Shown here one piece after another: positions 1 to 64,000 of a stretch of 64,000 bases of DNA. Both the position numbers and the translations under genes were made by a program. Position 1 is the stretch's first letter; the number at the start of each line of letters is the position of its first letter. The notes under the pieces were generated by a model, which was given only the letters and a program-made list of their open reading frames with translations, did no database searches and was not told where the DNA came from. The stretch is taken from contig JAPPIK010000032.1 in NCBI GenBank assembly GCA_028820655.1, positions 1-64,000 of the forward strand, in the 5' to 3' direction. Source of the stretch: Candidatus Poribacteria bacterium (GTDB lineage Bacteria > Poribacteria > WGA-4E > JAJDTR01).

Positions 1-45
1 GCATGTCGAAATCAAGTTTTTTCTTGAAAACTTGATTTCTTTCTT
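1..45. repeat. Hairpin repeat, left copy
   Basis: Bases 8-20 (GAAATCAAGTTTT) and 27-39 are a perfect 13-bp inverted repeat around the loop TTCTTG. Bases 1-40 recur identically at 45391-45430. A weaker second hairpin of the same flavour (GAAACC...GGTTTC) follows at about 58-92, with a matching partner after the 45.4-kb copy. The element may continue to the left of the window. No run of T follows the stem on either strand in a way that would make it a clear terminator. Confidence 0.8.
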
Positions 46-523
46 GAAATGCGTCTCGAAACCACGTTTTTTTCCTTCGAAACTCGGTTTCTACCCTAAA
101 TCGCAGTTCAAATAACGTCAAATGCCGACAATAATGATCGCAGTTTCCCGTGGTGATGCTAAGGAAATACGCGGTACCGCCTGCTCGGGCGCCAGCCCGA
201 TCTCCCCGCGCCGCCCCTCGCGCAGTCGTTTTTTCCTGTTTTGTTAAAACTTGGTGAAAAAAGTGAAAAAAATAGGGCGCACTACAAAACTCGATGCTGA
301 ATGCGCTGCAATCTTTTGCGACGCCTCGTATCTCGTTTTTCGCTCTATCACTTACTTTTAGGTAAGAGTCACTTAATACCGCGCCATCATCCATGTCGGA
401 TTTGCCGCCATGCGCCGCGGCTTTTTAAAAATCTGTAAAACGTATAATATGGAGTCTAGGATGCCCAGTCCAAGGCAGATTGAACCTGGCAGCCCCTTTT
501 TTGTGATGACTTTGGCCGAATCG
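46..523. other. Intergenic region without a recognised gene
   Basis: Besides the hairpin repeat and its degenerate second hairpin (to about 92), I see no coding region with a ribosome site. Bases 100-135 resemble 45571-45602 (both contain a CAGTTCA-like core), so the repeated element is probably longer than the hairpin alone. The rest is AT-rich sequence upstream of the GMC gene promoter. Confidence 0.5.
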
Positions 524-532
524 TGCTATAAT
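524..532 (+). promoter_or_regulatory. Extended -10 promoter of the GMC cluster
   Basis: TGCTATAAT is a perfect extended -10 (TGnTATAAT), 35 bases before the GTG start at 567. No good TTGACA lies 17 bases upstream, which fits an extended -10 promoter. A start of transcription near 539 would leave a leader of about 28 bases carrying the GGGAGGA ribosome site at 554-560. Confidence 0.55.
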
Positions 533-566
533 GAACCACGTTTGTTGGAATAAGGGAGGACATGCG

Positions 567-2123
567 GTGAAGTACGACACAATCGTCGTTGGCTCTGGCT
601 CCGCCGGGGGTATACTGGCGGCGCGGCTCACCGAGGACGCGCATCGATCTGTGCTGCTATTGGAAGCGGGCCCCGATTTTCCCACGCTGGAACAGATTCC
701 CGATGAATTACGATTTGCCTATGGCCGCGATCCGAATCTTTGGGCGCGCGCATTCGGACACGATACCGACTTTGGTTGGGGATACATCGCGAAAGCTACT
801 GACCGGTTTCCCGATATGCTCGTACCGAGAGGTAAGATAATCGGCGGATCAAGCGCGGTGAACGCGCAAGTCTTTCTTCGCGGCGTCCCCGAAGACTACG
901 ATAGCTGGGCTGAAATGGGCAACGATAAGTGGAGCTATCGGGAGTTGATTCCCTACTTTTGCAGAAATGAAGCGGATCCCGATTTTCAGGACGATTATCA
1001 CGGTGCGGATGGCCCGATTCCGGTCCGTCGGTTTCGAGAAGGAGAGGTTCTGCCTGAACAGCGGGCTTTCTACGACGCCTGCAGAGCTCGGGGTTACCCG
1101 GATTGTCCCGATAACAACGCTCCCGACTCAACGGGAGTTGGCGCATTGGCGCTAAATAACGTTGACGGTATCCGTTGGAGCACGGCAATTGGTTATCTGA
1201 ACCCGGCGCGCCATCGGGTGAACCTGACGATAAAAGGTGACTGTGCCGTGCACCGCGTGCTTTTCGAAGGAAATCGAGCGGTCGGCGTATTGGTCGAAAG
1301 CGGCGGGGAGACGTTTCACGTCGATGGCGAGGAAATCCTCGTATGTGCGGGGGCAATCGGCTCGCCGCATCTCCTCATGCTTTCGGGTATTGGACCTGCC
1401 GACCATCTACGAACTATGGGGATTCCCGTAGTGCACGACGCCCCGGGCGTGGGACAGAATCTGAGAGACCATCCACAAGTCACCATCGCTCTGAAGGCGA
1501 AAGAAGCGTATCTCACCAATGGGACTGAACCTCGTCTCCAGATGGGACTTCGTTACACGGCGAGTGGATCCAACCTCCGAAATGATATGTTCATCTTACC
1601 GGCATCATACGCTACCGAAGAGGGCTATTACCGAATATCAAGATCGAAGCCGTTTGGATTCTATATCACCTCCTGCATCTATTTGGCGATAGGTGCGGGG
1701 AAAATCACTCTCGCCTCTTCGGATCCGCATCAACAGCCTGTTCTTGATTATAACTATCTGGCAGAATCCTTTGACCGTGATCGGCTGCGGGAAGCCGTTC
1801 GCATGGCCATCGATTTCACGGAGCACGAAGCATATGAGGAGATTGTGCACGAACGCGTAAATCCAGCGGACGATTCTCTAATGACCGACGCGGCGTTGGA
1901 CGAATGGATGATGCGTGAAGTGACCACAAGCCATCACAGCTCCTCAACCTGCAAGATGGGACCGGCGTCGGATTCCATGGCGGTTGTCGATCAGTACGGA
2001 AAAGTGCACGGAATCGAGGGATTGCGAGTCGCGGACGCTTCCATCATGCCCGACTGTATCCGCGCCAATACCAATGTGACGACAATGGTGATCGGGGAAC
2101 GGATCGCGGATTTTATTCGGTAG
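567..2123 (+). CDS. GMC-family FAD-dependent oxidoreductase
   Basis: Flavin alcohol dehydrogenase/oxidase of the glucose-methanol-choline family, about 518 residues, the usual length. The Rossmann FAD motif GSGSAGG is at residues 9-15, followed by LLLEAGPDF. The second GMC signature (GAIGSPHLLMLSGIGP) lies about two thirds along. Near residue 456 is a His pair (SHHSSSTCKMG), and ANTNVT near residue 500 supplies the usual active-site Asn. I chose GTG at 567 because GGGAGGA lies 6 bases upstream and the FAD motif then starts at the normal distance; an in-frame ATG at 531 has no ribosome site and overlaps the -10 box. It heads a same-strand cluster with an aminotransferase and a sugar isomerase, so a sugar or polyol is a likelier substrate than choline. 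The substrate is inferred. Confidence 0.93.
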   Translation: MKYDTIVVGSGSAGGILAARLTEDAHRSVLLLEAGPDFPTLEQIPDELRFAYGRDPNLWARAFGHDTDFGWGYIAKATDRFPDMLVPRGKIIGGSSAVNAQVFLRGVPEDYDSWAEMGNDKWSYRELIPYFCRNEADPDFQDDYHGADGPIPVRRFREGEVLPEQRAFYDACRARGYPDCPDNNAPDSTGVGALALNNVDGIRWSTAIGYLNPARHRVNLTIKGDCAVHRVLFEGNRAVGVLVESGGETFHVDGEEILVCAGAIGSPHLLMLSGIGPADHLRTMGIPVVHDAPGVGQNLRDHPQVTIALKAKEAYLTNGTEPRLQMGLRYTASGSNLRNDMFILPASYATEEGYYRISRSKPFGFYITSCIYLAIGAGKITLASSDPHQQPVLDYNYLAESFDRDRLREAVRMAIDFTEHEAYEEIVHERVNPADDSLMTDAALDEWMMREVTTSHHSSSTCKMGPASDSMAVVDQYGKVHGIEGLRVADASIMPDCIRANTNVTTMVIGERIADFIR

Positions 2124-2199
2124 AGCTTGAGAGGCTCACCACAGCGCAGGTCAATTCGGAATCTCTAGTGAGTTTTAAGCATCGATTGGAGGTAGGTTC

Positions 2200-3420
2200 A
2201 TGGCGAGTGATTGGCCGTTTGAATTTCCTGGAACTTACTGGATAGATGAGCAGGAAGAGCGGGCGGTTTTGGACGTTTTGCGCAACGGTTCGCTCTTCCG
2301 CTACTACGGGCTGGGGGAGCCGAGTTATGTTGACAAACTGGAGGAACAGGCGTGCCGGTTTTACGGTGTGAAACACACGCTGGCTGTGAACAGCGGCACC
2401 GGGGCGCTTATCACCTGCCTGACGACTCTCGGTATTGGACCGGGATCTGAAGTTATTATTCCCGCGTTCATGTGGGTCGCCACCGTCGGTGCCGTCGTAC
2501 AAGTGGGAGCAATACCGGTGCTGTGCGAAGTTGATGATTCGTTCAGTATGTCTCCCGCCGATTTGGAACGACAAATTACGCCGCGCACGAAGCTCATCCT
2601 CCCTATACACATGGCAGGCGCTCCGTGTGATATCGAAAGTATCATCAAAATTGCCGACAAACACGGAATCCCGGTATTGGAAGACTGCGCGCAGTGTAAT
2701 GGCGGCGAGTTTCGCGGTCGAAAGGTTGGCACGTTTGGCAAAATGGGCATGTTCAGTCTACAACTCAACAAAAACATGACTTGCGGCGAAGGGGGGCTGA
2801 TTGTTACGGACGACGAGAAGCTGTACACGCGGGCATTCACGTCACACGATATGGGACTGGTTCGAGTCGAAGGTAGACTGGATACCCCGGATCCGTATGC
2901 AATCCTTTGGGGCGGCGGCAGACGTATGCCCGAATTATCCGGCGCGGTGGCTTCTGTTCAGATTTCGAAACTGCCGAGAATCATTGATAATATGCGGGGG
3001 GCGAAGCGAAGAATTAAGGAAATGTTGGAGGACATTCCGGATTTGGGGTTCAGGCGATTGAACGACCCCGACGGGGACACGGGACCGTTCCTGATTCTTG
3101 TTTTGGACGACGAAGACAAAGCTGCTGGGGCAGCCAAAAAACTGATTGATGCCGGATTGCATAACGTATTTCAAATCTCGGAATACGGATTGCATATTTA
3201 TTTCAATATTCCGTCGCTGGTGGGCAAAATTGGCGTCACGGGAGCGGGCGATCCGTGGGCGTTGGTCGAGAATCGGGAAAGCGTTTACGATTATAACCAG
3301 GGGGCTTGTCCGGAATCCGATGCTCTGTTTGGGCGTTCCGTGCTGGTTCCGATTCCATCGAAACTGACATCGGCACAAGAGAAATTCGCGGCCGAGGCTA
3401 TCCGCAACGCAGTTAGCTGA
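2200..3420 (+). CDS. DegT/DnrJ/EryC1/StrS PLP aminotransferase
   Basis: PLP-dependent aminotransferase of the DegT/DnrJ/EryC1/StrS family (sugar and cyclitol aminotransferases), 406 residues. Lys191 in LNKNMTCGEGG is the expected internal aldimine lysine with the diagnostic GEGG. VNSGTGAL near residue 65 is the cofactor phosphate-binding segment, and EDCAQ holds the Asp that pairs with the pyridine nitrogen. The ATG at 2200 follows GGAGGT. It lies 76 bases after the GMC gene, so it could aminate a ketone that the GMC enzyme makes. That coupling is inference; the family assignment is firm. Some family members are dehydratases, but those replace the Lys, which is present here. Confidence 0.93.
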   Translation: MASDWPFEFPGTYWIDEQEERAVLDVLRNGSLFRYYGLGEPSYVDKLEEQACRFYGVKHTLAVNSGTGALITCLTTLGIGPGSEVIIPAFMWVATVGAVVQVGAIPVLCEVDDSFSMSPADLERQITPRTKLILPIHMAGAPCDIESIIKIADKHGIPVLEDCAQCNGGEFRGRKVGTFGKMGMFSLQLNKNMTCGEGGLIVTDDEKLYTRAFTSHDMGLVRVEGRLDTPDPYAILWGGGRRMPELSGAVASVQISKLPRIIDNMRGAKRRIKEMLEDIPDLGFRRLNDPDGDTGPFLILVLDDEDKAAGAAKKLIDAGLHNVFQISEYGLHIYFNIPSLVGKIGVTGAGDPWALVENRESVYDYNQGACPESDALFGRSVLVPIPSKLTSAQEKFAAEAIRNAVS

Positions 3421-3538
3421 TTGAATTGTGGCCGGTTTAACGCCGTGCCATCGGGCTCCTACGAAGTGGATTATCGTAGTTCGCATGTTAATCCAAGAAA
3501 AAAATAATTTCATGAGTCAGACGGGAAGGGCGCGAATT

Positions 3539-4876
3539 ATGAACTCTGAGTCAAGAGAGACTTCAGCAATATCACTTGTACCGCGCGTCGGAGTTTGCTC
3601 GATCTCCAGCCCGCTCGAAATCGGAGCGGATCGAGCGCCCCAAGCGGCGGATGATCTTTCCCGACGCCTCGCGGAGTCAGGGTGCGAAATTGTTGCAGAA
3701 GGGGCGATAGGGACACCTGAAGAATCCGTTGCGGCTGGGCGTCGGTTCAATGAGAATCAGGTAGACGCTATCGCGATTGCCCCGGCAAGTTGGTGTGAAG
3801 ATTACCTTGTGACGGATCTGATTGAGGAATGCTCTGCTCCCATCTCATTTTGGCCCTTGCCCGGAATGGAAACGGGCGCACTGTGCGGCACGCAGCAGAT
3901 GACATGTTTTCTCAAGCAACTTGGTCATCCGTACAACGCCGTATTCGGGGAAATTGACGACCAGAAATGCCTCGATCGAACGCTCGTGTTTCTACGCGGT
4001 GCTGCCCTGAAGAGTCGTCTGCGCCGTGCTAGGATTGGACTTGCGGGGAATCACGTGAACGGCATGACGCATCCGGCGCCCAATGAGTTTGCGCTCAAAC
4101 GGGTGCTCGGTCCGCGGGTTGTGCCGCTCGATGTTCCGATGATGCTTCAGCGCGCGGAAGAGATGCCCGATGACGAAGCGGAACAGTGCTGGGGGCGGGT
4201 TGTTCACCGTGCGGGCAAGTGTACCGTGCCGCTCAAAGATGGTGTCGATTCAACACGCATCTATGCGGCAATGCGTGAACTGGTGGCGGAGCACGGGTTG
4301 ACTGCCCTCACCGTGGGATGCTATCCGCACCTCATGGGACGTGTGTGTCTTTCATCGTCTCTATTGGCAGACGAGGGGATACCCATGGCATGTGAAGGCG
4401 ATGTCCATGGCGCCGTGTGCCAATACATTCTGATGATGCTGACGGGGCAACCGACGCACAACACCGATTGGCTAGATCCGTTGGACGACGATACGGTGAT
4501 ATTTAGTCACTGTGGCCTCGGCTCGTTCAGTCTCGCCGAAAGCGGGGCAGCCGTTACGCTCGAACCTGTTCGTTTAATGGATCAGGGCGTCTGCGCGCTG
4601 TTCACAGGTAAGCCGGGACCGGTTACAATGTTGGATCTGACGGCCACGACCGACGGATACCAGTGCGCGGTCATGGAGGGGGAAGCATTGCCAACGGAAA
4701 TGGTTTTTCCGGGAAATCCGGTGCGAGTGCGATTCAAGAAGCCGCTTGAAGAGGTGATGCATTGGATTCATAGGGAAGGGATTGGTCACCATTGGATGAT
4801 CGGTTACGGTCATGTTGGGGCCGAACTTCGTGCGTGGGCAGGCATTGTGGGGGACGGGTTGAGATTCCTTTCGTAA
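3539..4876 (+). CDS. L-fucose/L-arabinose isomerase-like protein
   Basis: About 445 residues resembling the L-fucose isomerase superfamily (FucI/AraA fold). It opens with a Rossmann-like start (PRVGVCSISSPLEIGAD), has a central AIAPASWCEDYL segment, and a C-terminal beta domain with ACEGDVHGAVCQYIL, in which the Glu, Asp and His could bind metal. In-frame starts exist at 3428 (GTG), 3485, 3512 and 3539. I prefer 3539 because homology-like sequence begins just after it and a GGGAAGGG stretch precedes it; the start is uncertain. It sits 118 bases after the aminotransferase. The likely role is aldose-ketose interconversion in the same pathway, but the sugar is unknown and it may be a non-catalytic relative. 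Confidence 0.8.
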   Translation: MNSESRETSAISLVPRVGVCSISSPLEIGADRAPQAADDLSRRLAESGCEIVAEGAIGTPEESVAAGRRFNENQVDAIAIAPASWCEDYLVTDLIEECSAPISFWPLPGMETGALCGTQQMTCFLKQLGHPYNAVFGEIDDQKCLDRTLVFLRGAALKSRLRRARIGLAGNHVNGMTHPAPNEFALKRVLGPRVVPLDVPMMLQRAEEMPDDEAEQCWGRVVHRAGKCTVPLKDGVDSTRIYAAMRELVAEHGLTALTVGCYPHLMGRVCLSSSLLADEGIPMACEGDVHGAVCQYILMMLTGQPTHNTDWLDPLDDDTVIFSHCGLGSFSLAESGAAVTLEPVRLMDQGVCALFTGKPGPVTMLDLTATTDGYQCAVMEGEALPTEMVFPGNPVRVRFKKPLEEVMHWIHREGIGHHWMIGYGHVGAELRAWAGIVGDGLRFLS

Positions 4877-4911
4877 CGGAAAAAATCACGTCCATAGTGG
4901 AGGACATATAG

Positions 4912-5634
4912 ATGCGTTTGACGGCGGAACAGCTGAACTTGTACAAAGAATCGGGCTATCTTCTCGTAACCGGCCTGTTCGATAGCGGGACGGCCGAACG
5001 GATGATTGAGCATTATATGGCGATGCGTGCCGAGGGGCCAAAACCCGGGGATTCCGGAGGGACACCGGATGAACCCGAAGATCCTACCCACAAATATCCC
5101 CGGATGATTAACATGCACAGATGGGATGAAGTCACCGAGAACTGGGCGCGGCATGCGAATCTGTTAAATATCGCGAACCAACTGATTGACGACACACCGG
5201 TGTTGCGGCAAACGATGCTTTACTTCAAACCTCCGGGAGGACGCGGGCAGGGGCTCCATCAGGATCAACAATACATCACGACAGATCCGCTAATCGGCGT
5301 GTGGATAGCCCTTGATGAATCGGACAAGTCGGTGGGACAGATGATCGTTGTTCCCGGGTCGCACAAGTTGGGGCATCTGACGGTTCAGGCGGCTGATACA
5401 TCCGTTTCGTTCACTCCCGTTCAATCGGAGATGCCGGCGAAGGCCTCGAAAGTGGGCGTCAACATGAGACCGGGGGACGGGCTATTTTTCGATGGTAAAA
5501 CGCTCCACGGGTCGTACCTGAACACTACGACAGATCGCTGGCGTCGCAGTTTTATCTGTCACTATGTCGGCGAACACGCGGTGGATTTTGTGCCGGAGCA
5601 GGGGACACACGTGTCGCATTTGCGTTCTTCGTAA
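4912..5634 (+). CDS. Phytanoyl-CoA dioxygenase (PhyH) family protein
   Basis: Fe(II)/2-oxoglutarate-dependent oxygenase of the PhyH family, 240 residues. The iron facial triad is visible: His116 and Asp118 in HQDQQY, and His199 in KTLHGS. An Arg cluster in DRWRRSF follows and would bind the 2-oxoglutarate carboxylate. RPGDGLFFDG is the typical strand before the second His. The ATG at 4912 has GGAGGA 9 bases upstream. The gene starts only 35 bases after the isomerase-like gene, which supports one transcript. PhyH proteins in bacteria hydroxylate varied small molecules, so the phytanoyl name gives the fold, not the substrate. Confidence 0.92.
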   Translation: MRLTAEQLNLYKESGYLLVTGLFDSGTAERMIEHYMAMRAEGPKPGDSGGTPDEPEDPTHKYPRMINMHRWDEVTENWARHANLLNIANQLIDDTPVLRQTMLYFKPPGGRGQGLHQDQQYITTDPLIGVWIALDESDKSVGQMIVVPGSHKLGHLTVQAADTSVSFTPVQSEMPAKASKVGVNMRPGDGLFFDGKTLHGSYLNTTTDRWRRSFICHYVGEHAVDFVPEQGTHVSHLRSS

Positions 5635-5921
5635 GTGCCTTGGTGCGCACAACGCATGTTAGCGGAAGACACCCCAACCGGTTTTTGAGGATCACATTAA
5701 GATATATCGGGACAGCCCCGCAAGTTTTCATCGAATGTGGGACCACTAAAGCAGAGATTTCCATGGTGCAGGGGCCGCTGCTGCCCTCTTGATCCGCTCC
5801 GTTAATCCCGAGGTCCCGTCCCCATAAAGGGTTGCTTTTCGGTTCATCATCAGCTATACTTGAGCGGTGGATTGTGTTCAGAGTTGTGAAACGAGCTTGA
5901 CGTTCGGTAAAGGTATTTTCT

Positions 5922-6872
5922 GTGCGTGCCATCGTTACTAGACTGAAATCTGATGGATCTCGCGAGAAGGCGTTGGTGTACGATTGGCAAGACCCCGGCC
6001 CTCCCGCTGAAAATGAGATTCGAACTCGCACGCTGTATTCGGGAATCACAAACGGAACCGAACGCAACGAACTCCTACGCGGCAATTACTCCCGTAAAGA
6101 TCATGAATTGCCCGTGACGGGTGGGTACCAAAATGTAGGCGAAGTGATTGAAGTGGATTCCGGCGTTCGGGACTTGGCGTTAGGCGACCTTGTCTACATG
6201 AGCCAGAGTCATCTTGAGTTCTGTCTTGAACCCGATCATCGATTGCACATCAAACTGCCCGCCGAAATAGAGCCGGTAGAAGCTGCGCTCTTCGGTGTGG
6301 CCGGCGTCGCCATGAGATGCTGTCGAAACGCCGATTTGCGTATCGGCGATCGGATGCTGGTGGTTGGAGCGGGAATCGTTGGACAATTGGTAACCCAGAT
6401 TGCGGCGTCTACCGGTGCCTGCGTGACACTGTGCGATATTGACGAGCGCCGTCTGGAAATTGCCGAGGCAATCGGTGCCGCGGACGAAATTGTCAATGTT
6501 GATTCTGACGGCTGGGACAAGCACATTTCTGAAGGTGGATTCGATGTTGTGCTTGATGCGGCCGGTGTTCCGGACATGGAGGACAAGCTGATCACGGCTG
6601 CGAAGAAACATGGCACCGTTATGTTCATCGCGGGTAGGTTCAAGGTAGAGTACACCTTTAACCGAGGCCAGAGACACGAGATCACGATTAAGCAGAACAG
6701 CCACTTTGACAACTCCGACCTTTATCACATGTGTCGATTGGTATCCAAGGGCATGATCCGGATTGCTCCATTGATCCAAGATGTGGTGCCGGTTTCTGAA
6801 GCAAATGGGGTATACGACACGCTCCGGGATGAGCCGCGGAAATTGCTCGGGACCGTTTTCGATTGGAGGTAA
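5922..6872 (+). CDS. MDR-superfamily dehydrogenase without structural zinc
   Basis: Medium-chain dehydrogenase/reductase, 316 residues from a GTG start. The N-terminal GroES-like part contains GITNGTERNEL, as in the MDR branch related to zinc-binding sugar and bacteriochlorophyllide-type dehydrogenases. The Rossmann NAD(P) motif VVGAGIVGQL lies near residues 147-156, followed by the acidic CDIDERR that ends the second strand and favours NAD. The four-Cys structural zinc loop is absent. It lies 287 bases after the PhyH gene and overlaps nothing upstream, so it may have its own promoter, while the next gene begins 5 bases downstream. Likely oxidises or reduces a sugar-like alcohol; substrate unknown. 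Confidence 0.85.
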   Translation: MRAIVTRLKSDGSREKALVYDWQDPGPPAENEIRTRTLYSGITNGTERNELLRGNYSRKDHELPVTGGYQNVGEVIEVDSGVRDLALGDLVYMSQSHLEFCLEPDHRLHIKLPAEIEPVEAALFGVAGVAMRCCRNADLRIGDRMLVVGAGIVGQLVTQIAASTGACVTLCDIDERRLEIAEAIGAADEIVNVDSDGWDKHISEGGFDVVLDAAGVPDMEDKLITAAKKHGTVMFIAGRFKVEYTFNRGQRHEITIKQNSHFDNSDLYHMCRLVSKGMIRIAPLIQDVVPVSEANGVYDTLRDEPRKLLGTVFDWR

Positions 6873-6877
6873 ATTCA

Positions 6878-7537
6878 ATGGAGACAGCGCCGGTCACCAC
6901 CGCTGTTGTCACCGGAGGGCATAGTTACGATGTCATCAATTTTCGCCGGCTGTTCGGCGGTCTGGACGGCATCGACGCTCATGTCCAGCACATGGATGAT
7001 TTCGCGACATCGTCCGACGCGGAGCGGGATTCCTACGATGTGGTTGTCTTCTATCACATGTTGATGGACGGACCTCGAAACGAAGGCTTACCGTGGTATG
7101 CGGGGAACCCCAAAGCGGTTCTGGAACGCCTCGGCGAAACCCGGCAAGGCATCTTCATTCTTCATCATGCGCTCCTCGCCTATCCGCAATGGAGCGTCTG
7201 GGACGAAATTGTGGGATTGGACGACCGTTCTTTTGGCGCGCATGCCGGCAAATCACTTCATGTCGAAGTTGCGGATACGACGCACCCGATTACCCGCAAT
7301 TTATCGGACTGGAACATGCTTGATGAGACGTATACGATGGCTGAACCCGGAGCGGGTAACAATATTCTACTTACGGTCAAGCATCCGCAAAGCATGGAGG
7401 CTATCGCGTGGAATCGGGAGTACAAGAATAGTCGTGTGTTCTGCTTTCAGTCTGGCCACGATAACCAAACATGGTCGGACACGGGATTTAAAGAGATTCT
7501 ACGCCGTGGCATTCTGTGGTGCAGCAGGAGGCTTTAG
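6878..7537 (+). CDS. ThuA-like (trehalose-utilisation-type) domain protein
   Basis: About 219 residues with the class-I glutamine-amidotransferase-like fold of the ThuA family. AVVTGGHSYD opens the fold, DVVVFYHM is the third strand, and GIFILHHALLAYP is the usual nucleophile-elbow position, without a clear catalytic Cys. FCFQSGHDNQTW with its paired His is typical near the C-terminus. ATG at 6878 lies 7 bases after GGAGGT; a longer TTG start at 6863 would begin before the preceding gene ends and upstream of that ribosome site, so it is rejected. It is tightly coupled to the MDR dehydrogenase. ThuA proteins act on keto-sugars or are sugar-binding, and the biochemical role is poorly defined. 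Confidence 0.88.
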   Translation: METAPVTTAVVTGGHSYDVINFRRLFGGLDGIDAHVQHMDDFATSSDAERDSYDVVVFYHMLMDGPRNEGLPWYAGNPKAVLERLGETRQGIFILHHALLAYPQWSVWDEIVGLDDRSFGAHAGKSLHVEVADTTHPITRNLSDWNMLDETYTMAEPGAGNNILLTVKHPQSMEAIAWNREYKNSRVFCFQSGHDNQTWSDTGFKEILRRGILWCSRRL

Positions 7538-7755
7538 GTGTTGCCAGGCACGAATATCATCAGCATTCGTTAGGAACTGGAACGCTTTCCAATACTGGCG
7601 AATCCATGAAAAGTATGGTGGACTCATATGTGCCCATACGCTATTTTTTTCTGGTTTTTCTAGTAACTAGACTATCGGAAGCCTTTGGCTTTCGCAGTAA
7701 GATGGTTGCCCGTTAGTCTTGAAATTACAACAACCTGCAAAGGAGAGAAAATCGC

Positions 7756-8160
7756 TTGAATCGAAGAAAACCAAGCAGCTCGCGCTCGCGCGGACAGCAG
7801 TACGGGACGGCCGGAAAGTCGCCGAGAGCGGGTGCTAGGAGAAAGAAAAAGAAAGCCAAAGAGAGATTGGCAAGAGAGAATCTCGACACCCAAGAAGGTG
7901 GGGAGTCTGACGACACGGGACGCAATCACAGCGATACGAAGGGTGACAAAATCGTGGTTGAGGGTACGGTTACCGAGACGCTGCCTAACGCCATGTTTCG
8001 TGTTGCACTAGATGAGGCTAGCGCGGAGCATCAAATCCTTGCGCACATCTCCGGTCGGATGCGGAAATTCTTTATCAAAATCTTGCCGGGCGACAAAGTA
8101 ACCGTTGAGTTGTCGCCGTATGACTTGACACGCGGCCGCATCACCTACCGGAAGAAATGA
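7756..8160 (+). CDS. infA: Translation initiation factor IF-1 with N-terminal extension
   Basis: Residues 63-134 are an IF-1 S1/OB domain ([36 protein letters not shown], ending in RGRITYRKK), the factor that occupies the ribosomal A site during initiation. Ordinary IF-1 is about 72 residues. Here an extra N-terminal stretch of roughly 62 residues precedes it, rich in Arg, Lys and Ser, then Asp, Glu and Gly. The TTG start at 7756 has AAAGGAGAG 8-15 bases upstream, so the extension appears to be translated. An internal ATG at 7993 is within the OB domain and too late to be the start. The basic tail may bind rRNA; that is inference. Confidence 0.88.
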
Positions 8161-8309
8161 TTCTCCGCTGACAATCGGCAAAGTACGGAAAAAGACGAGA
8201 TTATTGCGTCAATCCGTGAAGGAGGTTGTTTTGTACAGATCGGTCGATGGGAGTTGAAATCCTCGCACATTGACGAAGCAAGCGAATCGTCGCTTTTGGT
8301 TAGTCCGTT

Positions 8310-9563
8310 ATGAATCCCTACCTTGTTATCATCCTCGCCGCATTGATTGGGGAGTTTTTGCTCCGCAGTTTTGCTCGCTATCTCAACCTGAAAGCGCTCT
8401 CGCCAAACCTACCCTCCGAATTCGTTGGATTTTACGACGAAGAGAAATATCGCCGATCCCAAGAATACTCCAGAGCAAACACTAAATTTGCTTATGTTTC
8501 ATCAACCTTTGATTTGATCTTGATGGTTGGATTTATTCTGATGGGCGGGTTCAATTTTATCGACGGTTTGGCTCGGGATTGGACTTCTATGCCGATTCTC
8601 CGAGGATTTGTGTTCTTCGGGTTACTTTATGTCCTGAGAGATGTGCTGTCCACGCCTTTCGCGCTTTATGAGACCTTCGTGATCGAGGAGAGGTTTGGAT
8701 TCAACAAAACTACGGCGAAAACTTTCCTGCTTGATAAGGTCAAGAGTTACATCTTGGTTGCGGTGCTAGGAGCAATTTTGCTAGGCGGGATACTGTACTT
8801 TTTTGGCGAGACCGGAGACTGGGGTTGGCTTTACGCGTGGGGATTGGTTTCGGCGTTTATTATCGTTGCACCGTCGCTGTTCGTAACCGTCATCGCGCCG
8901 TTATTCAACAAGTTTACACCGCTATCCGATGGGCCCCTTAGGGATGCGATTGAAGAGTACAGTGAAAGTGTGAAGTTCCCGTTAACAGAAATATCGGTGA
9001 TGGATGGGTCAAAACGTTCAGGCCATTCCAACGCTTATTTTAGCGGATTTGGCAAGAAGAAGCGCATCGTACTATTCGATACGCTCATGGAGAAACACTC
9101 GGAAGAGGAGCTTGTCGCCATTCTTGCGCATGAGGTTGGCCATTATAAGAGGAAACATATTTTGAAGGGGATGCTTATCTCCATAGCGCACGCTGGTATC
9201 TTGTTCTACCTCCTTTCGCTGTTCATCGAGAATCGAGGGCTTTTTGATGCGTTTCGGATGGATCAGTTATCTGTCTACGCAGGATTGGTGTTTTTCGGTA
9301 TCTTATATTCCCCTATAGAACTTGTGCTTTCGATTGTAATGAACATCGTATCCCGGCAGCATGAATATGAAGCGGACGCATTCGCCGCAGACACGATCGG
9401 TTCACCGGAACCGCTGGTCAGCGGATTGAAAACCCTGTCGGTTTCCAATCTCGGGAATCTAACCCCGGACGATTTGACGGTAATCTTGAATTACAGCCAT
9501 CCACCGATGCTTCAGAGGATTGCTGCACTTCGAGCGTTGGGTATAGCTGCCCAGCGGGCATGA
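8310..9563 (+). CDS. M48 family zinc metalloprotease (CAAX protease 1/Ste24-like)
   Basis: Integral-membrane M48A metallopeptidase, 417 residues. The zinc motif HEVGH is at residues 274-278, and the third ligand Glu lies near 354 in YEADAFAAD. Several hydrophobic segments flank it (about residues 1-20, 65-85, 100-120, 150-170, 185-205, 290-310, 325-350), as in Ste24-type enzymes that cleave membrane proteins or lipidated peptides. Homologues usually carry the catalytic domain facing the cytoplasm. ATG at 8310 is the first good start, with no strong ribosome site. It stands alone between infA and the convergent smc gene. A role in membrane protein quality control is inferred. Confidence 0.93.
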   Translation: MNPYLVIILAALIGEFLLRSFARYLNLKALSPNLPSEFVGFYDEEKYRRSQEYSRANTKFAYVSSTFDLILMVGFILMGGFNFIDGLARDWTSMPILRGFVFFGLLYVLRDVLSTPFALYETFVIEERFGFNKTTAKTFLLDKVKSYILVAVLGAILLGGILYFFGETGDWGWLYAWGLVSAFIIVAPSLFVTVIAPLFNKFTPLSDGPLRDAIEEYSESVKFPLTEISVMDGSKRSGHSNAYFSGFGKKKRIVLFDTLMEKHSEEELVAILAHEVGHYKRKHILKGMLISIAHAGILFYLLSLFIENRGLFDAFRMDQLSVYAGLVFFGILYSPIELVLSIVMNIVSRQHEYEADAFAADTIGSPEPLVSGLKTLSVSNLGNLTPDDLTVILNYSHPPMLQRIAALRALGIAAQRA

Positions 9564-9781
9564 TGTTGGAGACCTTTCATTATGGACACGGCGCGGCCGA
9601 GTATTCCGGGGTTACTATTTCTTTTGGTCGGTAGTAGGAGAACAAGAGAAATCGGGAATAAAGCGATCCCTGTTTGCGCCGTGAGAAACGACAGACCGGT
9701 GCACGGTGCCTATAACTGCGTGAGCAAAGGTAGGATTTTCGGTAAGGTGTTTTTGCTGCGAAATGTTCGTCGTTCAAGCTT

Positions 9782-12700
9782 TTAGCCGCTAAACCGCGCC
9801 GAAACGACTTTCGAAACTCCCGCCTGTTCCATCGTTACCCCGTACATAACATCGGCAATTTCCATGGTACGCTTGTTGTGCGTAATTATGACAAATTGCG
9901 TGTGTTGGGCATAGTTGCGAATGAGCTTGGTGAATCGTAGGACGTTAGCTTCGTCAAGTGCAGCATCGACCTCGTCCAAGATACAGAACGGGCTAGGTTT
10001 AAGTTTAAAGATTGCGAAGAGTAATGCGATGGCAACCAGTGAGCGTTCGCCCCCTGATAGCTGCGTGATGCTCTGTGGTCGTTTCCCCGGTGGACAAGCG
10101 ATGATGTCAATCCCCGACTCCAATATGTCTGAGTCATCGGTCAAATCGAGTTCGGCTTCCCCGCCCTCAAAGAGTTCAGTGAAGACCTCTCGGAAATTTG
10201 CGCGAATCTTCTCGAATGCTTCCTGAAATGCCTCCCTCGAAGTTTGATCGATTTTCTGAATCCCTTTGTAGGTGGAGTCAAGAGACGTTTCCAAGTCCTC
10301 GCGCTGACGGACAAGGAATTCTTCCCGCTTTCTGTGCGCCTCATATTCGTCAATCGCTTTCATATTGACGGCGCCGATGTCCGCGATTTGCGCCTTGAGC
10401 GATTCGACCTGGTCGAGTAGCTCGATTTCGTTTATCGCTTCTTCGGTTGCCTGCACCTGCTCGATTGCCACTTGATATTTTTCGGTAATCCCGGCGGAAA
10501 TAGCCTTTTGCTGCATTTCTAGCTGAGTGACTGTGACTTCCTTTTGGTGGCGCAGCTTGTTGTGCCTTTCGCCCTGCCTTCTCGCGGTACGCATCGACTT
10601 TTGTAATACGGCATCGCGGTCTCTCAGTGCGTCGCGCTCTTCCATCAACAGGTTCACTTTTTCTTCAGCTTCGGCCTTTTCCTGTTCTACTAGCAGAAAC
10701 TGCTTCTGGGCTTCATCAATTTTTTGCGATAGGCTCTGCCGGATTTCATCATCTGAGTCGATAATCTTTTGATGTTCGCTCATGTCCGCGCGTACACGTG
10801 CTTGATTTTTCTCGGAAGCCTCAAGCCTAGCGTCAATACCGGATATTTGTTCGCGCCTGCTAGCTAGAGTGACCTCAAGTTCCTGGCACGAAACCATTAC
10901 TTCCTCGTGCTTGTTGCTTTCGCTCTGAACCTGCTCGGAGAAGCGTTTGATGCGATTTTGCAGCTTGTTACGTATTTTCAGAATCTCGTCAAGTTCGGTT
11001 TGACTGTTTTCGGAACTTTCTTTCGCTTTGTCAGCTTCCTCTTGAAAACGGGAACTCTCCGATTGTACTCCTTCCAATTCCTGCTTAAACTGCAGTATGT
11101 TCCGGTTGTGCTGATCCAAGTCTTTCACATGTCCCGCATACCTAATCTCACTTTCCTGTTGCTGACTTGCAAGTGATTCGTACGTCCGCTCAAGTTCTGC
11201 CAGTTTTGCGACATGCTTTTTTTGGTTCGTCTCTTTCTCGCCAATGGTAGATTTCAGATCATCAATCTTTGTCTGTAAATCTTCAAGTTCCCGCGGGCGG
11301 CTCAGAAAGCCCGCCGTCTGACTGGCGCTGGAACCACCGGTCACCGCTCCGAATGTGTTTATTATTTCACCTTCTACGGTAACGAGGCGGGAATTCGGGC
11401 GAAATCTCTGCGAGAGTTGGATTGCCGTATCGAGGTCTTTAATGACAACGGTATTTCCTAGCAACTGTCGAATTGCGATGTCGTATTTTGGTGCATATTC
11501 CACGAGATCCGAAGCTAAACCGATTACGCCTTTCTGATTGAGTAGTGACTCGTCACGGAATGACCTGGCACGCAGCATATCCAACGGTAAGAATGTCACC
11601 CGTCCGGCGCGAGTTTCTTTGAGGAACCTGATACCTTTCTTTGCGTCTTCGGCAGTTTCTGTTACGACGTTTTGAATGGCACCTCCCAACGCCACTTCAA
11701 CGGCCAACTCGTAATCGGAATTCGTGCGGATGAGTTCTGCGACCACGCCGCAGACTCCTCCGAATGTTTCCGGATTATCTTCTTTGGCCATCATGATGGC
11801 TCGAACGCCGGTGTAAAATCCCTCGTACGTCGACTGAAGATCTTTGAGTGATTTTAAACGCGAGGCATTCATACCGAGTGAGTCTTGCAATCCCCGCATC
11901 TCCGATTCAAGTTTTCGGAGCGAGTCCCTTCGTGCTTGGCGTTCTTCCTCAATTCGTCGCTTCTCGGTATCCAAATGCACCAACGTCGCCTTCAGCTGCT
12001 GTTCCTGTTTCTGCACCTCCGCCTGTGCCTCTTCCACGGATTCGAGTTTTCTTTGAACCTCCTCGACATTTCCAAGAACTCGGTCGAGGTTGTGCGAAGC
12101 GAATTCAAGCCTATTGTTGAGCGTCACAACCTCAGATTCAAGTTGGGATGCTTGATTCGCCTTTTCGGACAATTCCGCTTCGGTCTGGCTGATGGTTTGC
12201 TTTGTTTCGGCAATCCGCGTTGCAAAATCATTCAATACTCGCTGTCGTGCGGTTAAACGGCTTTCCTCCAGCTTGAGTGTCGCGTCGAGTTGGGATCGTT
12301 CTTGGTGGAGTTCACGTTTCTCGGTATCAAATTCGGCAAGCTGCTTTTCGTATGATTCAATCGCAAGTATTGCTCGTTGGCGTTGTTCATGGAGGTTCAT
12401 CTGGCTTTGCTTGTGTAGAGCAATATCGCGCTCGATTTGTTCAATCTTACTAGAGAATTGTGCGGTAAATCTGTTGCCTTCCTCAATGTCCGTGTCGAGT
12501 TGCGCCCTTCGTTCAATTAACCCCTCGCTCTCCTGTTCCGCAGATTGGATGGTGCTGTTCAGCTCATCAATCTCCGCCAGAAGATTATCCAAACTGACCT
12601 GTTCTTCAATTAAATCTTCAACAATTCGCTCGTACTCCCGACGCTTCTGATTGAGTTCGATACTCCTGAGTTCTTCGTGAAGTTGTTGGTGACGCTGGGC

Positions 12701-13333
12701 TTGAGCCGCTTGACGCTGCAATTTTTCTGTTTCGCGCTGAGCTTCGTGGATCACATCATTTATGCGAACTAGATTTTGCTCTGTGTCTTCAAGTTTCTTG
12801 AGAGCCGTTTTCTTACGATGTTTGTATTTGGTGATACCGGCTACCTCGTCAAAGAGGAATCGGCGCTCTTCGGCCCGGGTGTTCAGAATGAGATCGATCT
12901 TGCTCTGCTCCATCATGGAGTAAGCAGATACTCCGATTCCCGTGTCCATAAAGAGTTCGTTTATATCGCGAAGCAAGCAAGGGTTGTTGTTTATCAGATA
13001 GCGGCTTTCGCCTTCTCGTGTAAGTTGGCGGGCAATCTCGATTTCAGGGGATTCGAGCGCGAGCCGACCGTCGGTATTGGTGAAGTGAAGGGAAACTTTT
13101 GCTTTTTGGGCGGGTTTGAAATCTGCACCACCGTTGAAGAGCAGATCCTGCATATTAGTACAGCGAAGTGCGCGTGCACTCTGTTCGCCTAGCACCCAAC
13201 GAATTGCGTCCGACACATTACTCTTGCCGCAACCGTTAGGTCCGACGACTGCGGTGACGCCTGGCTCTAAGACTAGATCGATATCTTCGGAAAAACTCTT
13301 AAAACCGTTTATTTTAATCTGATTGAGGTGCAA
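9782..13333 (-). CDS. smc: Chromosome segregation protein SMC
   Basis: Full-length bacterial SMC, 1183 residues. The N-terminal head has the Walker A motif GPNGCGKSN near residue 32. Two long coiled coils (about 170-500 and 670-1020) flank a Gly-rich hinge (about 515-660, GGVCGVVAEL...GGSSASQ). The C-terminal head carries the ABC signature LSGGERSLVAIAL and the Walker B ILDEVDAALDE. SMC dimers with ScpA/ScpB load onto and align sister chromosomes; scpA and scpB are not in this window. The start is TTG, with GAAGGAG about 9 bases upstream; no nearby ATG fits. It is transcribed alone and convergent with the M48 gene. Confidence 0.97.
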   Translation of the reverse strand: MHLNQIKINGFKSFSEDIDLVLEPGVTAVVGPNGCGKSNVSDAIRWVLGEQSARALRCTNMQDLLFNGGADFKPAQKAKVSLHFTNTDGRLALESPEIEIARQLTREGESRYLINNNPCLLRDINELFMDTGIGVSAYSMMEQSKIDLILNTRAEERRFLFDEVAGITKYKHRKKTALKKLEDTEQNLVRINDVIHEAQRETEKLQRQAAQAQRHQQLHEELRSIELNQKRREYERIVEDLIEEQVSLDNLLAEIDELNSTIQSAEQESEGLIERRAQLDTDIEEGNRFTAQFSSKIEQIERDIALHKQSQMNLHEQRQRAILAIESYEKQLAEFDTEKRELHQERSQLDATLKLEESRLTARQRVLNDFATRIAETKQTISQTEAELSEKANQASQLESEVVTLNNRLEFASHNLDRVLGNVEEVQRKLESVEEAQAEVQKQEQQLKATLVHLDTEKRRIEEERQARRDSLRKLESEMRGLQDSLGMNASRLKSLKDLQSTYEGFYTGVRAIMMAKEDNPETFGGVCGVVAELIRTNSDYELAVEVALGGAIQNVVTETAEDAKKGIRFLKETRAGRVTFLPLDMLRARSFRDESLLNQKGVIGLASDLVEYAPKYDIAIRQLLGNTVVIKDLDTAIQLSQRFRPNSRLVTVEGEIINTFGAVTGGSSASQTAGFLSRPRELEDLQTKIDDLKSTIGEKETNQKKHVAKLAELERTYESLASQQQESEIRYAGHVKDLDQHNRNILQFKQELEGVQSESSRFQEEADKAKESSENSQTELDEILKIRNKLQNRIKRFSEQVQSESNKHEEVMVSCQELEVTLASRREQISGIDARLEASEKNQARVRADMSEHQKIIDSDDEIRQSLSQKIDEAQKQFLLVEQEKAEAEEKVNLLMEERDALRDRDAVLQKSMRTARRQGERHNKLRHQKEVTVTQLEMQQKAISAGITEKYQVAIEQVQATEEAINEIELLDQVESLKAQIADIGAVNMKAIDEYEAHRKREEFLVRQREDLETSLDSTYKGIQKIDQTSREAFQEAFEKIRANFREVFTELFEGGEAELDLTDDSDILESGIDIIACPPGKRPQSITQLSGGERSLVAIALLFAIFKLKPSPFCILDEVDAALDEANVLRFTKLIRNYAQHTQFVIITHNKRTMEIADVMYGVTMEQAGVSKVVSARFSG

Positions 13334-13493
13334 GGCAAATCTCCTTCTCGCAAAAAGTCTGCAAATCCATGCTAACTAACGTCAATTTACCTTGATTCGT
13401 TTCAATATATTGCCGATAGATGCACCATACTATTTGATATTAATAGGGGTCATCTATTGCGGGAAGGACAAGCGTTGTGAGGGTGTCCGCCTT

Positions 13494-13919
13494 CTAAGAT
13501 ATTTCATCAAGGGGATTTGATTTTCGTATCTGTTTGAGTTCGCCTCGATGACGTTTCGATTTTAAGCGGCGGTCATTCGATGCGCGGGTGGGGACGGTCG
13601 GCTTGCGGGATTTGGGCGGGACAGCGGCGCGGCGAATCAGTGCTACGAGTTTGTCTAGCGCATCTTGGCGGTTTCGATCTTGCGTGCGGAATCGGCTTGC
13701 GGTGATGAGAAGTTCGCCCTGCGCCGTCATTTTCTTGCCGGCTAGGCGAATGAGGCGATCGCGCACGTTGTCGGGCAGTGCCGCATGTTTTGCATCGAAT
13801 CGAAGTTGAGCCGCAGTCGACACCTTGTTGACGTTCTGCCCGCCAGGTCCGGCGGAACGGACGAATTTCACCTGAATGTCACTTTCGTTTATGGCAATGT
13901 CTTCTGTTATCTGAATCAT
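13494..13919 (-). CDS. arfB: ArfB/YaeJ-like peptidyl-tRNA hydrolase (GGQ domain)
   Basis: Class-I release-factor-like protein of 141 residues. SAGPGGQNVNK (GGQ at residues 26-28) is the peptidyl-tRNA hydrolysis motif, preceded by ITEDIAINESDIQVKFVRS as in YaeJ. The basic C-terminal tail (KSRKPT...RRLKSKRHRGELK) is the part that enters the empty mRNA channel of stalled ribosomes. ATG at 13917-13919 matches the usual start MIxI; the frame extends 31 codons further upstream without a recognisable domain. It rescues non-stop ribosomes by family function. It is not coupled to smc, 160 bases away. Confidence 0.92.
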   Translation of the reverse strand: MIQITEDIAINESDIQVKFVRSAGPGGQNVNKVSTAAQLRFDAKHAALPDNVRDRLIRLAGKKMTAQGELLITASRFRTQDRNRQDALDKLVALIRRAAVPPKSRKPTVPTRASNDRRLKSKRHRGELKQIRKSNPLDEIS

Positions 13920-14089
13920 GGTGTGCAATTTCTTGAGTCTACGTCGATTCCCAACGACGGAGGAATCCACGTGCATAAAGTCGCAATCTGCCCTTTTCTG
14001 CAGCATCTGCAAGCAAATGTGGTCAACGATCTATCACAATCGCCATATCAGTGAATGACAATTTTCTGGAGTGACTGTCTGCTTTTCGC

Positions 14090-14095
14090 TATAAT
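14090..14095 (+). promoter_or_regulatory. Probable -10 box of the dehydratase gene
   Basis: TATAAT stands 66 bases before the ATG of the IlvD/Edd-family gene. The -35 region is weak (TGGAGT-like at the right spacing). This is the only clear -10 in the divergent gap between the arfB-like gene and the dehydratase. Confidence 0.4.
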
Positions 14096-14160
14096 GTCTG
14101 TGGGAACGAGTAGGAGTCATATTTTCTGCCGCGACGAAATTCAACCTTCACCTACGAATA

Positions 14161-15855
14161 ATGAAATTAGACGATTCAACAGGCATCAAAAAGGGATTGA
14201 CGAATTACGGCGACCCGGCGTTTAGCGTCTACATTCGCAAAGCGTTCGCCAAAGCCATGGGTTACGCCGACCATGAGCTTGAACGCCCCATCATCGGTGT
14301 CATCGACACATCCAGCGGTTTTAACAGTTGTCATCATAACTTTCCGGATTTGATTGACGCGGTGAAAAGGGGAGTTCTATCCCAAGGCGGGCTTCCGATG
14401 GTGTTCCCCACAATATCGCTTGGGGAGATGTTCACCGCACCGACAACCATGATGTTCCGAAACCTGATGGCAATGGACACCGAGGAGATGATTCGTGCGC
14501 AACCGATGGATGGCGTCGTCCTCCTCGGCGGATGCGACAAAACGGTTCCAGCACAGTTAATGGGCGCCGTGAGTGCCGATCTTCCCGCCCTCTCCTTGGT
14601 GGCCGGTCCAATGATAACGGGTGACTATCAAGGCGAGCGCCTCGGCGCTTGTACCGACTGTCGCCGTTTTTGGCGCGACTATCGTGCCGGGGCTCTGAAC
14701 GACCAAGAAATCGGCGCCGTGGAAGACCGACTCTGTGCGACTACCGGCACCTGCATGGTGATGGGAACCGCGAGCACAATGGCGGCGTTAGCTGAGGCTC
14801 TTGGAATAATGCTGCCCGGCGGCGCGGCGCCTCCGGCGGTGATGGCGGATCGGCGTCGTCAAGCCGAAGCGACGGGACGAACGATTGTATCAATGGTTCG
14901 GAAGAATCTTCGTCCCTCTCAAATTTTAACACCCAATGCGTTTGAGAATGCTATCCGTGTCCTCATGGCGATAGGCGGTTCGACCAATGCGGTTATCCAT
15001 CTCACGGCGATCGCGAAGCGTTTGGGGATCTCGCTCGGACTGAAGCGCTTTAACATATTGAGCGATGAAACACCGCTGTTGGTGAACGTCAAACCGAGCG
15101 GCGAATTCTATATGGAGGATCTTTGGAAAGCTGGTGGTGTCCCGGTTGTCATGAAGGAATTGGAGGACGTGCTGCATGGTGACGCGCTGACAGCATTGGG
15201 CACTACCGTGGCGGAAAACTTAGCGGCCGTTCACCACCCCCCCGAATGGCAGGAAGTGATTCGCACCCGCGAGCTTCCGCTTGCGGAAAATGGCGGTCTC
15301 GCATGTTTGTTCGGAAACCTCGCTCCGGATGGTGCGGTGATCAAGCGGTCCGCCGCTTCGTCTCGTTTTCTCACCCACCGTGGAAAAGCGGTTGTTTTCA
15401 ATTCACTTGCCGACTTGCATAGTCGGATTGATGCGCCGGATCTCGCCGTCACCGAAGACAGCGTGATAGTGCTTCAAAACGCCGGTCCTATCGGTGGGCC
15501 CGGGATGCCGGAAGCGGGATACCTACCGATTCCCAAAAAACTACTGCGATCAGGGGTAAAAGATATGGTTCGAATGTCCGATGCCCGCATGAGCGGAACC
15601 GCGTTTGGGACTGTTGTGCTGCATATCGCTCCCGAAGCCGCGGTCGGTGGACCTTTGGCGTTGGTCCGTGACGGAGACATGATCGAACTTGACGTACCTC
15701 GCAATCGACTCGAAATGTTGGTGGCAGAAGAGACCCTTGCCAAACGTCGAGAAAGCCTGGTTCTCCCGGAACCGCGCTTTCAAAGGGGATACGGTAAACT
15801 CTATATCGATCATATACAGCAGGCGAACCTCGGGTGTGACTTTGATTTTCTGTAA
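14161..15855 (+). CDS. IlvD/Edd-family dehydratase, sugar-acid type
   Basis: Iron-sulfur dehydratase of the dihydroxy-acid/6-phosphogluconate dehydratase family, 564 residues. Cys57, Cys125 (GGCDKTVPA) and Cys198 (GTCMVMGTAST) are spaced like the three [2Fe-2S] ligands of L-arabinonate dehydratase. GACTDCRRFWRDY is typical of the pentonate-dehydratase branch rather than of the branched-chain amino acid enzyme. DARMSGTAFG near the C-terminus is the conserved substrate-site block. It therefore most likely dehydrates an aldonic acid (arabonate or xylonate type) to a 2-keto-3-deoxy acid, but true IlvD activity is possible. The gene is monocistronic with a -10 box upstream. Confidence 0.9.
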   Translation: MKLDDSTGIKKGLTNYGDPAFSVYIRKAFAKAMGYADHELERPIIGVIDTSSGFNSCHHNFPDLIDAVKRGVLSQGGLPMVFPTISLGEMFTAPTTMMFRNLMAMDTEEMIRAQPMDGVVLLGGCDKTVPAQLMGAVSADLPALSLVAGPMITGDYQGERLGACTDCRRFWRDYRAGALNDQEIGAVEDRLCATTGTCMVMGTASTMAALAEALGIMLPGGAAPPAVMADRRRQAEATGRTIVSMVRKNLRPSQILTPNAFENAIRVLMAIGGSTNAVIHLTAIAKRLGISLGLKRFNILSDETPLLVNVKPSGEFYMEDLWKAGGVPVVMKELEDVLHGDALTALGTTVAENLAAVHHPPEWQEVIRTRELPLAENGGLACLFGNLAPDGAVIKRSAASSRFLTHRGKAVVFNSLADLHSRIDAPDLAVTEDSVIVLQNAGPIGGPGMPEAGYLPIPKKLLRSGVKDMVRMSDARMSGTAFGTVVLHIAPEAAVGGPLALVRDGDMIELDVPRNRLEMLVAEETLAKRRESLVLPEPRFQRGYGKLYIDHIQQANLGCDFDFL

Positions 15856-15939
15856 ACCACGGTTGGCGCGATTAACGCTAGATCATTCTCGCGTTGTCAT
15901 TCACCCGTTATCGTGTTAGATATAAACGAAGTATAAACA

Positions 15940-16197
15940 ATGGCGTACGTGAAAACCGCAGTCTCAATAGAAGAATCGTTGTTCAGAGAGGCAGAATCTC
16001 TTGCTGAAAACATGAATGTCTCGAGGAGTAGGTTGTTTGCCGCCGCGATCTCTGAATTCATTTCTAAGTATAAGAATCAACAGCTTCTCGCCGAAATCAA
16101 CGCCGCGTATGACGATGCACCGGACAAACATGAGAAAAACAACCTGGAAGGAATCCGAGGTAAACACCGTCAACTCCTGTTGGATGAGCCATGGTAA
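15940..16197 (+). CDS. Putative ribbon-helix-helix antitoxin
   Basis: 85 residues. The N-terminus VKTAVSIEESLFREAESLAENMNVSRSRLFAAAI has the beta strand, helix, turn and helix of a ribbon-helix-helix DNA-binding domain, and the acidic C-terminal half (DAPDKHEKNNLEG...LLLDEPW) would wrap a toxin. Its stop overlaps the start of the PemK/MazF-like gene by 7 bases, the classic layout of an autoregulated toxin-antitoxin pair. It would repress its own promoter and neutralise the toxin. Family knowledge supports the pairing; no operator was identified. Confidence 0.82.
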   Translation: MAYVKTAVSIEESLFREAESLAENMNVSRSRLFAAAISEFISKYKNQQLLAEINAAYDDAPDKHEKNNLEGIRGKHRQLLLDEPW

Positions 16198-16547
16198 TTT
16201 CGCCGGTTGACGTATTCTGGGTAGATTTGGGCGTGCCCTCAAGTTCCGAACTTGGTTTTCGACGACCTCACCTTGTAATCCAGAACAATCTCTTTAATCA
16301 AAGCCGCATCAGCACGGTTGTCATCTGTGCTCTGACATCGAATCTCAAACGCGCCTCTGCGCCCGGCAATGTACGACTCTCTACCGGTGAGGCTAATTTG
16401 CCAAAACCGAGCGTCGTGAACGTATCTCAACTATTCACCGTGGATAAGTCTGATATTGTTGAGAAGATTGGAACACTTTCGCTGTCACGAATGCGGCAAG
16501 TCCTTGACGGAATCGATATTGTGCTTCAACCGCGCGAGATCAAATAA
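16191..16547 (+). CDS. MazF/PemK-like endoribonuclease toxin
   Basis: 118 residues of the MazF/PemK fold: VFWVDLGVPSSSELGFRRPHLVIQNN is the usual N-terminal strand pair with the catalytic Arg-Pro, and VVICALTSNLKRA and PSVVNVSQLFTVDKSDI are the two later conserved blocks with Thr/Ser and the Asp. The family cuts single-stranded mRNA at short motifs. Like many MazF proteins near LamG-type or repeat-rich regions it sits at a boundary, here between housekeeping genes and the accessory region. It overlaps the antitoxin by 7 bases and both appear intact. GTG or ATG at 16191 is the only credible start. Confidence 0.85.
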   Translation: MVISPVDVFWVDLGVPSSSELGFRRPHLVIQNNLFNQSRISTVVICALTSNLKRASAPGNVRLSTGEANLPKPSVVNVSQLFTVDKSDIVEKIGTLSLSRMRQVLDGIDIVLQPREIK

Positions 16548-16694
16548 ATGATGAAAGAGCCCTGCTGTCTTCCCCGGAGGAAGACGGGAAATCAGCGCTA
16601 CTGGGCTGTATGATTCAATGAGTCCGGAGGGCTTCGAGGAGACGGTGGATGGTTGAGGTGAGAAAAAAGTTTGGAGGATATTGGTGTCGGGGTT

Positions 16695-16718
16695 GAAGGG
16701 TGGGTCACCCCACCCTTC
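16695..16718. terminator. Perfect hairpin between convergent genes
   Basis: GAAGGGTGGG (16695-16704) pairs with 16709-16718 around the loop TCAC, a 10-bp GC-rich stem. It lies between the convergent mazF-like gene and the CBM9-like gene. There is no T-run on either side, so a terminator role is plausible but unproven. A second small hairpin (GTCTTCC/GGAAGAC, 16567-16585) lies nearer to the mazF-like stop. Confidence 0.4.
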
Positions 16719-16752
16719 GGTGATAATAGACTCGTTAATGTGGCTCAAGCGT

Positions 16753-17670
16753 TTACTGCGATTTGACGCTCGCCCAAGTAGTAGCGAGTTGGTCCGTCAA
16801 TTCGACGGCTGTTCCACCGGTTTTCTCACCGTCAGCCGTATAAAACGCTCCCCTGTCAAAGTCGATGGATCCCCAGCGATTGTTGTGGTGAAGCGTTGCG
16901 ATATTTATCGCTTTGTCTTCAGGGGAGATGCCAGCGGGGTTTGCCCACGAGATGACTATCCTGTTTCGATTGCCGCCGTCATGGTCGTAATTCATCCCGG
17001 TGACGTTCCAGCCGAATGTCCTGCCATCTAGAGGGCCTTGGAGGCCCATATCCGCAAAGGGAACCGAAATTTCCGCAGACCATCCTTCGTCCATATCGTC
17101 AGGATTGTTCACCGTGGTGCCTGCCGGGACATTCACCTTCCATACCGTATTGCCGTCCCAACCAAAATCCCACTGTTGACCCTCGGATTCGCCATTGCCT
17201 TGGGTGTCGTTCAACACTTCATCGACGCTAACGAGGATTTGGTAGCTGCTTTGGTGGCGGCATGGGCAAGGACCATCCGCTTGGTCGCCTTCACCGAGCC
17301 CTGTATTGAGCCAGAATTCAAAGCTGTCATCGTGCCATGTCTGCCCAATCTCTTGTGGCCCCTCGGGCGACGCCTCGCTGACTTCGCCATCGCGTGATAT
17401 CACGCCGTAATAAAGCATGGTGTCATCCCAGTCGACATACCAAGTTGCCACCCAATCCGGATGGTCTTGACGATGGCCGCCCACTCCGGCGGTACCGACG
17501 CCCTTGTTGTCCTGCCTATCGTCTACGGCAATCTCACCGCTGACCCCGTTCCACTCGCCATCATTGATAACCCCATCGATCGTGGGGGCTGCAAATACTG
17601 AGGTAGTTAGCGCGAATGCTACGAATACAAAAAGCGTCGTTGCTGATGTAATGCTTGTGTACTTAGTCAC
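16753..17670 (-). CDS. Secreted CBM9/DOMON-like protein with TTW tail
   Basis: About 305 residues. An N-terminal signal peptide (TTLFVFVAFALTTSVFA) is followed by APTIDGVINDGEWNGVSGEI, the typical opening of carbohydrate-binding module 9-like beta-sandwiches. DDSFEFWLNTG and GWSAEISVPFADMGL are the other CBM9-like blocks. The C-terminus ends QLATTWASVKSQ, a variant of the tail shared by eight other secreted proteins here although the fold differs. GTG at 17668-17670 is chosen because AGGAGGT lies 8 bases upstream and the signal peptide then begins properly; a longer frame to 17754 has no such site. It presumably binds sugar at the cell surface; the ligand is unknown. Confidence 0.85.
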   Translation of the reverse strand: MTKYTSITSATTLFVFVAFALTTSVFAAPTIDGVINDGEWNGVSGEIAVDDRQDNKGVGTAGVGGHRQDHPDWVATWYVDWDDTMLYYGVISRDGEVSEASPEGPQEIGQTWHDDSFEFWLNTGLGEGDQADGPCPCRHQSSYQILVSVDEVLNDTQGNGESEGQQWDFGWDGNTVWKVNVPAGTTVNNPDDMDEGWSAEISVPFADMGLQGPLDGRTFGWNVTGMNYDHDGGNRNRIVISWANPAGISPEDKAINIATLHHNNRWGSIDFDRGAFYTADGEKTGGTAVELTDQLATTWASVKSQ

Positions 17671-18014
17671 CTGATAGTACCTCCTATTTTGCTTATCGGC
17701 GAACATATGTTCGCATGAATTTAATTGAGTAACGGCTTTTACCGCCACTTTCAATGCTTCCTTGATTCACATCTTAGCACAACGGATTCTGGTTGGTCAA
17801 GAAAACTTTTCGCGATAGGTTTTTTGAAAATCATATGTGATATTGAAGACGAGGAAAATCAGAAGACGGAACGTTTGGGGGCCTCCACTCGGTGAGTTTC
17901 GACTGCCTTAAGCATAATGACTGATACGGTGTTTAGCTTGGCGATAGGGTTCCCGAGACTCTGCAGTAAAGCGATAACAATTATAAACTGGGAATTCCTA
18001 GCAATGGAAACCCC

Positions 18015-18043
18015 TTGACACAATATTGACCTGATGCTATAGT
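18015..18043 (+). promoter_or_regulatory. Near-consensus sigma-70 promoter without a nearby gene
   Basis: TTGACA at 18015-18020 and TATAGT at 18038-18043 are separated by exactly 17 bases. The next protein start on this strand is at 18728. The tandem repeat at 18193-18335 lies between them, so a transcript would cover it. Confidence 0.6.
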
Positions 18044-18192
18044 ACGATTGATGTGGTCTATATATTAGACATCTTTCCTAATTAACCTTAGTCGCTGCCC
18101 ATTGATAATCCATTGGTTCTAAGCTAGGATCAAAGTAATCGGCTTTCATTCAAACGGAACAATGTGTTTAAAGTATAATTGAATGAACTCAC

Positions 18193-18335
18193 CAAGCCCC
18201 AGAGGGGATCAAACGAGCGGATAGCGAGTGCGATAGAGATCCCGCAGGTGTATAGCAACATCGAATTTATATTCATCAAAGCCCCAGCGGGGATCAAGCG
18301 AACGGATAGTGAGTGCGATAGAGATCCCACAGGTT
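18193..18335 (+). repeat. Two tandem copies of the GGGATC/GATCCC element
   Basis: Two near-identical units of about 57 bases (18193-18249 and 18276-18335) are separated by 26 unique bases. Each contains CCCC-AG(A/C)-GGGG, a small hairpin, followed by a 39-base core that opens with GGGATC and closes with GATCCC (18205-18243 and 18290-18328). Related cores occur at 31781, 36073, 44918, 45708, 46208 and 51181, all in the same orientation. Confidence 0.8.
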
Positions 18336-18727
18336 GCAACTTGGATTAATCAAATTACGAAGATACAGAGGCACGAAGTAGAAAATTGAAGGGACAAGAA
18401 GGTAATCGGGCATAGAAGTAAAGCCCTCAATCTCCTGACTGTGTATTTGCACTCTTGGTAACTCAAAGCATTGAGCATAGCCTGATACGACTGGCATTAT
18501 TTTGGAAAGATGTCCATTTGAGTATCTGACGATGTGATAGACTAGGATGGTTTGGAGGCAGAGTAAGTCGTATATGGGACATTCTTCAATGCAGTAAAAT
18601 CCTCTTGTACGCCGCGACGAAACTGACAACACATTGCATTTCTCGACAACATCCCTGTATAGTCTTCATGGCTAGAGTGAAGACTGACAGACCTTTAGAA
18701 ATCACCAATGTTCTCACGTGAACGATA

Positions 18728-19711
18728 ATGGTTACCTGTGTGAAAAGTAAGATTGGGATTGACAAGAAAGGGAAATTAACGATCATTTTCTGCGTATTGG
18801 TGGTTTCTATCGCCTGTCTTATCGGAACATCGTTCTGCTACGCCGAGGTGGTAGGTATTTGGCTCTTCGATGAGGAGGGCGGGAAGATTGTCACGGACGC
18901 CTCTGGCAATGGACACGACGGAGAAATCATCGGTAACGCCGCACGACGACCGAACGGACGATTCAGAAAGGCGATTGAGTTTTTCCAGGATGCGGACGCT
19001 GAACCCGGTGCGCTCTGGCCGGGATACGTTACAATCCGTCACCACGACGACCAGGATCTGCTGGAATTTAGCCTTACCGCATGGGTTAAACTCTCGGACA
19101 TTGCCGGGGCGGAACTCAATGAACATCGGGTTTCGATTAGGGCATTGATAGCCGGAAAGACGGGTCACATACAGCAAAGCAATTATGCGTTGTGGATCTC
19201 GGGTGCCGGGCAGGGCGGCGGATTGGCAGGTGAAGCCGGACACGTTACATTTGGTTTCACGGTTTCAAAACCGAAATGGTCACAGGTGTTTGTGGAAAAA
19301 ACTGGGCGTCGCGCAGCGGTTACAGACGGCAAATGGCATCATGTGGTCGGCACCTATAGGGAACCTATGCTTTATGTTTATGTCGATGGCACGCTAGTTG
19401 GAGAGCAAGAGAATGAAGCAGTCAATAACCCATTGCTTCCGGGTGGAAAAGAGGTGCCAAAACCGACAATTGCGAGAAGTAGGGGCAAGCCGGGGCCATT
19501 TATGATAGGCGCTCAGCACATAGGTCGCCAGGTCGGCACTCAAAGACCGAGTTATGGAGTTGACGGACTCATAGATGAAGTTGGACTCTTCAACCATGCC
19601 TTAACACTGGAGGAAATCAAGCAGATTTCCAGACGCGGTTTGGCGCAATTTCTGGCTGTTAATCCACGTCAAAAACTGACAACCACATGGGGAGCCATCA
19701 AGCGAGATTGA
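18728..19711 (+). CDS. Secreted LamG-fold protein with TTW tail
   Basis: 327 residues. A basic N-terminus (KSKIGIDKKGK) leads into the signal peptide LTIIFCVLVVSIACLIGTSFCYA, then VVGIWLFDEEGGKIVTDASGNGHDG, the typical start of a concanavalin/LamG jelly roll. Further LamG blocks are WHHVVGTYREPMLYVYVDG, GPFMIGAQHIG and YGVDGLIDEVGLFNHAL. The end QKLTTTWGAIKRD is the shared tail. The start at ATG 18728 is not supported by a ribosome site; GTG at 18740 is an alternative. It is the first of three same-strand paralogues spaced by 110-220 bases. Presumably binds extracellular glycans; no catalytic residues are visible. Confidence 0.87.
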   Translation: MVTCVKSKIGIDKKGKLTIIFCVLVVSIACLIGTSFCYAEVVGIWLFDEEGGKIVTDASGNGHDGEIIGNAARRPNGRFRKAIEFFQDADAEPGALWPGYVTIRHHDDQDLLEFSLTAWVKLSDIAGAELNEHRVSIRALIAGKTGHIQQSNYALWISGAGQGGGLAGEAGHVTFGFTVSKPKWSQVFVEKTGRRAAVTDGKWHHVVGTYREPMLYVYVDGTLVGEQENEAVNNPLLPGGKEVPKPTIARSRGKPGPFMIGAQHIGRQVGTQRPSYGVDGLIDEVGLFNHALTLEEIKQISRRGLAQFLAVNPRQKLTTTWGAIKRD

Positions 19712-19822
19712 AGACCGAACATCGCTGGCGGAAGATTTGGTGTCATTTGCACTTGATTTTCACGTTCTTCGGATAATGTGGGTTGACCCTCATCTGCCTT
19801 GATTTCGCGGGAGTCCCAATCG

Positions 19823-20737
19823 GTGAAGATTGCGACGATTCTGAGTTTAGGGGCAATGGTCCTAACGGTACCGTTGAGCCGTGCCGATGTGGTTGGAGCT
19901 TGGCTATTCGACGAAACGGGTGGAGATGTCATTACGGATTCATCGGGTAATGGCCATCACGGCGTACTTGTCGGAAAAGTGGAGCGGACACCGCATGGGA
20001 AACGAGGCAAAGCGTTAGAGTTTTTCGAGGACGAAGACGGGGCGCCGGATTGGCTCTGGGGACATGTTCTAGTTCCGCATCACGACGATATGAATCTTTT
20101 GGAGTTCACGGTGACCGCATGGATAAAGGTACGCGAGTTTGTGGAGCCCGGTTTTGGTGAAGGATCGATTAGTCAAACGCTGGTTGGCAAGACATCCCAT
20201 ATCTCACGCAGTAATTACATGATGTGGATTTGGGGCGGAGGGGCAGGCGCCGAGGGACAGGGAGGCCACGTTACAATAAGGTTTACAGTCACTAAGCCGT
20301 TATGGGCTAGTGTTTCCGTGAATAAAACGAAAGCCGGAGCAAACGTGATAGGCGGTAATTGGCACCACGTTGCTGGTACTTATAAAGAACCTATGCTTTA
20401 CCTCTACGTAGATGGACGGGAGGTTGGTAGGAGAGAAAACGAGCCTATCAAGAACCCTAATACGGATGTCAAAGAGCTGCCTCAACCCTCTTTTGCAATT
20501 AACAGGGGTAAAGAAGGCCCATTTATGATAGGCGCCCAACTCATTGGCCTCCAACACCAGGGACAAAAACCCAGCCACGGAATTGCCGGATTCATGGACG
20601 AGGTTGGGCTCTTCAATACCGCCTTGCCGGAAGAAGAGATCGGCAATATTGCAAGACGGGGTTTGGGACAATATCTGTCGGTCGATTTACGAAAAAAACT
20701 GGCAACCACTTGGAGTAAAATAAAGGCGCGGGAGTAG
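19823..20737 (+). CDS. Secreted LamG-fold protein with TTW tail (paralogue 2)
   Basis: About 304 residues. VKIATILSLGAMVLTVPLSRA is the signal peptide, followed by DVVGAWLFDETGGDVITDSSGNGHHG. WHHVAGTYKEPMLYLYVDG and HGIAGFMDEVGLFNTAL match the neighbouring paralogues almost block for block. It ends in KKLATTWSKIKARE. GTG at 19823 is chosen over TTG at 19799 because GGGAG precedes it and two paralogues (20955, 34834) also open with GTG and V-K. Compared with the paralogue at 20955 it lacks the FCNNPCGN segment. Tandem duplication is the obvious origin. Confidence 0.87.
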   Translation: MKIATILSLGAMVLTVPLSRADVVGAWLFDETGGDVITDSSGNGHHGVLVGKVERTPHGKRGKALEFFEDEDGAPDWLWGHVLVPHHDDMNLLEFTVTAWIKVREFVEPGFGEGSISQTLVGKTSHISRSNYMMWIWGGGAGAEGQGGHVTIRFTVTKPLWASVSVNKTKAGANVIGGNWHHVAGTYKEPMLYLYVDGREVGRRENEPIKNPNTDVKELPQPSFAINRGKEGPFMIGAQLIGLQHQGQKPSHGIAGFMDEVGLFNTALPEEEIGNIARRGLGQYLSVDLRKKLATTWSKIKARE

Positions 20738-20954
20738 GCTATTCGAGGAGATTTAGGATGTTGGGGTGAAATCGCCTTAACATTCCAAGAGCCTCGCACC
20801 GCAATCCTTTTCATAAAGACTACCGCTCATCTCTTGTCGGGGGGCCAAGGGTGATTTTGAGATTGTAATTCTTAATCGAGATTTCACATCGGGAAATCTT
20901 AGGGTTCCGGATAAGGTTTGTAAACTCATCTAACATATTCAGGAGGGCAATATT

Positions 20955-21938
20955 GTGAAATGGGCTATGATTTTCAGCGTGTTCACCGTCTTGGTAGGTT
21001 CTTGGGTGGCTGTACCGATCGCCGACGCCGAAATAGTTGGCGCTTGGACTTTTGACGATATTGAGGGTGAACTTAACGCGGAAGTTTCTGGTACAAGCCA
21101 AGACATTTCGGGCAATGGGCTGACCGGAAATATCGTGGGAAGGGTGAAACTACGAAAAGGCTGGCGCGGACAGGGACTAGAATTTCTAGAAACCGACGGC
21201 GATCCGGGATCGCGCTGGCCGGGCTGGTTTGAGGTTCCGCATCACGAATCCTTAAATCTCATAAATTTTACCCTGGCGGCGTGGGTAAAAATCCCAAAGC
21301 TCTTAGACCATCCGCTAATTGACGGTTTCTGCAACAATCCCTGTGGGAATGAGCAGGATTGGCTCATCAATCAGGCGATTCTTGGCAAGACGTCCGGCTT
21401 CTCTCGTACCAATTATGCAATTTGGATCTCGGACGCGGGAAACAATGAGAGAATTGACGAGCGGGGTCACGTTACAACCGGGTTTACGGCTCCGGAACCG
21501 AAATTGACCCGAGTCCAAGTATTGGAGACAAACGATAAGGCGGATATCGTCGGGAACAAATGGCAGCACATCGTCGCCACCTACGGGGAACCCATGCTGC
21601 GCATGTATGTCAATGGTAAACTCGTCGGGGAAAGGGAAAATGAGGCCGTGAAAAACGCCAACACTGACGAAAAGTTCGTACCGAAACCGGGTTTTGCAAA
21701 GAATAGAGGTAAAGAAGCGCCTTTCATGGTGGGATGCCAAATTGTGGGGCGTTCAGTCGCGGGCCAAAGACCGAGTTACGGTGTCGCCGGTCTTGTGGAC
21801 GATGTCGCCGTCTTTAATCATGCTTTGACTGAGGATGAAGTCAGAGTGCTGTCAAGACAGGGCACGGCACAGTTCCTTGCTGTCGAATTGCGCGGAAAAT
21901 TGGCTGTAACATGGGGACAGCTTAAGGCTGGAAATTGA
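20955..21938 (+). CDS. Secreted LamG-fold protein with TTW tail (paralogue 3)
   Basis: 327 residues from GTG with AGGAGGG 7 bases upstream. The signal peptide VKWAMIFSVFTVLVGSWVAVPIADA precedes EIVGAWTFDD. An extra segment with two Cys (DGFCNNPCGNEQDW) follows the LPxxLxxPL stretch; it is shared with the protein at 34834 (DGFCNNPCGDVTDL) and could form a disulfide outside the cell. LamG blocks WQHIVATYGEPMLRMYVNG, APFMVGCQIVG and YGVAGLVDDVAVFNHAL are intact. It ends GKLAVTWGQLKAGN. Closest in the window to the gene at 34834, so a duplicate of that type has moved 13 kb or the region has rearranged. Confidence 0.88.
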   Translation: MKWAMIFSVFTVLVGSWVAVPIADAEIVGAWTFDDIEGELNAEVSGTSQDISGNGLTGNIVGRVKLRKGWRGQGLEFLETDGDPGSRWPGWFEVPHHESLNLINFTLAAWVKIPKLLDHPLIDGFCNNPCGNEQDWLINQAILGKTSGFSRTNYAIWISDAGNNERIDERGHVTTGFTAPEPKLTRVQVLETNDKADIVGNKWQHIVATYGEPMLRMYVNGKLVGERENEAVKNANTDEKFVPKPGFAKNRGKEAPFMVGCQIVGRSVAGQRPSYGVAGLVDDVAVFNHALTEDEVRVLSRQGTAQFLAVELRGKLAVTWGQLKAGN

Positions 21939-21989
21939 AACTGCCCCGGAAGATATTTCCGAAATCGGGCATAACGATAGAATTTGGGG

Positions 21990-22230
21990 CAAAGCAAAAT
22001 AACGACTAGAACGACGTGGGACCGCATTAAGGTGTTTCAAGTCAAACGGCGACCCAAGGATTCGGTGGCATGTCCGGGTGAAGGTTCTGCAACAAGACGA
22101 CCTCAATCTGCCAAGGTTCTCCCTGTCAAGTTGGGCCAGACTGCAAAACTCCTCCGTTGGCACTGTGTTTGGCATTGAAAGCGCGAGCAAATCTCGCGGC
22201 AACATGGGAAAGATGACGCGCGCGGGATAG
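21990..22230 (+). pseudogene. Decayed remnants of LamG-protein C-termini
   Basis: Reading 22069-22207 region in the frame of 22069 gives LALKARANLAATW, closely matching the ends of the paralogues at 20955 (LAVELRGKLAVTW) and 34834. After TGG one G is missing; restoring the frame gives KMTRAG and the stop TAG at 22228-22230, like KIKRPR plus stop. So this is a frameshifted fossil tail. A second, weaker trace is SKITTRTTWDRIK at 21993-22031, with one extra codon. The rest of the genes is gone. This shows birth and death of copies next to the intact array. Confidence 0.55.
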
Positions 22231-22460
22231 CTTCTGGTAAGGTCGCGTATTACAGAACATACAATAAAGCGCGGATTCCCTTCCGGAATCTTGACGCGTC
22301 TAGGCGTGGGCTGAATCGCGAAACCCGGACTTGATGAATTGGAAGGGCTTGGGGTAAAGCAAAGACATGTGCAGGTTGATTCGGAGTATCCTACCCCACC
22401 GTGTGAATTAACTTAGGGTGCTTCAAATACCTGTTCAAGATTCCGATTTACTTCCCGGGT

Positions 22461-23540
22461 CTAACTCACAAATACTACCTGAACATATTCTGCCGGTTTC
22501 TTGTCGATAAACTCGTCCCACGCCCGCACCAAATCGCTGAGTGGGAAGCGATGGCTTATCAGTTCCTTCGCTTTCAGCTTGTCCTGTGCCATCAGATTCA
22601 TCAGGTACATATAATCCTCGTTTAAGGGGGCGTTCAGTTTAGGAGGCATACCGCGTCGCCTGCCATCACCCCTCATGCCCCTCGCCTGCAGTCGGCGGCG
22701 TCCAATTTTCCAGTCGCCAATCTGTCCCGAATGGCACACCACCAACTCAAGTCCCTTGGGCGTGAAGGCGTCTGACATATTAAACTGGCAAGCCTCCAGA
22801 ATCCAACCGATGACGACTATCTTGCCTCCGCCCGCGGCTGCGGCACAGCCCTGAAGAAACGCGTTCGGTGAACCGGAGGACTCGACTACTATGTCGGCGC
22901 CCCTGCCATCGGTAAACTCCTCGATGCGTCCAAGCACGTCATCCGAAAGAGGGTTCAGCGTCAAGTCAGCCCCCATCTGTCGGGCGATCCCCAGCCTCGT
23001 ATCACTGATGTCGGTGACGATGATCTGGTATGCGCCGGCGAGTTTACACAGTTGCGCGGCAAAACTTCCGATAGGGCCTTGCCCGGTGACGAGGACAACA
23101 TCTCCTAGGATGATGTCCGCTCCTCGTGCGCCCTTAAGTCCGACCTCGGCTTGCAGCAGCATTGTCGCAGATTCAGGGTCTAATCCTGCAGGGAGTGGAA
23201 TCAGATCCGATGGGTTCAACACTGAAAGCTCCGCAGTGAGTTTCTGGCTGTACACGAGTTGACCCACCTCGACTTCCTGTACGTTTGCTCCGGTTTCCTC
23301 AATTCGGCCGACCCCGTAGGCAAAGCCCTGCAGCCAAGGATATGGGAAAGGCCCTCCACTCTCCTTGCGGCTGAACGGTGCCACTCCAATCTCCTCTCCT
23401 CGATAGCGATGGATAGCCGTGCCCTGGCTGGGTGCAGTGCACACATGTCTGACCAAAACGGTCTCAGGCGTCAGGTGGATCTCCTGTTCACGATATTCGA
23501 TTGTGTGAGGCGCGACTAACCATGGACGCAGAACTTTCAT
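22461..23540 (-). CDS. MDR-family zinc-type dehydrogenase
   Basis: 359 residues of the medium-chain dehydrogenase superfamily. VLVRHVCTAPSQGTAIHRYRG has the position of the catalytic-zinc loop but not the normal Cys-His ligands. LVTGQGPIGSFAAQL is the NAD(P) Rossmann motif, followed by IIVTDISDTRLGIARQMGAD whose Asp favours NAD. GRGADIVVESSGSPNAF is the next conserved block. ATG at 23538-23540 follows GAGGAG; the longer frame to 23606 enters the glycosidase-like gene. It lies directly downstream (49 bases) of that secreted protein gene, so the two may form an operon for a sugar alcohol. Substrate unknown. Confidence 0.85.
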   Translation of the reverse strand: MKVLRPWLVAPHTIEYREQEIHLTPETVLVRHVCTAPSQGTAIHRYRGEEIGVAPFSRKESGGPFPYPWLQGFAYGVGRIEETGANVQEVEVGQLVYSQKLTAELSVLNPSDLIPLPAGLDPESATMLLQAEVGLKGARGADIILGDVVLVTGQGPIGSFAAQLCKLAGAYQIIVTDISDTRLGIARQMGADLTLNPLSDDVLGRIEEFTDGRGADIVVESSGSPNAFLQGCAAAAGGGKIVVIGWILEACQFNMSDAFTPKGLELVVCHSGQIGDWKIGRRRLQARGMRGDGRRRGMPPKLNAPLNEDYMYLMNLMAQDKLKAKELISHRFPLSDLVRAWDEFIDKKPAEYVQVVFVS

Positions 23541-23589
23541 AGTCTCGATTTCTCCTCGATCCTGGTCACCCTTAATAATTTGGCTGATA

Positions 23590-25224
23590 TTATTCGACGG
23601 CCACATCCAGAAATACGATCTCGGACAACCTGCCTTCGACTAACGTAATTTCAATTGAGTTGATTCCGTCTCTCAACAGTCCGACAGGTACAATCCAGGC
23701 GCGGAGTTCCTCAGACTCTCCCAACATCGGTGGATATGGATTCGGATAAGGTTCTGAAACATCACCTGTCGGGTTCAAATCAACGCCATTGAAGCGTGCA
23801 CGCCATAGGCTGTTCCCTAGTGAGTCCCGGCTCTGAATGCGAAGCCTTCCGTCCTTCTTCCAGCTATCTGCGGGTGGAGCCATGTCTATAGTAAACGGAA
23901 GGGTGTTGCCGCGTTCAAACTGCTTTGGCAATTGGCGATTGACGTAACCGCGGCTGCTTAGAAAGTAGTGCTGCGGCTGACGGGCAAGCCAGTGGGCATC
24001 ACCAATGTGCTTGAATATGTGAAATGGCGGTTCGTTGAATGGACCCCTCCCGGGTGTCCCGTGCTCACGGTAGTACACGAAATTAAAGGCGCTGACGCCG
24101 TCGGCGCCCCGCGCAAAAGCCAAGTGTGCAGCCGTAAAAAACTGCTCTTCGGTGGTCCGCCGAAACAGGTAGTTATCGCCTCCACTCTTCGTGAGACGAG
24201 TACCTGTCGACGTAGCGTGCGTCATTTCAAGATAAATCGCGGCATCCGTAACCAGTTTTCGGATGGCGGCTAGGTCAGTCTGCTGTTCGGTGAAGTAGAA
24301 GATTGACAGATTCAGCATGTCCACCCCGGCATCAATGAACGTAGGCAGATTAATGCCGAGGGCATCATATTCCGACAGATAGGCGGGTAGTCGGGCGCAT
24401 AGCCAGCGGTGTTGTCCCGGATGAGCTGTTCGATTAAGCAAATCCCGCACTTGGCCCACGAATCCGGTCATGATTTGGATACGCTGTTCGCTCGTCGTCT
24501 CGTCGAGGTCGAAGAACTGTGGGTGCCGCATGAAGTCCAGCTCAAACCCATCGATATCGTAATTCTGGCATATCTCGGAAATAAGCGCGAGTTTATAATC
24601 CCGCACCGCGGGAATCGCCCAGTTCTGCACGGCACGACTTCCAGCCTTAGGGTCAAGCCGATATTCGGGATGTTCGGCATAAAAACGGCAGATTGCGTGG
24701 ACGCCCCGGGTGTTTTTCGGCGTGTTGGCGTGATTCAAGTGATGGGCATCGTTTAGCCGGAGCGAGATAAACGGCGCCAACCCTCGTTCTCGACAGCGTT
24801 TAACGAAGACATTGAGCACATCCCCGCCGTTGAGCAGGTAATTGTGGACACTCATGTCCGGTGTCACGCCGTAATGCTCCCGCCACCATCTGTGATGTTC
24901 TTCGACGGAATATACTTTGCTCTGCCACCACGGCACCCATCCATGTGCAGGCTGCAGCATGTGCACTTCAATACCGATTCCGGCGGTTTCGTCCACTGTG
25001 GCCTTGAGAGTCTTTTCCCGGAACGGTTCCCCTTTCTTGTGATACGGACTGACGCATGTCAAGGTGTTTGTTGTATCGTTGCTGAACAGCACATGAAAGG
25101 GGGCTTTTGCTCTCTTCACGTTCTCCTCCTTGATCGGTTCATCTGCGGATCCGACCATGGATAACAGAATCGGTGCCGCTAAGATTAGCCATCGATTTAT
25201 CATGCATGAGAGTTTGCCGAGCAT
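23590..25224 (-). CDS. Secreted glycosidase-like TIM-barrel protein
   Basis: 544 residues. The signal peptide MINRWLILAAPILLSMVGSA lies just after the start (ATG at 25222-25224 or 25201-25203). The barrel resembles the GHL10-type glycoside-hydrolase-like family: AGIGIEVHMLQPAHGW, GLAPFISLRLNDAHH, NYDIDGFELDFMRHPQFF (Asp/Glu at the end of a beta strand, the usual catalytic place) and GADGVSAFNFVYY. A C-terminal beta domain (about residues 430-544, ending LSEIVFLDVAVE) could bind carbohydrate. It has no TTW tail. Hydrolase activity is inferred from the barrel; the substrate is unknown. Confidence 0.75.
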   Translation of the reverse strand: MLGKLSCMINRWLILAAPILLSMVGSADEPIKEENVKRAKAPFHVLFSNDTTNTLTCVSPYHKKGEPFREKTLKATVDETAGIGIEVHMLQPAHGWVPWWQSKVYSVEEHHRWWREHYGVTPDMSVHNYLLNGGDVLNVFVKRCRERGLAPFISLRLNDAHHLNHANTPKNTRGVHAICRFYAEHPEYRLDPKAGSRAVQNWAIPAVRDYKLALISEICQNYDIDGFELDFMRHPQFFDLDETTSEQRIQIMTGFVGQVRDLLNRTAHPGQHRWLCARLPAYLSEYDALGINLPTFIDAGVDMLNLSIFYFTEQQTDLAAIRKLVTDAAIYLEMTHATSTGTRLTKSGGDNYLFRRTTEEQFFTAAHLAFARGADGVSAFNFVYYREHGTPGRGPFNEPPFHIFKHIGDAHWLARQPQHYFLSSRGYVNRQLPKQFERGNTLPFTIDMAPPADSWKKDGRLRIQSRDSLGNSLWRARFNGVDLNPTGDVSEPYPNPYPPMLGESEELRAWIVPVGLLRDGINSIEITLVEGRLSEIVFLDVAVE

Positions 25225-25412
25225 TCTAGTTGCTGGAATCCACGTTTGAGGGTTTAAAGAGAGTTGTGGTAAAGAGTGACGTGTAGGTGAATTCTGAATT
25301 CATCCGAATAACCCTATTGCGCCGTGACTTCACAAGGTTCTGCCCGAGGCACAGCCGCAACGAATCTGGACCGAGCCAATTCTTTAATGGTTCCAAGATC
25401 GACTGTAACAAA

Positions 25413-25456
25413 TATAAAAAACGGGGAACATCCCATCCTGCTGGACATTCCCCGTT
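25413..25456 (-). terminator. Rho-independent terminator of the LamG gene
   Basis: AACGGGGAA (25420-25428) pairs with TTCCCCGTT (25448-25456). On the minus strand the stem is followed by a run of six T with AT-rich sequence. It lies 54 bases past the stop of the minus-strand LamG gene (25510-26280). Confidence 0.8.
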
Positions 25457-25509
25457 GTGATCACTGAACCTTACGTGAATCTGGATCAATGCTATGGGCA
25501 ACTCATAGG

Positions 25510-26280
25510 CTATTTATCGCCGGTTTTCATGGCTGCCCAAGTGGTTGTCAACTTGCCTTTCGATTCAACGGATGTCCCCGCACCGAACTCGCTTGCAACA
25601 TCTGCTGCCGTCAAGGCTTCATCAAAGAGTTTTACCTCATCGATCGATCCCGGGAACTTCTGCCCGATCCGGAACACGCCTTTCCGATCGCCGATTGCGC
25701 CGGTCGCCTCGACTCTTCCGGTTTCGACGCCATCCTCATACAGGGCAAACTCACTTTCATCATAGGTACAAGCCAGATGATACCACTCACCCTCGTTCCA
25801 TATATCCCGCTTCGTAAAAAGGGTGCCTTTGGGTATGTCGCCGACTGTATCGACCCAGACTCGGATTGTATTCGGCGCACCCAGAGGCTCGTCTGCTACA
25901 GGCGTTTTGTTGAAAGCAAACATCGGTCCCAAGGCATAGTAAACAATATTTGCTCTCTCATCATTAAGATCGAGATCTTTTGACGGTCTCATCCAGAACG
26001 AAGTACTCATCGGCGAAGGCGATAAACTCGGATCGTTTCCGGCATCAATCCAGCCGGTATCACCGTCAAATTGAAGCGCCTCGCCGATAACACCTTCAAC
26101 CCATTGAGCCTCGCCGTTGAGGATTCCGTCGTTGCCGTTTCCCGTAACGTCATCAGTATTCCCATCGAGGGGCCAATGCGCCACCAGACCTGCGTCAGCG
26201 GTATTGACAACGCTGAATGAAAAGGTCAGTGAAACGGAGAATGAAACCACCAATAGCACCATCCAATTACTACGACACAT
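25510..26280 (-). CDS. Secreted LamG-fold protein with TTW tail (short type)
   Basis: 256 residues. Signal peptide MVLLVVSFSVSLTFSFSVVNTADA, then GLVAHWPLDGNTDDVTGNGNDG, a LamG opening. MSTSFWMRPSKD, WYHLACTYDESEFALYEDG and GSIDEVKLFDEALTAADV are the later LamG blocks. It ends GKLTTTWAAMKTGDK. ATG at 26278-26280 has AAGGAGGT 6 bases upstream. The preceding 106 bases are a copy of the leader of the next upstream gene (26421-27251). The paralogue at 27543-28286 shares most blocks, including FNKxPVAxEPxGxxNTIR. It is followed by a clear terminator. Confidence 0.88.
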   Translation of the reverse strand: MCRSNWMVLLVVSFSVSLTFSFSVVNTADAGLVAHWPLDGNTDDVTGNGNDGILNGEAQWVEGVIGEALQFDGDTGWIDAGNDPSLSPSPMSTSFWMRPSKDLDLNDERANIVYYALGPMFAFNKTPVADEPLGAPNTIRVWVDTVGDIPKGTLFTKRDIWNEGEWYHLACTYDESEFALYEDGVETGRVEATGAIGDRKGVFRIGQKFPGSIDEVKLFDEALTAADVASEFGAGTSVESKGKLTTTWAAMKTGDK

Positions 26281-26386
26281 GATTGGACCTCCTTGTAATG
26301 TTGACAGTGATGGGCACGTCCTTCATTCGGATGTGTCCCGTTGGTTGGAAACGGCAACACTGTCCAATCAGTGCTGCCGATTGATG
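26281..26386 (-). repeat. Duplicated 5' leader, copy A
   Basis: About 106 bases, roughly 90 percent identical to 27252-27357. On the minus strand it carries AAGGAGGTCCAATC directly before the start codon of 25510-26280. A small upstream frame begins with ATG at 26324-26326, reads MKDVPITVNITRRSNHVS and stops at 26270-26272, overlapping the gene's start; the AGG-AGG of the ribosome site are its two Arg codons. Confidence 0.8.
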
Positions 26387-26420
26387 TTCAAGTTGCAGGT
26401 GTTGCTCTGACGTGATAAGG

Positions 26421-27251
26421 TTACAGAGCCTTGAGGTTGCCCCAAGTGAGACTCAACTTGCCGGGGGATTCCACGGCCGTGGAACGTTCGCTCCGACCAT
26501 CTGCGTCCCAGATTTCGACCTCATCGTAGGCGGGAGTCGCCCCGCCACGCTCCCAGGCTTCCAAGGCTTTCCCGACCAATCCGGCAGGGCCATCGGGACG
26601 ATTTCGCTCGACAACAGTTCCATCTTTTTTGCTCCATTGTTTAACGTTTCCGGTCGGATTGATCGGTTCCTCTTCTCCGTCGAGCCAAACCTTTGCCATC
26701 AACTCTTGTTCGGCCGTGACGGTCAACTGAACCCAGACCCACTGATCAAGTTGGGGCCGCACCGGTGTATTGAGATTGACCCACTGCACCCCTTCATTTA
26801 ACAGTCTGACATCACTGGGTCCATTCTCTCCTGTCGTTAAGCAGTATCCGAGATGCCCTGTCGGTTTGCCATCCCGCGCTTCGGCGTTGTCGAGTCTTGG
26901 CATCAATCGAACCGCAACACCCATGCGGGTCCAAGGAACACCGATGATTTTACCTTTTGCCTGAATGGTAATCTGTTTGGAATGGAACTCAACCGGAATA
27001 TCGGGAATTGCATAGTTAAATTTCACATTCGATTCGACACAAGCCAAATACCCATCCGTTTCTTCCCAATTACCGGTAAAGTCCCATTTCTCATCGATGA
27101 CACCATCTTCAAAGTCATCGAAAAACAGAGTTTTTGCCATTGTCCCGGTGGGACAGAGCAGCAGAAGAACTCCGAGAAACGGCAAAATGAATCTCACTTT
27201 TACCTCTTTCAGTCGCTGTAGGAAGGTTCCTGACTCTTTGCATTGGCACAC
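26421..27251 (-). CDS. Secreted beta-sandwich protein with TTW tail
   Basis: 276 residues if started at GTG 27249-27251, behind AAGGAGGT. The paralogue at 32040 instead begins at its MKLLLPFLG, which corresponds to GTG at 27195-27197 (VRFILPFLGVLLL), also with a GAGGT site; both are possible and the first would add 18 residues before the signal peptide. The mature protein starts AKTLFFDDFEDGVIDEKWDFTGNW, a concanavalin-like jelly roll as in DUF1080/laminarinase-like sugar-binding proteins. GPSDVRLLNEGVQW and AYDEVEIWDADG follow, then GKLSLTWGNLKAL. No catalytic Glu pair was seen, so binding rather than hydrolysis is likely. Confidence 0.8.
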   Translation of the reverse strand: MCQCKESGTFLQRLKEVKVRFILPFLGVLLLLCPTGTMAKTLFFDDFEDGVIDEKWDFTGNWEETDGYLACVESNVKFNYAIPDIPVEFHSKQITIQAKGKIIGVPWTRMGVAVRLMPRLDNAEARDGKPTGHLGYCLTTGENGPSDVRLLNEGVQWVNLNTPVRPQLDQWVWVQLTVTAEQELMAKVWLDGEEEPINPTGNVKQWSKKDGTVVERNRPDGPAGLVGKALEAWERGGATPAYDEVEIWDADGRSERSTAVESPGKLSLTWGNLKAL

Positions 27252-27357
27252 GATTGGACCTCCTTGTAATGTTGACAGTGACGGGCAAGTCCTTCATTCG
27301 GATGTGTCCCGTTGGTTAGAAACGGCAACACCGTCTAATCAGTGTCGCCGGTTGATG
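27252..27357 (-). repeat. Duplicated 5' leader, copy B
   Basis: Partner of 26281-26386. It precedes the beta-sandwich gene 26421-27251 and includes the same AAGGAGGTCCAATC followed by GTG. The small frame starting at 27295-27297 (MKDLPVTVNITRRSN) stays open for 60 codons here, because the sequences diverge at the junction. The copy may have put a new ribosome site in front of a gene that already had its own at 27197. Confidence 0.8.
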
Positions 27358-27542
27358 GTGACGGTTACCACTCGACAGTCGACTTCAGCGGCACATAACC
27401 GTCCTACCACCACTAACACTCTTGGTTTGTCGTTCACCGAAAAGGTTTGATCGCCATTCACCAATCTGCGATGCGTAATTTGAGTTCAAACCCCACCCTA
27501 CGCCACAGCAACATCCCCCGTACGATTGCAGTTGAATAAGTA

Positions 27543-28286
27543 TTATTTTTGTCCGGTTTTAATCGAGCCCCACACGGTCGTGATTTTTCCATGCGGTTCA
27601 ACGGCTAACCCTCCCAAAACAGCGATTTCCTTAGCGCTCAATGCGCGGTCATAAAGTCTCACCTCATCAATCGAACCGGCAAAGGGTTTGGCAATCCGAA
27701 ATTCACTTCCTCGAACACCGATTGCGCCAGTCGCTTTGACTCTGCCGGTTTCCACCCCATCCTCATACAGCACCAACTCTTTCTCGTCGTAGGTACATGC
27801 CAGATGATACCATACTCCCGCTCTCCATTTGTCTCGCTTCGTGAAAAGAGTGCCTTTCGGGATATTGCCGACCGTGTCGACCCAACATCGAATCGTGTTT
27901 TTTGGCCCGTTCGGCTCGTTGGCGACGGGCTGCTTGTTGAAAGCAAACATTGGCCCCTTCGCCTGGTAGACAATGTTGAATCTCGGATCTCTGGGCCCAA
28001 GATCGTGTGAAGGTCTCATCCAGAACATACAACTCATCGGAGAAACTTCCAAACTACGTTTTCGCCCACCGTTTATCCATGTGCCGCCACCATCGAACTT
28101 TGCCGCTTTTCCGACGACGCCGTCAACGAACTTGGCGCCCTGAACGATGCCGTCGTGCCCGTTGCCGGACGCATCTTTGGCATCTCCGTCCATAGGCCAA
28201 TAGGCGGTCAGACCCTTCTCTGCCGCATCCACGAAGTTCAGCGACAATAACGAAATGGATAAGCACATTAAAATTTGCCGACCCAT
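27543..28286 (-). CDS. Secreted LamG-fold protein with TTW tail (short type, paralogue)
   Basis: 247 residues from ATG at 28284-28286 with TGGAGGT about 6 bases upstream. Signal peptide ILMCLSISLLSLNFVDA, then KGLTAYWPMDGDAKDASGNGHDG. FNKQPVANEPNGPKNTIR, WYHLACTYDEKELVLYEDG and GSIDEVRLYDRALSAKEI match the protein at 25510-26280. It ends GKITTVWGSIKTGQK, the shared tail. The region before it does not carry the 106-base leader, so the leader was copied separately from the gene body. Confidence 0.87.
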   Translation of the reverse strand: MGRQILMCLSISLLSLNFVDAAEKGLTAYWPMDGDAKDASGNGHDGIVQGAKFVDGVVGKAAKFDGGGTWINGGRKRSLEVSPMSCMFWMRPSHDLGPRDPRFNIVYQAKGPMFAFNKQPVANEPNGPKNTIRCWVDTVGNIPKGTLFTKRDKWRAGVWYHLACTYDEKELVLYEDGVETGRVKATGAIGVRGSEFRIAKPFAGSIDEVRLYDRALSAKEIAVLGGLAVEPHGKITTVWGSIKTGQK

Positions 28287-28586
28287 GAATATACCTCCAT
28301 GCGTCCGTTCGCGTGAATGATTTGGATTAGTGAGATACCACTGCGCTTCTCGGTTCTGAAATGTGGATACGTATCCTATTTCGTATTTCCTCTTTTGTCA
28401 AGGAAAAAACACCGGTAATTATGGGGACAGACTCACTCTTATTGAGCGGCGAGTCGCCGCGTAGGTACTTAAACTGCATGGCCGATGAGTGCATATTGGG
28501 ATTTCAGTGTCTCGCAGTCTGAGAGTTGAAATGATGATCCTTCCCGATATATTGTACGCCACATTTTGAAAACCTGACACTAATCA
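28287..28586. other. Intergenic, nothing recognised
   Basis: Contains the ribosome site of the LamG gene at its left edge and otherwise no open frame, hairpin or repeat that I can support. It separates two minus-strand genes. Confidence 0.4.
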
Positions 28587-30515
28587 TCACCACAAGAACT
28601 TGTACATTGGCTTTCCAAGAGCTATGCCCAACAGACTCCAGAAACTCCCTGCGCTAAATTCGCCGAGTATGATTCCAAGAAAGAAAGGGATGGATTTTCG
28701 ATGCGTTTTCAATCCTCCAGTTTTGAGAATGATTGACTTCGCCAACCAACTGATGAAGATTGAAAACCAAAACCCTCGCACGGAATAACTGGCTGCGACC
28801 GCATAACCCGCAGGATGGAACGGCCAAAAGAGGAAGCGCATTCTCATGATCATCAAGAAAATTGCGAACAGGAAACCGGTGCCCATAGCACCGATCGCCG
28901 CATAGTCCGATTGCGAAGGAAAATAGAGCCAACTTCTCAGCCGATTAAAAGCGTGAGTCCCTCGCCCTCTTGTATTGAGTCCGACATACTGGTACTGGGC
29001 ATCTAGATAGGACCAAAAGAACGCCAATGCGCCGATCACGCTTGCCAACACCATAGCCAAGAATAACCCCGAGTTGCTGATTCCCGATCGCTCCGCGATT
29101 TTGAAACCCTCAAGCTGGTGCGGCATCGGATGGGGGCGGTAGGCCCGGTTGAAAAAACGAAAAAATGAAAACATGGTCAAGTTTTGAGGGCCAAAACGGT
29201 GTGTGCCTAACGCACCCGTTATCATTTCAGCCAAGCCGGAATCATGAAAATCGTTTACGGGAGAACCCAGTTCAGCTCTCATCCGGGTGATTGCTATGGA
29301 CATGGCGAAATATAACGTGAAGAAAATAAAAATTGCCCCAATCGACATGCCTGCTCTCAAGCAAAAGAACGTTATGAAACTCATCCCCAAGACTATCCCT
29401 GTAAAGGCGGACTTGTATCTTACGGGCTCGGTTGAGTCATCAAGCGGAGAACGGTTTGAGAATATGGTGAGAACTACCTTCTTCAAGTGGCTTCTGCTCA
29501 CCCAAAGGGCTATCGCGCAGAGTGCGATGAGTCCGCCGAATGCTTGTTCGCCGATATAGGGAAAGCGAGGGATATCTCCGAGTCCGAGGGCGCTTGCGAA
29601 TACAGCTTGTAACTTCCAAAATAGGAAGAAGAACCAGAAGGAAAATGACAGATCCAAGGGGATAAAAAAAGCTAGCCCGATGATAGACGGAAGAACCATC
29701 ACGGGCATTGAACCGATCGCGTCCCACGGTTTTTCGGTGAAGAATCGTCCAAGGTCCAACCCACGCCCAGTTTTCTCATAGAGGTCGCCGCCTAAGCTGG
29801 GCACGACGGGAAAGAGATGGTGCAATCCATTGACGATATTAACCAGGAATGCAATCCCGAAACCCAACCACATGAGTCGATTAACAAATAACCCCGATCG
29901 CGAACGTGTCATCTCAAAAGGCAATTGAATAATCGGATAAGTGAGTTTTTCCCTTTCGACCCATTGTTTTCTAACCACGACATTGATGCAGAGCATGACA
30001 AACAGAAGCGCGACCAGAAAAGCGGACCAAGCAAGCGCCGGAAACAACCAGGCTCTAATGTGCCTAGCGGTGTAGAGTGAAGAATCCCCATCGAAAAGAT
30101 TGTCTAAAGCGCCGCTCTCTTCAACAGAAAGCCATCTCGGAATAAATCGCCAAAAGAGATTCGCCCACTCATTTTCTGGTGTTGCGAACCTAAATGGCGT
30201 GCTCATAATGCCGACGAGGCTTTGTATGATATCGAGACCGGCCAACGAACAAGCGATGGATAACATGACATAGACAACGAGGAGTTCTCCCTGACTGAGT
30301 GCAGAGGTCGGTAGGAATCTCTTTAGCGGAAGATTCAACAACGTCAAAAGGAACAAACTGAAGACAACGTTGAAGTAGAGCGAGATGTTGGTAGTATACG
30401 ACTGATCGGTCGCACGTCCCATACCTATCCAATAACAGTTGGCGATGATGAGCAAGATGCCAATTGTTAGTGCGGGAAGCAGAGAAGTGAAAGTCTGCAT
30501 ACGGGGCTGTTTCAT
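28587..30515 (-). CDS. Multi-pass membrane protein of the DUF6785/OPT-like type
   Basis: About 642 residues with at least twelve hydrophobic segments, for example at residues 12-28 (PALTIGILLIIANCYW), 45-65 (FNVVFSLFLLTLLNLPL), 79-100, and repeated pairs to the C-terminus. KLTYPIIQLPFEM and RAELGSPVNDFHDSG are conserved blocks of the DUF6785/DUF6784 proteins, which are distantly like oligopeptide transporters. ATG at 30513-30515 follows GAGGTAG; the longer frame to 30563 is not needed. It lies 82 bases downstream of a sugar isomerase/epimerase, so a sugar-related permease is a reasonable guess. Transport has not been shown for the family as far as I know. Confidence 0.8.
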   Translation of the reverse strand: MKQPRMQTFTSLLPALTIGILLIIANCYWIGMGRATDQSYTTNISLYFNVVFSLFLLTLLNLPLKRFLPTSALSQGELLVVYVMLSIACSLAGLDIIQSLVGIMSTPFRFATPENEWANLFWRFIPRWLSVEESGALDNLFDGDSSLYTARHIRAWLFPALAWSAFLVALLFVMLCINVVVRKQWVEREKLTYPIIQLPFEMTRSRSGLFVNRLMWLGFGIAFLVNIVNGLHHLFPVVPSLGGDLYEKTGRGLDLGRFFTEKPWDAIGSMPVMVLPSIIGLAFFIPLDLSFSFWFFFLFWKLQAVFASALGLGDIPRFPYIGEQAFGGLIALCAIALWVSRSHLKKVVLTIFSNRSPLDDSTEPVRYKSAFTGIVLGMSFITFFCLRAGMSIGAIFIFFTLYFAMSIAITRMRAELGSPVNDFHDSGLAEMITGALGTHRFGPQNLTMFSFFRFFNRAYRPHPMPHQLEGFKIAERSGISNSGLFLAMVLASVIGALAFFWSYLDAQYQYVGLNTRGRGTHAFNRLRSWLYFPSQSDYAAIGAMGTGFLFAIFLMIMRMRFLFWPFHPAGYAVAASYSVRGFWFSIFISWLAKSIILKTGGLKTHRKSIPFFLGIILGEFSAGSFWSLLGIALGKPMYKFLW

Positions 30516-30597
30516 AACGTCTACCTCGACAAAGAGTACGGCATGTGGAGTGCAACTGTCCACGAGACCGGGCGCGTTGATGTTATCAGAGTCGTTC

Positions 30598-31455
30598 CTA
30601 AATTCGTGCCTCTTTCCTGGCAGCGCTCAACGTCTTCCATGAAAACTCCGCGGCACGCCAAGGGTCGTAGTTTGGCTTGCTGAAGATCATGCCGCTAATC
30701 TCGACCGTTATGCATCCACGCCAATCCGCTTTGGCCATTTCCCGAAAATAGGCCGTGTAATCAAAATCTCCCTCGCCGGGCAAAAGCCACTCTACTCTGC
30801 CGGTCGCCATGCGCCCATCCTTCACATGGGTGTGAATCGCCAGTGGCGCCAGTCGCGCGACCGTATCTTCCAGGGGATAGCCTGCCACGGCAAAGTGGCT
30901 GATGTCGAAATTGAGTCGTACCGCAGGTGAGTTGATTCGACGGATCAGCCAGACGGCGTGATGAGGATTCTCCAGAATGCTGCCGACATGAGGTTCAACG
31001 GCAAAGCGAGTTCCTGCTTCTGCTATAATTTCTCCCACCTCTGCGATGCGATCCGCTAGTGCTTCTCGATCCTTTTCCCAGGTCATGGTCCCGCCGCCCA
31101 GCGTGGTAGTTAGCACAGGAATCCTATTGCCAACAGCCAGATCGTTAGCTAGTTCCGCAGCCGCGCGAAATGCCTCAAGCTGCTGCTGATATTCTTGGAG
31201 ATCATGTGTCAACACTCGGCTCAAAAGCATCAAAGAAGGAATCTCTAGTTCAAGATCGGAAACCATGGTGCGCAATCCGGAGCGCTTTTCCTTTGAGAGT
31301 TTTTGGGGGGCTGTCGGGTAAGCTTCACCCACACAGATCTCGAGCCCCTCATAGCCGATTTCTGACAGGCGTGGTATTGCCGCCCGAATATCCTCTTCGG
31401 GCATCCCATACGTCCCATAAGCAATCCTGAAACGTCCATCTCGGTTTGCGTTCAC
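30598..31455 (-). CDS. Sugar phosphate isomerase/epimerase (xylose isomerase-like TIM barrel)
   Basis: 285 residues of the AP-endonuclease-2-like barrel. FRIAYGTYGMPEEDI opens it and EIGYEGLEICVGEAYP follows. FAVEPHVGSILENP holds the Glu metal ligand, LNFDISHFAVAG the Asp and His, IHTHVKDG the second His-Asp, and CITVEISGMIF the last Glu. These are the four expected metal-site segments of this superfamily. Neighbours upstream of it are unrelated, and the membrane protein gene follows 82 bases downstream on the same strand. Ketose epimerase, isomerase or inosose-dehydratase-like activity are all possible. Confidence 0.88.
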   Translation of the reverse strand: MNANRDGRFRIAYGTYGMPEEDIRAAIPRLSEIGYEGLEICVGEAYPTAPQKLSKEKRSGLRTMVSDLELEIPSLMLLSRVLTHDLQEYQQQLEAFRAAAELANDLAVGNRIPVLTTTLGGGTMTWEKDREALADRIAEVGEIIAEAGTRFAVEPHVGSILENPHHAVWLIRRINSPAVRLNFDISHFAVAGYPLEDTVARLAPLAIHTHVKDGRMATGRVEWLLPGEGDFDYTAYFREMAKADWRGCITVEISGMIFSKPNYDPWRAAEFSWKTLSAARKEARI

Positions 31456-32039
31456 AATTAAACTCCTCCGTTATGCTACCTTCGTTTAAGGTTGGCTACC
31501 GCTGCTTGCATAGTTCTTTTCGCCATTCGTGCACATAACACCGATTTGGCAGTTGGCGAGGCTGAGGCACATCAAACCTTATACTCTCCATTGGCATGGA
31601 TCTTTATCCATATCCTATTGCCGCGGAGGAAACAAAAAAGCACCGACCTCAATCATGATCGGTGCTCTTTGGATTGGAAGCATAGAGATCAAGGAAAGGG
31701 AGTTCGTTCAGTAACGATGGGGTTCTTCGTCGCGAAACCCGTAACGCTGCTCCTTTTTGGGCGGGGACGAATTATCTATCGGTCAACTGAGCGGATAACG
31801 AAGGCGATAGTAGATCTCACCCCATGCGCTAGGTGCGGTATCCAACCGCACCGCCCCTTGTGGAAACGTGTGCCATGAGTCAGATTCCGTAGCGCATTCA
31901 TCAATGAATGGGTTGGTATTCCATCGCTAATGTCTGCATGGAGATTAACGAGTTAACACATTGAATTCGCGTAACCTGACCTTAGAAAAATGCTTAACTT
32001 GGTCCCCATGGGTGCTCTTTGGATTGCAGGTGTCCCTCT
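31456..32039. other. Intergenic region with terminator and one repeat copy
   Basis: Holds a minus-strand terminator (31634-31666) and a degenerate copy of the GGGATC/GATCCC element at about 31781-31820 (GGTCAACTGAGCGG...GATAGTAGATCTC). No gene recognised; the plus-strand frame 31492-31878 runs through these elements and has no family resemblance. A 16-base sequence (GGTGCTCTTTGGATTG) occurs at 31661-31676 and 32011-32026. Confidence 0.5.
31634..31666 (-). terminator. Rho-independent terminator
   Basis: AGCACCGA (31639-31646) pairs with TCGGTGCT (31659-31666); on the minus strand the stem is followed by TTTTTTG. It is 374 bases past the stop of the beta-sandwich gene at 32040-32828 and would end its transcript before the isomerase/epimerase gene. 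Confidence 0.75.
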
Positions 32040-32828
32040 TTAGCGATAAGGTGCTATCGCTTTAAGTTTGCCCCATGTGAGACTCAACTTGCCGGCGGAC
32101 GCAACGGCTTTGGAACGTTCGCTTGGACCATCCGCGTCCCAGATCTCCACCTCATCATACACGGGAGTTGCCCCACCCCGTCCCCAGGCTTCCATGGCTT
32201 TTCCGACCAATCCGGCAGGCCCCGCGGGCCGATTCTGCTTGACAACGGTTCCGTTTTTTTTCTTCCATTGTTTGACGCTTCCGATCGGTTTGGGCGGCTC
32301 TTCTTCTCCATCAAGCCAAGCCTTGGCAATCAACTCTTGTTTGGCTGTGACGGTCAATTGAACCCACACCCATTGATCGAGTTGGGGACGCACGGGTTTA
32401 TTCAGATTGATCCACTGCACCCCTTCATTTAACAGCTTGACATCGCTGGGGCCATTTTCTCCTGTCGTCAAGCAGTATCCAAGATGTCCGGTCGGTTTGC
32501 CATCCTGCGCTTCGGCGTTGTTGAGTCGAGGCGTCAGTCGAACCGCAGTGCCCATTCGGGTCCAGGGAGCACCGATGATTTTCCCTTTAGCTTGAATGGT
32601 GATCTGTTTGGAACGGTATTCAGCCGGAATCTCGGGAATCGCATAATTAAACTTCACCTTCGATTCGACACAAGCGAGATGCCCATCTGTTTCATCCCAA
32701 ACACCGGTTACGTCCCATTTCTTATCGATGACACCATCTTCAAAGTCATCGAAAAACAGGGTTTTCGCCATTGCCTCGCCGCAGAAGTGCACCAGAATAA
32801 CCCCGAGAAACGGTAATAGGAGTTTCAT
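32040..32828 (-). CDS. Secreted beta-sandwich protein with TTW tail (paralogue)
   Basis: 262 residues. ATG at 32826-32828 has AAGGAG upstream in AAGGAGAAAAAAAAG; a 43-residue upstream extension of the frame looks untranslated. Signal peptide LLLPFLGVILVHFCGEAMA, then KTLFFDDFEDGVIDKKWDVTGVW, as in 26421-27251, with which it is about 80 percent identical through much of its length. WVWVQLTVTAKQELIAKAWLDGEE and PVYDEVEIWDADG complete the jelly roll. It ends GKLSLTWGKLKAIAPYR, the shared tail with the longest overhang seen here (six residues after the last motif Lys). Likely a surface sugar-binding protein. Confidence 0.85.
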   Translation of the reverse strand: MKLLLPFLGVILVHFCGEAMAKTLFFDDFEDGVIDKKWDVTGVWDETDGHLACVESKVKFNYAIPEIPAEYRSKQITIQAKGKIIGAPWTRMGTAVRLTPRLNNAEAQDGKPTGHLGYCLTTGENGPSDVKLLNEGVQWINLNKPVRPQLDQWVWVQLTVTAKQELIAKAWLDGEEEPPKPIGSVKQWKKKNGTVVKQNRPAGPAGLVGKAMEAWGRGGATPVYDEVEIWDADGPSERSKAVASAGKLSLTWGKLKAIAPYR

Positions 32829-33401
32829 CTTTTTTTTCTCCTTCAGATTGTCTGCAAATGTTCTTGACGTGAATCGACCAAACTCGAACCGATTGATCGA
32901 TACTCCGTGGCGATGGTTCATTTGCCAGCAGAGATTGATTAACATTTTATGTGACACAAAACCTGATGTGAGGGAAGTAGGGGGGACGGATTTTCAGCCT
33001 TTTTTTCCTGACCATTCTGCCGCTAATGATCTGGTCAATGGTTACCGTTTGATTTTGAACTAGCCGCGAGTGGTGGTGAGTCTGGAGGTTGGTTTAAACT
33101 ATAAAGGTACATTGGCCTGGTAAACACGACATAAACCGTATTTGTTGCAACGAAATGGTTTCTTCGATATTCCGGATAAAGGTTGTACCAAAGCTAACAG
33201 AATCTGTATTAAACTCTTCTGTTGGGTCGTGTACATTTGGGCAAGTATCTAACATAGCAAAAAAAGCTGAAAAAGTCAATACGGAAGCATGTATCTTATA
33301 ATCCGCATTATTGTGCACTTTAGAGTTTAATTTCTCATGTGGCCGTGTCGGGCACCATTATTGACAGAAATGAGCCCGTTTGAATAGTACATTTGTAGTC
33401 C
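32829..33401. other. Intergenic region without a recognised gene
   Basis: Non-coding as far as I can see. The minus-strand frames (33094-33318 and the one that ends at 33335) show no domain, and the second is made mostly of the tandem repeat. Confidence 0.4.
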
Positions 33402-33667
33402 GTAGGAGCGATCTCCGAATCGCGATTCCCTGCGTTGCCTGTAGGAGCGATCTCCAAGTCGCGATTCCCTGCGTTGCCTGTAGGAGCGATCTCCGAATCG
33501 CGATTCCCTACGTTATCTGTAGGAGCGATCTCCAAATCGCGATTCCCTACCTTGCCTGTAGGAGCGATCTCCGAATCGCGATTCCCTACGCCGTCTGTAG
33601 GAGCGATCTCCAAGTCGCGATTCCCTACGCCGTCTGTAGGAGCGATCTCCAGGTCGCGATTCCCTAC
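33402..33667. repeat. 39-bp tandem repeat, seven units
   Basis: Units start at 33402, 33441, 33480, 33519, 33558, 33597 and 33636, exactly 39 bases apart. Each begins GTAGGAGCGATCTCC, has an RARTCGCGATTCCCT core, and ends in a variable 10 bases. The core contains the palindrome GAATCGCGATTC (perfect in some units) and a GGAG/CTCC mini-stem. Because 39 is divisible by three, frames stay open on both strands, giving false proteins of 13-residue repeats. There are no unique spacers, so it is not a CRISPR array. Confidence 0.93.
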
Positions 33668-34833
33668 TGATGATGGAAGGGACAACCGGTCAATCAATCG
33701 GACTCGTGGAAGTATCTAGTTGGTTTTTGCTCGTTCGAGGAGACATGCCCTAAAATCAAGGATGTGAGAATTCGAGATTACACAAGTCTATTATGCGGAA
33801 GATGAGTGTATTCATTGGGTGATTCCGTTTTCGAAAAATGTTGATTATGATTGGGCCGTTTCAACATTGACCGCAAGTGGGTGGACCTCAATGGTATTAC
33901 TTGGCAAGCTGGCAGGACTCTAAACGAACCGATGGTTTATCTTTTTGGATCCAGCGTGGTGAATGCGGTAGACAAAACCATAAGAAATGTTATAAAATTG
34001 AATAGATAAGTGTCTTTTCACTAAAATAAAGCAATAAAGGTGGAATTATCGCCAAACGCTAGACAAGGGTATCTGCGATTTTTCCGGGTGGAATGAGTCA
34101 TCATCTGGGCGGAAATGTGGCACTGACACGCCTAAGAAGGGAAAGAAGAATCTTCATCAGGTTCTACGCCAATCATTGCGATCAAAATAGTAAATAACGG
34201 ATGTTGTTGCCCAATCCCGTAGGTCGGGCTTCGAGCCCGACCCGCTTACTAGGATGCCTTGCGAACCGGGTCGATGTACGTTAAATCGACTGAATCTGCT
34301 CGCAGTGGATTGACAAATCCTCTGCTATGGGATACGGCTTGGAAATGTCTATCCAAACCGAACAGGACTACAATTTAACACTCGGAAAATCTCAAGTTCA
34401 ACTATTAACAATAGGTGGCAACTTGGGTTAAATGACGAAGGGGATGGCAACCCCTTAGATTCCCTACTCGAATCTCTTTCAAATCCGTCCAAAGGATGAA
34501 GATCAAATCAATTCGAGGATCAGTCGCACATCTGTCAATTCATGACCAGATTTCGCTGGATTGTGTGTAACGTTTAGGCGTAGAAGTAGCATAGGAGAGG
34601 TTGGAGAAATTCAACTTATGCCGAACCTTGGTCTTCTATGATTAGCTAAGATGGATACGAATACCGAAAATACTAAAATGACACGTTTCTGTCCTGCTCG
34701 GTGGATCGAGAGTCGGGCGGAGCAAGACCGGAAGCAAGGATCTGGAATGTCTGCTGCTGAGTAACTCTCCCTTCAAATAGTGCTACGGCAGCAGCAACGC
34801 TATTTAACTTAACCCAATTAGGAGGAATTAATC
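33668..34833. other. Long intergenic region with repeat copy and LamG trace
   Basis: No intact gene. At 33912-33962 the frame gives TLNEPMVYLFGSSVV, recalling TYREPMLYVYVDG of the LamG proteins, possibly a decayed copy (weak). The first copy of the 230-base repeat lies at 34201-34430. The AGGAGGA at 34821-34827 belongs to the LamG gene that follows. Confidence 0.5.
34201..34430. repeat. 230-bp dispersed repeat, copy 1
   Basis: Matches 36372-36602 at roughly 80-85 percent in the same orientation, with small indels. It starts with a perfect hairpin, GGTCGGGCT (34222-34230), TCG, AGCCCGACC (34234-34242), and ends with the shared words TTCAACTATTAACAATAGG and ACTTGGGTTA. The two copies flank the LamG gene at 34834-35820. 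Confidence 0.85.
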
Positions 34834-35820
34834 GTGAAATCTGCTACGATTGTCAGCGTATTCACTGTGTTCCTAAGTTATTGCGTAATTCTGCCGCTTG
34901 CTTACGCCGAAGTCGTGGGTGCGTGGACCTTTGACAGAGGCCAACCAAATCAGGAAGCACAAGGAAGGATTGAAGATGTTTCCGGCAACGGGCATCACGG
35001 CAAAATTGTAGGAAGAGTGAAATGGAAAAACGGAAAACGTGGAACTGCATTGGAGTTTTTTGAAGCGGAGGGCGAGGCAGGAATTGAGTGGCCTGGCTGG
35101 GTCGAAATTCCGCACCACGACGATTTCAATCTGTTAGAGTTTTCTCTATCGGGCTGGGTCAGGATTCCAGAGCTCGCAAGCCAACCTCTTAACGATGGCT
35201 TTTGTAACAATCCCTGCGGTGATGTAACGGATCTATCTGCCAATCAGATGCTTTTTGGCAAAACGTCCCACTTGGCTCGATGCAATTATGCGATGTGGGT
35301 GTCGGATGCTGGAAAGGGTGGAGAACAGAGGCGTGGCGAACAAGGGCACGTAACGTTCGGATTCACCGCTCAACAGCCGCGAGTATCCCGTGTTTATGTC
35401 GACGAAACAAAGAAGCGCGCCGCTGTCGTTGACGGGAAATGGCATCATGTCGTTGGCACATATTCGGAGCCTAACCTTGTGCTCTACGTCGATGGGCAAG
35501 TGGTGGGACGTCGGGAAAATGAAAAGTTAGCCGATTTAGCGAAGAAAAATAAGATCGTGCCGCTTCCCGGCTTCGCTGCACTTGGAGGCGGGAAGTTCGC
35601 CCCGTTCATGATCGGCTGTCAGATCATCGGGCGTTCGACTAAGGGTCAGAGGCCGAGTTACGGAACGGCGGGAGTCATAGATGAGGTTGCCGTCTTTAAT
35701 CACGCGCTGGCCGAGGACGAAGTCACAACGCTCTGGAGGCAGGGATTGTTGCAGTATTTGGCGGTCGAAGCGCGTGGAAAACTCGCGACAACATGGGGAA
35801 AGATAAAGCGGCCTCGGTAA
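34834..35820 (+). CDS. Secreted LamG-fold protein with TTW tail
   Basis: 328 residues from GTG with AGGAGGA 7 bases upstream. Signal peptide VKSATIVSVFTVFLSYCVILPLAYA, then EVVGAWTFDRGQ and DVSGNGHHGKIVG. It shares the two-Cys segment DGFCNNPCGDVTDL with the gene at 20955. WHHVVGTYSEPNLVLYVDG, APFMIGCQIIG and YGTAGVIDEVAVFNHAL are the LamG blocks. It ends GKLATTWGKIKRPR. It stands alone, bracketed by the two copies of the 230-base repeat, as if it had moved or been duplicated together with flanking sequence. Confidence 0.88.
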   Translation: MKSATIVSVFTVFLSYCVILPLAYAEVVGAWTFDRGQPNQEAQGRIEDVSGNGHHGKIVGRVKWKNGKRGTALEFFEAEGEAGIEWPGWVEIPHHDDFNLLEFSLSGWVRIPELASQPLNDGFCNNPCGDVTDLSANQMLFGKTSHLARCNYAMWVSDAGKGGEQRRGEQGHVTFGFTAQQPRVSRVYVDETKKRAAVVDGKWHHVVGTYSEPNLVLYVDGQVVGRRENEKLADLAKKNKIVPLPGFAALGGGKFAPFMIGCQIIGRSTKGQRPSYGTAGVIDEVAVFNHALAEDEVTTLWRQGLLQYLAVEARGKLATTWGKIKRPR

Positions 35821-36724
35821 CTAAGGGTCTGGTCGTGCTCTAATGGAGATGACTCAACCGCATTTTCTAGCATGCGCGTGGCTTCAAATCGCTGTGGCTC
35901 GTTTCCATCAGTCTTACACACATAAGTTTTGATGGAATTACCCTCGCGATTGGCGAAAGAGATACGTCTCCGCGATTTGTTAATGCCTCTTCATATTTGC
36001 GCACGTTATGATTGTCTATTAATGAACAATGACGATGTGTGAGGTTGGCCATGAAACCGCACTTAATCGCGTGGCAATCAAGCGACTGGATAATGAGTGC
36101 GATAGAACGTTCCACCGTTGGTTTGCGGGTACAACACTCTGATAGATGAAGCGGGCGCATTGTTCAAATGAACGATCAAGGACAAAGCAACTGACCGCTT
36201 AGTGTGTGCGTTAGCACGCCCGTAGAGATTCCGGTACGATAGACAACCCAAGTGGAACAGAAGAATGTCATTACCGCAAGGATGTGCAACTATTGGTTGC
36301 CACGATTATAATCACCGGGGATTGACGGCTCGACTGTATCATCGGTCAACCTCGATTTGTTATGTTAACGCATGTTGCTACCCATTCCCGTAGGTGGGGC
36401 TTCTAGCCCGACCCTTTTGAAGGATGCGTCGTAATCCGGGTTGATGTACGTTAAATCGACTGAATCTGCTCGCAGTAGATTGACAAATCCACTACGCTCC
36501 TGCGGATACGGCTTGGATATGTCTATCCAAACCGTTCAGGACTACAATTAACACTCGAAAAACCTCAAGTTCAACTATTAACAATAGGAGCAACTTGGGT
36601 TATGTTAACTGGCCGCTATGCCGTGAATATGTCTGCTTGGCAACGTTTCTAAAGTCATTCCGTCTGTTTTAAACGGACTCCTCCTCGAAATATCAACCGT
36701 TCCTCAATCTAACCTCTGCCCGAT
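35821..36724. other. Intergenic region with repeat copies
   Basis: Contains a degenerate copy of the GGGATC/GATCCC element at 36073-36112 and copy 2 of the 230-base repeat. I see no gene. Confidence 0.5.
36372..36602. repeat. 230-bp dispersed repeat, copy 2
   Basis: Partner of 34201-34430, same orientation. The hairpin at its start is less perfect here (GGTGGGGCTTCTAGCCCGACC), and it has a small insertion (CTACGCTCCTGCG) relative to copy 1. The sequence TGTACGTTAAATCGACTGAA is identical in both. Confidence 0.85.
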
Positions 36725-38389
36725 TTGCTATCTTCACGAACCCCTCCCTTGAAACGACTTCGGCTAGTCCACTTCCTAATTGTGATTGGGGTAGTAGCTG
36801 TCCTCACAACAGTTTTCCTAACCTATCGCCAAACTTCGCTACGGAAACCTGTTGAATCCCTGTTTACACTCCTTCCTGAAAATCCTATCTGCTTTGTAGG
36901 AGCAAAAAATCTCACGGGCGCCGTGGAGAAGTTCAGGCGCAGCCAATTTGGTCGGCGAGCCGCGCAGATACCGATTATCACTGAAATCCAAAAACGACGG
37001 TGGTGGCGGCAGATTGTTTTTCAGAAACAACTCTGGGAGCATGAGATGGGCGGTACGTTCGACTTCAATAAACTCAAGGGATTCTTTGGAAAGGAAGCAA
37101 TCCTGGCGCTATACCGCCGCGAGGGGGAGATTTCGTTTCTTCTGATAAGTGTGGTGGGAGCGAAGGAAAAGTTGGAGATCGCGGCAGTTACGGCGGCGGA
37201 TCCGCTTAATCCAAGTTTCAAGCGAATTCACGAAGATTACGGCGGATTTTCGATAAACACCATCACCGGCTATCCTCGCGAATTTAGTTATGCGTTCATC
37301 GGCGCGATCGGGCTGTTGGCGCTTGACCAATCTCTTATAGAGGACACAATTGACATTTATGCCAAGAAAACGAAAGGTTTCAGCGACCTTCACCCGATGC
37401 GCAAATCCCTACAAAGGCGATTCATGTCAGATGGTAGCACGGTCTTTGTTGATGTCCCTAGATTCTTAGATGCCTTTGAACCTATGGGCGAGCGTATTCC
37501 TTTCGCGGAGGAGATAGCAACGTGGACATTTAGTAATGGCTTCTGGAATGGCGTATTGCGCTCGCATCACCGGATTCAATGGAGATCGGAACAAGAACAC
37601 TACGGGCGTGAACCTGCGGCAGTGAACCCGAAACTCCTTTCAAACCTGCCCGGTAAATCCGCCGTGACGTACGTTGATCGAACCCTAAATCCTTCGAGAA
37701 TCTGGGAGTTCCTCAGTGCAAATTTACATGTCCGGCATCAGCAGAGTGACATGAATCTGACTCGACATATCGGCGAAGAGATCACATTTGCGCTCATTGA
37801 TACCGCGGCTGCGAGCGCGATAAAAGTGCCTTCAATCATTGCGGTGATTCCAATTACAAACCGATCGGGGCTGGAAGCGGACTTGACGAGAATGCAAGCA
37901 CAGCGAATTGTCGTTAACGGAAAGCAACTGCAATTTTCGAAAGCACAGACCTACCGTGGTGTAAATCTTCAGCCGGTTGAACTTCCATTGGGATTTATCT
38001 TCTCACTCAAAGGTGCTTATGCACTCATCAACGATTATTGGATCCTTAGCACAACCATACCCGGCTTGAAGTTCGTGATTGATAGCTCGATCGAGCAGAG
38101 CACGACCTTGGCGCAGATTGAGTTTCCCGAGCCGGTCAATCGTCCGCGAGATTGCCATCTACTCGTTCAGCCTGACATCCTGATTTCGGAGCTAAGAGGC
38201 TTGATGCCGATCCTCGGTTTGATAGCGCCCTTGGCGGGAAGTTCACTTGACCTCCGCTTGATCCGGCAGATTGTCGCTAACGGCTCCCCTCTCGAAACTC
38301 TCGGAGCGGTTTCGGTCGGTGTTGATTTCGAAAGTGGAGGAATGAGCGTGGAGGTGCAAGTGACAGAACCGGTGGATGATAGATCCTAG
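36725..38389 (+). CDS. Membrane-anchored exported protein of unknown function (DUF3352-like)
   Basis: 554 residues. One N-terminal membrane segment (LVHFLIVIGVVAVLTTVFLTY) after a basic stretch suggests an inner-membrane anchor with a large outside domain. LFTLLPENPICFVGAKNLTGAVEKF, FFGKEAILALY and GEEITFALIDTA resemble the repeated blocks of DUF3352-type proteins, which have no known activity. The start is TTG at 36725 or TTG at 36749; neither has a good ribosome site. It is monocistronic. I do not recognise a function. Confidence 0.7.
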   Translation: MLSSRTPPLKRLRLVHFLIVIGVVAVLTTVFLTYRQTSLRKPVESLFTLLPENPICFVGAKNLTGAVEKFRRSQFGRRAAQIPIITEIQKRRWWRQIVFQKQLWEHEMGGTFDFNKLKGFFGKEAILALYRREGEISFLLISVVGAKEKLEIAAVTAADPLNPSFKRIHEDYGGFSINTITGYPREFSYAFIGAIGLLALDQSLIEDTIDIYAKKTKGFSDLHPMRKSLQRRFMSDGSTVFVDVPRFLDAFEPMGERIPFAEEIATWTFSNGFWNGVLRSHHRIQWRSEQEHYGREPAAVNPKLLSNLPGKSAVTYVDRTLNPSRIWEFLSANLHVRHQQSDMNLTRHIGEEITFALIDTAAASAIKVPSIIAVIPITNRSGLEADLTRMQAQRIVVNGKQLQFSKAQTYRGVNLQPVELPLGFIFSLKGAYALINDYWILSTTIPGLKFVIDSSIEQSTTLAQIEFPEPVNRPRDCHLLVQPDILISELRGLMPILGLIAPLAGSSLDLRLIRQIVANGSPLETLGAVSVGVDFESGGMSVEVQVTEPVDDRS

Positions 38390-38447
38390 CGAAACTTCTG
38401 AATCCATTGGGTCATACCTGATTGCTCGCAATCACCATTCGGCTTCC

Positions 38448-39242
38448 TCAACCGGTGATTCTTTCCCGCCATTCGATAATCTTTTGCGCAACCGTCACCA
38501 CAGGCGCTGTCCAAATCTCCGTGCCGCGCTCCGCCAAATGCTTGCAAAGCTCACGGAAAGAGTCCGCCGGTAATGCCTCCCCATGAAAGAGCGGGGTAAA
38601 AGTGCCTTCCCGCTTAGGTTCTGTCTGCAATCCGTGAAGCGTCAAGATGAGCCAGCGTCCGCCATCGGTGCCGCTGTCAACCAAGCTGCGCAAATCCGAG
38701 CCAGACATCCACCCGGCAACAACGGACGAGGTTAGATAGTGAAGATCCGTCAATAGCGGATGATTCGCGGCCTCACCCAGCCCGCGCGCTGCGGGGAAGT
38801 GTTTGGCAATCATCGGTACATAACTCTGCCGGTTGATTCCTTCACCAACGTAGCTCTGATAACAGGGGTAGCAGAACGTACGAATTTGCTGCTCCGGGAT
38901 AAGTGTGTTCAACCGCCGTTCGGCTTCCAACACGTCTGCTTCAATATACTCCAAGCTGACATTCTCAAGGCATTTGTCGGTATTCCAGCCAAAATTACGG
39001 GTGCAGATGTGTTGAATCGTATGGTTGCCAATCTCGTGCCCGGCCAGTGCCGCGTTTCGCCATGGCAAATAGCGCTGCTCCCAATCATCTCCGCGAGGGT
39101 TAATATAAAATGTGCCTAACAAATTGTATTCTTCAAGGATTGGCATGGCTATATCCAGATGAGACGCGCTGCCATCGTCAAACGTCAATGAAACAGCAGC
39201 TTGACGATCATCCGACCAAGGGGAACTGTTGGAATGGGACAT
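38448..39242 (-). CDS. Polysaccharide deacetylase (NodB-like, CE4)
   Basis: 264 residues. LTFDDGS near the N-terminus provides the catalytic base and metal Asp, and HEIGNHTIQH has the two His metal ligands. GTFYINPRGDDW and RTFCYPCYQSY (a variant of the RxPY block) follow. ATG at 39240-39242 has GAAGGAA upstream; the frame extends 25 more codons without a homologous sequence. No signal peptide is evident, so it could act in the cytoplasm or on a sugar intermediate. By family it removes acetyl groups from polysaccharides or amidohydrolyses related substrates. Confidence 0.9.
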   Translation of the reverse strand: MSHSNSSPWSDDRQAAVSLTFDDGSASHLDIAMPILEEYNLLGTFYINPRGDDWEQRYLPWRNAALAGHEIGNHTIQHICTRNFGWNTDKCLENVSLEYIEADVLEAERRLNTLIPEQQIRTFCYPCYQSYVGEGINRQSYVPMIAKHFPAARGLGEAANHPLLTDLHYLTSSVVAGWMSGSDLRSLVDSGTDGGRWLILTLHGLQTEPKREGTFTPLFHGEALPADSFRELCKHLAERGTEIWTAPVVTVAQKIIEWRERITG

Positions 39243-39819
39243 TTTGTTTCCTTCAAATCTCGACGGAGTTTGATAATGCGGGTTTTCGGAAAATCTGTCC
39301 GGACTGCGGAGGGTCAACCGTAATCTGAGCTCGACTCAACAACGCTATAGTAGCACGGCTCATACCGTTTGACAACGCAATTCAGGTGTGACAACTGCCG
39401 GGTCTGCGCCCCCGGGGGAAACGCATCTGAATTTTCTATTTCACAAAAAAAGATATCGCGCCAAGTTTATGATGATTTTCTTAGGGACATAGGTTGGGTT
39501 GAACGGGAATCCGTTAAACAACAACTAATCCTAATGGAGTCTTCGAGTGTCCACTTTGTCTGAACGTGCCAAAATTTGAGTGAAACCCAACATTAATCGT
39601 ACGTTCTGACACTTTGAGAAATCCTCTATAATTAGATGCGTTTCCCCTGTCTGCGCCCTCGAAATTGATAGACAACATCCGATGATTTTGTTAGAATCTT
39701 TTGAACCGTAAGGATAATTTCACGGGTTGAATCCGACATTAGGTCAATCTTGCGCGTTCAAAGGGTTTGATCTTAATGCTTCACGGGTAGTCCGAAGATA
39801 AGGATAAGGGTTGGCTGAC
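39243..39819. other. Intergenic region, nothing recognised
   Basis: Divergent gap between the deacetylase and deoC. A TATAAT-like box lies near 39627 and the ribosome-site region AGGATAAGGG just before 39820. The frame at 39369-39563 has no family resemblance. Confidence 0.4.
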
Positions 39820-40584
39820 ATGAGTGACAAGCTGGTTTTGGTTGATGATTTGACCGCAACACAAATTGCCTCCATTTGCGATCATTCTATTTTGGAAACT
39901 TACACCTCGTTTCTGGGGAGGGGGGAAGATCCGAGACGATTACGAGAGCATAGTCTCATTGATTTCCTTGACACGACGATACAGAGTGAACGCGCACCGT
40001 ATGCCATCTGCGTGCTTCCGGAATGCGTCCCGACGCTGGTTGAATTCCTAGATGAGCATGACCGAAATGAGATCAAGGTTGCTTCGGCGATATACTTCCC
40101 TTACGGTTCCGTCGCCACGGAGCTTAAAGTGAGTGAAACGAGAGCGGTTACGGCTTATGGGGCGGCAGAGATTGATGTCGTCCTAAATTACGAAGCTTTT
40201 ACCTCTGGGGACATTGATACCGCGCGAGATGATGCAAAGGCGGTCGCCGATGCGGCGCACGAAAATGGAGCGCTCGCCAAACTAATTATTGAAACGTGCC
40301 TACTCGCCCACGATCAGCTTAAAGCGGCTTGCGATTTGGCGGATGAAGCCGGCGCCGATTTCGTGAAAACGTCTACCGGTGCCTGGTCTTATGGTGCAAC
40401 AATTGCGGATATGATCCTCATTAGGGAGTATTTTTCGGGTGGGGTAAAGATCTCCGGTGCCGGTGTAGGGCCTCGGAATATTCGCGATTTATTGCGAGCG
40501 TCGGCGGGTAGGGTAGACGGCTACATCGATCTGAATCCGGCAAGGATTAGAATCGGCGAAGGCGGATTGATACATAGTTTGTGA
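39820..40584 (+). CDS. deoC: Deoxyribose-phosphate aldolase (DeoC)
   Basis: Class-I aldolase of about 254 residues that splits 2-deoxy-D-ribose-5-phosphate into glyceraldehyde-3-phosphate and acetaldehyde. Lys183 in FVKTSTGAW is the Schiff-base Lys, Lys210 in VKISGAG the second active-site Lys, and EIDVVLNY holds the Asp. ASAIYFPYGS replaces the more usual VCVFPxG block. ATG at 39820 follows AGGATAAGGG; TTG at 39811 is the longer alternative. It begins a plus-strand run with an SDR, a sulfatase and an Ldh2-type dehydrogenase. Related DeoC/LacD-fold aldolases act on other sugars, so the substrate may differ. Confidence 0.88.
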   Translation: MSDKLVLVDDLTATQIASICDHSILETYTSFLGRGEDPRRLREHSLIDFLDTTIQSERAPYAICVLPECVPTLVEFLDEHDRNEIKVASAIYFPYGSVATELKVSETRAVTAYGAAEIDVVLNYEAFTSGDIDTARDDAKAVADAAHENGALAKLIIETCLLAHDQLKAACDLADEAGADFVKTSTGAWSYGATIADMILIREYFSGGVKISGAGVGPRNIRDLLRASAGRVDGYIDLNPARIRIGEGGLIHSL

Positions 40585-40602
40585 TAGTCTACAGCAACAA
40601 TT

Positions 40603-41388
40603 ATGGATGAGGGTGCAGGTGAAATGGGTGGAAATTTCGATGATAAAGTCGCATTGGTAACCGGCGGCGGCTCTGGGCTCGGTCGGTCAAGCGCGTTGGC
40701 TTTTGCACGAGACGGCGCCAGAGTGGTTGTCTCCGATGTCAACATGGATATTGGTGAAGAGACAGTGCGCATGATCCAAGACGCAAATGGAGAGTGCATC
40801 CTCCTGCAAGCTGATATGTTGGAGGCAACCGATATAGAGGAGATGATGGGCAAAGCCGTCGATGCCTACGGACGGCTTGATTACGCCTTTAACAGCGCGG
40901 GCGTGGGTCCTGCGATAAGTGCTCGAGTTGACGAGTGTTCAATTGACGATTGGGATCGTGTCGTAAGCATAAATCTCAGAAGCGTATTTCTATGTATGAA
41001 ATATGAACTGCGACAGATGCTCAAGCAGGGAAGCGGCGTGATTGTCAATGTAGCTTCGATTTACGGGTTGGTCGGTCACGAAGGCGGGGGATCCTCTTAC
41101 ACGGCAAGCAAACACGCCGTCGTCGGCTTAACAAAGTCCGCTGCGCTAGAATATGCGAAAGAGGGAATTCGGGTCAATGCCGTGTGCCCCGGCTATACTC
41201 GTACACCGCTCATCCAGGGGTTGCTTGACAATCCGGAAAAGTCGGCGGAAGTGGCGTCGTGGCACCCCATGGGACGTTTCGGATTGCCGGAGGAGATTTC
41301 CGAGGTTGTGGTGTGGTTATGCTCGGATGCCGCGTCGTTCATCACCGGGCACGCATTGGCGGTGGATGGCGGGTTTGTAGCGCAGTAG
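40603..41388 (+). CDS. Short-chain dehydrogenase/reductase
   Basis: 261 residues, classical SDR. TGGGSGLG is the cofactor motif, NSAGV the structural motif, VASIYG supplies the Ser and YTASK the Tyr and Lys of the catalytic triad. SDVN after the second strand has an Asp, favouring NAD. It ends HALAVDGGFVAQ, as most FabG-like enzymes do. It starts 18 bases after deoC, at ATG 40603 or ATG 40624. Located with DeoC, a sulfatase and an Ldh2-type dehydrogenase, it probably oxidises a sugar or sugar acid. Confidence 0.92.
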   Translation: MDEGAGEMGGNFDDKVALVTGGGSGLGRSSALAFARDGARVVVSDVNMDIGEETVRMIQDANGECILLQADMLEATDIEEMMGKAVDAYGRLDYAFNSAGVGPAISARVDECSIDDWDRVVSINLRSVFLCMKYELRQMLKQGSGVIVNVASIYGLVGHEGGGSSYTASKHAVVGLTKSAALEYAKEGIRVNAVCPGYTRTPLIQGLLDNPEKSAEVASWHPMGRFGLPEEISEVVVWLCSDAASFITGHALAVDGGFVAQ

Positions 41389-41461
41389 ACGTATTTCGAT
41401 CTTCGCCGCGTGAATTCGCTCGGTTAATATAGTTCAACCCGTATAGGAAGGAAGCATCCAA

Positions 41462-42751
41462 ATGAAGAAACCCAATATCCTCCTGTTAATGTCGGACCAA
41501 CAGCGTTGGGACAGTCTTGGATGTAACGGCAATTCGTTTGTTTCATCACCCCACATCGATCGCCTGGCGGCGGAGGGAGTGCGTTGCGAGAATAGCTTCA
41601 CCCCTTGGCCCGTTTGTACACCCGCGAGAGCGACGATGTGGACAGGCGTGTACCCGCATCAGCATAAGTTGAAGTTCAATTCTTATCGGATGACCAATCT
41701 GTTTGAGGATGTCTCGTACGAGCGGCGCACGGTATTCGACGCACTGAAGGAAGCTGACTACACGACCGCATATTTTGGCAAATGGCATCTGGGAGACGAC
41801 GCGCCGCCCATGTTCGATGTATGGGAGGGATTCAACTCGCTTGGGGGGCATTGGGTTGACGGACGAAAGGATGGCGTTTATAAACCCGACCTGCAGACAA
41901 ACCAACTCATCAGATTCTTGGAGCAGCAAGCGAACGCCGGGAAACCGTTCATCGCGGTGAACGGTTTTTATCCGCCCCACGACCCTTATACGGCGCCGAA
42001 GCGGTTCTATGAGCCTTACCGGGGCAAGGGAGTTCCGTTTGCCGGGTACTACGCAGCCGTAAGTGCGCTTGACCACAACGTTGGGCGGACAATGGAAACG
42101 TTAGACAGGCTGGGTCTGCGAGACGACACCATAGTGGTATATTTCTCCGATCACGGGGACACGTTCCGATACCGCGAAGGTTGGATGTACAAGTTTGTCT
42201 GCCATGAAGACGCTATCAAGGTGCCGTTCATAGTGAACTGTCCGGCGAGAATACGGCGCGGAGCGACACTTGATTCGATGATTGGGTTGCAAGATCTGAT
42301 GCCTACCATTCTGGATTGGGCGGGTTTGGATATTCCTGACCACTTGCACGGCCAGAGTTTAGTCCCGCTGCTCGCAGGGGAATCTGTGGACTGGCGTGAG
42401 GCTTACTATGTACAAAATATCCTGTTCCAAGACAACGTGGAGCAGCGGTGTATCCGCACGAAGGAGTGGAAGTTGATACTCAGCGATAGGCCTCGAACGG
42501 TTAGAGGCTATTCCTCTCCTAACCACCTGTTTGACTTGGTGAATGATCCGGAGGAGGAACTGGACCTTTACGACGCCCCGTACGAAGACCAACATAATCA
42601 GTATGGACATTATCCGCCATTTACGGACTTAATTGTGGAATTGGCGCAATCACTTAGAAAACATGCAGAGGAGATCGGGGACACTTTCGGGTGCGATGTG
42701 GCTGACAACTGTCTGATTGAGATGAAACATCGATCAACGCGCAACGCATGA
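41462..42751 (+). CDS. Sulfatase (alkaline phosphatase superfamily)
   Basis: 429 residues, type-I sulfatase. C52-T-P-A-R56 is the formylglycine motif (CxPxR), and a GTG/TWTGVYPH block follows. SDQQRWDSLG supplies the N-terminal Asp metal ligand, and FSDHGD the later Asp-His. Such sulfatases hydrolyse sulfate esters of choline, aryl compounds or sulfated polysaccharides. A separate formylglycine-generating enzyme is needed, and none is in this window. There is no signal peptide, so it may act in the cytoplasm on an imported sulfated compound. ATG at 41462 follows AGGAAGG. Confidence 0.93.
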   Translation: MKKPNILLLMSDQQRWDSLGCNGNSFVSSPHIDRLAAEGVRCENSFTPWPVCTPARATMWTGVYPHQHKLKFNSYRMTNLFEDVSYERRTVFDALKEADYTTAYFGKWHLGDDAPPMFDVWEGFNSLGGHWVDGRKDGVYKPDLQTNQLIRFLEQQANAGKPFIAVNGFYPPHDPYTAPKRFYEPYRGKGVPFAGYYAAVSALDHNVGRTMETLDRLGLRDDTIVVYFSDHGDTFRYREGWMYKFVCHEDAIKVPFIVNCPARIRRGATLDSMIGLQDLMPTILDWAGLDIPDHLHGQSLVPLLAGESVDWREAYYVQNILFQDNVEQRCIRTKEWKLILSDRPRTVRGYSSPNHLFDLVNDPEEELDLYDAPYEDQHNQYGHYPPFTDLIVELAQSLRKHAEEIGDTFGCDVADNCLIEMKHRSTRNA

Positions 42752-42799
42752 GTCACCCGGGTTTCTATCATGATTTCTCGGATTCGATAGGAGTAGCGA

Positions 42800-43834
42800 A
42801 TGGCAACAGTTTATCGAATTAAAGCAGAAAAGCTCAGGGGTTTTACCGCGCGACTCTGCGAGGCACTTGGTACGCCGAGCGAAATTGCGGACGTTGAAGC
42901 GGAAATCCTCGTCAACGCCGATCTGAGAGGGCATACCTCACATGGAGTTTACCAATTTCCTAACTACATTAAAGGCGTAGAAGGCAAGTCCCTCATTCCC
43001 GATGCCGTTCCCGAGGTTGTAAACGATTCACCGTCTGCCGCACTCGTGGATGCGCGCAACGGCTGGGGACATTACTCCGCTCGTCGGGCGATGGAACTCG
43101 CCATAGACAAGGCAGACGAAACGGGCGTTGGCGCGATAAGTCTGGCGAGCGCGAATCACATTGGCAGGCTGGGAGAATACTGCGAACAAGCCGCTGACGC
43201 GGGATTTATAAGTTTCGTGACGTTCGGTGTTGGTGGACGAAGTGCTGGCGTTGCGACTCCGTTTGGTGGGGCCGAGGCGGTGCTCAGCAGCAATCCCATC
43301 GCCTTCGGTGTGCCCGCGGCGGATGGCAGACACCTCATTTCGGATTTCGCGACAACCATGCTCGCCAATGCCAAGATAAACATCTATCGGATCAAGGGGC
43401 AGGAACTTCCACCGGGTTGTATTGTGGACAAAGACGGAAGGCCGAGCACCGATCCGAATGATTTCAATGCCGGCGGCAAGAGCCTCGTTTTTGGCGGGTA
43501 CAAAGGATATGCATTTTCTCTATTGACATGCCTGCTGGCTGGACTAAACGGGGTTTTTGACGCTGATAGATCGGAGATGTTCGGTAGTTTCTTTTTGGCG
43601 ATCAAAGTAGGTGCATTCATGCCCGCTGATTCTTATGGTCGAAATGCCGCGAGTTTTCTTGATTTCATGCGAGATGTTACGCCCGCGCCGGGATTTTCGG
43701 AGGTGCTTGTGGCTGGGGACATGGAGCGCCGCAAGACCGAGGAGCAGATGGCTGAAGGAATCGAGTTGCCGGAAGAGGTGATGAACCGCCTCCAAGCTTG
43801 TGGCGAGAAATTCGGCGTTGATGAGATCTTGTAA
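42800..43834 (+). CDS. Ldh2/malate-type NAD(P)-dependent dehydrogenase
   Basis: 344 residues of the Ldh2/YlbC/DpkA superfamily, which reduces 2-keto acids with NAD(P)H. GHTSHGVYQFPNYI is the typical catalytic His region. AISLASANHIGRLGEYCEQAAD is another signature segment with the conserved His, and SSNPIAFGVPAADGRHLISDFATT the cofactor block. Substrates include malate, lactate, 2,3-diketogulonate and ureidoglycolate. It starts 48 bases after the sulfatase, preceded by TAGGAG, so all four genes from deoC could share a transcript. Confidence 0.92.
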   Translation: MATVYRIKAEKLRGFTARLCEALGTPSEIADVEAEILVNADLRGHTSHGVYQFPNYIKGVEGKSLIPDAVPEVVNDSPSAALVDARNGWGHYSARRAMELAIDKADETGVGAISLASANHIGRLGEYCEQAADAGFISFVTFGVGGRSAGVATPFGGAEAVLSSNPIAFGVPAADGRHLISDFATTMLANAKINIYRIKGQELPPGCIVDKDGRPSTDPNDFNAGGKSLVFGGYKGYAFSLLTCLLAGLNGVFDADRSEMFGSFFLAIKVGAFMPADSYGRNAASFLDFMRDVTPAPGFSEVLVAGDMERRKTEEQMAEGIELPEEVMNRLQACGEKFGVDEIL

Positions 43835-43895
43835 CAAGACTGAAACCTATACCGATTGTAGTTAATTGTCGTGTGATTTTTCAGATGGGGGCGAA

Positions 43896-44228
43896 GTGAA
43901 GAACGAACCGAAAAAGCACATACTTGACGACCTTCTGTCTCAGTATGAGAATGTACGCATAGGTCAAATGTTTGGCTATCCGGCATATTATGTGGGCCGA
44001 TCCATGTTTGCTTGTTTGTACGAGGGGAAGGTTGGGTTAAAGCTGCCCGATAAGACAGCGAGCGAGGCGAGGACTAAAGAAGGAATATCCGATTTTCAGC
44101 CATACGGAAAACCAAAAATGCGGGAATGGGTTCAGTTTGATTTTGATTCGGAAGAGGAGCTGCGACGGTACATGGACCTCATAGACGCCGCGATATGGTA
44201 TGCAGAAACGAGAAAAAGGGAGAAATAA
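43896..44228 (+). CDS. TfoX N-terminal-domain-like protein
   Basis: About 110 residues. RIGQMFGYPAYYVGRSMFACLYEGKVGLKLPD matches the pattern of TfoX/Sxy N-terminal domains (MFG..., F-A-x-x-x-x-x-L-x-L-K). GKPKMREWVQF is the later conserved block. The family includes competence regulators, but most single-domain members have no known role. I chose GTG at 43896 with GGGGGCGA upstream; the longer TTG start at 43866 lacks a ribosome site. It is 61 bases past the Ldh2-type gene. Confidence 0.7.
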   Translation: MKNEPKKHILDDLLSQYENVRIGQMFGYPAYYVGRSMFACLYEGKVGLKLPDKTASEARTKEGISDFQPYGKPKMREWVQFDFDSEEELRRYMDLIDAAIWYAETRKREK

Positions 44229-44570
44229 AGGGCTTCCATGAGAAGATTTTGGTTAGCGGTTGTTGCCTCGGGTGCCTGGATGAACCTTTCCGAGTTTACC
44301 CGAAACGAGTTCGTAATTAGGCATGTGTGGGATAAAGGATTTGAGGAGATGGAATTGTCTTTTCCGTCGGTGAAGAGTCGGTTGCTTTAATCTTGTCAGA
44401 AAAATTGGCTTTATATATTCCTCATTAAGCACGGATTCCACAAGGGCATAGTATATTTCTCATGCCTGACTGATAATTGCGGCCTTGACAATCCTTCCCT
44501 AGGGTATCAAAGAATCGAGATGCGCTATTGAAGAGATTGAGTGGTTTTTGTGATAACGCTTTGGGTGGTA

Positions 44571-44801
44571 TTATCCTTCAGATTCTTCTCCGCATGGTGT
44601 GAATTGAACCACTTCAAGAACTCTTCGAAGTCGAGCGGTAACTGGATCGTAGCCATAGTTAATCTGCCGCATCAATTCAACGGCTTGCAAGCGTTCCTGT
44701 GGCGTTTTGGCGTGCCAATATTCCTTGTCGTCCGGTTCTTCCAAAGTTGATGCCACTGAAAGGGCGCTCCTGTCCATTTTGAAGGAATCTATTGTATTCA
44801 T
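44571..44801 (-). CDS. Small conserved hypothetical protein
   Basis: 76 residues. DDKEYWHAKTPQERLQAVELMRQINYGYDPVTARLRRVLEVVQ is a pattern I know from many bacteria, where a small protein of this kind precedes a nucleotidyltransferase-like gene. No such partner is seen downstream (44229-44570), so this is an orphan or its partner has been lost. The start at ATG 44799-44801 has no clear ribosome site. It may be an antitoxin-like component; that is inference only. Confidence 0.55.
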   Translation of the reverse strand: MNTIDSFKMDRSALSVASTLEEPDDKEYWHAKTPQERLQAVELMRQINYGYDPVTARLRRVLEVVQFTPCGEESEG

Positions 44802-44917
44802 TTGTTGTAACTGTTTAGCTCCTTGATTTCTGGGGTGAGTGCTATGAATCTAGACGGTCTTTTTTGCCATTTTCTAGGCGCACCTAGTATGGATGTCCAT
44901 TTTTTCGGTTTGTAGTA

Positions 44918-44956
44918 GGAATCAAGCGAGTGAATAGCGAGTGCGATAGAGATCCC
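44918..44956 (+). repeat. GGGATC/GATCCC element, copy at 44.9 kb
   Basis: 39 bases from GGAATC to GATCCC with the core AGCGAGTGCGATAGA, matching the cores at 18205 and 18290 in length and orientation. The left end has one change (GGAATC instead of GGGATC). Confidence 0.75.
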
Positions 44957-45324
44957 ATTCATTGCCCGTCCTATGGCTCTAGGGGTTTTACTGACCACTA
45001 ATCACTAGCCACTAAACACTTACCATTTGTTTGTCCCTTACTTTCTGAAAACTCTAATCTGGTCACGGCGAGGAATTTCCGAATACAATACGAAGCCGCT
45101 CCAAGCTTCCTTGTGGGTATGAAATCTCAAGAGCATTGCATATAGATAGATCTGCCGTATAGTCTTCCAGATTATCAAGCGAATTGCCGACAGATGGTAA
45201 TCCAAGTGTCTTCTATTCCTTGACTGATGCCTTGATCGCAGTCATGCCCGAACACGGAGTGTGTTTTGGGATTTCATCGTTCAGTATATCCAACCTCCAC
45301 TAACCAAGCCACTTTATTTTTACA

Positions 45325-45353
45325 TTGACAACTTAACACATATATAGTATAAT
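45325..45353 (+). promoter_or_regulatory. Consensus sigma-70 promoter without a protein gene
   Basis: TTGACA (45325-45330), exactly 17 bases, then TATAAT (45348-45353), a perfect match to both boxes. A transcript would start near 45360 and run through the 31-base direct repeat and the 13-bp hairpin (45398-45429). No ribosome site plus open frame follows on the plus strand within 1 kb, so a small RNA is a fair hypothesis. Confidence 0.65.
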
Positions 45354-45361
45354 TCAGCCGG

Positions 45362-45666
45362 ATTAGTGGTCTTCTCGCTAAGTGTTTAACGCATGTCGAA
45401 ATCAAGTTTTTTCTTGAAAACTTGATTTCTGGCTGGAAACAGAATACCGTGTTTTTTTTCCGAAGACTTGGTTTCTTCTCTGAATCCTAGTGCCCTCGAA
45501 ACGATCTAGCCGGCTCATCACCGGCAACTTGACACATGCAATCAAGGTAATCACAAAAATCTCATAAATCACAGTTCAGACAATGTGAACTACCGGCACC
45601 CAACACTTAATCATATTTACTTACCGAGAGAACCAATTAGTGGTCTATTCGCTAAGAATTTAATGC
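45362..45666 (+). repeat. 31-base direct repeat bracketing the hairpin
   Basis: Two copies of a 31-base sequence beginning ATTAGTGGTCT and continuing TCGCTAAG lie at 45362-45392 and 45636-45666. The first leads directly into the hairpin repeat; the second is followed by unrelated sequence and then a GATC element copy. Confidence 0.75.
45391..45435. repeat. Hairpin repeat, right copy
   Basis: Bases 45391-45430 are identical to 1-40. Stem 45398-45410 with 45417-45429, loop 45411-45416. A degenerate second hairpin (GAAAC...GGTTTC) follows up to about 45474, as at the left copy. Confidence 0.85.
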
Positions 45667-45707
45667 TTACGAGACTGGCCCAAGAAACTATTCTACCACA
45701 ATTGTAG

Positions 45708-45783
45708 GTGATCAAACGAGTGAATAGCGAGAGTGATCAACTGAACGAATAGTGAAGGCGATAGAGATCTTATAGAGATCCCT
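45708..45783 (+). repeat. Composite GATC element, two fused copies
   Basis: GTGATCAAACGAGTG starts one element; at 45735 a second begins within it (GATCAACTGAACGAA) and ends GATAGAGATCT then TATAGAGATCCC. It looks like an insertion or recombination between two copies. Same orientation as the others. Confidence 0.7.
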
Positions 45784-46207
45784 TCTAACCGCACCGGCAC
45801 CCAACACCAACCAGGTTATTTTGAAGATTAATCCAATTAGACAGTCAAACGGACATATAACGGAGTAGCGGTAGCACAAATTAGGCGCAACCGTTCAACG
45901 GGGGCAACCTCCAAATCATGAGCGTTAGCCCAAAATCGGGACTACCGTCTGTCTTAACCCAAGCCGAAACGCCCTGAACGCAAACTACGACTGCGTTCAT
46001 CGGCCTCCCTCTACCGGCTAAATTGTTCGGTTAAATCGTCATTTGGGCTAACGCAGGCTAATACAGGCGACTCTTGCCTAGAGGTAGATTGGGGATTTCA
46101 TTTTGCTGCAAGAAACTATGACATATTAAGTTTGAGTTGTAATTTGCTATTGCTGTCGTTTAGGAATGGTCGTTGAGTGTGTTTGCTCGACGCGTTTCAA
46201 GTGGAAA

Positions 46208-46247
46208 GGGATCAAGCGAATGGATAATGAGAGCGATAGAGATTCCC
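46208..46247 (+). repeat. GGGATC/GATCCC element, copy at 46.2 kb
   Basis: Runs from GGGATC (46208-46213) to GATTCCC (46241-46247) with the core TGGATAATGAGAGCGATAGA. One extra base near the right end. Confidence 0.75.
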
Positions 46248-46312
46248 ATGCCCAGACCATTGCTGAGTAAGTCCAATCTTTCAAGTTATGTCCACTTTTT
46301 CTCTATGGAACG

Positions 46313-46567
46313 TTAAGATTCTATCCGATGCAGAGTGTATGTATCTTTAAACGAATACTCTCGAAATCTTACGTTACGGGTTTGTTTCCGTTCAAAAATG
46401 TTTTCCATACCCTCGTAAAGGGGTGATTCCTCATAGAGATATACGATTTCTTTCTCCTGCCGTGCAAATAATGCCATCCAACCGCTCAGCAGTCGGCGTG
46501 ATTTGCCTTCATGCATGGCGGCTCCATCGTTGGTCAATTGTTTATCACTCTTAATAGTCATCAGCAA
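46313..46567 (-). CDS. Possible small hypothetical protein
   Basis: Open frame of 84 codons (ATG at 46559-46561 preferred, TTG at 46567 longer). FARQEKEIVYLYEESPLYEGMENIFERK has a plausible amino acid mix, but I recognise no family, and the ribosome site (GGCAGGT, far upstream) is weak. It sits alone between the repeat-rich zone and the CoA-transferase. It could equally be a gene remnant. Confidence 0.3.
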   Translation of the reverse strand: MLMTIKSDKQLTNDGAAMHEGKSRRLLSGWMALFARQEKEIVYLYEESPLYEGMENIFERKQTRNVRFREYSFKDTYTLHRIES

Positions 46568-46732
46568 ATACCTGCCAAGCCACGAAGCTTGCCTTGACTT
46601 CGCACGTATAAGGTGAATAGCACAAATGCCGGTGCGTGCTGTACGCCCTACTGCATTGCACCCCTTTTGAGCGAATTCCTCCTCGATAGAGGGCTTTATT
46701 TTTTTAAAACTGGGAAATGTAAGGCTTGGTTA

Positions 46733-49291
46733 TCATCCCGGCAGATACTTGTCGTGGAGTTGATCCTTAATGACGCCCTCCGATATCCATTCTTCAATTT
46801 GTTCGTCCGGATAGCCGATTTCCTTCAGAACCTCTCTCGTATCGCTCCCAAGCTTCGGTATAGGGTTTCCTATCCTGATAGATGCATTCTTCAAGCGGGC
46901 ATACAACGGCGCGGGGGTGTCCACCGGATTTCCGATGGGATGATCCATCATCCGGATGACGGAGATCGAGCGGCCATCGTCCCATTCGCTGGCCGACGAA
47001 TCCGAATTGACCTGATGTAGATAGGCGTCGCGAATGTCTTCAAGGCAGTCCACGCGGTGGCAACCCAAGTCGGCCTCTTGAAAAATCTCAATCCAGTAAT
47101 CCACGGTCTGTGTCTGAATCGCCTCTTCCAAGAATTGAGCCTGTTCCTCATTCGATGCGTCCGAAACCGGAAAGTCGGCCAATGCCGGAATTTGCTTCAG
47201 CTTGCTCTGATCCGATTTTCGCCCGGCGAGAAACAGCCATGCGTCGTTGGCTCGGTATATGCGATACAGGGCGTGTTCGCCCGTCGCTTCCTGTCCCTGC
47301 GGTTCGCCGCCGCTACGATGCGCCTTCGTGGCATACATTAGCGGTGCTTGCACCAATTGCGCGCCCTGCGCAAGTGAGGTCATTGCCAGGTCGCCTTTCC
47401 CGCTTCGCTTGCGTTTGAACAGCGCCAGCGCCGCACCGAAACTAGCTGAGTAACCTGTTAGATAATCGACACAAGACGCCCATCCGTGCAGCATTGGTCT
47501 TTGGTCCTTGCCGCCGAACCGATGCATAATGCCGGTGGCGGCTTGCAACACAGGATCGAACCCCTTCCGATTGCCCCACGGGCCGGGACGAGGTCCGTTG
47601 AATGCGGTGAGGTGGACACAAATAATGTCCGGATTGTGCAGCCTCAAGCTCGGGTAATCAATGCCTACCCGCTCGGGGACGCCTGGACTAAAGTTGTGAA
47701 CAACGATGTCTGCCGTTTTCACTAACCGGTGGAAAATCTTTAGACCGTCATCGCTCTTGATGTCTAGGATAATGCTGCGTTTTCCCTGGCTTACCTCCAT
47801 GGCACTCCAGCACATTGTTCCCGGTCCGAAATAGGGTGACGGCGGGTCGATTTTGATGACGTCAGCGCCGTATTCCGCGAGCGTCCGAGCGCTTGTCGGA
47901 CCCGCCAACACCGTCGACAGGTCCAAGACCTTCAATCCGTCCAAGATTTGCTTCTTCGGTGTCTTCGTCGGCTCAAGCCCTTCCACGTCGGATTGATGTG
48001 TGAGGTCAGCGGAGTTCTTATCGACTTGACCGGGGAACCGCCTCGCCGGCCTTGGCTGAAGGCATTCATCCGGAGTTTTTGAGAGTGACGTTTGAACGCC
48101 GAATTGTCGCATCATTCCGTGTTCGGGGTCATCAATCGTTACTGTAAGTGCCGCAGCCTCCGGTTCAGGTGCGTGCAGCCATTCCTGAGCGGTACGGTGG
48201 ACAGTGAACGGAATACCGGCGGTTCGCATTGCTTGCTCCCAGCAAGCTGCCGGTTTCGTCAAAAACGCAGTCGTCATTCGCTCTCTGATTATATAGTTCC
48301 ACTCTTGTGAAAGCCCTCCGGGGTTTTGCACATTATTGGTTAGTTCGAGATTCTCGTAACACGGCGCATCGACCATGCCGTCACGAATAAGCGATTCGTA
48401 TATCCCGAGCGCCTTAAACAACTGAATTGTAAGCCTGCCGTTACCCGCGGTATGGAGGTGCACCCAGTTGTCGTCATCGGTTGGGTAGGTCGTGAGAAAT
48501 GGCGTTCCCAAGTCCGAAGCCTCACGCCAATACGCTTGTCGTTTGTCTTCGCTCATTTTTTCCACGTGAGCGCGTTCATCGCGTAGTTGTGCGACAAAAG
48601 ACGCTTTCGAAGATCTGCCTCTGAATGTCGCCGGGGGTTTTTCCACATGGAGAATCATTCCGCTCATTGCCGACATTGCCGCGCCCGCGAGCGGAACCTC
48701 GATCACTTCTCCGCAGCCGTTCTCCTCCCTCGCATAAAGCGCTAATACAACCGCGAGTGCGCCATGAATCGCACCGTAAGCGGAGCCCATCGGAATCGGC
48801 GTGTAAACCGGTGGAGCGCCGACGAGTCTCCGCCTCGCAGGATGTAAATCCCAGTAGAGACCGCTCGCCGATCCAACGACACCTTCGAAGGCACGAATTG
48901 TGCATTTTTCACTGTCTGTCGATGCGAAACCCGGTAGGGACAGGTAGACCAACCGAGGGTTTGACTTTGTCAATTCATTGTGGCCGAGGCCGAGACGGGT
49001 CATCACACCGGGGCGAAAGTTCTCAATCAATACATCCGCGGATTGAATCAGGTTCTTCGCGGTTTTTAAGCCTTCCGGCGTTTTCAGGTCGAGTTGCAAT
49101 TTTTGTTTTCCGCGATTAAACGTCGCGTTGGCTGGCGTATCGAAGTCGGGCTCACCCGGTCGATCGATCTTGATGACCTCCGCGCCTTGGTCGGCGAGGA
49201 GCATGCCGACGAGGGGACCGGCAATGTAGTGACCGAAATCAACGACGCGTATTCCGGTGAGAGGGGGTTGAGTTTCTAACGCTGTGTCCAT
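46733..49291 (-). CDS. Tandem-fused class III (CaiB/BaiF) CoA-transferase
   Basis: About 852 residues holding two CaiB/BaiF domains. Domain 1 opens GIRVVDFGHYIAGPLVGMLLADQGAEVIKID and domain 2 opens GLKVLDLSTVLAGPTSARTLAEYGADVIKID, at about residue 445. In domain 2 the catalytic-Asp block reads NRKGFDPVLQAATG, as expected. In domain 1 the aligned block reads IRAFEGVVGSASG, with Glu for the nucleophilic Asp, so half one may be inactive or altered. A usual family member has about 400 residues and works as an interlocked dimer, so the fusion could form that dimer in one chain. ATG at 49289-49291 follows AGAGG; GTG at 49312 is the longer option. Acyl substrate unknown. Confidence 0.9.
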   Translation of the reverse strand: MDTALETQPPLTGIRVVDFGHYIAGPLVGMLLADQGAEVIKIDRPGEPDFDTPANATFNRGKQKLQLDLKTPEGLKTAKNLIQSADVLIENFRPGVMTRLGLGHNELTKSNPRLVYLSLPGFASTDSEKCTIRAFEGVVGSASGLYWDLHPARRRLVGAPPVYTPIPMGSAYGAIHGALAVVLALYAREENGCGEVIEVPLAGAAMSAMSGMILHVEKPPATFRGRSSKASFVAQLRDERAHVEKMSEDKRQAYWREASDLGTPFLTTYPTDDDNWVHLHTAGNGRLTIQLFKALGIYESLIRDGMVDAPCYENLELTNNVQNPGGLSQEWNYIIRERMTTAFLTKPAACWEQAMRTAGIPFTVHRTAQEWLHAPEPEAAALTVTIDDPEHGMMRQFGVQTSLSKTPDECLQPRPARRFPGQVDKNSADLTHQSDVEGLEPTKTPKKQILDGLKVLDLSTVLAGPTSARTLAEYGADVIKIDPPSPYFGPGTMCWSAMEVSQGKRSIILDIKSDDGLKIFHRLVKTADIVVHNFSPGVPERVGIDYPSLRLHNPDIICVHLTAFNGPRPGPWGNRKGFDPVLQAATGIMHRFGGKDQRPMLHGWASCVDYLTGYSASFGAALALFKRKRSGKGDLAMTSLAQGAQLVQAPLMYATKAHRSGGEPQGQEATGEHALYRIYRANDAWLFLAGRKSDQSKLKQIPALADFPVSDASNEEQAQFLEEAIQTQTVDYWIEIFQEADLGCHRVDCLEDIRDAYLHQVNSDSSASEWDDGRSISVIRMMDHPIGNPVDTPAPLYARLKNASIRIGNPIPKLGSDTREVLKEIGYPDEQIEEWISEGVIKDQLHDKYLPG

Positions 49292-49433
49292 TCTCAAAAT
49301 CCTCTTCTCCACGTTGATGAATGTCTATTGCAGGTTCTTGAGTGTATGTTAACCCGCCTGCATGAGCGGCTACGATGACTGGCTTGCGGTGCGCTCCATA
49401 CAAGCTTCGGAGTCTCGTTGAGTGTCACTACGA

Positions 49434-50645
49434 TTAACCCAATCTACCGGCTTGGGATATGACATTTGCCGTTTCTCGGGCAACGATAATCTCTTCGTTT
49501 GTAGGAACAACAAGAATCTTGGCGCGGCTTTCATCGGCAGAGATTTCGCCTTCGCCGGTATGGCGGACATTTTTTTCCGAATCGAGTCGGACACCGAACC
49601 ATTCCAGCCCTTCACAGATAGCCGACCGTGCGGTCGCGCTTCTTTCGCCAATGCCGCCGGCGAATGCAATGACATCAACGCCTCCGAGCGCGGCAATATA
49701 AGCGCCAATATATTTCTTGACGCCGTAGAAATAGGTATCCATTGCGAGCCGGGCATCATCATTGCCGGAGTTGGCTGCCGTTTCCAAGTCACGCAAATCG
49801 CCGCTTACCCCGGAAATCCCGAGTAACCCGGATTCTTGGATCAACTGACGGCGAGTTTCGCAGGTGCTTTGCCCCTCTTGATCCATCACGTAGAGGACGG
49901 CAAACGGATCGAGGTCCCCGCTGCGCGTCGATTGGAGCACGCCGTACTGTGTTGAAGAACCCAAGGTTGTGTCGATAGATTTTCCGCCCCGGATGGCGCA
50001 CAAGGACGAGCTTCCGCCAAGGTGACAAGAAATCAGCCGTAACCGAGGATTCTCTGCTCCCTCAAGTAGCTGGGGCACCCGTTCGGAGACGTAGCGGTGC
50101 GAGGCGCCATGGAATCCGTAGCGTCTAATCTGATGTTCTTTTACCCACGTGCGGGGCACACCAAACTCGTAAGCATAATCGGGAATTGTCTGATGGAACC
50201 AAGTTTCAAAGACCGCAACAAGTGGAGTGGTAGGGAGGAGTTGCTGAAAGCTGCGGATTGACGCGATATACGCGGGGTTGTGAGTCGGTGCAAGGGGGAT
50301 ATACGCTTCGAGCGCAGTAATCACATCCTCGGTGATTAATGCTGAACGCCATATATCCTTGGCAAGGATGGTTTTGAAACCCACTCCTGTCAGTTCTTTG
50401 AAATCTTTGATTGCCGGAGTCTCACCATTCGTGATCAGTTTAATCGCGTGTGCAATGGCGTCATTATGGTTGTCCGTACGAATCTCTCCCTTAATGTCGG
50501 GGTTTCCGGGAACGGAATGGTCAAATAACGATGGTGGATTACCGATTCGTTCCACCATCCCTTTTACAAGAGAGTGTGATGTCTTAACGTCGATAATCTG
50601 GTATTTGAATGAGGTGCTTCCAACGTTAGCGCAGAGAATTAACAT
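49434..50645 (-). CDS. ackA: Acetate/propionate kinase
   Basis: 403 residues of the acetate kinase (ASKHA) family, which makes acetyl-phosphate or acetate with ATP. LCANVGSTSFKYQI is the N-terminal phosphate loop with Asn and Ser. FETWFHQTIPDYAY matches the conserved DTAFHQTMP-type block with catalytic His, and ISCHLGGSSSLCAIRGGKSIDTTLG the adenosine site. VIAFAGGIGERSATAR closes it. ATG at 50643-50645. Near-complete motif set; variants such as ANVGS for xNxGSSS are within family range. Not linked to pta in this window. It stands 142 bases upstream of the CoA-transferase on the same strand, so both could handle acyl groups. Confidence 0.93.
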   Translation of the reverse strand: MLILCANVGSTSFKYQIIDVKTSHSLVKGMVERIGNPPSLFDHSVPGNPDIKGEIRTDNHNDAIAHAIKLITNGETPAIKDFKELTGVGFKTILAKDIWRSALITEDVITALEAYIPLAPTHNPAYIASIRSFQQLLPTTPLVAVFETWFHQTIPDYAYEFGVPRTWVKEHQIRRYGFHGASHRYVSERVPQLLEGAENPRLRLISCHLGGSSSLCAIRGGKSIDTTLGSSTQYGVLQSTRSGDLDPFAVLYVMDQEGQSTCETRRQLIQESGLLGISGVSGDLRDLETAANSGNDDARLAMDTYFYGVKKYIGAYIAALGGVDVIAFAGGIGERSATARSAICEGLEWFGVRLDSEKNVRHTGEGEISADESRAKILVVPTNEEIIVARETANVISQAGRLG

Positions 50646-50681
50646 GCTGTTTCTTTACTTGGAAGTTCGAAATATAACAAG

Positions 50682-50708
50682 AAAAAAGCGATGCGTCGTG
50701 GCATCGCT
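50682..50708 (-). terminator. Rho-independent terminator
   Basis: AGCGATGC (50687-50694) pairs with GCATCGCT (50701-50708), loop GTCGTG. On the minus strand a run of T follows. It lies between the proteasome operon end (pafA stop at 51403) and ackA, so it would stop read-through into ackA. Confidence 0.75.
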
Positions 50709-51402
50709 TGACTTGATGCATCTCTCTCAATGAAAACAGGTCATCGAATCTTCACGTGTCGGATTGTTGAAGTACAATAACCCTAGGTAGCACGCCATTA
50801 TCCCAGACGGCATAATTCATTCAGGATTTAACCCTCTTGTACCGCAAACTGTTAGTTTGCGATTACAATCCATCAGCGGGACACATTCATATTTCGCTCT
50901 TCAACAGGTTATGATAGGGTGTGACTTGAAAGCGTGCCATTGTCCCTATCGGAACAATTCTTTCACTTAACAACACTTCATCTTGAATATATGACAGGCT
51001 TTGAGAAGGTGTTCCTTCGTAGAAGGCTTTTCACGCCAGCGGAGTGCGATGTCAATAGAACACGGTTCCTCCCCGCGTCTGCACTCCAGCGGAGTGCAAT
51101 GTCGAGAGTTACTTGAGAACACCCCTTTATCCTGTGGGAATAATTCTCTCAACGAGTAGCACCCGTTTTTCGCTCGGGAGGAGATCAATCGCCTGGTCAC
51201 GGAGCGTGATAGAGATCCCCAATGTCCGTAAAAGGCAACGAACCAAATTCTTGCACTCTAGCGGAGTGCGATGTCAATAGAACGCTCAGTTTCAAATTCA
51301 CAAGTGCCGCGCCACGCATTTGACATTGATGGATCACCAATCCCCATGGGAAGGATTCCAAGTGTCTACAACATTACCATGCTTCGGACACTCTTTGAAT
51401 CT
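50709..51402. other. Intergenic region with palindromic repeats
   Basis: No gene recognised. Three copies of a unit containing GCACTC(C/T)AGCGGAGTGC then ATGTCAATAGAAC or a variant lie at about 51034-51061, 51081-51108 and 51253-51283; the palindrome is GCACTCC-AGC-GGAGTGC in the middle copy. A degenerate GATC element is at 51181-51220 (GATCAATCGCC...GATAGAGATCCCC). Confidence 0.6.
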
Positions 51403-52905
51403 CTACTCCGCTCTCACCCGCTGTACTCGTGCTATTCGAGGTTTTTGACGCTGGGATCTTTCCTGTTTTTCCCGTTGCGGATGGATTCTTGGCTGGCGAC
51501 TGAGGCGTTTCAGCAATCGCTCGACTTCCTCCTCGTAGGTTTGAAACGGGTCCTCCATTTCAAACGGCTCCTCGTGCGTAAAATAGATTTGATGCCAATC
51601 GACAATGCACGGCATGTTATTTTTAGATAGGTAGCGCATAACAGCGGCTCGCGCTTTCGCGCGTGTAGCTTCCGGAGCATTACGAATCGCGGCATCAATA
51701 TTCTCTGGTGTTACGAGTTTAATCATTTGCCCCTGGTTTTCCAGTTCACAAAATAGACTCCGTTCCGGATCGATGTGGTGGTATTCAAGGTCAAGGCTTT
51801 CAAGCCACGAGTCAGCCCAGCTCAGCCCTTCCTCCTCCATGAAAGTCTCAAGCAGCCATTTTTTTGCCGCCCAATCCACTCGATCGCGCACACTCTCCCA
51901 GTCTTCTTCGAGATCGTCTAGCACAGATTCCCAATTCGTCAAAACCCAATCCGTATCGGCGTCCTGTCCCTTCAAAAATTTTTGCGCAAGTTCAAGGTAT
52001 TTGCGTTGAAGATCGATCGCCGACATTGTGTCACCGGATTCAAGTTGCACGATCCATTGAAAGGTTTGATCTCGCGAGATGTCTTTCAATGCCCCCACCG
52101 GATCGGCTAGAGCAATATTTCCGGGTTGGTGCCCCCGTTCAATGAGGTCAAGTACTAACGATGTCGTCCCAACTTTCAGCGCGTTGGCGAATTCGGACAT
52201 ATTCGTGTCTCCGACGAGAAGATGGAGACGGCGATATTTCGTGTAGTCCGATAGCGGCTCATCCCGCGTGTTTATGATTGCCCTGCTAAACTGAATCCAT
52301 TCATAAATCTCGGTAACGATATGATCGGCACGTTGAGATATCTGATAGCCGTGAAAAGCGTCGCCACTGGGCTGTACGTCCTCGAAATCCAGGATTTCTT
52401 CATACCCTCCGACTCTGCCTGCCCCCGCATAAATCTGCCTCGTAACGAAAAATGGCATCAGTGCCGGAATAACTACCTTGTAGAAGGGAATGTCACGCCG
52501 AAGTTGATAGTTTTCGTGACAACCGAAAGTAGCGCCCGTGAAATGGTCGATGTTGTTCTTGAAAAACGAAACGGACTCATTTAAACCCAGCTCATCCGTG
52601 ATATGAGTGATCAAGCGCTCAATTGCTTTGTCGTAGGCGACCAGGGACAAAAGGTCAACGCACTCGGGGGTTGCATATTCGAGGTGCCCCATGTCTATGT
52701 AAAGCCGCCCGCCATTGAACAGGAATCCGCCATTACCCGGAGGTTCGCCATAGTCGCGGTAATGTATGTCGGAAATACCGAGTTGCAGTTCGTGGAAGAC
52801 GTGGTCCCTAACCACGGAGGCGACTCCTTCGGATGAGATGTTCAGTTGGTTCGCTTCTATCATACATCCGAATTCTGTTTCGATTCCAAAAATGCGCTTG
52901 CTCAA
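51403..52905 (-). CDS. pafA: PafA-type ligase for the ubiquitin-like modifier
   Basis: 500 residues of the PafA/Dop family (glutamine-synthetase-like fold). FGIETEFG opens the ATP site, and LFNGGRLYIDMGHLEYATPEC carries the catalytic Asp in the place of the mycobacterial one. ISQRADHI, INTRDEP and RRLHLLVGDTNMSEF are later blocks. It lacks the Dop loop and ends DPFQTYEEEVERLLKRL, like PafA's DPF...VKRL, so it is PafA rather than Dop. It should join the C-terminal Glu of the modifier to target Lys. Last gene of the operon, 42 bases after prcA. Confidence 0.95.
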   Translation of the reverse strand: MSKRIFGIETEFGCMIEANQLNISSEGVASVVRDHVFHELQLGISDIHYRDYGEPPGNGGFLFNGGRLYIDMGHLEYATPECVDLLSLVAYDKAIERLITHITDELGLNESVSFFKNNIDHFTGATFGCHENYQLRRDIPFYKVVIPALMPFFVTRQIYAGAGRVGGYEEILDFEDVQPSGDAFHGYQISQRADHIVTEIYEWIQFSRAIINTRDEPLSDYTKYRRLHLLVGDTNMSEFANALKVGTTSLVLDLIERGHQPGNIALADPVGALKDISRDQTFQWIVQLESGDTMSAIDLQRKYLELAQKFLKGQDADTDWVLTNWESVLDDLEEDWESVRDRVDWAAKKWLLETFMEEEGLSWADSWLESLDLEYHHIDPERSLFCELENQGQMIKLVTPENIDAAIRNAPEATRAKARAAVMRYLSKNNMPCIVDWHQIYFTHEEPFEMEDPFQTYEEEVERLLKRLSRQPRIHPQREKQERSQRQKPRIARVQRVRAE

Positions 52906-52947
52906 GATCTTCCTCGAGTATCTCGGTTTTTGCCGTGAAGGGATTGA

Positions 52948-53733
52948 TTACAGCCAACCGGCGGTCAGGTTTTCAATCTCCTCCGGCTGAAGTAAACGGA
53001 ATTTGCTGTTACCTCGTCGGGTAGTGTCCAAGACCGCTGCCTCAATCTGTCCTTCATTCAGTTCCGTCTTTAACACTTCGTGAATCTGCGCTGGATCTGC
53101 GGGTGATTCGTCAGTTTCGGGTCTATCCGTTTCATCATTCTCTTGTAGGCTTAGGTCTCTTCCTACCGCCCACGTTTCCAAAGCCAAGCGTACGGTAGAA
53201 TTGAGCGATCCATCGTTGGAATCGGAAGCAGCCAAAGATTGGTTCATCGCATTCTCAATGGCGTCGGTGCCGCCAATAAGTTGTGCATGGCGGTTGGTCA
53301 CGACGGTCCCATCGTAGCTTATGGAAATGAACTGATTCTCTCTACCGAGCGTCCCCAATTCAGCCAATAGCATCTTAATGATGGGTGCGCCTCCGAAAAT
53401 AGCCTCGAACGCCTGCTTTATTGCGGGACCAAGGACAAAGTTGGCTAGCCGATGCAGCGTTACATCATCCACGGAGTTTTGGAATCCCTGAACAGAAGCA
53501 GTGTCCGTCGCCAACATTCGTAACTGCTCAATATATGCAGGATGTCCGATTGCGGACAATGCAGTTCGGTTGTGTACTTCGAAAATCTTTCGTTGACCAC
53601 CTCCAACCGTCAGGAGCAACATTCCTTCGTTATAGTTCAAACCAACGACAGGACTACCTGGTCGAAGTTGATCTTCAACATAGTCTCTACGATCATTAAT
53701 CGCCTCAATCCAGCGATATGGTTCATCAAGCAT
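52948..53733 (-). CDS. prcA: 20S proteasome alpha subunit
   Basis: 261 residues. YVEDQLRPGSPVVGLNYNEGMLLLTVGG is a proteasome-type opening, although the strand pattern is diverged from actinobacterial PrcA. FEVHNRTALSAIGHPAYIEQLRML follows, as in alpha subunits. No N-terminal Thr is available, as expected for the non-catalytic ring. The C-terminal quarter (about residues 200-230, acidic DETDRPETDESPADP) precedes a conserved end. ATG at 53731-53733 overlaps the end of prcB by 8 bases, which indicates translational coupling. Alpha rings gate the entry to the beta chamber. Confidence 0.9.
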   Translation of the reverse strand: MLDEPYRWIEAINDRRDYVEDQLRPGSPVVGLNYNEGMLLLTVGGGQRKIFEVHNRTALSAIGHPAYIEQLRMLATDTASVQGFQNSVDDVTLHRLANFVLGPAIKQAFEAIFGGAPIIKMLLAELGTLGRENQFISISYDGTVVTNRHAQLIGGTDAIENAMNQSLAASDSNDGSLNSTVRLALETWAVGRDLSLQENDETDRPETDESPADPAQIHEVLKTELNEGQIEAAVLDTTRRGNSKFRLLQPEEIENLTAGWL

Positions 53734-54559
53734 AGTCTACGTCAACAGATTCGGTATAGATTTCGTCTAGTTGTTGCTCGGGCAAATCGCGAATACCCTC
53801 CCGAGTGATTGTCTTGGCTGTGGGGAAAATGCGGGATTTCGGGTTATAGCCGCTAGTTGCGACATCGTATTCGGATGCTGTGTCAAGAAGCCTCAACACG
53901 GTGCGAGTCGCCTTCTGCAAGTCCATTTCGGCGAGTGGCCCGCCCTCCCAGCGGTCCAAATATCGTAAGATCCCCCGAATCCAGACCGAACCGGAACCGG
54001 ACACCGCAAAAGCAGCGTTTTCAAAGTGCGCTCCGAGCGCATCATAAAAGTAAATCTTTCCGCCATTCTCATCTTCTTGATGATTCATATCGTATAGAGC
54101 GAGAATAGGGATGACTCCCCCGATACCCTGTAATGCCATTGGCAAGTTTTCCCGAATAAGACGTGAAAGCATCCTTAACTTTCCCTCCACGCTTAACTCT
54201 TGGAGTTGACTTCGACGGAAATATTGAAACGAATGTTCAAGGACTCTCGCCACTTCGTAGGCAATAGCAGGCGATCCGGAGATAGCCAGCACGGAGTAAT
54301 CATCAATCGACAGCACTTTCTCGGCCCGGTCGTACATGACGGACGTTCCAGCCGTTGCTCTTCGATCTCCGGCAATCAGAATCCCATCTTGATAGCGCAC
54401 CGCAATAACGGTTGTTCCCTCCGCTACCTCCAAGCTATGGGTGCCCGAATCTCCGGCAGCTCCAAACGGCAAACTTCCTGAATTCAAATCGTCGGTCCCG
54501 AGTTGGATATGGCAGTTCTGGGATTTCAAGAGAGTGAGGAAGTCCCCTTTGTGGCTCAT
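53726..54559 (-). CDS. prcB: 20S proteasome beta subunit with propeptide
   Basis: 277 residues. A 48-residue propeptide ends EVAEG, and cleavage leaves TTVIAVRYQDGILIAGDRRAT, so Thr49 is the N-terminal nucleophile. AGD supplies the active-site Asp and YDRAEKVLS the Lys (mycobacterial Lys33 position). SGSPAIAYEVARVLEH and LQGIGGVIPILALYD match PrcB. The frame allows TTG at 54562, but ATG at 54557-54559 follows at once. It starts directly after the stop of the modifier gene, so the two are coupled. It forms the proteolytic inner rings. Confidence 0.96.
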   Translation of the reverse strand: MSHKGDFLTLLKSQNCHIQLGTDDLNSGSLPFGAAGDSGTHSLEVAEGTTVIAVRYQDGILIAGDRRATAGTSVMYDRAEKVLSIDDYSVLAISGSPAIAYEVARVLEHSFQYFRRSQLQELSVEGKLRMLSRLIRENLPMALQGIGGVIPILALYDMNHQEDENGGKIYFYDALGAHFENAAFAVSGSGSVWIRGILRYLDRWEGGPLAEMDLQKATRTVLRLLDTASEYDVATSGYNPKSRIFPTAKTITREGIRDLPEQQLDEIYTESVDVDYA

Positions 54560-54562
54560 CAA

Positions 54563-54760
54563 TTATTCCCCTGTTCGCTGCCGATAGTTGCGCGACTGGT
54601 TTTTCTTGACACGCCGCATGCGGTCGAGTAGCTCCCGCCTGTCGGGACTGTTCGTATCCGGACGTTTCGGTCCGTCATCATCGCCGCCGTCGCCAGGTCC
54701 AAAGGGTTTCGCCGGTCGCTGTTGTCGATCTCTCAAGTGCAAAAGCATAACTGCTGTCAT
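54563..54760 (-). CDS. UBact: ubiquitin-like protein modifier (Pup-like)
   Basis: 65 residues, too short to stand out except for context. The C-terminus ELLDRMRRVKKNQSRNYRQRTGE has the UBact family ending (YRQRTGE), where the last Glu would be attached to target Lys by the PafA-type ligase. The middle (PFGPGDGGDDDGPKRPD) is disordered and rich in Gly, Asp and Pro. It is in the slot that pup occupies in Actinobacteria. As it ends in Glu, not Gln, no deamidation by Dop is needed. ATG at 54758-54760 has GGGAGGA 8 bases upstream; ATG at 54748 is an alternative; a longer frame to 54883 is not supported. UBact is a family described in the literature, and this copy is a clear member. Confidence 0.9.
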   Translation of the reverse strand: MTAVMLLHLRDRQQRPAKPFGPGDGGDDDGPKRPDTNSPDRRELLDRMRRVKKNQSRNYRQRTGE

Positions 54761-54912
54761 GATGATGTCCTCCCGTGATGAACACAAATCTGCGTTTTTA
54801 GTTCCGCGATAATGAGAAAGTAAGCGGGCAACTGGAATCGGGACGCAAGGATTGTATGACTTGCTTCCGGTACATGGCGCCACTTTCTAAGTGATTAGGT
54901 GTTTCAAGCTCG

Positions 54913-56430
54913 CTAGTTCCGAATTCCCAAACTGTCTACCAAGGATTCCACCGTTGATGAATTGTTGAGAACTCGGTTGTATTCCGCTGCCAGGGTTGGA
55001 TCAGCAAGTTTTTTCATACACACGAATACGGGTTTTCCCTTTACGTTGAACGTGATATTGTCCCACTGAATGGATTTCACATCGGCGCTAAATTTGTTGA
55101 GCGACTTTCCACGAAAATACGCCCGCGTGTCTGAGGGGGGATGGTGTATGGCGTGTTCAATCTGCTGATTTGTTACAACGCGGCGCATCGACCCCTGTGA
55201 TTGGAGTCCATAATATAATCCCTTGTCCTGATTGATATTGTGATATTCCAGATCGAGGCTTTGTAACCACGGATCGTCCCAACTGACTCCTTCTTCATCG
55301 ATGAATGTCTCCAGCAACCACTTTTTCGCAACCCAATCCAGGCTGTCCGCCAAACTCATCGGATCTTTTTCGAGACGATCTAGAACAGATTCCCATTCAG
55401 TGAGCACCCAATCGGTCTCAGAGTCCTCGCCAGCAAAATGTTGCTGAGCCAAATTCAAATATTCGCGTTGTAAGTCAATAGCAGAGATTATTCTCCCGTT
55501 ATTTAATTTTAATTTCCACTCATAGGTTTGATCGCGAGAAATCTCCTTTATTGTCTGAGTGGGGTTGTTAACGGCAAAACTGTCGGGAATTTGTAGCTTT
55601 TCAATTAGGCTAATCACTAGCGCTGTCGTACCAAGTTTCAGCGCTGTAGAGTATTCGGACATGTTGGCATCACCCACTATTCCGTGAAGCCGGCGGTACT
55701 TGGCCGCGTCTGCATGCGGTTCGTCGCGTGTATTCACAATCGGGCGGTTGTGCATCGTGTCTACACTGATTTCTACATGAAAGAAATCCGATCGCTGCGC
55801 CAATTGAAAGAATCCGGCAGAACTGATTCCAGACTCGGTTTCGATACCAACCTTACCCGCCCCGGCGAAAATCTGCCGCGTTACAAAAAACGGCATGATG
55901 CTTTCTTTCAGGTAATCGAACTCAATCTCCCGCTTCATCAGGTAGTTGTCATGGCAACCGTAACTGTGTCCATGAAAATCGGTATTGTTTTTATAGAGTA
56001 ACACCTCACGATGTAGTTTCTCGCTGCGGCGAGCGGCACACTGACGCAGAATTCGTTCTCCGGCTTTATCGTGCGCGATTAGTTCAAACAAACTTCGGCA
56101 TTCTGGCGTGGAATATTCTGGATGGGCGTGGTCATTGTAAAGACGTGCCCCATTGACAAGAATCATGTCGCTCTTGATTTCATTATAGGCAAGGTTGCGC
56201 TGACGGTCTTGTTCCTGATACTGGCGTTCATCCGGGTGTTCTTGTAGCTCGCTGGCGCGAAATCCACGTTCGTCGCGAAACGGATCTTCTCCGTCATAGT
56301 CCCACATCGGACGAAAATCCCCTTGCCGATAACTCTTTATAAGCTCAATCGACAATTGAACCGGATCGATATTTTTCTTGTTTTCGATTGTTATGCCGTA
56401 TTCTGTTTCAATTCCGAACAGTCTTTGCAT
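54913..56430 (-). CDS. dop: Dop-type depupylase/deamidase homologue
   Basis: 505 residues. MQRLFGIETEYG starts like PafA/Dop. A Dop loop is present (DPFRDERGFRASELQEH through QRNLAYNEIKSD), which PafA lacks. VNGARLYNDHAHPEYSTPEC holds the catalytic Asp. ISRDQTYEWKLKL and GSMRRVVTNQQIEHAIHHPPSDTRAYFRG match Dop's C-terminal block. It should remove the modifier from proteins; deamidation is not needed for a modifier ending in Glu. It is followed after 152 bases by the UBact gene, which also leaves room for a separate promoter. Confidence 0.95.
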   Translation of the reverse strand: MQRLFGIETEYGITIENKKNIDPVQLSIELIKSYRQGDFRPMWDYDGEDPFRDERGFRASELQEHPDERQYQEQDRQRNLAYNEIKSDMILVNGARLYNDHAHPEYSTPECRSLFELIAHDKAGERILRQCAARRSEKLHREVLLYKNNTDFHGHSYGCHDNYLMKREIEFDYLKESIMPFFVTRQIFAGAGKVGIETESGISSAGFFQLAQRSDFFHVEISVDTMHNRPIVNTRDEPHADAAKYRRLHGIVGDANMSEYSTALKLGTTALVISLIEKLQIPDSFAVNNPTQTIKEISRDQTYEWKLKLNNGRIISAIDLQREYLNLAQQHFAGEDSETDWVLTEWESVLDRLEKDPMSLADSLDWVAKKWLLETFIDEEGVSWDDPWLQSLDLEYHNINQDKGLYYGLQSQGSMRRVVTNQQIEHAIHHPPSDTRAYFRGKSLNKFSADVKSIQWDNITFNVKGKPVFVCMKKLADPTLAAEYNRVLNNSSTVESLVDSLGIRN

Positions 56431-56563
56431 AGTAGGAGATTCTGCCGGAAAACCTGGGTTAGGCGCAATAAAGATGAAGTGTCACCTAGGGGTATTATGC
56501 GCTACCTATGAGAATGGAGGGTGGATGTCCGTCGCTTAAGTGTGTTAAGAATCGCGCACGGAG

Positions 56564-58315
56564 CTAAATCACACGCCCGGCGGTCTTTCTCTGCGGCGAT
56601 TTTTCCGGCCGCACCGGAGATACCTTCACAACGTTCTCAGCATCGTAATCAAGCAACTTGAGCCAGTCCTCAACACTGTCTGTTGATGGGAAAATATCGC
56701 TTTCGCGATATTCGGCGGCAAGCGCTTCCATCAAGTCCGACATCCCAATACCCGTCGTCTGTTCCAAGTTGCTGATTGCACGTTTAATCGCAGATTCTTT
56801 TGCTCTCTGTACAATAGACTCAATGATGGCACCGCTGCATAGATGACCGCGATAGAGAATATCCCGCCTGCCGTTTCGCAAACCGACTTCTAGGAACTTG
56901 TTCTCCTCCGTTGGCTGATACATCTCGTCGCTAACCAAATCTATCAGATTGTTGACGGCTAATTCAACATTACCGTCATGAGTTCTAACAACCTCTGGAT
57001 CGATAGGGAGTTCTGGCGTCAAATAGATGCGGAAGATGTCCTTTGCCGCCTCGCCATCGGGGCGCGTCACTTTGATTTTTCTATCGATGCGGCCGGGGCG
57101 CAGAATGGCTGGATCAATAAGGTCAGGTCGGTTTGTTGCGAGAATAATGACGACATCTTGAAGCGATTCTATGCCATCCATCTCGGCGCAAAACATTGGA
57201 ACAACGGTGTTCGCTATATTGTGAGATCTATAAGATCGGCGTGTTCCCAGAATTGATTCTGCTTCGTCGATAAACACGAATGACAGATAACCATCTTGTC
57301 GTTTTTCTCGAGCAATCTGAAATATCTCGCGAACCTTCCTTTCGGATTCTCCCAGCCACATGTTCAAGATTTCAGGGCCCTTGATATGCAGGAAACAGCC
57401 TTCGACACTGCTTCCGGTTTCTGCTTTTAGCCTTTCGGTCAGGTTGTGTGCCGTCGCTTTGCCTATCAGCGTCTTGCCGCAACCGGGAGGTCCGTGCAAC
57501 AGGAATCCTTTGGGGGCGCTGTATTGAAAACTCTCAAATACTTCCGGATGCAGAATCGGGAGTTCAATGGTGTCTTTAATGAGTTCTATGGTGTCGTTCA
57601 GCCCGCCAACCTTTTCCCAAGGTATCTCCGGAACTTCCTCCAAGTAGTAGTCCTTGACCTCCTGAGTTTCTAATCGTTCAAGCGCGACCTTGAAGTTCGG
57701 GTCGATGCGGACTTCATCCCCTACCTTCAGTTTCTTGTTGGCAAGGTCTGTGGACCGTTCCAAAATTACAGCCTGTGTCGAAGGTTCCTGTCCGACGCGC
57801 AATCTGCCATCCGGCAAAATGTCACCAACCTTCCCTATGGGGCCGGCATCGGAGTAGCCGAGTTCTCCCACTATGACATACGCCTCATTGAGGAGAACAC
57901 TGAAACCAATTTTGAATGCATATGAATCCAATTGGGAGTCTATATTTGCGAGGTACTCCGACCCCCCGACCACAACGCGAGCCACTCCTTTTTTCGGGAA
58001 ACCAAGGAGAGTACCTATCCGATTCGCAGGGGCGGTTAGTTTGTCAACTGTTTCCTGCATGTCAACGATGGCTTGCCGAGCCTCTTGGAACGTGACCTCG
58101 TCCTCAATAATCGCACGGCGGAGTTCATACAGGAGTGATCGTCTACGATCATTTTCGTGTGTTGCGTATAGAAGCTGATCAACAAGCATCAAAGAACGAG
58201 GAGCGGCTACATCTTCTTCGATATTGTCGGATTCTTCGGCAAAATCGTCATCATATACGTCAAAGCGGTCATCGGATCGCCTTTCGGATTGATTCCGATT
58301 CTTGTTGTCACGCAT
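56564..58315 (-). CDS. mpa: Proteasomal AAA ATPase (Mpa/ARC)
   Basis: 583 residues. Residues about 40-105 form a coiled coil (DQLLYATHENDRRRSLLYELRRAI...), which in Mpa recruits Pup. Two OB-like segments follow (NRIGTLLGFPKKGVARVVVGG; VGDILPDGRLRVGQ). The AAA domain has Walker A GPPGCGKT near residue 275, Walker B FIDEAES near 350, and ATNRPDLIDPAILRPGRIDRK. The C-terminus ends KTAGRVI and lacks the GQYL gate-opening tail of Mycobacterium. ATG at 58313-58315 follows GGGAGGA; a 14-codon longer frame is not needed. It unfolds modified proteins into the proteasome. Confidence 0.95.
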   Translation of the reverse strand: MRDNKNRNQSERRSDDRFDVYDDDFAEESDNIEEDVAAPRSLMLVDQLLYATHENDRRRSLLYELRRAIIEDEVTFQEARQAIVDMQETVDKLTAPANRIGTLLGFPKKGVARVVVGGSEYLANIDSQLDSYAFKIGFSVLLNEAYVIVGELGYSDAGPIGKVGDILPDGRLRVGQEPSTQAVILERSTDLANKKLKVGDEVRIDPNFKVALERLETQEVKDYYLEEVPEIPWEKVGGLNDTIELIKDTIELPILHPEVFESFQYSAPKGFLLHGPPGCGKTLIGKATAHNLTERLKAETGSSVEGCFLHIKGPEILNMWLGESERKVREIFQIAREKRQDGYLSFVFIDEAESILGTRRSYRSHNIANTVVPMFCAEMDGIESLQDVVIILATNRPDLIDPAILRPGRIDRKIKVTRPDGEAAKDIFRIYLTPELPIDPEVVRTHDGNVELAVNNLIDLVSDEMYQPTEENKFLEVGLRNGRRDILYRGHLCSGAIIESIVQRAKESAIKRAISNLEQTTGIGMSDLMEALAAEYRESDIFPSTDSVEDWLKLLDYDAENVVKVSPVRPEKSPQRKTAGRVI

Positions 58316-58942
58316 CAAGATCCTCCCGGAACATTGTGGATTGAGAAACGAGGGCAAAGAAATCCGTAATTCGGGATGTGCCCCAGCTTTTACAACTCAA
58401 TTCTAGCCTAAAGAAGAATAAACTGAACACCACAAAGAATCATAGTGGAGTCATATAGAATTACGGTGACAAACTCCTAATGGGGCACACACGATACTTT
58501 AATTATAGGATTAGCGTTGACATCTGAAGGTGATTGGTCAGCCTAATGCACTCTTGGCGCAATCAATACTACCGATTAATTTGACTTGCGCTATCCCCAT
58601 CTCCGTTTCTTGATGGATGCCGTATCTGTACTTGACTTTGTCGTACCGGCGGAATTGAGGCAAACTATATTCTGCTTGCACCTAAGATTTGTCTGAATTC
58701 TACATAACTTGCTGCCAATTTAAGTGAACAGAACGAAGCATAGCGAATTCAAAAGTTTTTTGGGGTAGCTAATCGCTGTGCCATCTGGACGTCATCGACC
58801 CAATGCAATGTGGCAACAGATGGGGTAGAGAATAGGAGATTCTCGTTTAAATACTCGGCGCTATTTTATCACACCAATTCTCGAATCTCAATGAAATATG
58901 TGGTGCTTGTGTCTTGCGTGGTAATACTGCCGAATCTTATAT
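58316..58942. other. Region upstream of the proteasome operon
   Basis: No gene. The promoter of the operon should lie here on the minus strand, but I cannot point to a clear -35/-10 pair with correct spacing. The stop of the HtrA-like gene is at the right edge. Confidence 0.4.
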
Positions 58943-60424
58943 TTAATCAATCTCCACAACTCCCAGGTCTCCAATCTCCGACTGTTTCCAGTCTAGCTTC
59001 TGCTCATTCCACTCAAACACTTGCAAGGGGCCGAACTGCAAATTGACGGTTAAGCTTTTTGGCGTAGGCGAGCTGTCAAATCGATTGAAGTCCCGAATTA
59101 CGACATAGGTGTGTTGCCCATCGGCAATGTCCATACAGGAAGCGATGAAATCGTCAAGACCATGGATCGCCCTCCCGTTTATTTCTTGTATCACTACCTT
59201 TGAATTGCCACTGCGCTCGCGAATTCCAACCCGTGAAAAGCTACTACCCGCGTCGGCGTGTGGGAGGTAAGCACCTTCCGCTTCAAAGTAGAGCATGCGC
59301 CGCAGATCCGGGGTTATGTCGTGAAAAATTGAACCGGCGAAGCGAACAAATCGTCGAACTTTTTTAAGCTCGAGATCTTCGACCGGTATTTTGACAGTCA
59401 TCTGTTCTCCGTTGCGGTATATCTCCAACACTACTTCTGATCCAACACTACCGTTAAGCATTGAGTCGAATGTGTAAAGATCGTCGCGGATGAGATCGTC
59501 GTTTATGCGGTAGATGATGTCCGAGGCACGGAGGAAGTTCTCGCCGGTAGTACGAGGGATAATTGACTCAACTTGAATGACTTTCGGTGTTCCCGATTCC
59601 GAAGGCCCAATTTCTGCTCGCGATGATTCCGGTAACCTGAAATGCTTGATCGCCTCGCCAATCGAAATAAGTTCCAAGTCTACGCCAATCTCGCCGCGAT
59701 GAATTGAAACACCGTTTTGAATGCGAGTTAACGCATCAATCAGGTATTCGACCGGAAGTTCGAAGCTGGATGTGTCAGTTCCGCGTGCGTGAATGGCGAT
59801 CACTCTTCCTTCTGTATTCCATACGGGACTTCCGCTTGAGCCTCCCGTCCGGTCAAAGGTCGTGTGAATATAGCTCGAGTGCCGATTACCTTTGTTAACA
59901 TTGAGATTGGCGACTTTTCCTTCTTTGATTGAATATTCTTCTTTTTCATTATTGCCTATTAGCAAGAGTTCATCGCCTAACGCAAGATCTCGCCACGCAC
60001 CAAGTTGCACCGCTTCAAGGGAAAACTCGACTTCCTCGGGGTTTATCTGGTAGAAACCGAAGTCATGTGTGGGGTCGTAATAGAAAACCTTCGCCTCGGT
60101 AAAACTCCCGTCGTAGAAATTTATCTTGACGTACGACGGACTGCTGCCGGTGACATGACGGTTGGTCGCGATAATTCCGCGTTCTTCGTCAACTATAAAT
60201 CCTGTAGCGAAGCTGGTACCTTTTGCCTCGGTTTCAAAGACAACCTCAGATGAGGTTTCCACATTTACAACCATGGGTTTAAATGCAGCGATCTGATCGG
60301 TCCAATTGTGAGCGGCTTGACTCTTCTGCGTGGTGGCAAGAGAAACTAGAATTGTCGCGATACACCAGAAGAGATTCTTTCTAGCCTGACTCGAATGATT
60401 GAGGATCGCAAAAGAATGGGACAT
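58943..60424 (-). CDS. HtrA-like trypsin-fold protease with PDZ-like domains
   Basis: 493 residues. A signal peptide or anchor lies at residues 17-37 (LFWCIATILVSLATT). The S1C triad is His90 (ATNRHV), Asp121 (HDFGFY) and Ser197 (GGSSGSPVW). Two PDZ-like domains follow: about 235-330 (IGVDLELISIGEAIKHFRL; ASDIIYRINDDLI) and 350-450 (GNSKVVIQEINGRAI). This is the layout of DegP/Nma111-type proteins, which degrade or refold damaged proteins in the envelope. It lies upstream of the proteasome operon on the same strand but 600 bases away, so it is probably a separate unit. Confidence 0.9.
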   Translation of the reverse strand: MSHSFAILNHSSQARKNLFWCIATILVSLATTQKSQAAHNWTDQIAAFKPMVVNVETSSEVVFETEAKGTSFATGFIVDEERGIIATNRHVTGSSPSYVKINFYDGSFTEAKVFYYDPTHDFGFYQINPEEVEFSLEAVQLGAWRDLALGDELLLIGNNEKEEYSIKEGKVANLNVNKGNRHSSYIHTTFDRTGGSSGSPVWNTEGRVIAIHARGTDTSSFELPVEYLIDALTRIQNGVSIHRGEIGVDLELISIGEAIKHFRLPESSRAEIGPSESGTPKVIQVESIIPRTTGENFLRASDIIYRINDDLIRDDLYTFDSMLNGSVGSEVVLEIYRNGEQMTVKIPVEDLELKKVRRFVRFAGSIFHDITPDLRRMLYFEAEGAYLPHADAGSSFSRVGIRERSGNSKVVIQEINGRAIHGLDDFIASCMDIADGQHTYVVIRDFNRFDSSPTPKSLTVNLQFGPLQVFEWNEQKLDWKQSEIGDLGVVEID

Positions 60425-61043
60425 TCAAGTGCCTCCCAAGAAATCGAACTATGCGGAGTGTTTGGCGGAAGATATCAACCTTGGCAACTCGCCAACAAGT
60501 GAATGTGACTAAATTTGGTAGTAGATCTTACTGCGCAATTTGCCGTATCGGAATACGCAAGCAAGTGTCGGATTTAATCCGAAAGGATGCAATGAATAAT
60601 TCGTCCGTGTCCTGTTGGACCACGATAGCTTCCGGTGAAACTAATTGTCGTCAATCTATAGGGTTCGAGGTGTACCGTAAACCAAGACGGCGCCATCCGG
60701 AATCAATGCATTTGCAAACTTTGCGTCGCGTTATCCAGAGACAAGCGCGATTGTCGGGCTCGACCATAGAATATCACAACCATATATAAAATGGAAAAGT
60801 ATTTTAAGCGTAGTTTGCTGTCGATTGAACGATTGTACTTTTTGAAATACTGGCGTTAGGTGGGGATTTCCCGAGTTCTCCGAATGCAAATTTCACGAAT
60901 TGTACGCCGCATGATTATCAAGAGTGAATCGTGTCTTAATCAGATTGAATTCGGTGATCTAAAAACACTATTGCGGCAAGGATTGATAAATTGGAAGGAT
61001 TCGAAGAAGGCATAGCAAAAAGCGACTGGTAATTGGCTGTGGC
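60425..61043. other. Intergenic region, nothing recognised
   Basis: The only notable frame (60451-60789, plus strand) is rich in Arg and Cys with no ribosome site and no family match, so I leave it out. No hairpin or repeat seen. Confidence 0.4.
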
Positions 61044-61967
61044 TCAGTGCTTCTTTTGGGTGCCTTTCACATTGTCGTTGCCTGCGGACTCGCTTTTACC
61101 CCCTGTGGTTGTCGACTTTTTATGTGATTGAGCAAGATACTCAAACAGGTTGGGTTCATCGGTGTCGGCTTCGATGTCATCGGCTTGAAGCACCGTTTCA
61201 TCCGACACCTCGGCGGGTTGTTTCTTGGTTGTGTCAGGTAGATTTCGGGTAGGCGTCGGTGGGGATTTGCTTGTTGTGGGATTACCTGATGAATCTACTC
61301 GATCACCTGTTTCAAGTCGTTCTATTCGGTCCAAGGCTTGATGTAGCGTTTTTCGCACCATCATGAGTTGATCTTGGAGGTTTTCCACACGTTTGGTCAA
61401 CTGGGTAACCCCGTCGTCGTCGGAATCTCCTTGGCGATTTTCGGGTGTAGATGACGAAAATGGGTGACGACTTGGTTTGTTAGCGTCTTTTGGGGGCGTG
61501 ACAACCGCCGAAGGCTGTGAGCTAGGGGCGGATTCTTTGGAAGGACCCTTGGTCGAGGGCTCTTCGGAGTGGACATCGATCAATTTGATTTCATAGATGC
61601 CTGCGCCTATTCCCTTATTGGAGAAATATGAAATCCGAACTATTGCTTCTTGACCAATCTCCATCTTGCCGAGACGAAGGCTAAGATTCCAGATAACCGC
61701 GTCATTGTGCCAAGCAAGCTCCCAATCTGGACGGCGATTGAGTCCGCGCAAATAGGCAGTGACAACGCTTGTATCAGAGATATTCTGTACCAAGGGCTCA
61801 GTAGTTAAGGTTCCCGAAACTTCGGCAACTTGAGATTGAACCTCAACTTCCGATCGTGGTTGTACAATTGACATGGGGATTTCCCCATGCTCCGCCTTCA
61901 TGGTGGTTACCCATCCAGCATCGCTTATCCGCTTGCACGCGATATTATAATGGTATTGAACTGCCAT
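61044..61967 (-). CDS. Hypothetical coiled-coil protein
   Basis: 307 residues. Residues about 35-135 look like one beta-rich domain (EVQSQVAEVSGTLTTEPLV, VVTAYLRGLNR, IYEIKLIDV). A Ser/Pro/Lys-rich linker follows, then a coiled coil near 185-222 (VTQLTKRVENLQDQLMMVRKTLHQALDRIERLE) and a polar tail ending KGTQKKH. No signal peptide, so it is probably cytoplasmic. I do not recognise a family. The start could be ATG at 61967 or a later Met; no good ribosome site decides it. It is followed on the right by a PfkB-type kinase gene on the same strand, 74 bases upstream. Confidence 0.65.
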   Translation of the reverse strand: MAVQYHYNIACKRISDAGWVTTMKAEHGEIPMSIVQPRSEVEVQSQVAEVSGTLTTEPLVQNISDTSVVTAYLRGLNRRPDWELAWHNDAVIWNLSLRLGKMEIGQEAIVRISYFSNKGIGAGIYEIKLIDVHSEEPSTKGPSKESAPSSQPSAVVTPPKDANKPSRHPFSSSTPENRQGDSDDDGVTQLTKRVENLQDQLMMVRKTLHQALDRIERLETGDRVDSSGNPTTSKSPPTPTRNLPDTTKKQPAEVSDETVLQADDIEADTDEPNLFEYLAQSHKKSTTTGGKSESAGNDNVKGTQKKH

Positions 61968-62041
61968 GGTTTGCGTTCCATCGGATATTGTAAACGGGCA
62001 AATTGGAGGCTGTTCTCGAAATAAACTAGATTCTGCCCAAT

Positions 62042-62875
62042 TTACACAGGTTTCAAACGGCTTCGAATTGAGTTCAACGTCGGAATGTTTGACGTGTGCT
62101 GCCCTTCGACGGCGAACGAGGCCGCGCAGTTGGCAAAATTTAATGCCTCCTGTGGCAACTGCGTTTCATAGTATTTTGTCAAGAACGCGGTTGCAAATAC
62201 GTCGCCAGCCCCGGTAGGATCGATCTCTTTGGCAGGATAGGCGCATGAGTGTGACACTCTGCCGTTCTCATAGAGAATAGCCCCCTGCTTTCCCTTGGTC
62301 AATACTACTATTTTCGTTAGCTCAATATACTTTTCGAGTTCATCCGGAAATGTGTTCAGATCTTCATCACTGAGAATGAGTGCATCTGCATAGGGTAAGA
62401 TCAGCTCCGCGGAACTCCAGCGTTTGGCAAGAACCCGGGAATCTCCCTCACACTGCCGCATCCAACCTTGAGGGGTAACGCCGATTAGAGAACCGTTGAA
62501 ACTGTGGGCCCAATCTGGGTGGACTTCATCGGCAATTGGGCACAAATAAACAATTTCTGCGTCGCAACAGTCATTTGGGATGTGTGTCGGTATTAATCGC
62601 GCCGCCAACCCCAAAATTGATTGTCGGCGCTGTCCATCCCCGCTGTAGAGGTTTTCGAATATCGTAGTGTCGGGCGATTCTTTATAGTAGACCTCGATGC
62701 CATTCAACAGCGGATTGCGACGATTAAAGTTAGGCCCCACGGAGGTTATGACACGAGCGTGGAACCCTAGGTTGCGGGCGGCAATTGCCGAATAAGCCGC
62801 CGATCCGCCAAGCACAAAACCCTCGCGGGTAACATCATAGCAAAAATGTCCGATTGATAGGAAGGTTGCGGTCAT
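62042..62875 (-). CDS. PfkB-family carbohydrate kinase
   Basis: 277 residues of the ribokinase-like family. LGGSAAYSAIAARNLG is the N-terminal PfkB signature with Gly-Gly, and DPTGAGDVFATAFLTKYYE the C-terminal one with the catalytic Asp in GAGD. VVLTKGKQGAILYENG is the strand before the ATP site. Substrates may be ribose, fructose, nucleosides or ketodeoxygluconate. ATG at 62873-62875 is preceded by AAAGGAGA, unusually close; GTG at 62914 is the longer alternative. It is upstream of the hypothetical coiled-coil gene on the same strand. Confidence 0.87.
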   Translation of the reverse strand: MTATFLSIGHFCYDVTREGFVLGGSAAYSAIAARNLGFHARVITSVGPNFNRRNPLLNGIEVYYKESPDTTIFENLYSGDGQRRQSILGLAARLIPTHIPNDCCDAEIVYLCPIADEVHPDWAHSFNGSLIGVTPQGWMRQCEGDSRVLAKRWSSAELILPYADALILSDEDLNTFPDELEKYIELTKIVVLTKGKQGAILYENGRVSHSCAYPAKEIDPTGAGDVFATAFLTKYYETQLPQEALNFANCAASFAVEGQHTSNIPTLNSIRSRLKPV

Positions 62876-63297
62876 TCTCCTTTTTGAAGTGCGTTCATGT
62901 CCATGGAGAAACACGCTATTTTACGATTTTACAGCCGAATCCAAGATATGTCAAGAACAATCTACTCACTGCGGGGCTTTTTAGTCTTTCGAAATAATGC
63001 GTGATGGATAAATTCGCATTCCTATAAACTTGAGTAGAGGGGTGATGCTTTGGTATTTGTCCCAAAACTCAGCACGAACTTTAGAGTGTAAATCAGAGAA
63101 TCAGGTCAGGAATACTGACACATTCGCAATTCTGCCGCACTCAACGCACACGCGGCGGATCCTCATGGATAGCGCGAGCACTCTAACAACGCCCCTTTTA
63201 CCATTGACGACAATTCGGGTCTGATGATATAGTGCCGGCGTTAAAACTCTCAAAATTCGATGCAGGTTCTTCATGGAAATCGGGTGTCCGATATCTG
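62876..63297. other. Divergent intergenic region
   Basis: Lies between the minus-strand kinase and the plus-strand glpK, so promoters for both should be here. I see no consensus pair I would defend. No gene. Confidence 0.4.
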
Positions 63298-64000
63298 ATG
63301 GCGCGAAAATCAAGTCCGCCGTATGTGCTTTCGATTGACCAAGGAACAACTGGTACCACCGCGCTATTGGTGGATGCGCAGGGAAACATTGCGGCGCGCG
63401 GCTATAAGGAACTTCGACAAGATTATCCACGCCCAGGATGGGTCGAGCAGGATCCGCTTGAGATATGGGAAACAGTACTCCATGTCATACATGATGTGAT
63501 TGACTCAGGCGGCGAACCACGTGGCATTAACGCAATAGGCATTGCCAATCAACGTGAGACTACAATTCTTTGGGATCGAGACACGGGTGAGCCGATTCAC
63601 CCGGCAATTGTTTGGCAGTGTCGTCGCACGGCGGACGAATGCGATGGCGTAAAGGAACGGGGACTGGACGATGTTATCCATGCGAAAACCGGGTTGCTTG
63701 TCGATCCGTATTTCTCTGCTACAAAGATCGCGTGGGTGATTGATCGCGTAGCAGGGGCACGAGAACATGCAAAGCGAGGAAATCTTGCGTTTGGGACCGT
63801 GGACACATGGTTGCTTTGGAAATTGACTGGCGGAGCGGTTCACGCGACCGATTACACAAATGCCTCACGCACGTTGCTGTATGACATTGACAACCTCGTA
63901 TGGGATGATGAACTACTGGATGTCTTCCGTATTCCGAGTCATCTTCTGCCGGATGTAGGCCCGTCTGGACAGGTATTCGGCCTCGTGAAAGACCTCCATC
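63298..64000 (+). CDS. glpK: Glycerol kinase, 3' end beyond the window
   Basis: Incomplete: 234 codons are present and no stop is reached. VLSIDQGTTGTTALLVDAQG is the phosphate-1 motif of FGGY kinases, PGWVEQDPLEIW and IGIANQRETTILWDRDTGEPI are strongly typical of GlpK, and GTVDTWLLWKLTGG and TNASRTLLYDI continue it. It phosphorylates glycerol to glycerol-3-phosphate. ATG at 63298 is chosen since the conserved start MxxxYVLSIDQGTT follows; there is no strong ribosome site. The other half and any partner (glpF, glpD) are outside. Confidence 0.93.
   Translation, partial: MARKSSPPYVLSIDQGTTGTTALLVDAQGNIAARGYKELRQDYPRPGWVEQDPLEIWETVLHVIHDVIDSGGEPRGINAIGIANQRETTILWDRDTGEPIHPAIVWQCRRTADECDGVKERGLDDVIHAKTGLLVDPYFSATKIAWVIDRVAGAREHAKRGNLAFGTVDTWLLWKLTGGAVHATDYTNASRTLLYDIDNLVWDDELLDVFRIPSHLLPDVGPSGQVFGLVKDLH

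Follow-up and report, generated by a model that had tools for sequence, protein, structure and literature searches.

The locus described here raised the question whether six consecutive genes on a contig of Candidatus Poribacteria bacterium constitute a complete UBact-proteasome operon. The window, which is the whole stretch of DNA that was analysed, comprised 64,000 nucleotides.

The UBact-proteasome operon of the window

Based on the open reading frames of the window and on profile matches, six genes were found consecutively on the minus strand, all of them open, in the order mpa-dop-UBact-prcB-prcA-pafA. The actinobacterial order on a single strand, as proposed in an earlier note on this DNA, was thus confirmed, and the same order was observed in relatives. 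The features were as follows, including a neighbouring protease.

58943-60424, minus strand: HtrA-like protease with Trypsin_2, PDZ_2 and PDZ_1 domains (Pfam), not judged part of the system
58315-56564, minus strand: mpa, ATG start preceded by a GGGAGG box at about 7 nt (the ORF as listed mechanically reaches 58357)
56430-54913, minus strand: dop, depupylase-type enzyme with the Dop-loop Trp and the catalytic Asp
54760-54563, minus strand: UBact modifier, ATG start, 65 aa, ending in NYRQRTGE
54559-53726, minus strand: prcB, ATG right behind the modifier stop codon (the ORF list begins at TTG 54562)
53733-52948, minus strand: prcA, divergent 20S alpha subunit, assigned by TIGR03691 (1.3e-19), solved PrcA chains (1e-10) and position
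52905-51403, minus strand: pafA, TTG start, UBact ligase without the Dop-loop Trp

The modifier scored above the cut-offs of both UBact models (NF033388, 62.5 bits against 35; PF20513, 57.7 bits against 27.8), and the ending RQRTGE, which had been noticed before, was read at its C-terminus. No Pup-model modifier ending in GG[EQ] was found at the window locus; TIGR03687 matched only the locus on contig C17 in this genome, which is described below. The product of mpa was a UBact-type proteasomal AAA ATPase with a coiled coil, two OB domains and an AAA domain (Pfam AAA and Prot_ATP_ID_OB_N/C, the latter being the two proteasomal-ATPase OB domains). Its top family was TIGR03689 (468 bits, under the curated cut-off), M. 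tuberculosis Mpa matched at 3.5e-106 among solved chains, and the C-terminus AGRVI ended in RVI without the docking motif GxYx.

Both dop and pafA matched PF03136. For dop, TIGR03688 gave 516 bits, above its cut-off of 492, Acidothermus Dop was matched at 1e-127 among solved relatives, and the W-D-x motif and the Asp were conserved. For pafA, the scores were close (TIGR03686, 369.5 bits; TIGR03688, 360.5 bits), and solved Pup ligase and Dop both matched at about 1e-77. The two ligase-fold genes were therefore separated by the W-D-x motif, which occurred in 27 of 28 UBact-side dop genes and in no UBact-side pafA gene, together with the tree, where pafA grouped with other UBact-side pafA genes with a support of 100. 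The NCBIfam models of Mpa, PrcB, PrcA and PafA were the top matches yet stayed below their curated cut-offs, and those of UBact and Dop passed.

The prcB product was a 20S beta subunit with a propeptide, matched by PF00227 and by the Rhodococcus and Mtb PrcB chains, and its Thr1, Asp17 and Lys33 were kept in 23/23 UBact-type relatives. No Pfam match was obtained for prcA, in which the Lys aligned with that of Mtb PrcA SLQKISE was kept in 22/22 relatives. The 8-base overlap of prcB and prcA that the note had reported lies at 53726-53733. With the adjacent ligase/Dop pair, the Mpa and the 20S genes of the UBact-proteasome system all present, the window locus is a complete UBact-proteasome operon and a member of a known family, whose testable features were all found.

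Several other observations were made in the window. Three CACTCCAGCGGAGTGC-like palindromes were located at 51032-51269, just downstream of pafA, where 0.01 would be expected in the whole window. A promoter scan upstream of mpa gave one match, compared with 1.5 in shuffled sequences. At 46733-49312, one frame of 859 aa carried two tandem CoA-transferase family III domains, and a 307-aa protein encoded two genes upstream of mpa (61044-61967) had no Pfam match.

The HtrA-like gene adjoins the operon as the note had stated, and from this neighbourhood a cluster of cytoplasm and envelope quality control had been suggested. In the only same-genus relative, the contig broke within mpa, and the rest of mpa was located on the contig holding HtrA, at a distance of about 0.4 kb from that gene; the HtrA-mpa linkage is therefore common to the genus. 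In complete relatives, the HtrA orthologue (74-78% identical) was absent from the flanks of the UBact operon and lay more than 150 kb away; in G012, for example, the distance was about 156 kb, and in G015 it was 660 kb. Since HtrA adjoins mpa only in the genus of the window, the quality-control cluster was not supported and was rejected beyond the genus, and the position of HtrA next to mpa is a local feature.

UBact was detected above the model cut-off in 76 of the 85 genomes of the phylum Poribacteria, so the description of this locus as "unusually clear" was not apt, because nearly all Poribacteria carry the modifier. The recurrence of the RQRTGE-like end in relatives, on which the earlier note had staked its reading, was borne out: among 26 modifiers examined, 24 ended in RTGE and 2 in RTGQ, and RTG[EQ] was invariant. 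The C-terminal block of the modifier was VKKNQSRNY in the genus of the window and VDKDQSRRY in others. The operon order was conserved through the order, except in family f7, where in most members UBact-prcB-prcA-pafA lay apart from mpa-dop (L052, L055 and L056 versus L170-L174). In G046 (L049:5931-8991), about 3 kb separated prcB from prcA of the UBact operon, genes which elsewhere overlapped or nearly touched, and in G064 (L057:11769-13039) the UBact-side pafA was split into several frames, by gene decay or by assembly errors.

A Pup-type operon in the same genome

By whole-genome search with Dop and Mpa, a second full operon was located in the genome of the window, on contig C17 (L123:4118-10784). 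It is of the canonical Pup type, with the order mpa-dop-pup-prcB-prcA-pafA, and its genes in L123 were the following.

4118-5929: mpa
5978-7468: dop
to 7839: pup
7842-8666: prcB
to 9407: prcA
9411-10784: pafA

The modifier matched the Pup model and ended in FVENYIQRGGQ, with the GG[EQ] end, and Mpa ended in GGAYL, a GxYL-like tail, with 620 bits against M. tuberculosis Mpa. These findings, along with the six-gene order, identified the C17 locus as a Pup operon.

Pup was found in 78 of 85 Poribacteria genomes. Comparison of the UBact list with the Pup list over the 85 genomes gave 71 with both systems, 5 with UBact only, 7 with Pup only and 2 with neither. Several of the single-system cases were incomplete assemblies; G003, G023 and G062, which were 90-96% complete, lacked UBact as well as any UBact-side Dop or Mpa. 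Fragments aside, the Mpa scores fell into two bands, about 700-745 versus 440-496 bits, and both Mpa types occurred on one chromosome in six single-contig Poribacteria genomes. All six gene types were duplicated, with system-specific copies of Dop and PafA forming their own clades. G062, mentioned above as a genome without UBact, had a third PafA-like gene on contig C215 (L131), which was divergent and placed on a long branch.

In the samples of other phyla, 10 of 388 Verrucomicrobiota and 56 of 77 Nitrospinota genomes were positive, and only the UBact-type Mpa was present, once per genome. In Verrucomicrobiota, L061 and L062 contained a UBact-type dop (L062 also mpa), and no UBact, prcBA or pafA was detected within 8-10 kb downstream.

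In the tree, the four enzyme types (two Dop and two PafA) formed four clades, and because these mostly followed the families of the phylum, both systems look old in Poribacteria. The tree joined UBact-side Dop with UBact-side PafA (SH-aLRT 85), but a single Dop clade was not rejected (p-AU 0.37), and independent duplications of Dop and PafA are therefore not claimed.

Charge and tail differences, proposed mechanism and alternatives

The two systems differed in the charge of the tag and of the proteins that handle it, a contrast that represents one evolutionary split sampled many times. The net charge of the C-terminal 26 residues of the tag was +5.3 on average for UBact (4 to 8) and -9.1 for Pup (-10 to -8). 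The coiled coil of Mpa before the OB domain carried a charge of -8 to -1 in the UBact type and -1 to +4 in the Pup type. Without exception, the tail of Mpa was a hydrophobic pair in the UBact type (n=28, with GxYx in 0/28) and G-x-[YF]-[LF] in the Pup type (n=29). Per 100 residues of the whole protein, the charges on the Pup and UBact sides were +0.1 and -5.7 for PafA, -3.4 and -5.3 for Dop, and -3.2 and -4.8 for Mpa. PrcB is not a tag-binding protein; used as a control, it showed no acidic shift (-3.9 and -3.2), and the shift of the control PrcA was slight (-6.3 and -7.2).

In total, 14 aligned columns were more acidic in both UBact-side enzymes, PafA and Dop, compared with 4.1 expected and none as high in 5000 permutations, and 11 of the 14 fell within residues 319-390 of C. 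glutamicum PafA. On the UBact side, the net charge of this 80-column segment was -13.7 in PafA and -15 in Dop, versus -0.9 and -0.1 on the Pup side. Outside the segment, UBact-side Dop was not more acidic, and UBact-side PafA was more acidic throughout. Because the tag is the common ligand of both enzymes, we infer that the acidic segment is a candidate tag-binding surface. The same charge signs were found in the UBact systems of Verrucomicrobiota and Nitrospina, which come from UBact-only phyla. Selection for insulation by cohabitation was therefore not supported, and the charge inversion is a family trait rather than a response to cohabitation.

As in the homologous pupylation reaction, the PafA-type ligase would use ATP to join the gamma-carboxylate of the C-terminal Glu of UBact to a target lysine. 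Dop would strip the tag, and would not be required for maturation because UBact already ends in Glu. The hexamer of UBact-type Mpa would bind the helix of UBact with its coiled coils, thread the target and deliver it into a 20S core built from PrcA and PrcB, where Thr1 of PrcB would cut. The C17 operon would perform the equivalent steps with Pup, whose GGQ end would require Dop. Opposite charges on the surfaces that bind the tags, together with the different tails of Mpa, would hold the two sets largely apart; the two systems look chemically inverted, and thus may coexist without mixing. Taken together, the complete UBact operon is quite probably one of two parallel and largely insulated tag-proteasome systems in the cell, as judged from homology and sequence features. 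The broader proposal, that in nearly the whole phylum two complete ubiquitin-like tagging systems with their proteasomes share one cytoplasm and are insulated from each other through inverted electrostatics of tags and enzymes and through different ATPase docking tails, could equally well hold or fail.

A mixed network was also considered, in which UBact and Pup have separate ligases but share Mpa types, 20S subunits or Dop, and the duplication reflects dosage or condition-specific expression. It draws on the pocket of PrcA, where the Lys and the residues next to it were the same in both types, so that cross-docking could still occur on the alpha ring, on the identical catalytic residues of both cores, and on the genomes that lack one system and still have the other, a fact which also speaks against the two-system reading. 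Dop and PafA, however, exist as system-specific copies in their own clades, the other four gene types are duplicated too, and the charges of tag and enzymes change together with the tail of Mpa, which makes such sharing rather unlikely. That the UBact operon is a degenerate Pup relic, its modifier drifted and conjugation lost, is very improbable: PafA, PrcA, PrcB and Mpa scored under the NCBI cut-offs, but the frames were open, the catalytic residues were conserved in relatives, the RTG[EQ] tail was found in 26/26 modifiers and the UBact of the operon was retained in 76 of 85 genomes. Least credible of all is that the Pup operon reflects metagenome-bin contamination or recent transfer with UBact alone native, since, although most genomes look like metagenome assemblies and the two operons lie on different contigs of the window's genome, six single-contig genomes hold both Mpa types, which contradicts contamination as the source, and the Pup-type enzymes of 27 Poribacteria entries formed one clade each, following the families of the phylum.

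Comparison with known systems

The original work on UBact-proteasome systems in Gram-negative phyla is reportedly that of Lehmann, Ciechanover and colleagues. Compared with the known UBact systems (NF033388, PF20513), the window operon agrees in the family and the RTG[EQ] terminus of its modifier, in its set of genes and in their order. The UBact finding itself is therefore ordinary, one more member of a catalogued family; what is unusual is the co-occurring Pup system outside the window, and the Pup/UBact pair of Poribacteria may already have been noted in the UBact literature. With both machineries available from one and the same genome, the co-occurrence supplies natural Pup/UBact pairs with which the tag specificity of ligase, remover and proteasome can be probed, and the charge-swap hypothesis is concrete and testable with recombinant proteins.

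Poribacteria differ from the sampled Verrucomicrobiota and Nitrospinota, where only UBact-type Mpa was seen, in adding a full Pup system. The actinobacterial Pup-proteasome system, to which type the C17 operon belongs, shares the six-gene order, the enzyme folds and the catalytic residues with the UBact operon, which differs in that its tag is basic, a segment of its enzymes is acidic, its Mpa tail lacks GxYx and its modifier precursor has the terminal Glu from the start. M. tuberculosis Mpa binds Pup by its coiled coil and docks through its GQYL tail on the alpha ring (PMC8755798). A partial precedent for coexistence is Leptospirillum ferrooxidans, for which a figure legend (Fig. 2) of a 2012 review describes two whole systems with the same gene context and very different sequence, one Pup being without GGE, in one species and attributed to transfer from Acidimicrobiales (PMC3511204). 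Poribacteria likewise hold two systems in one genome, and compared with that single species, their pair is phylum-wide.
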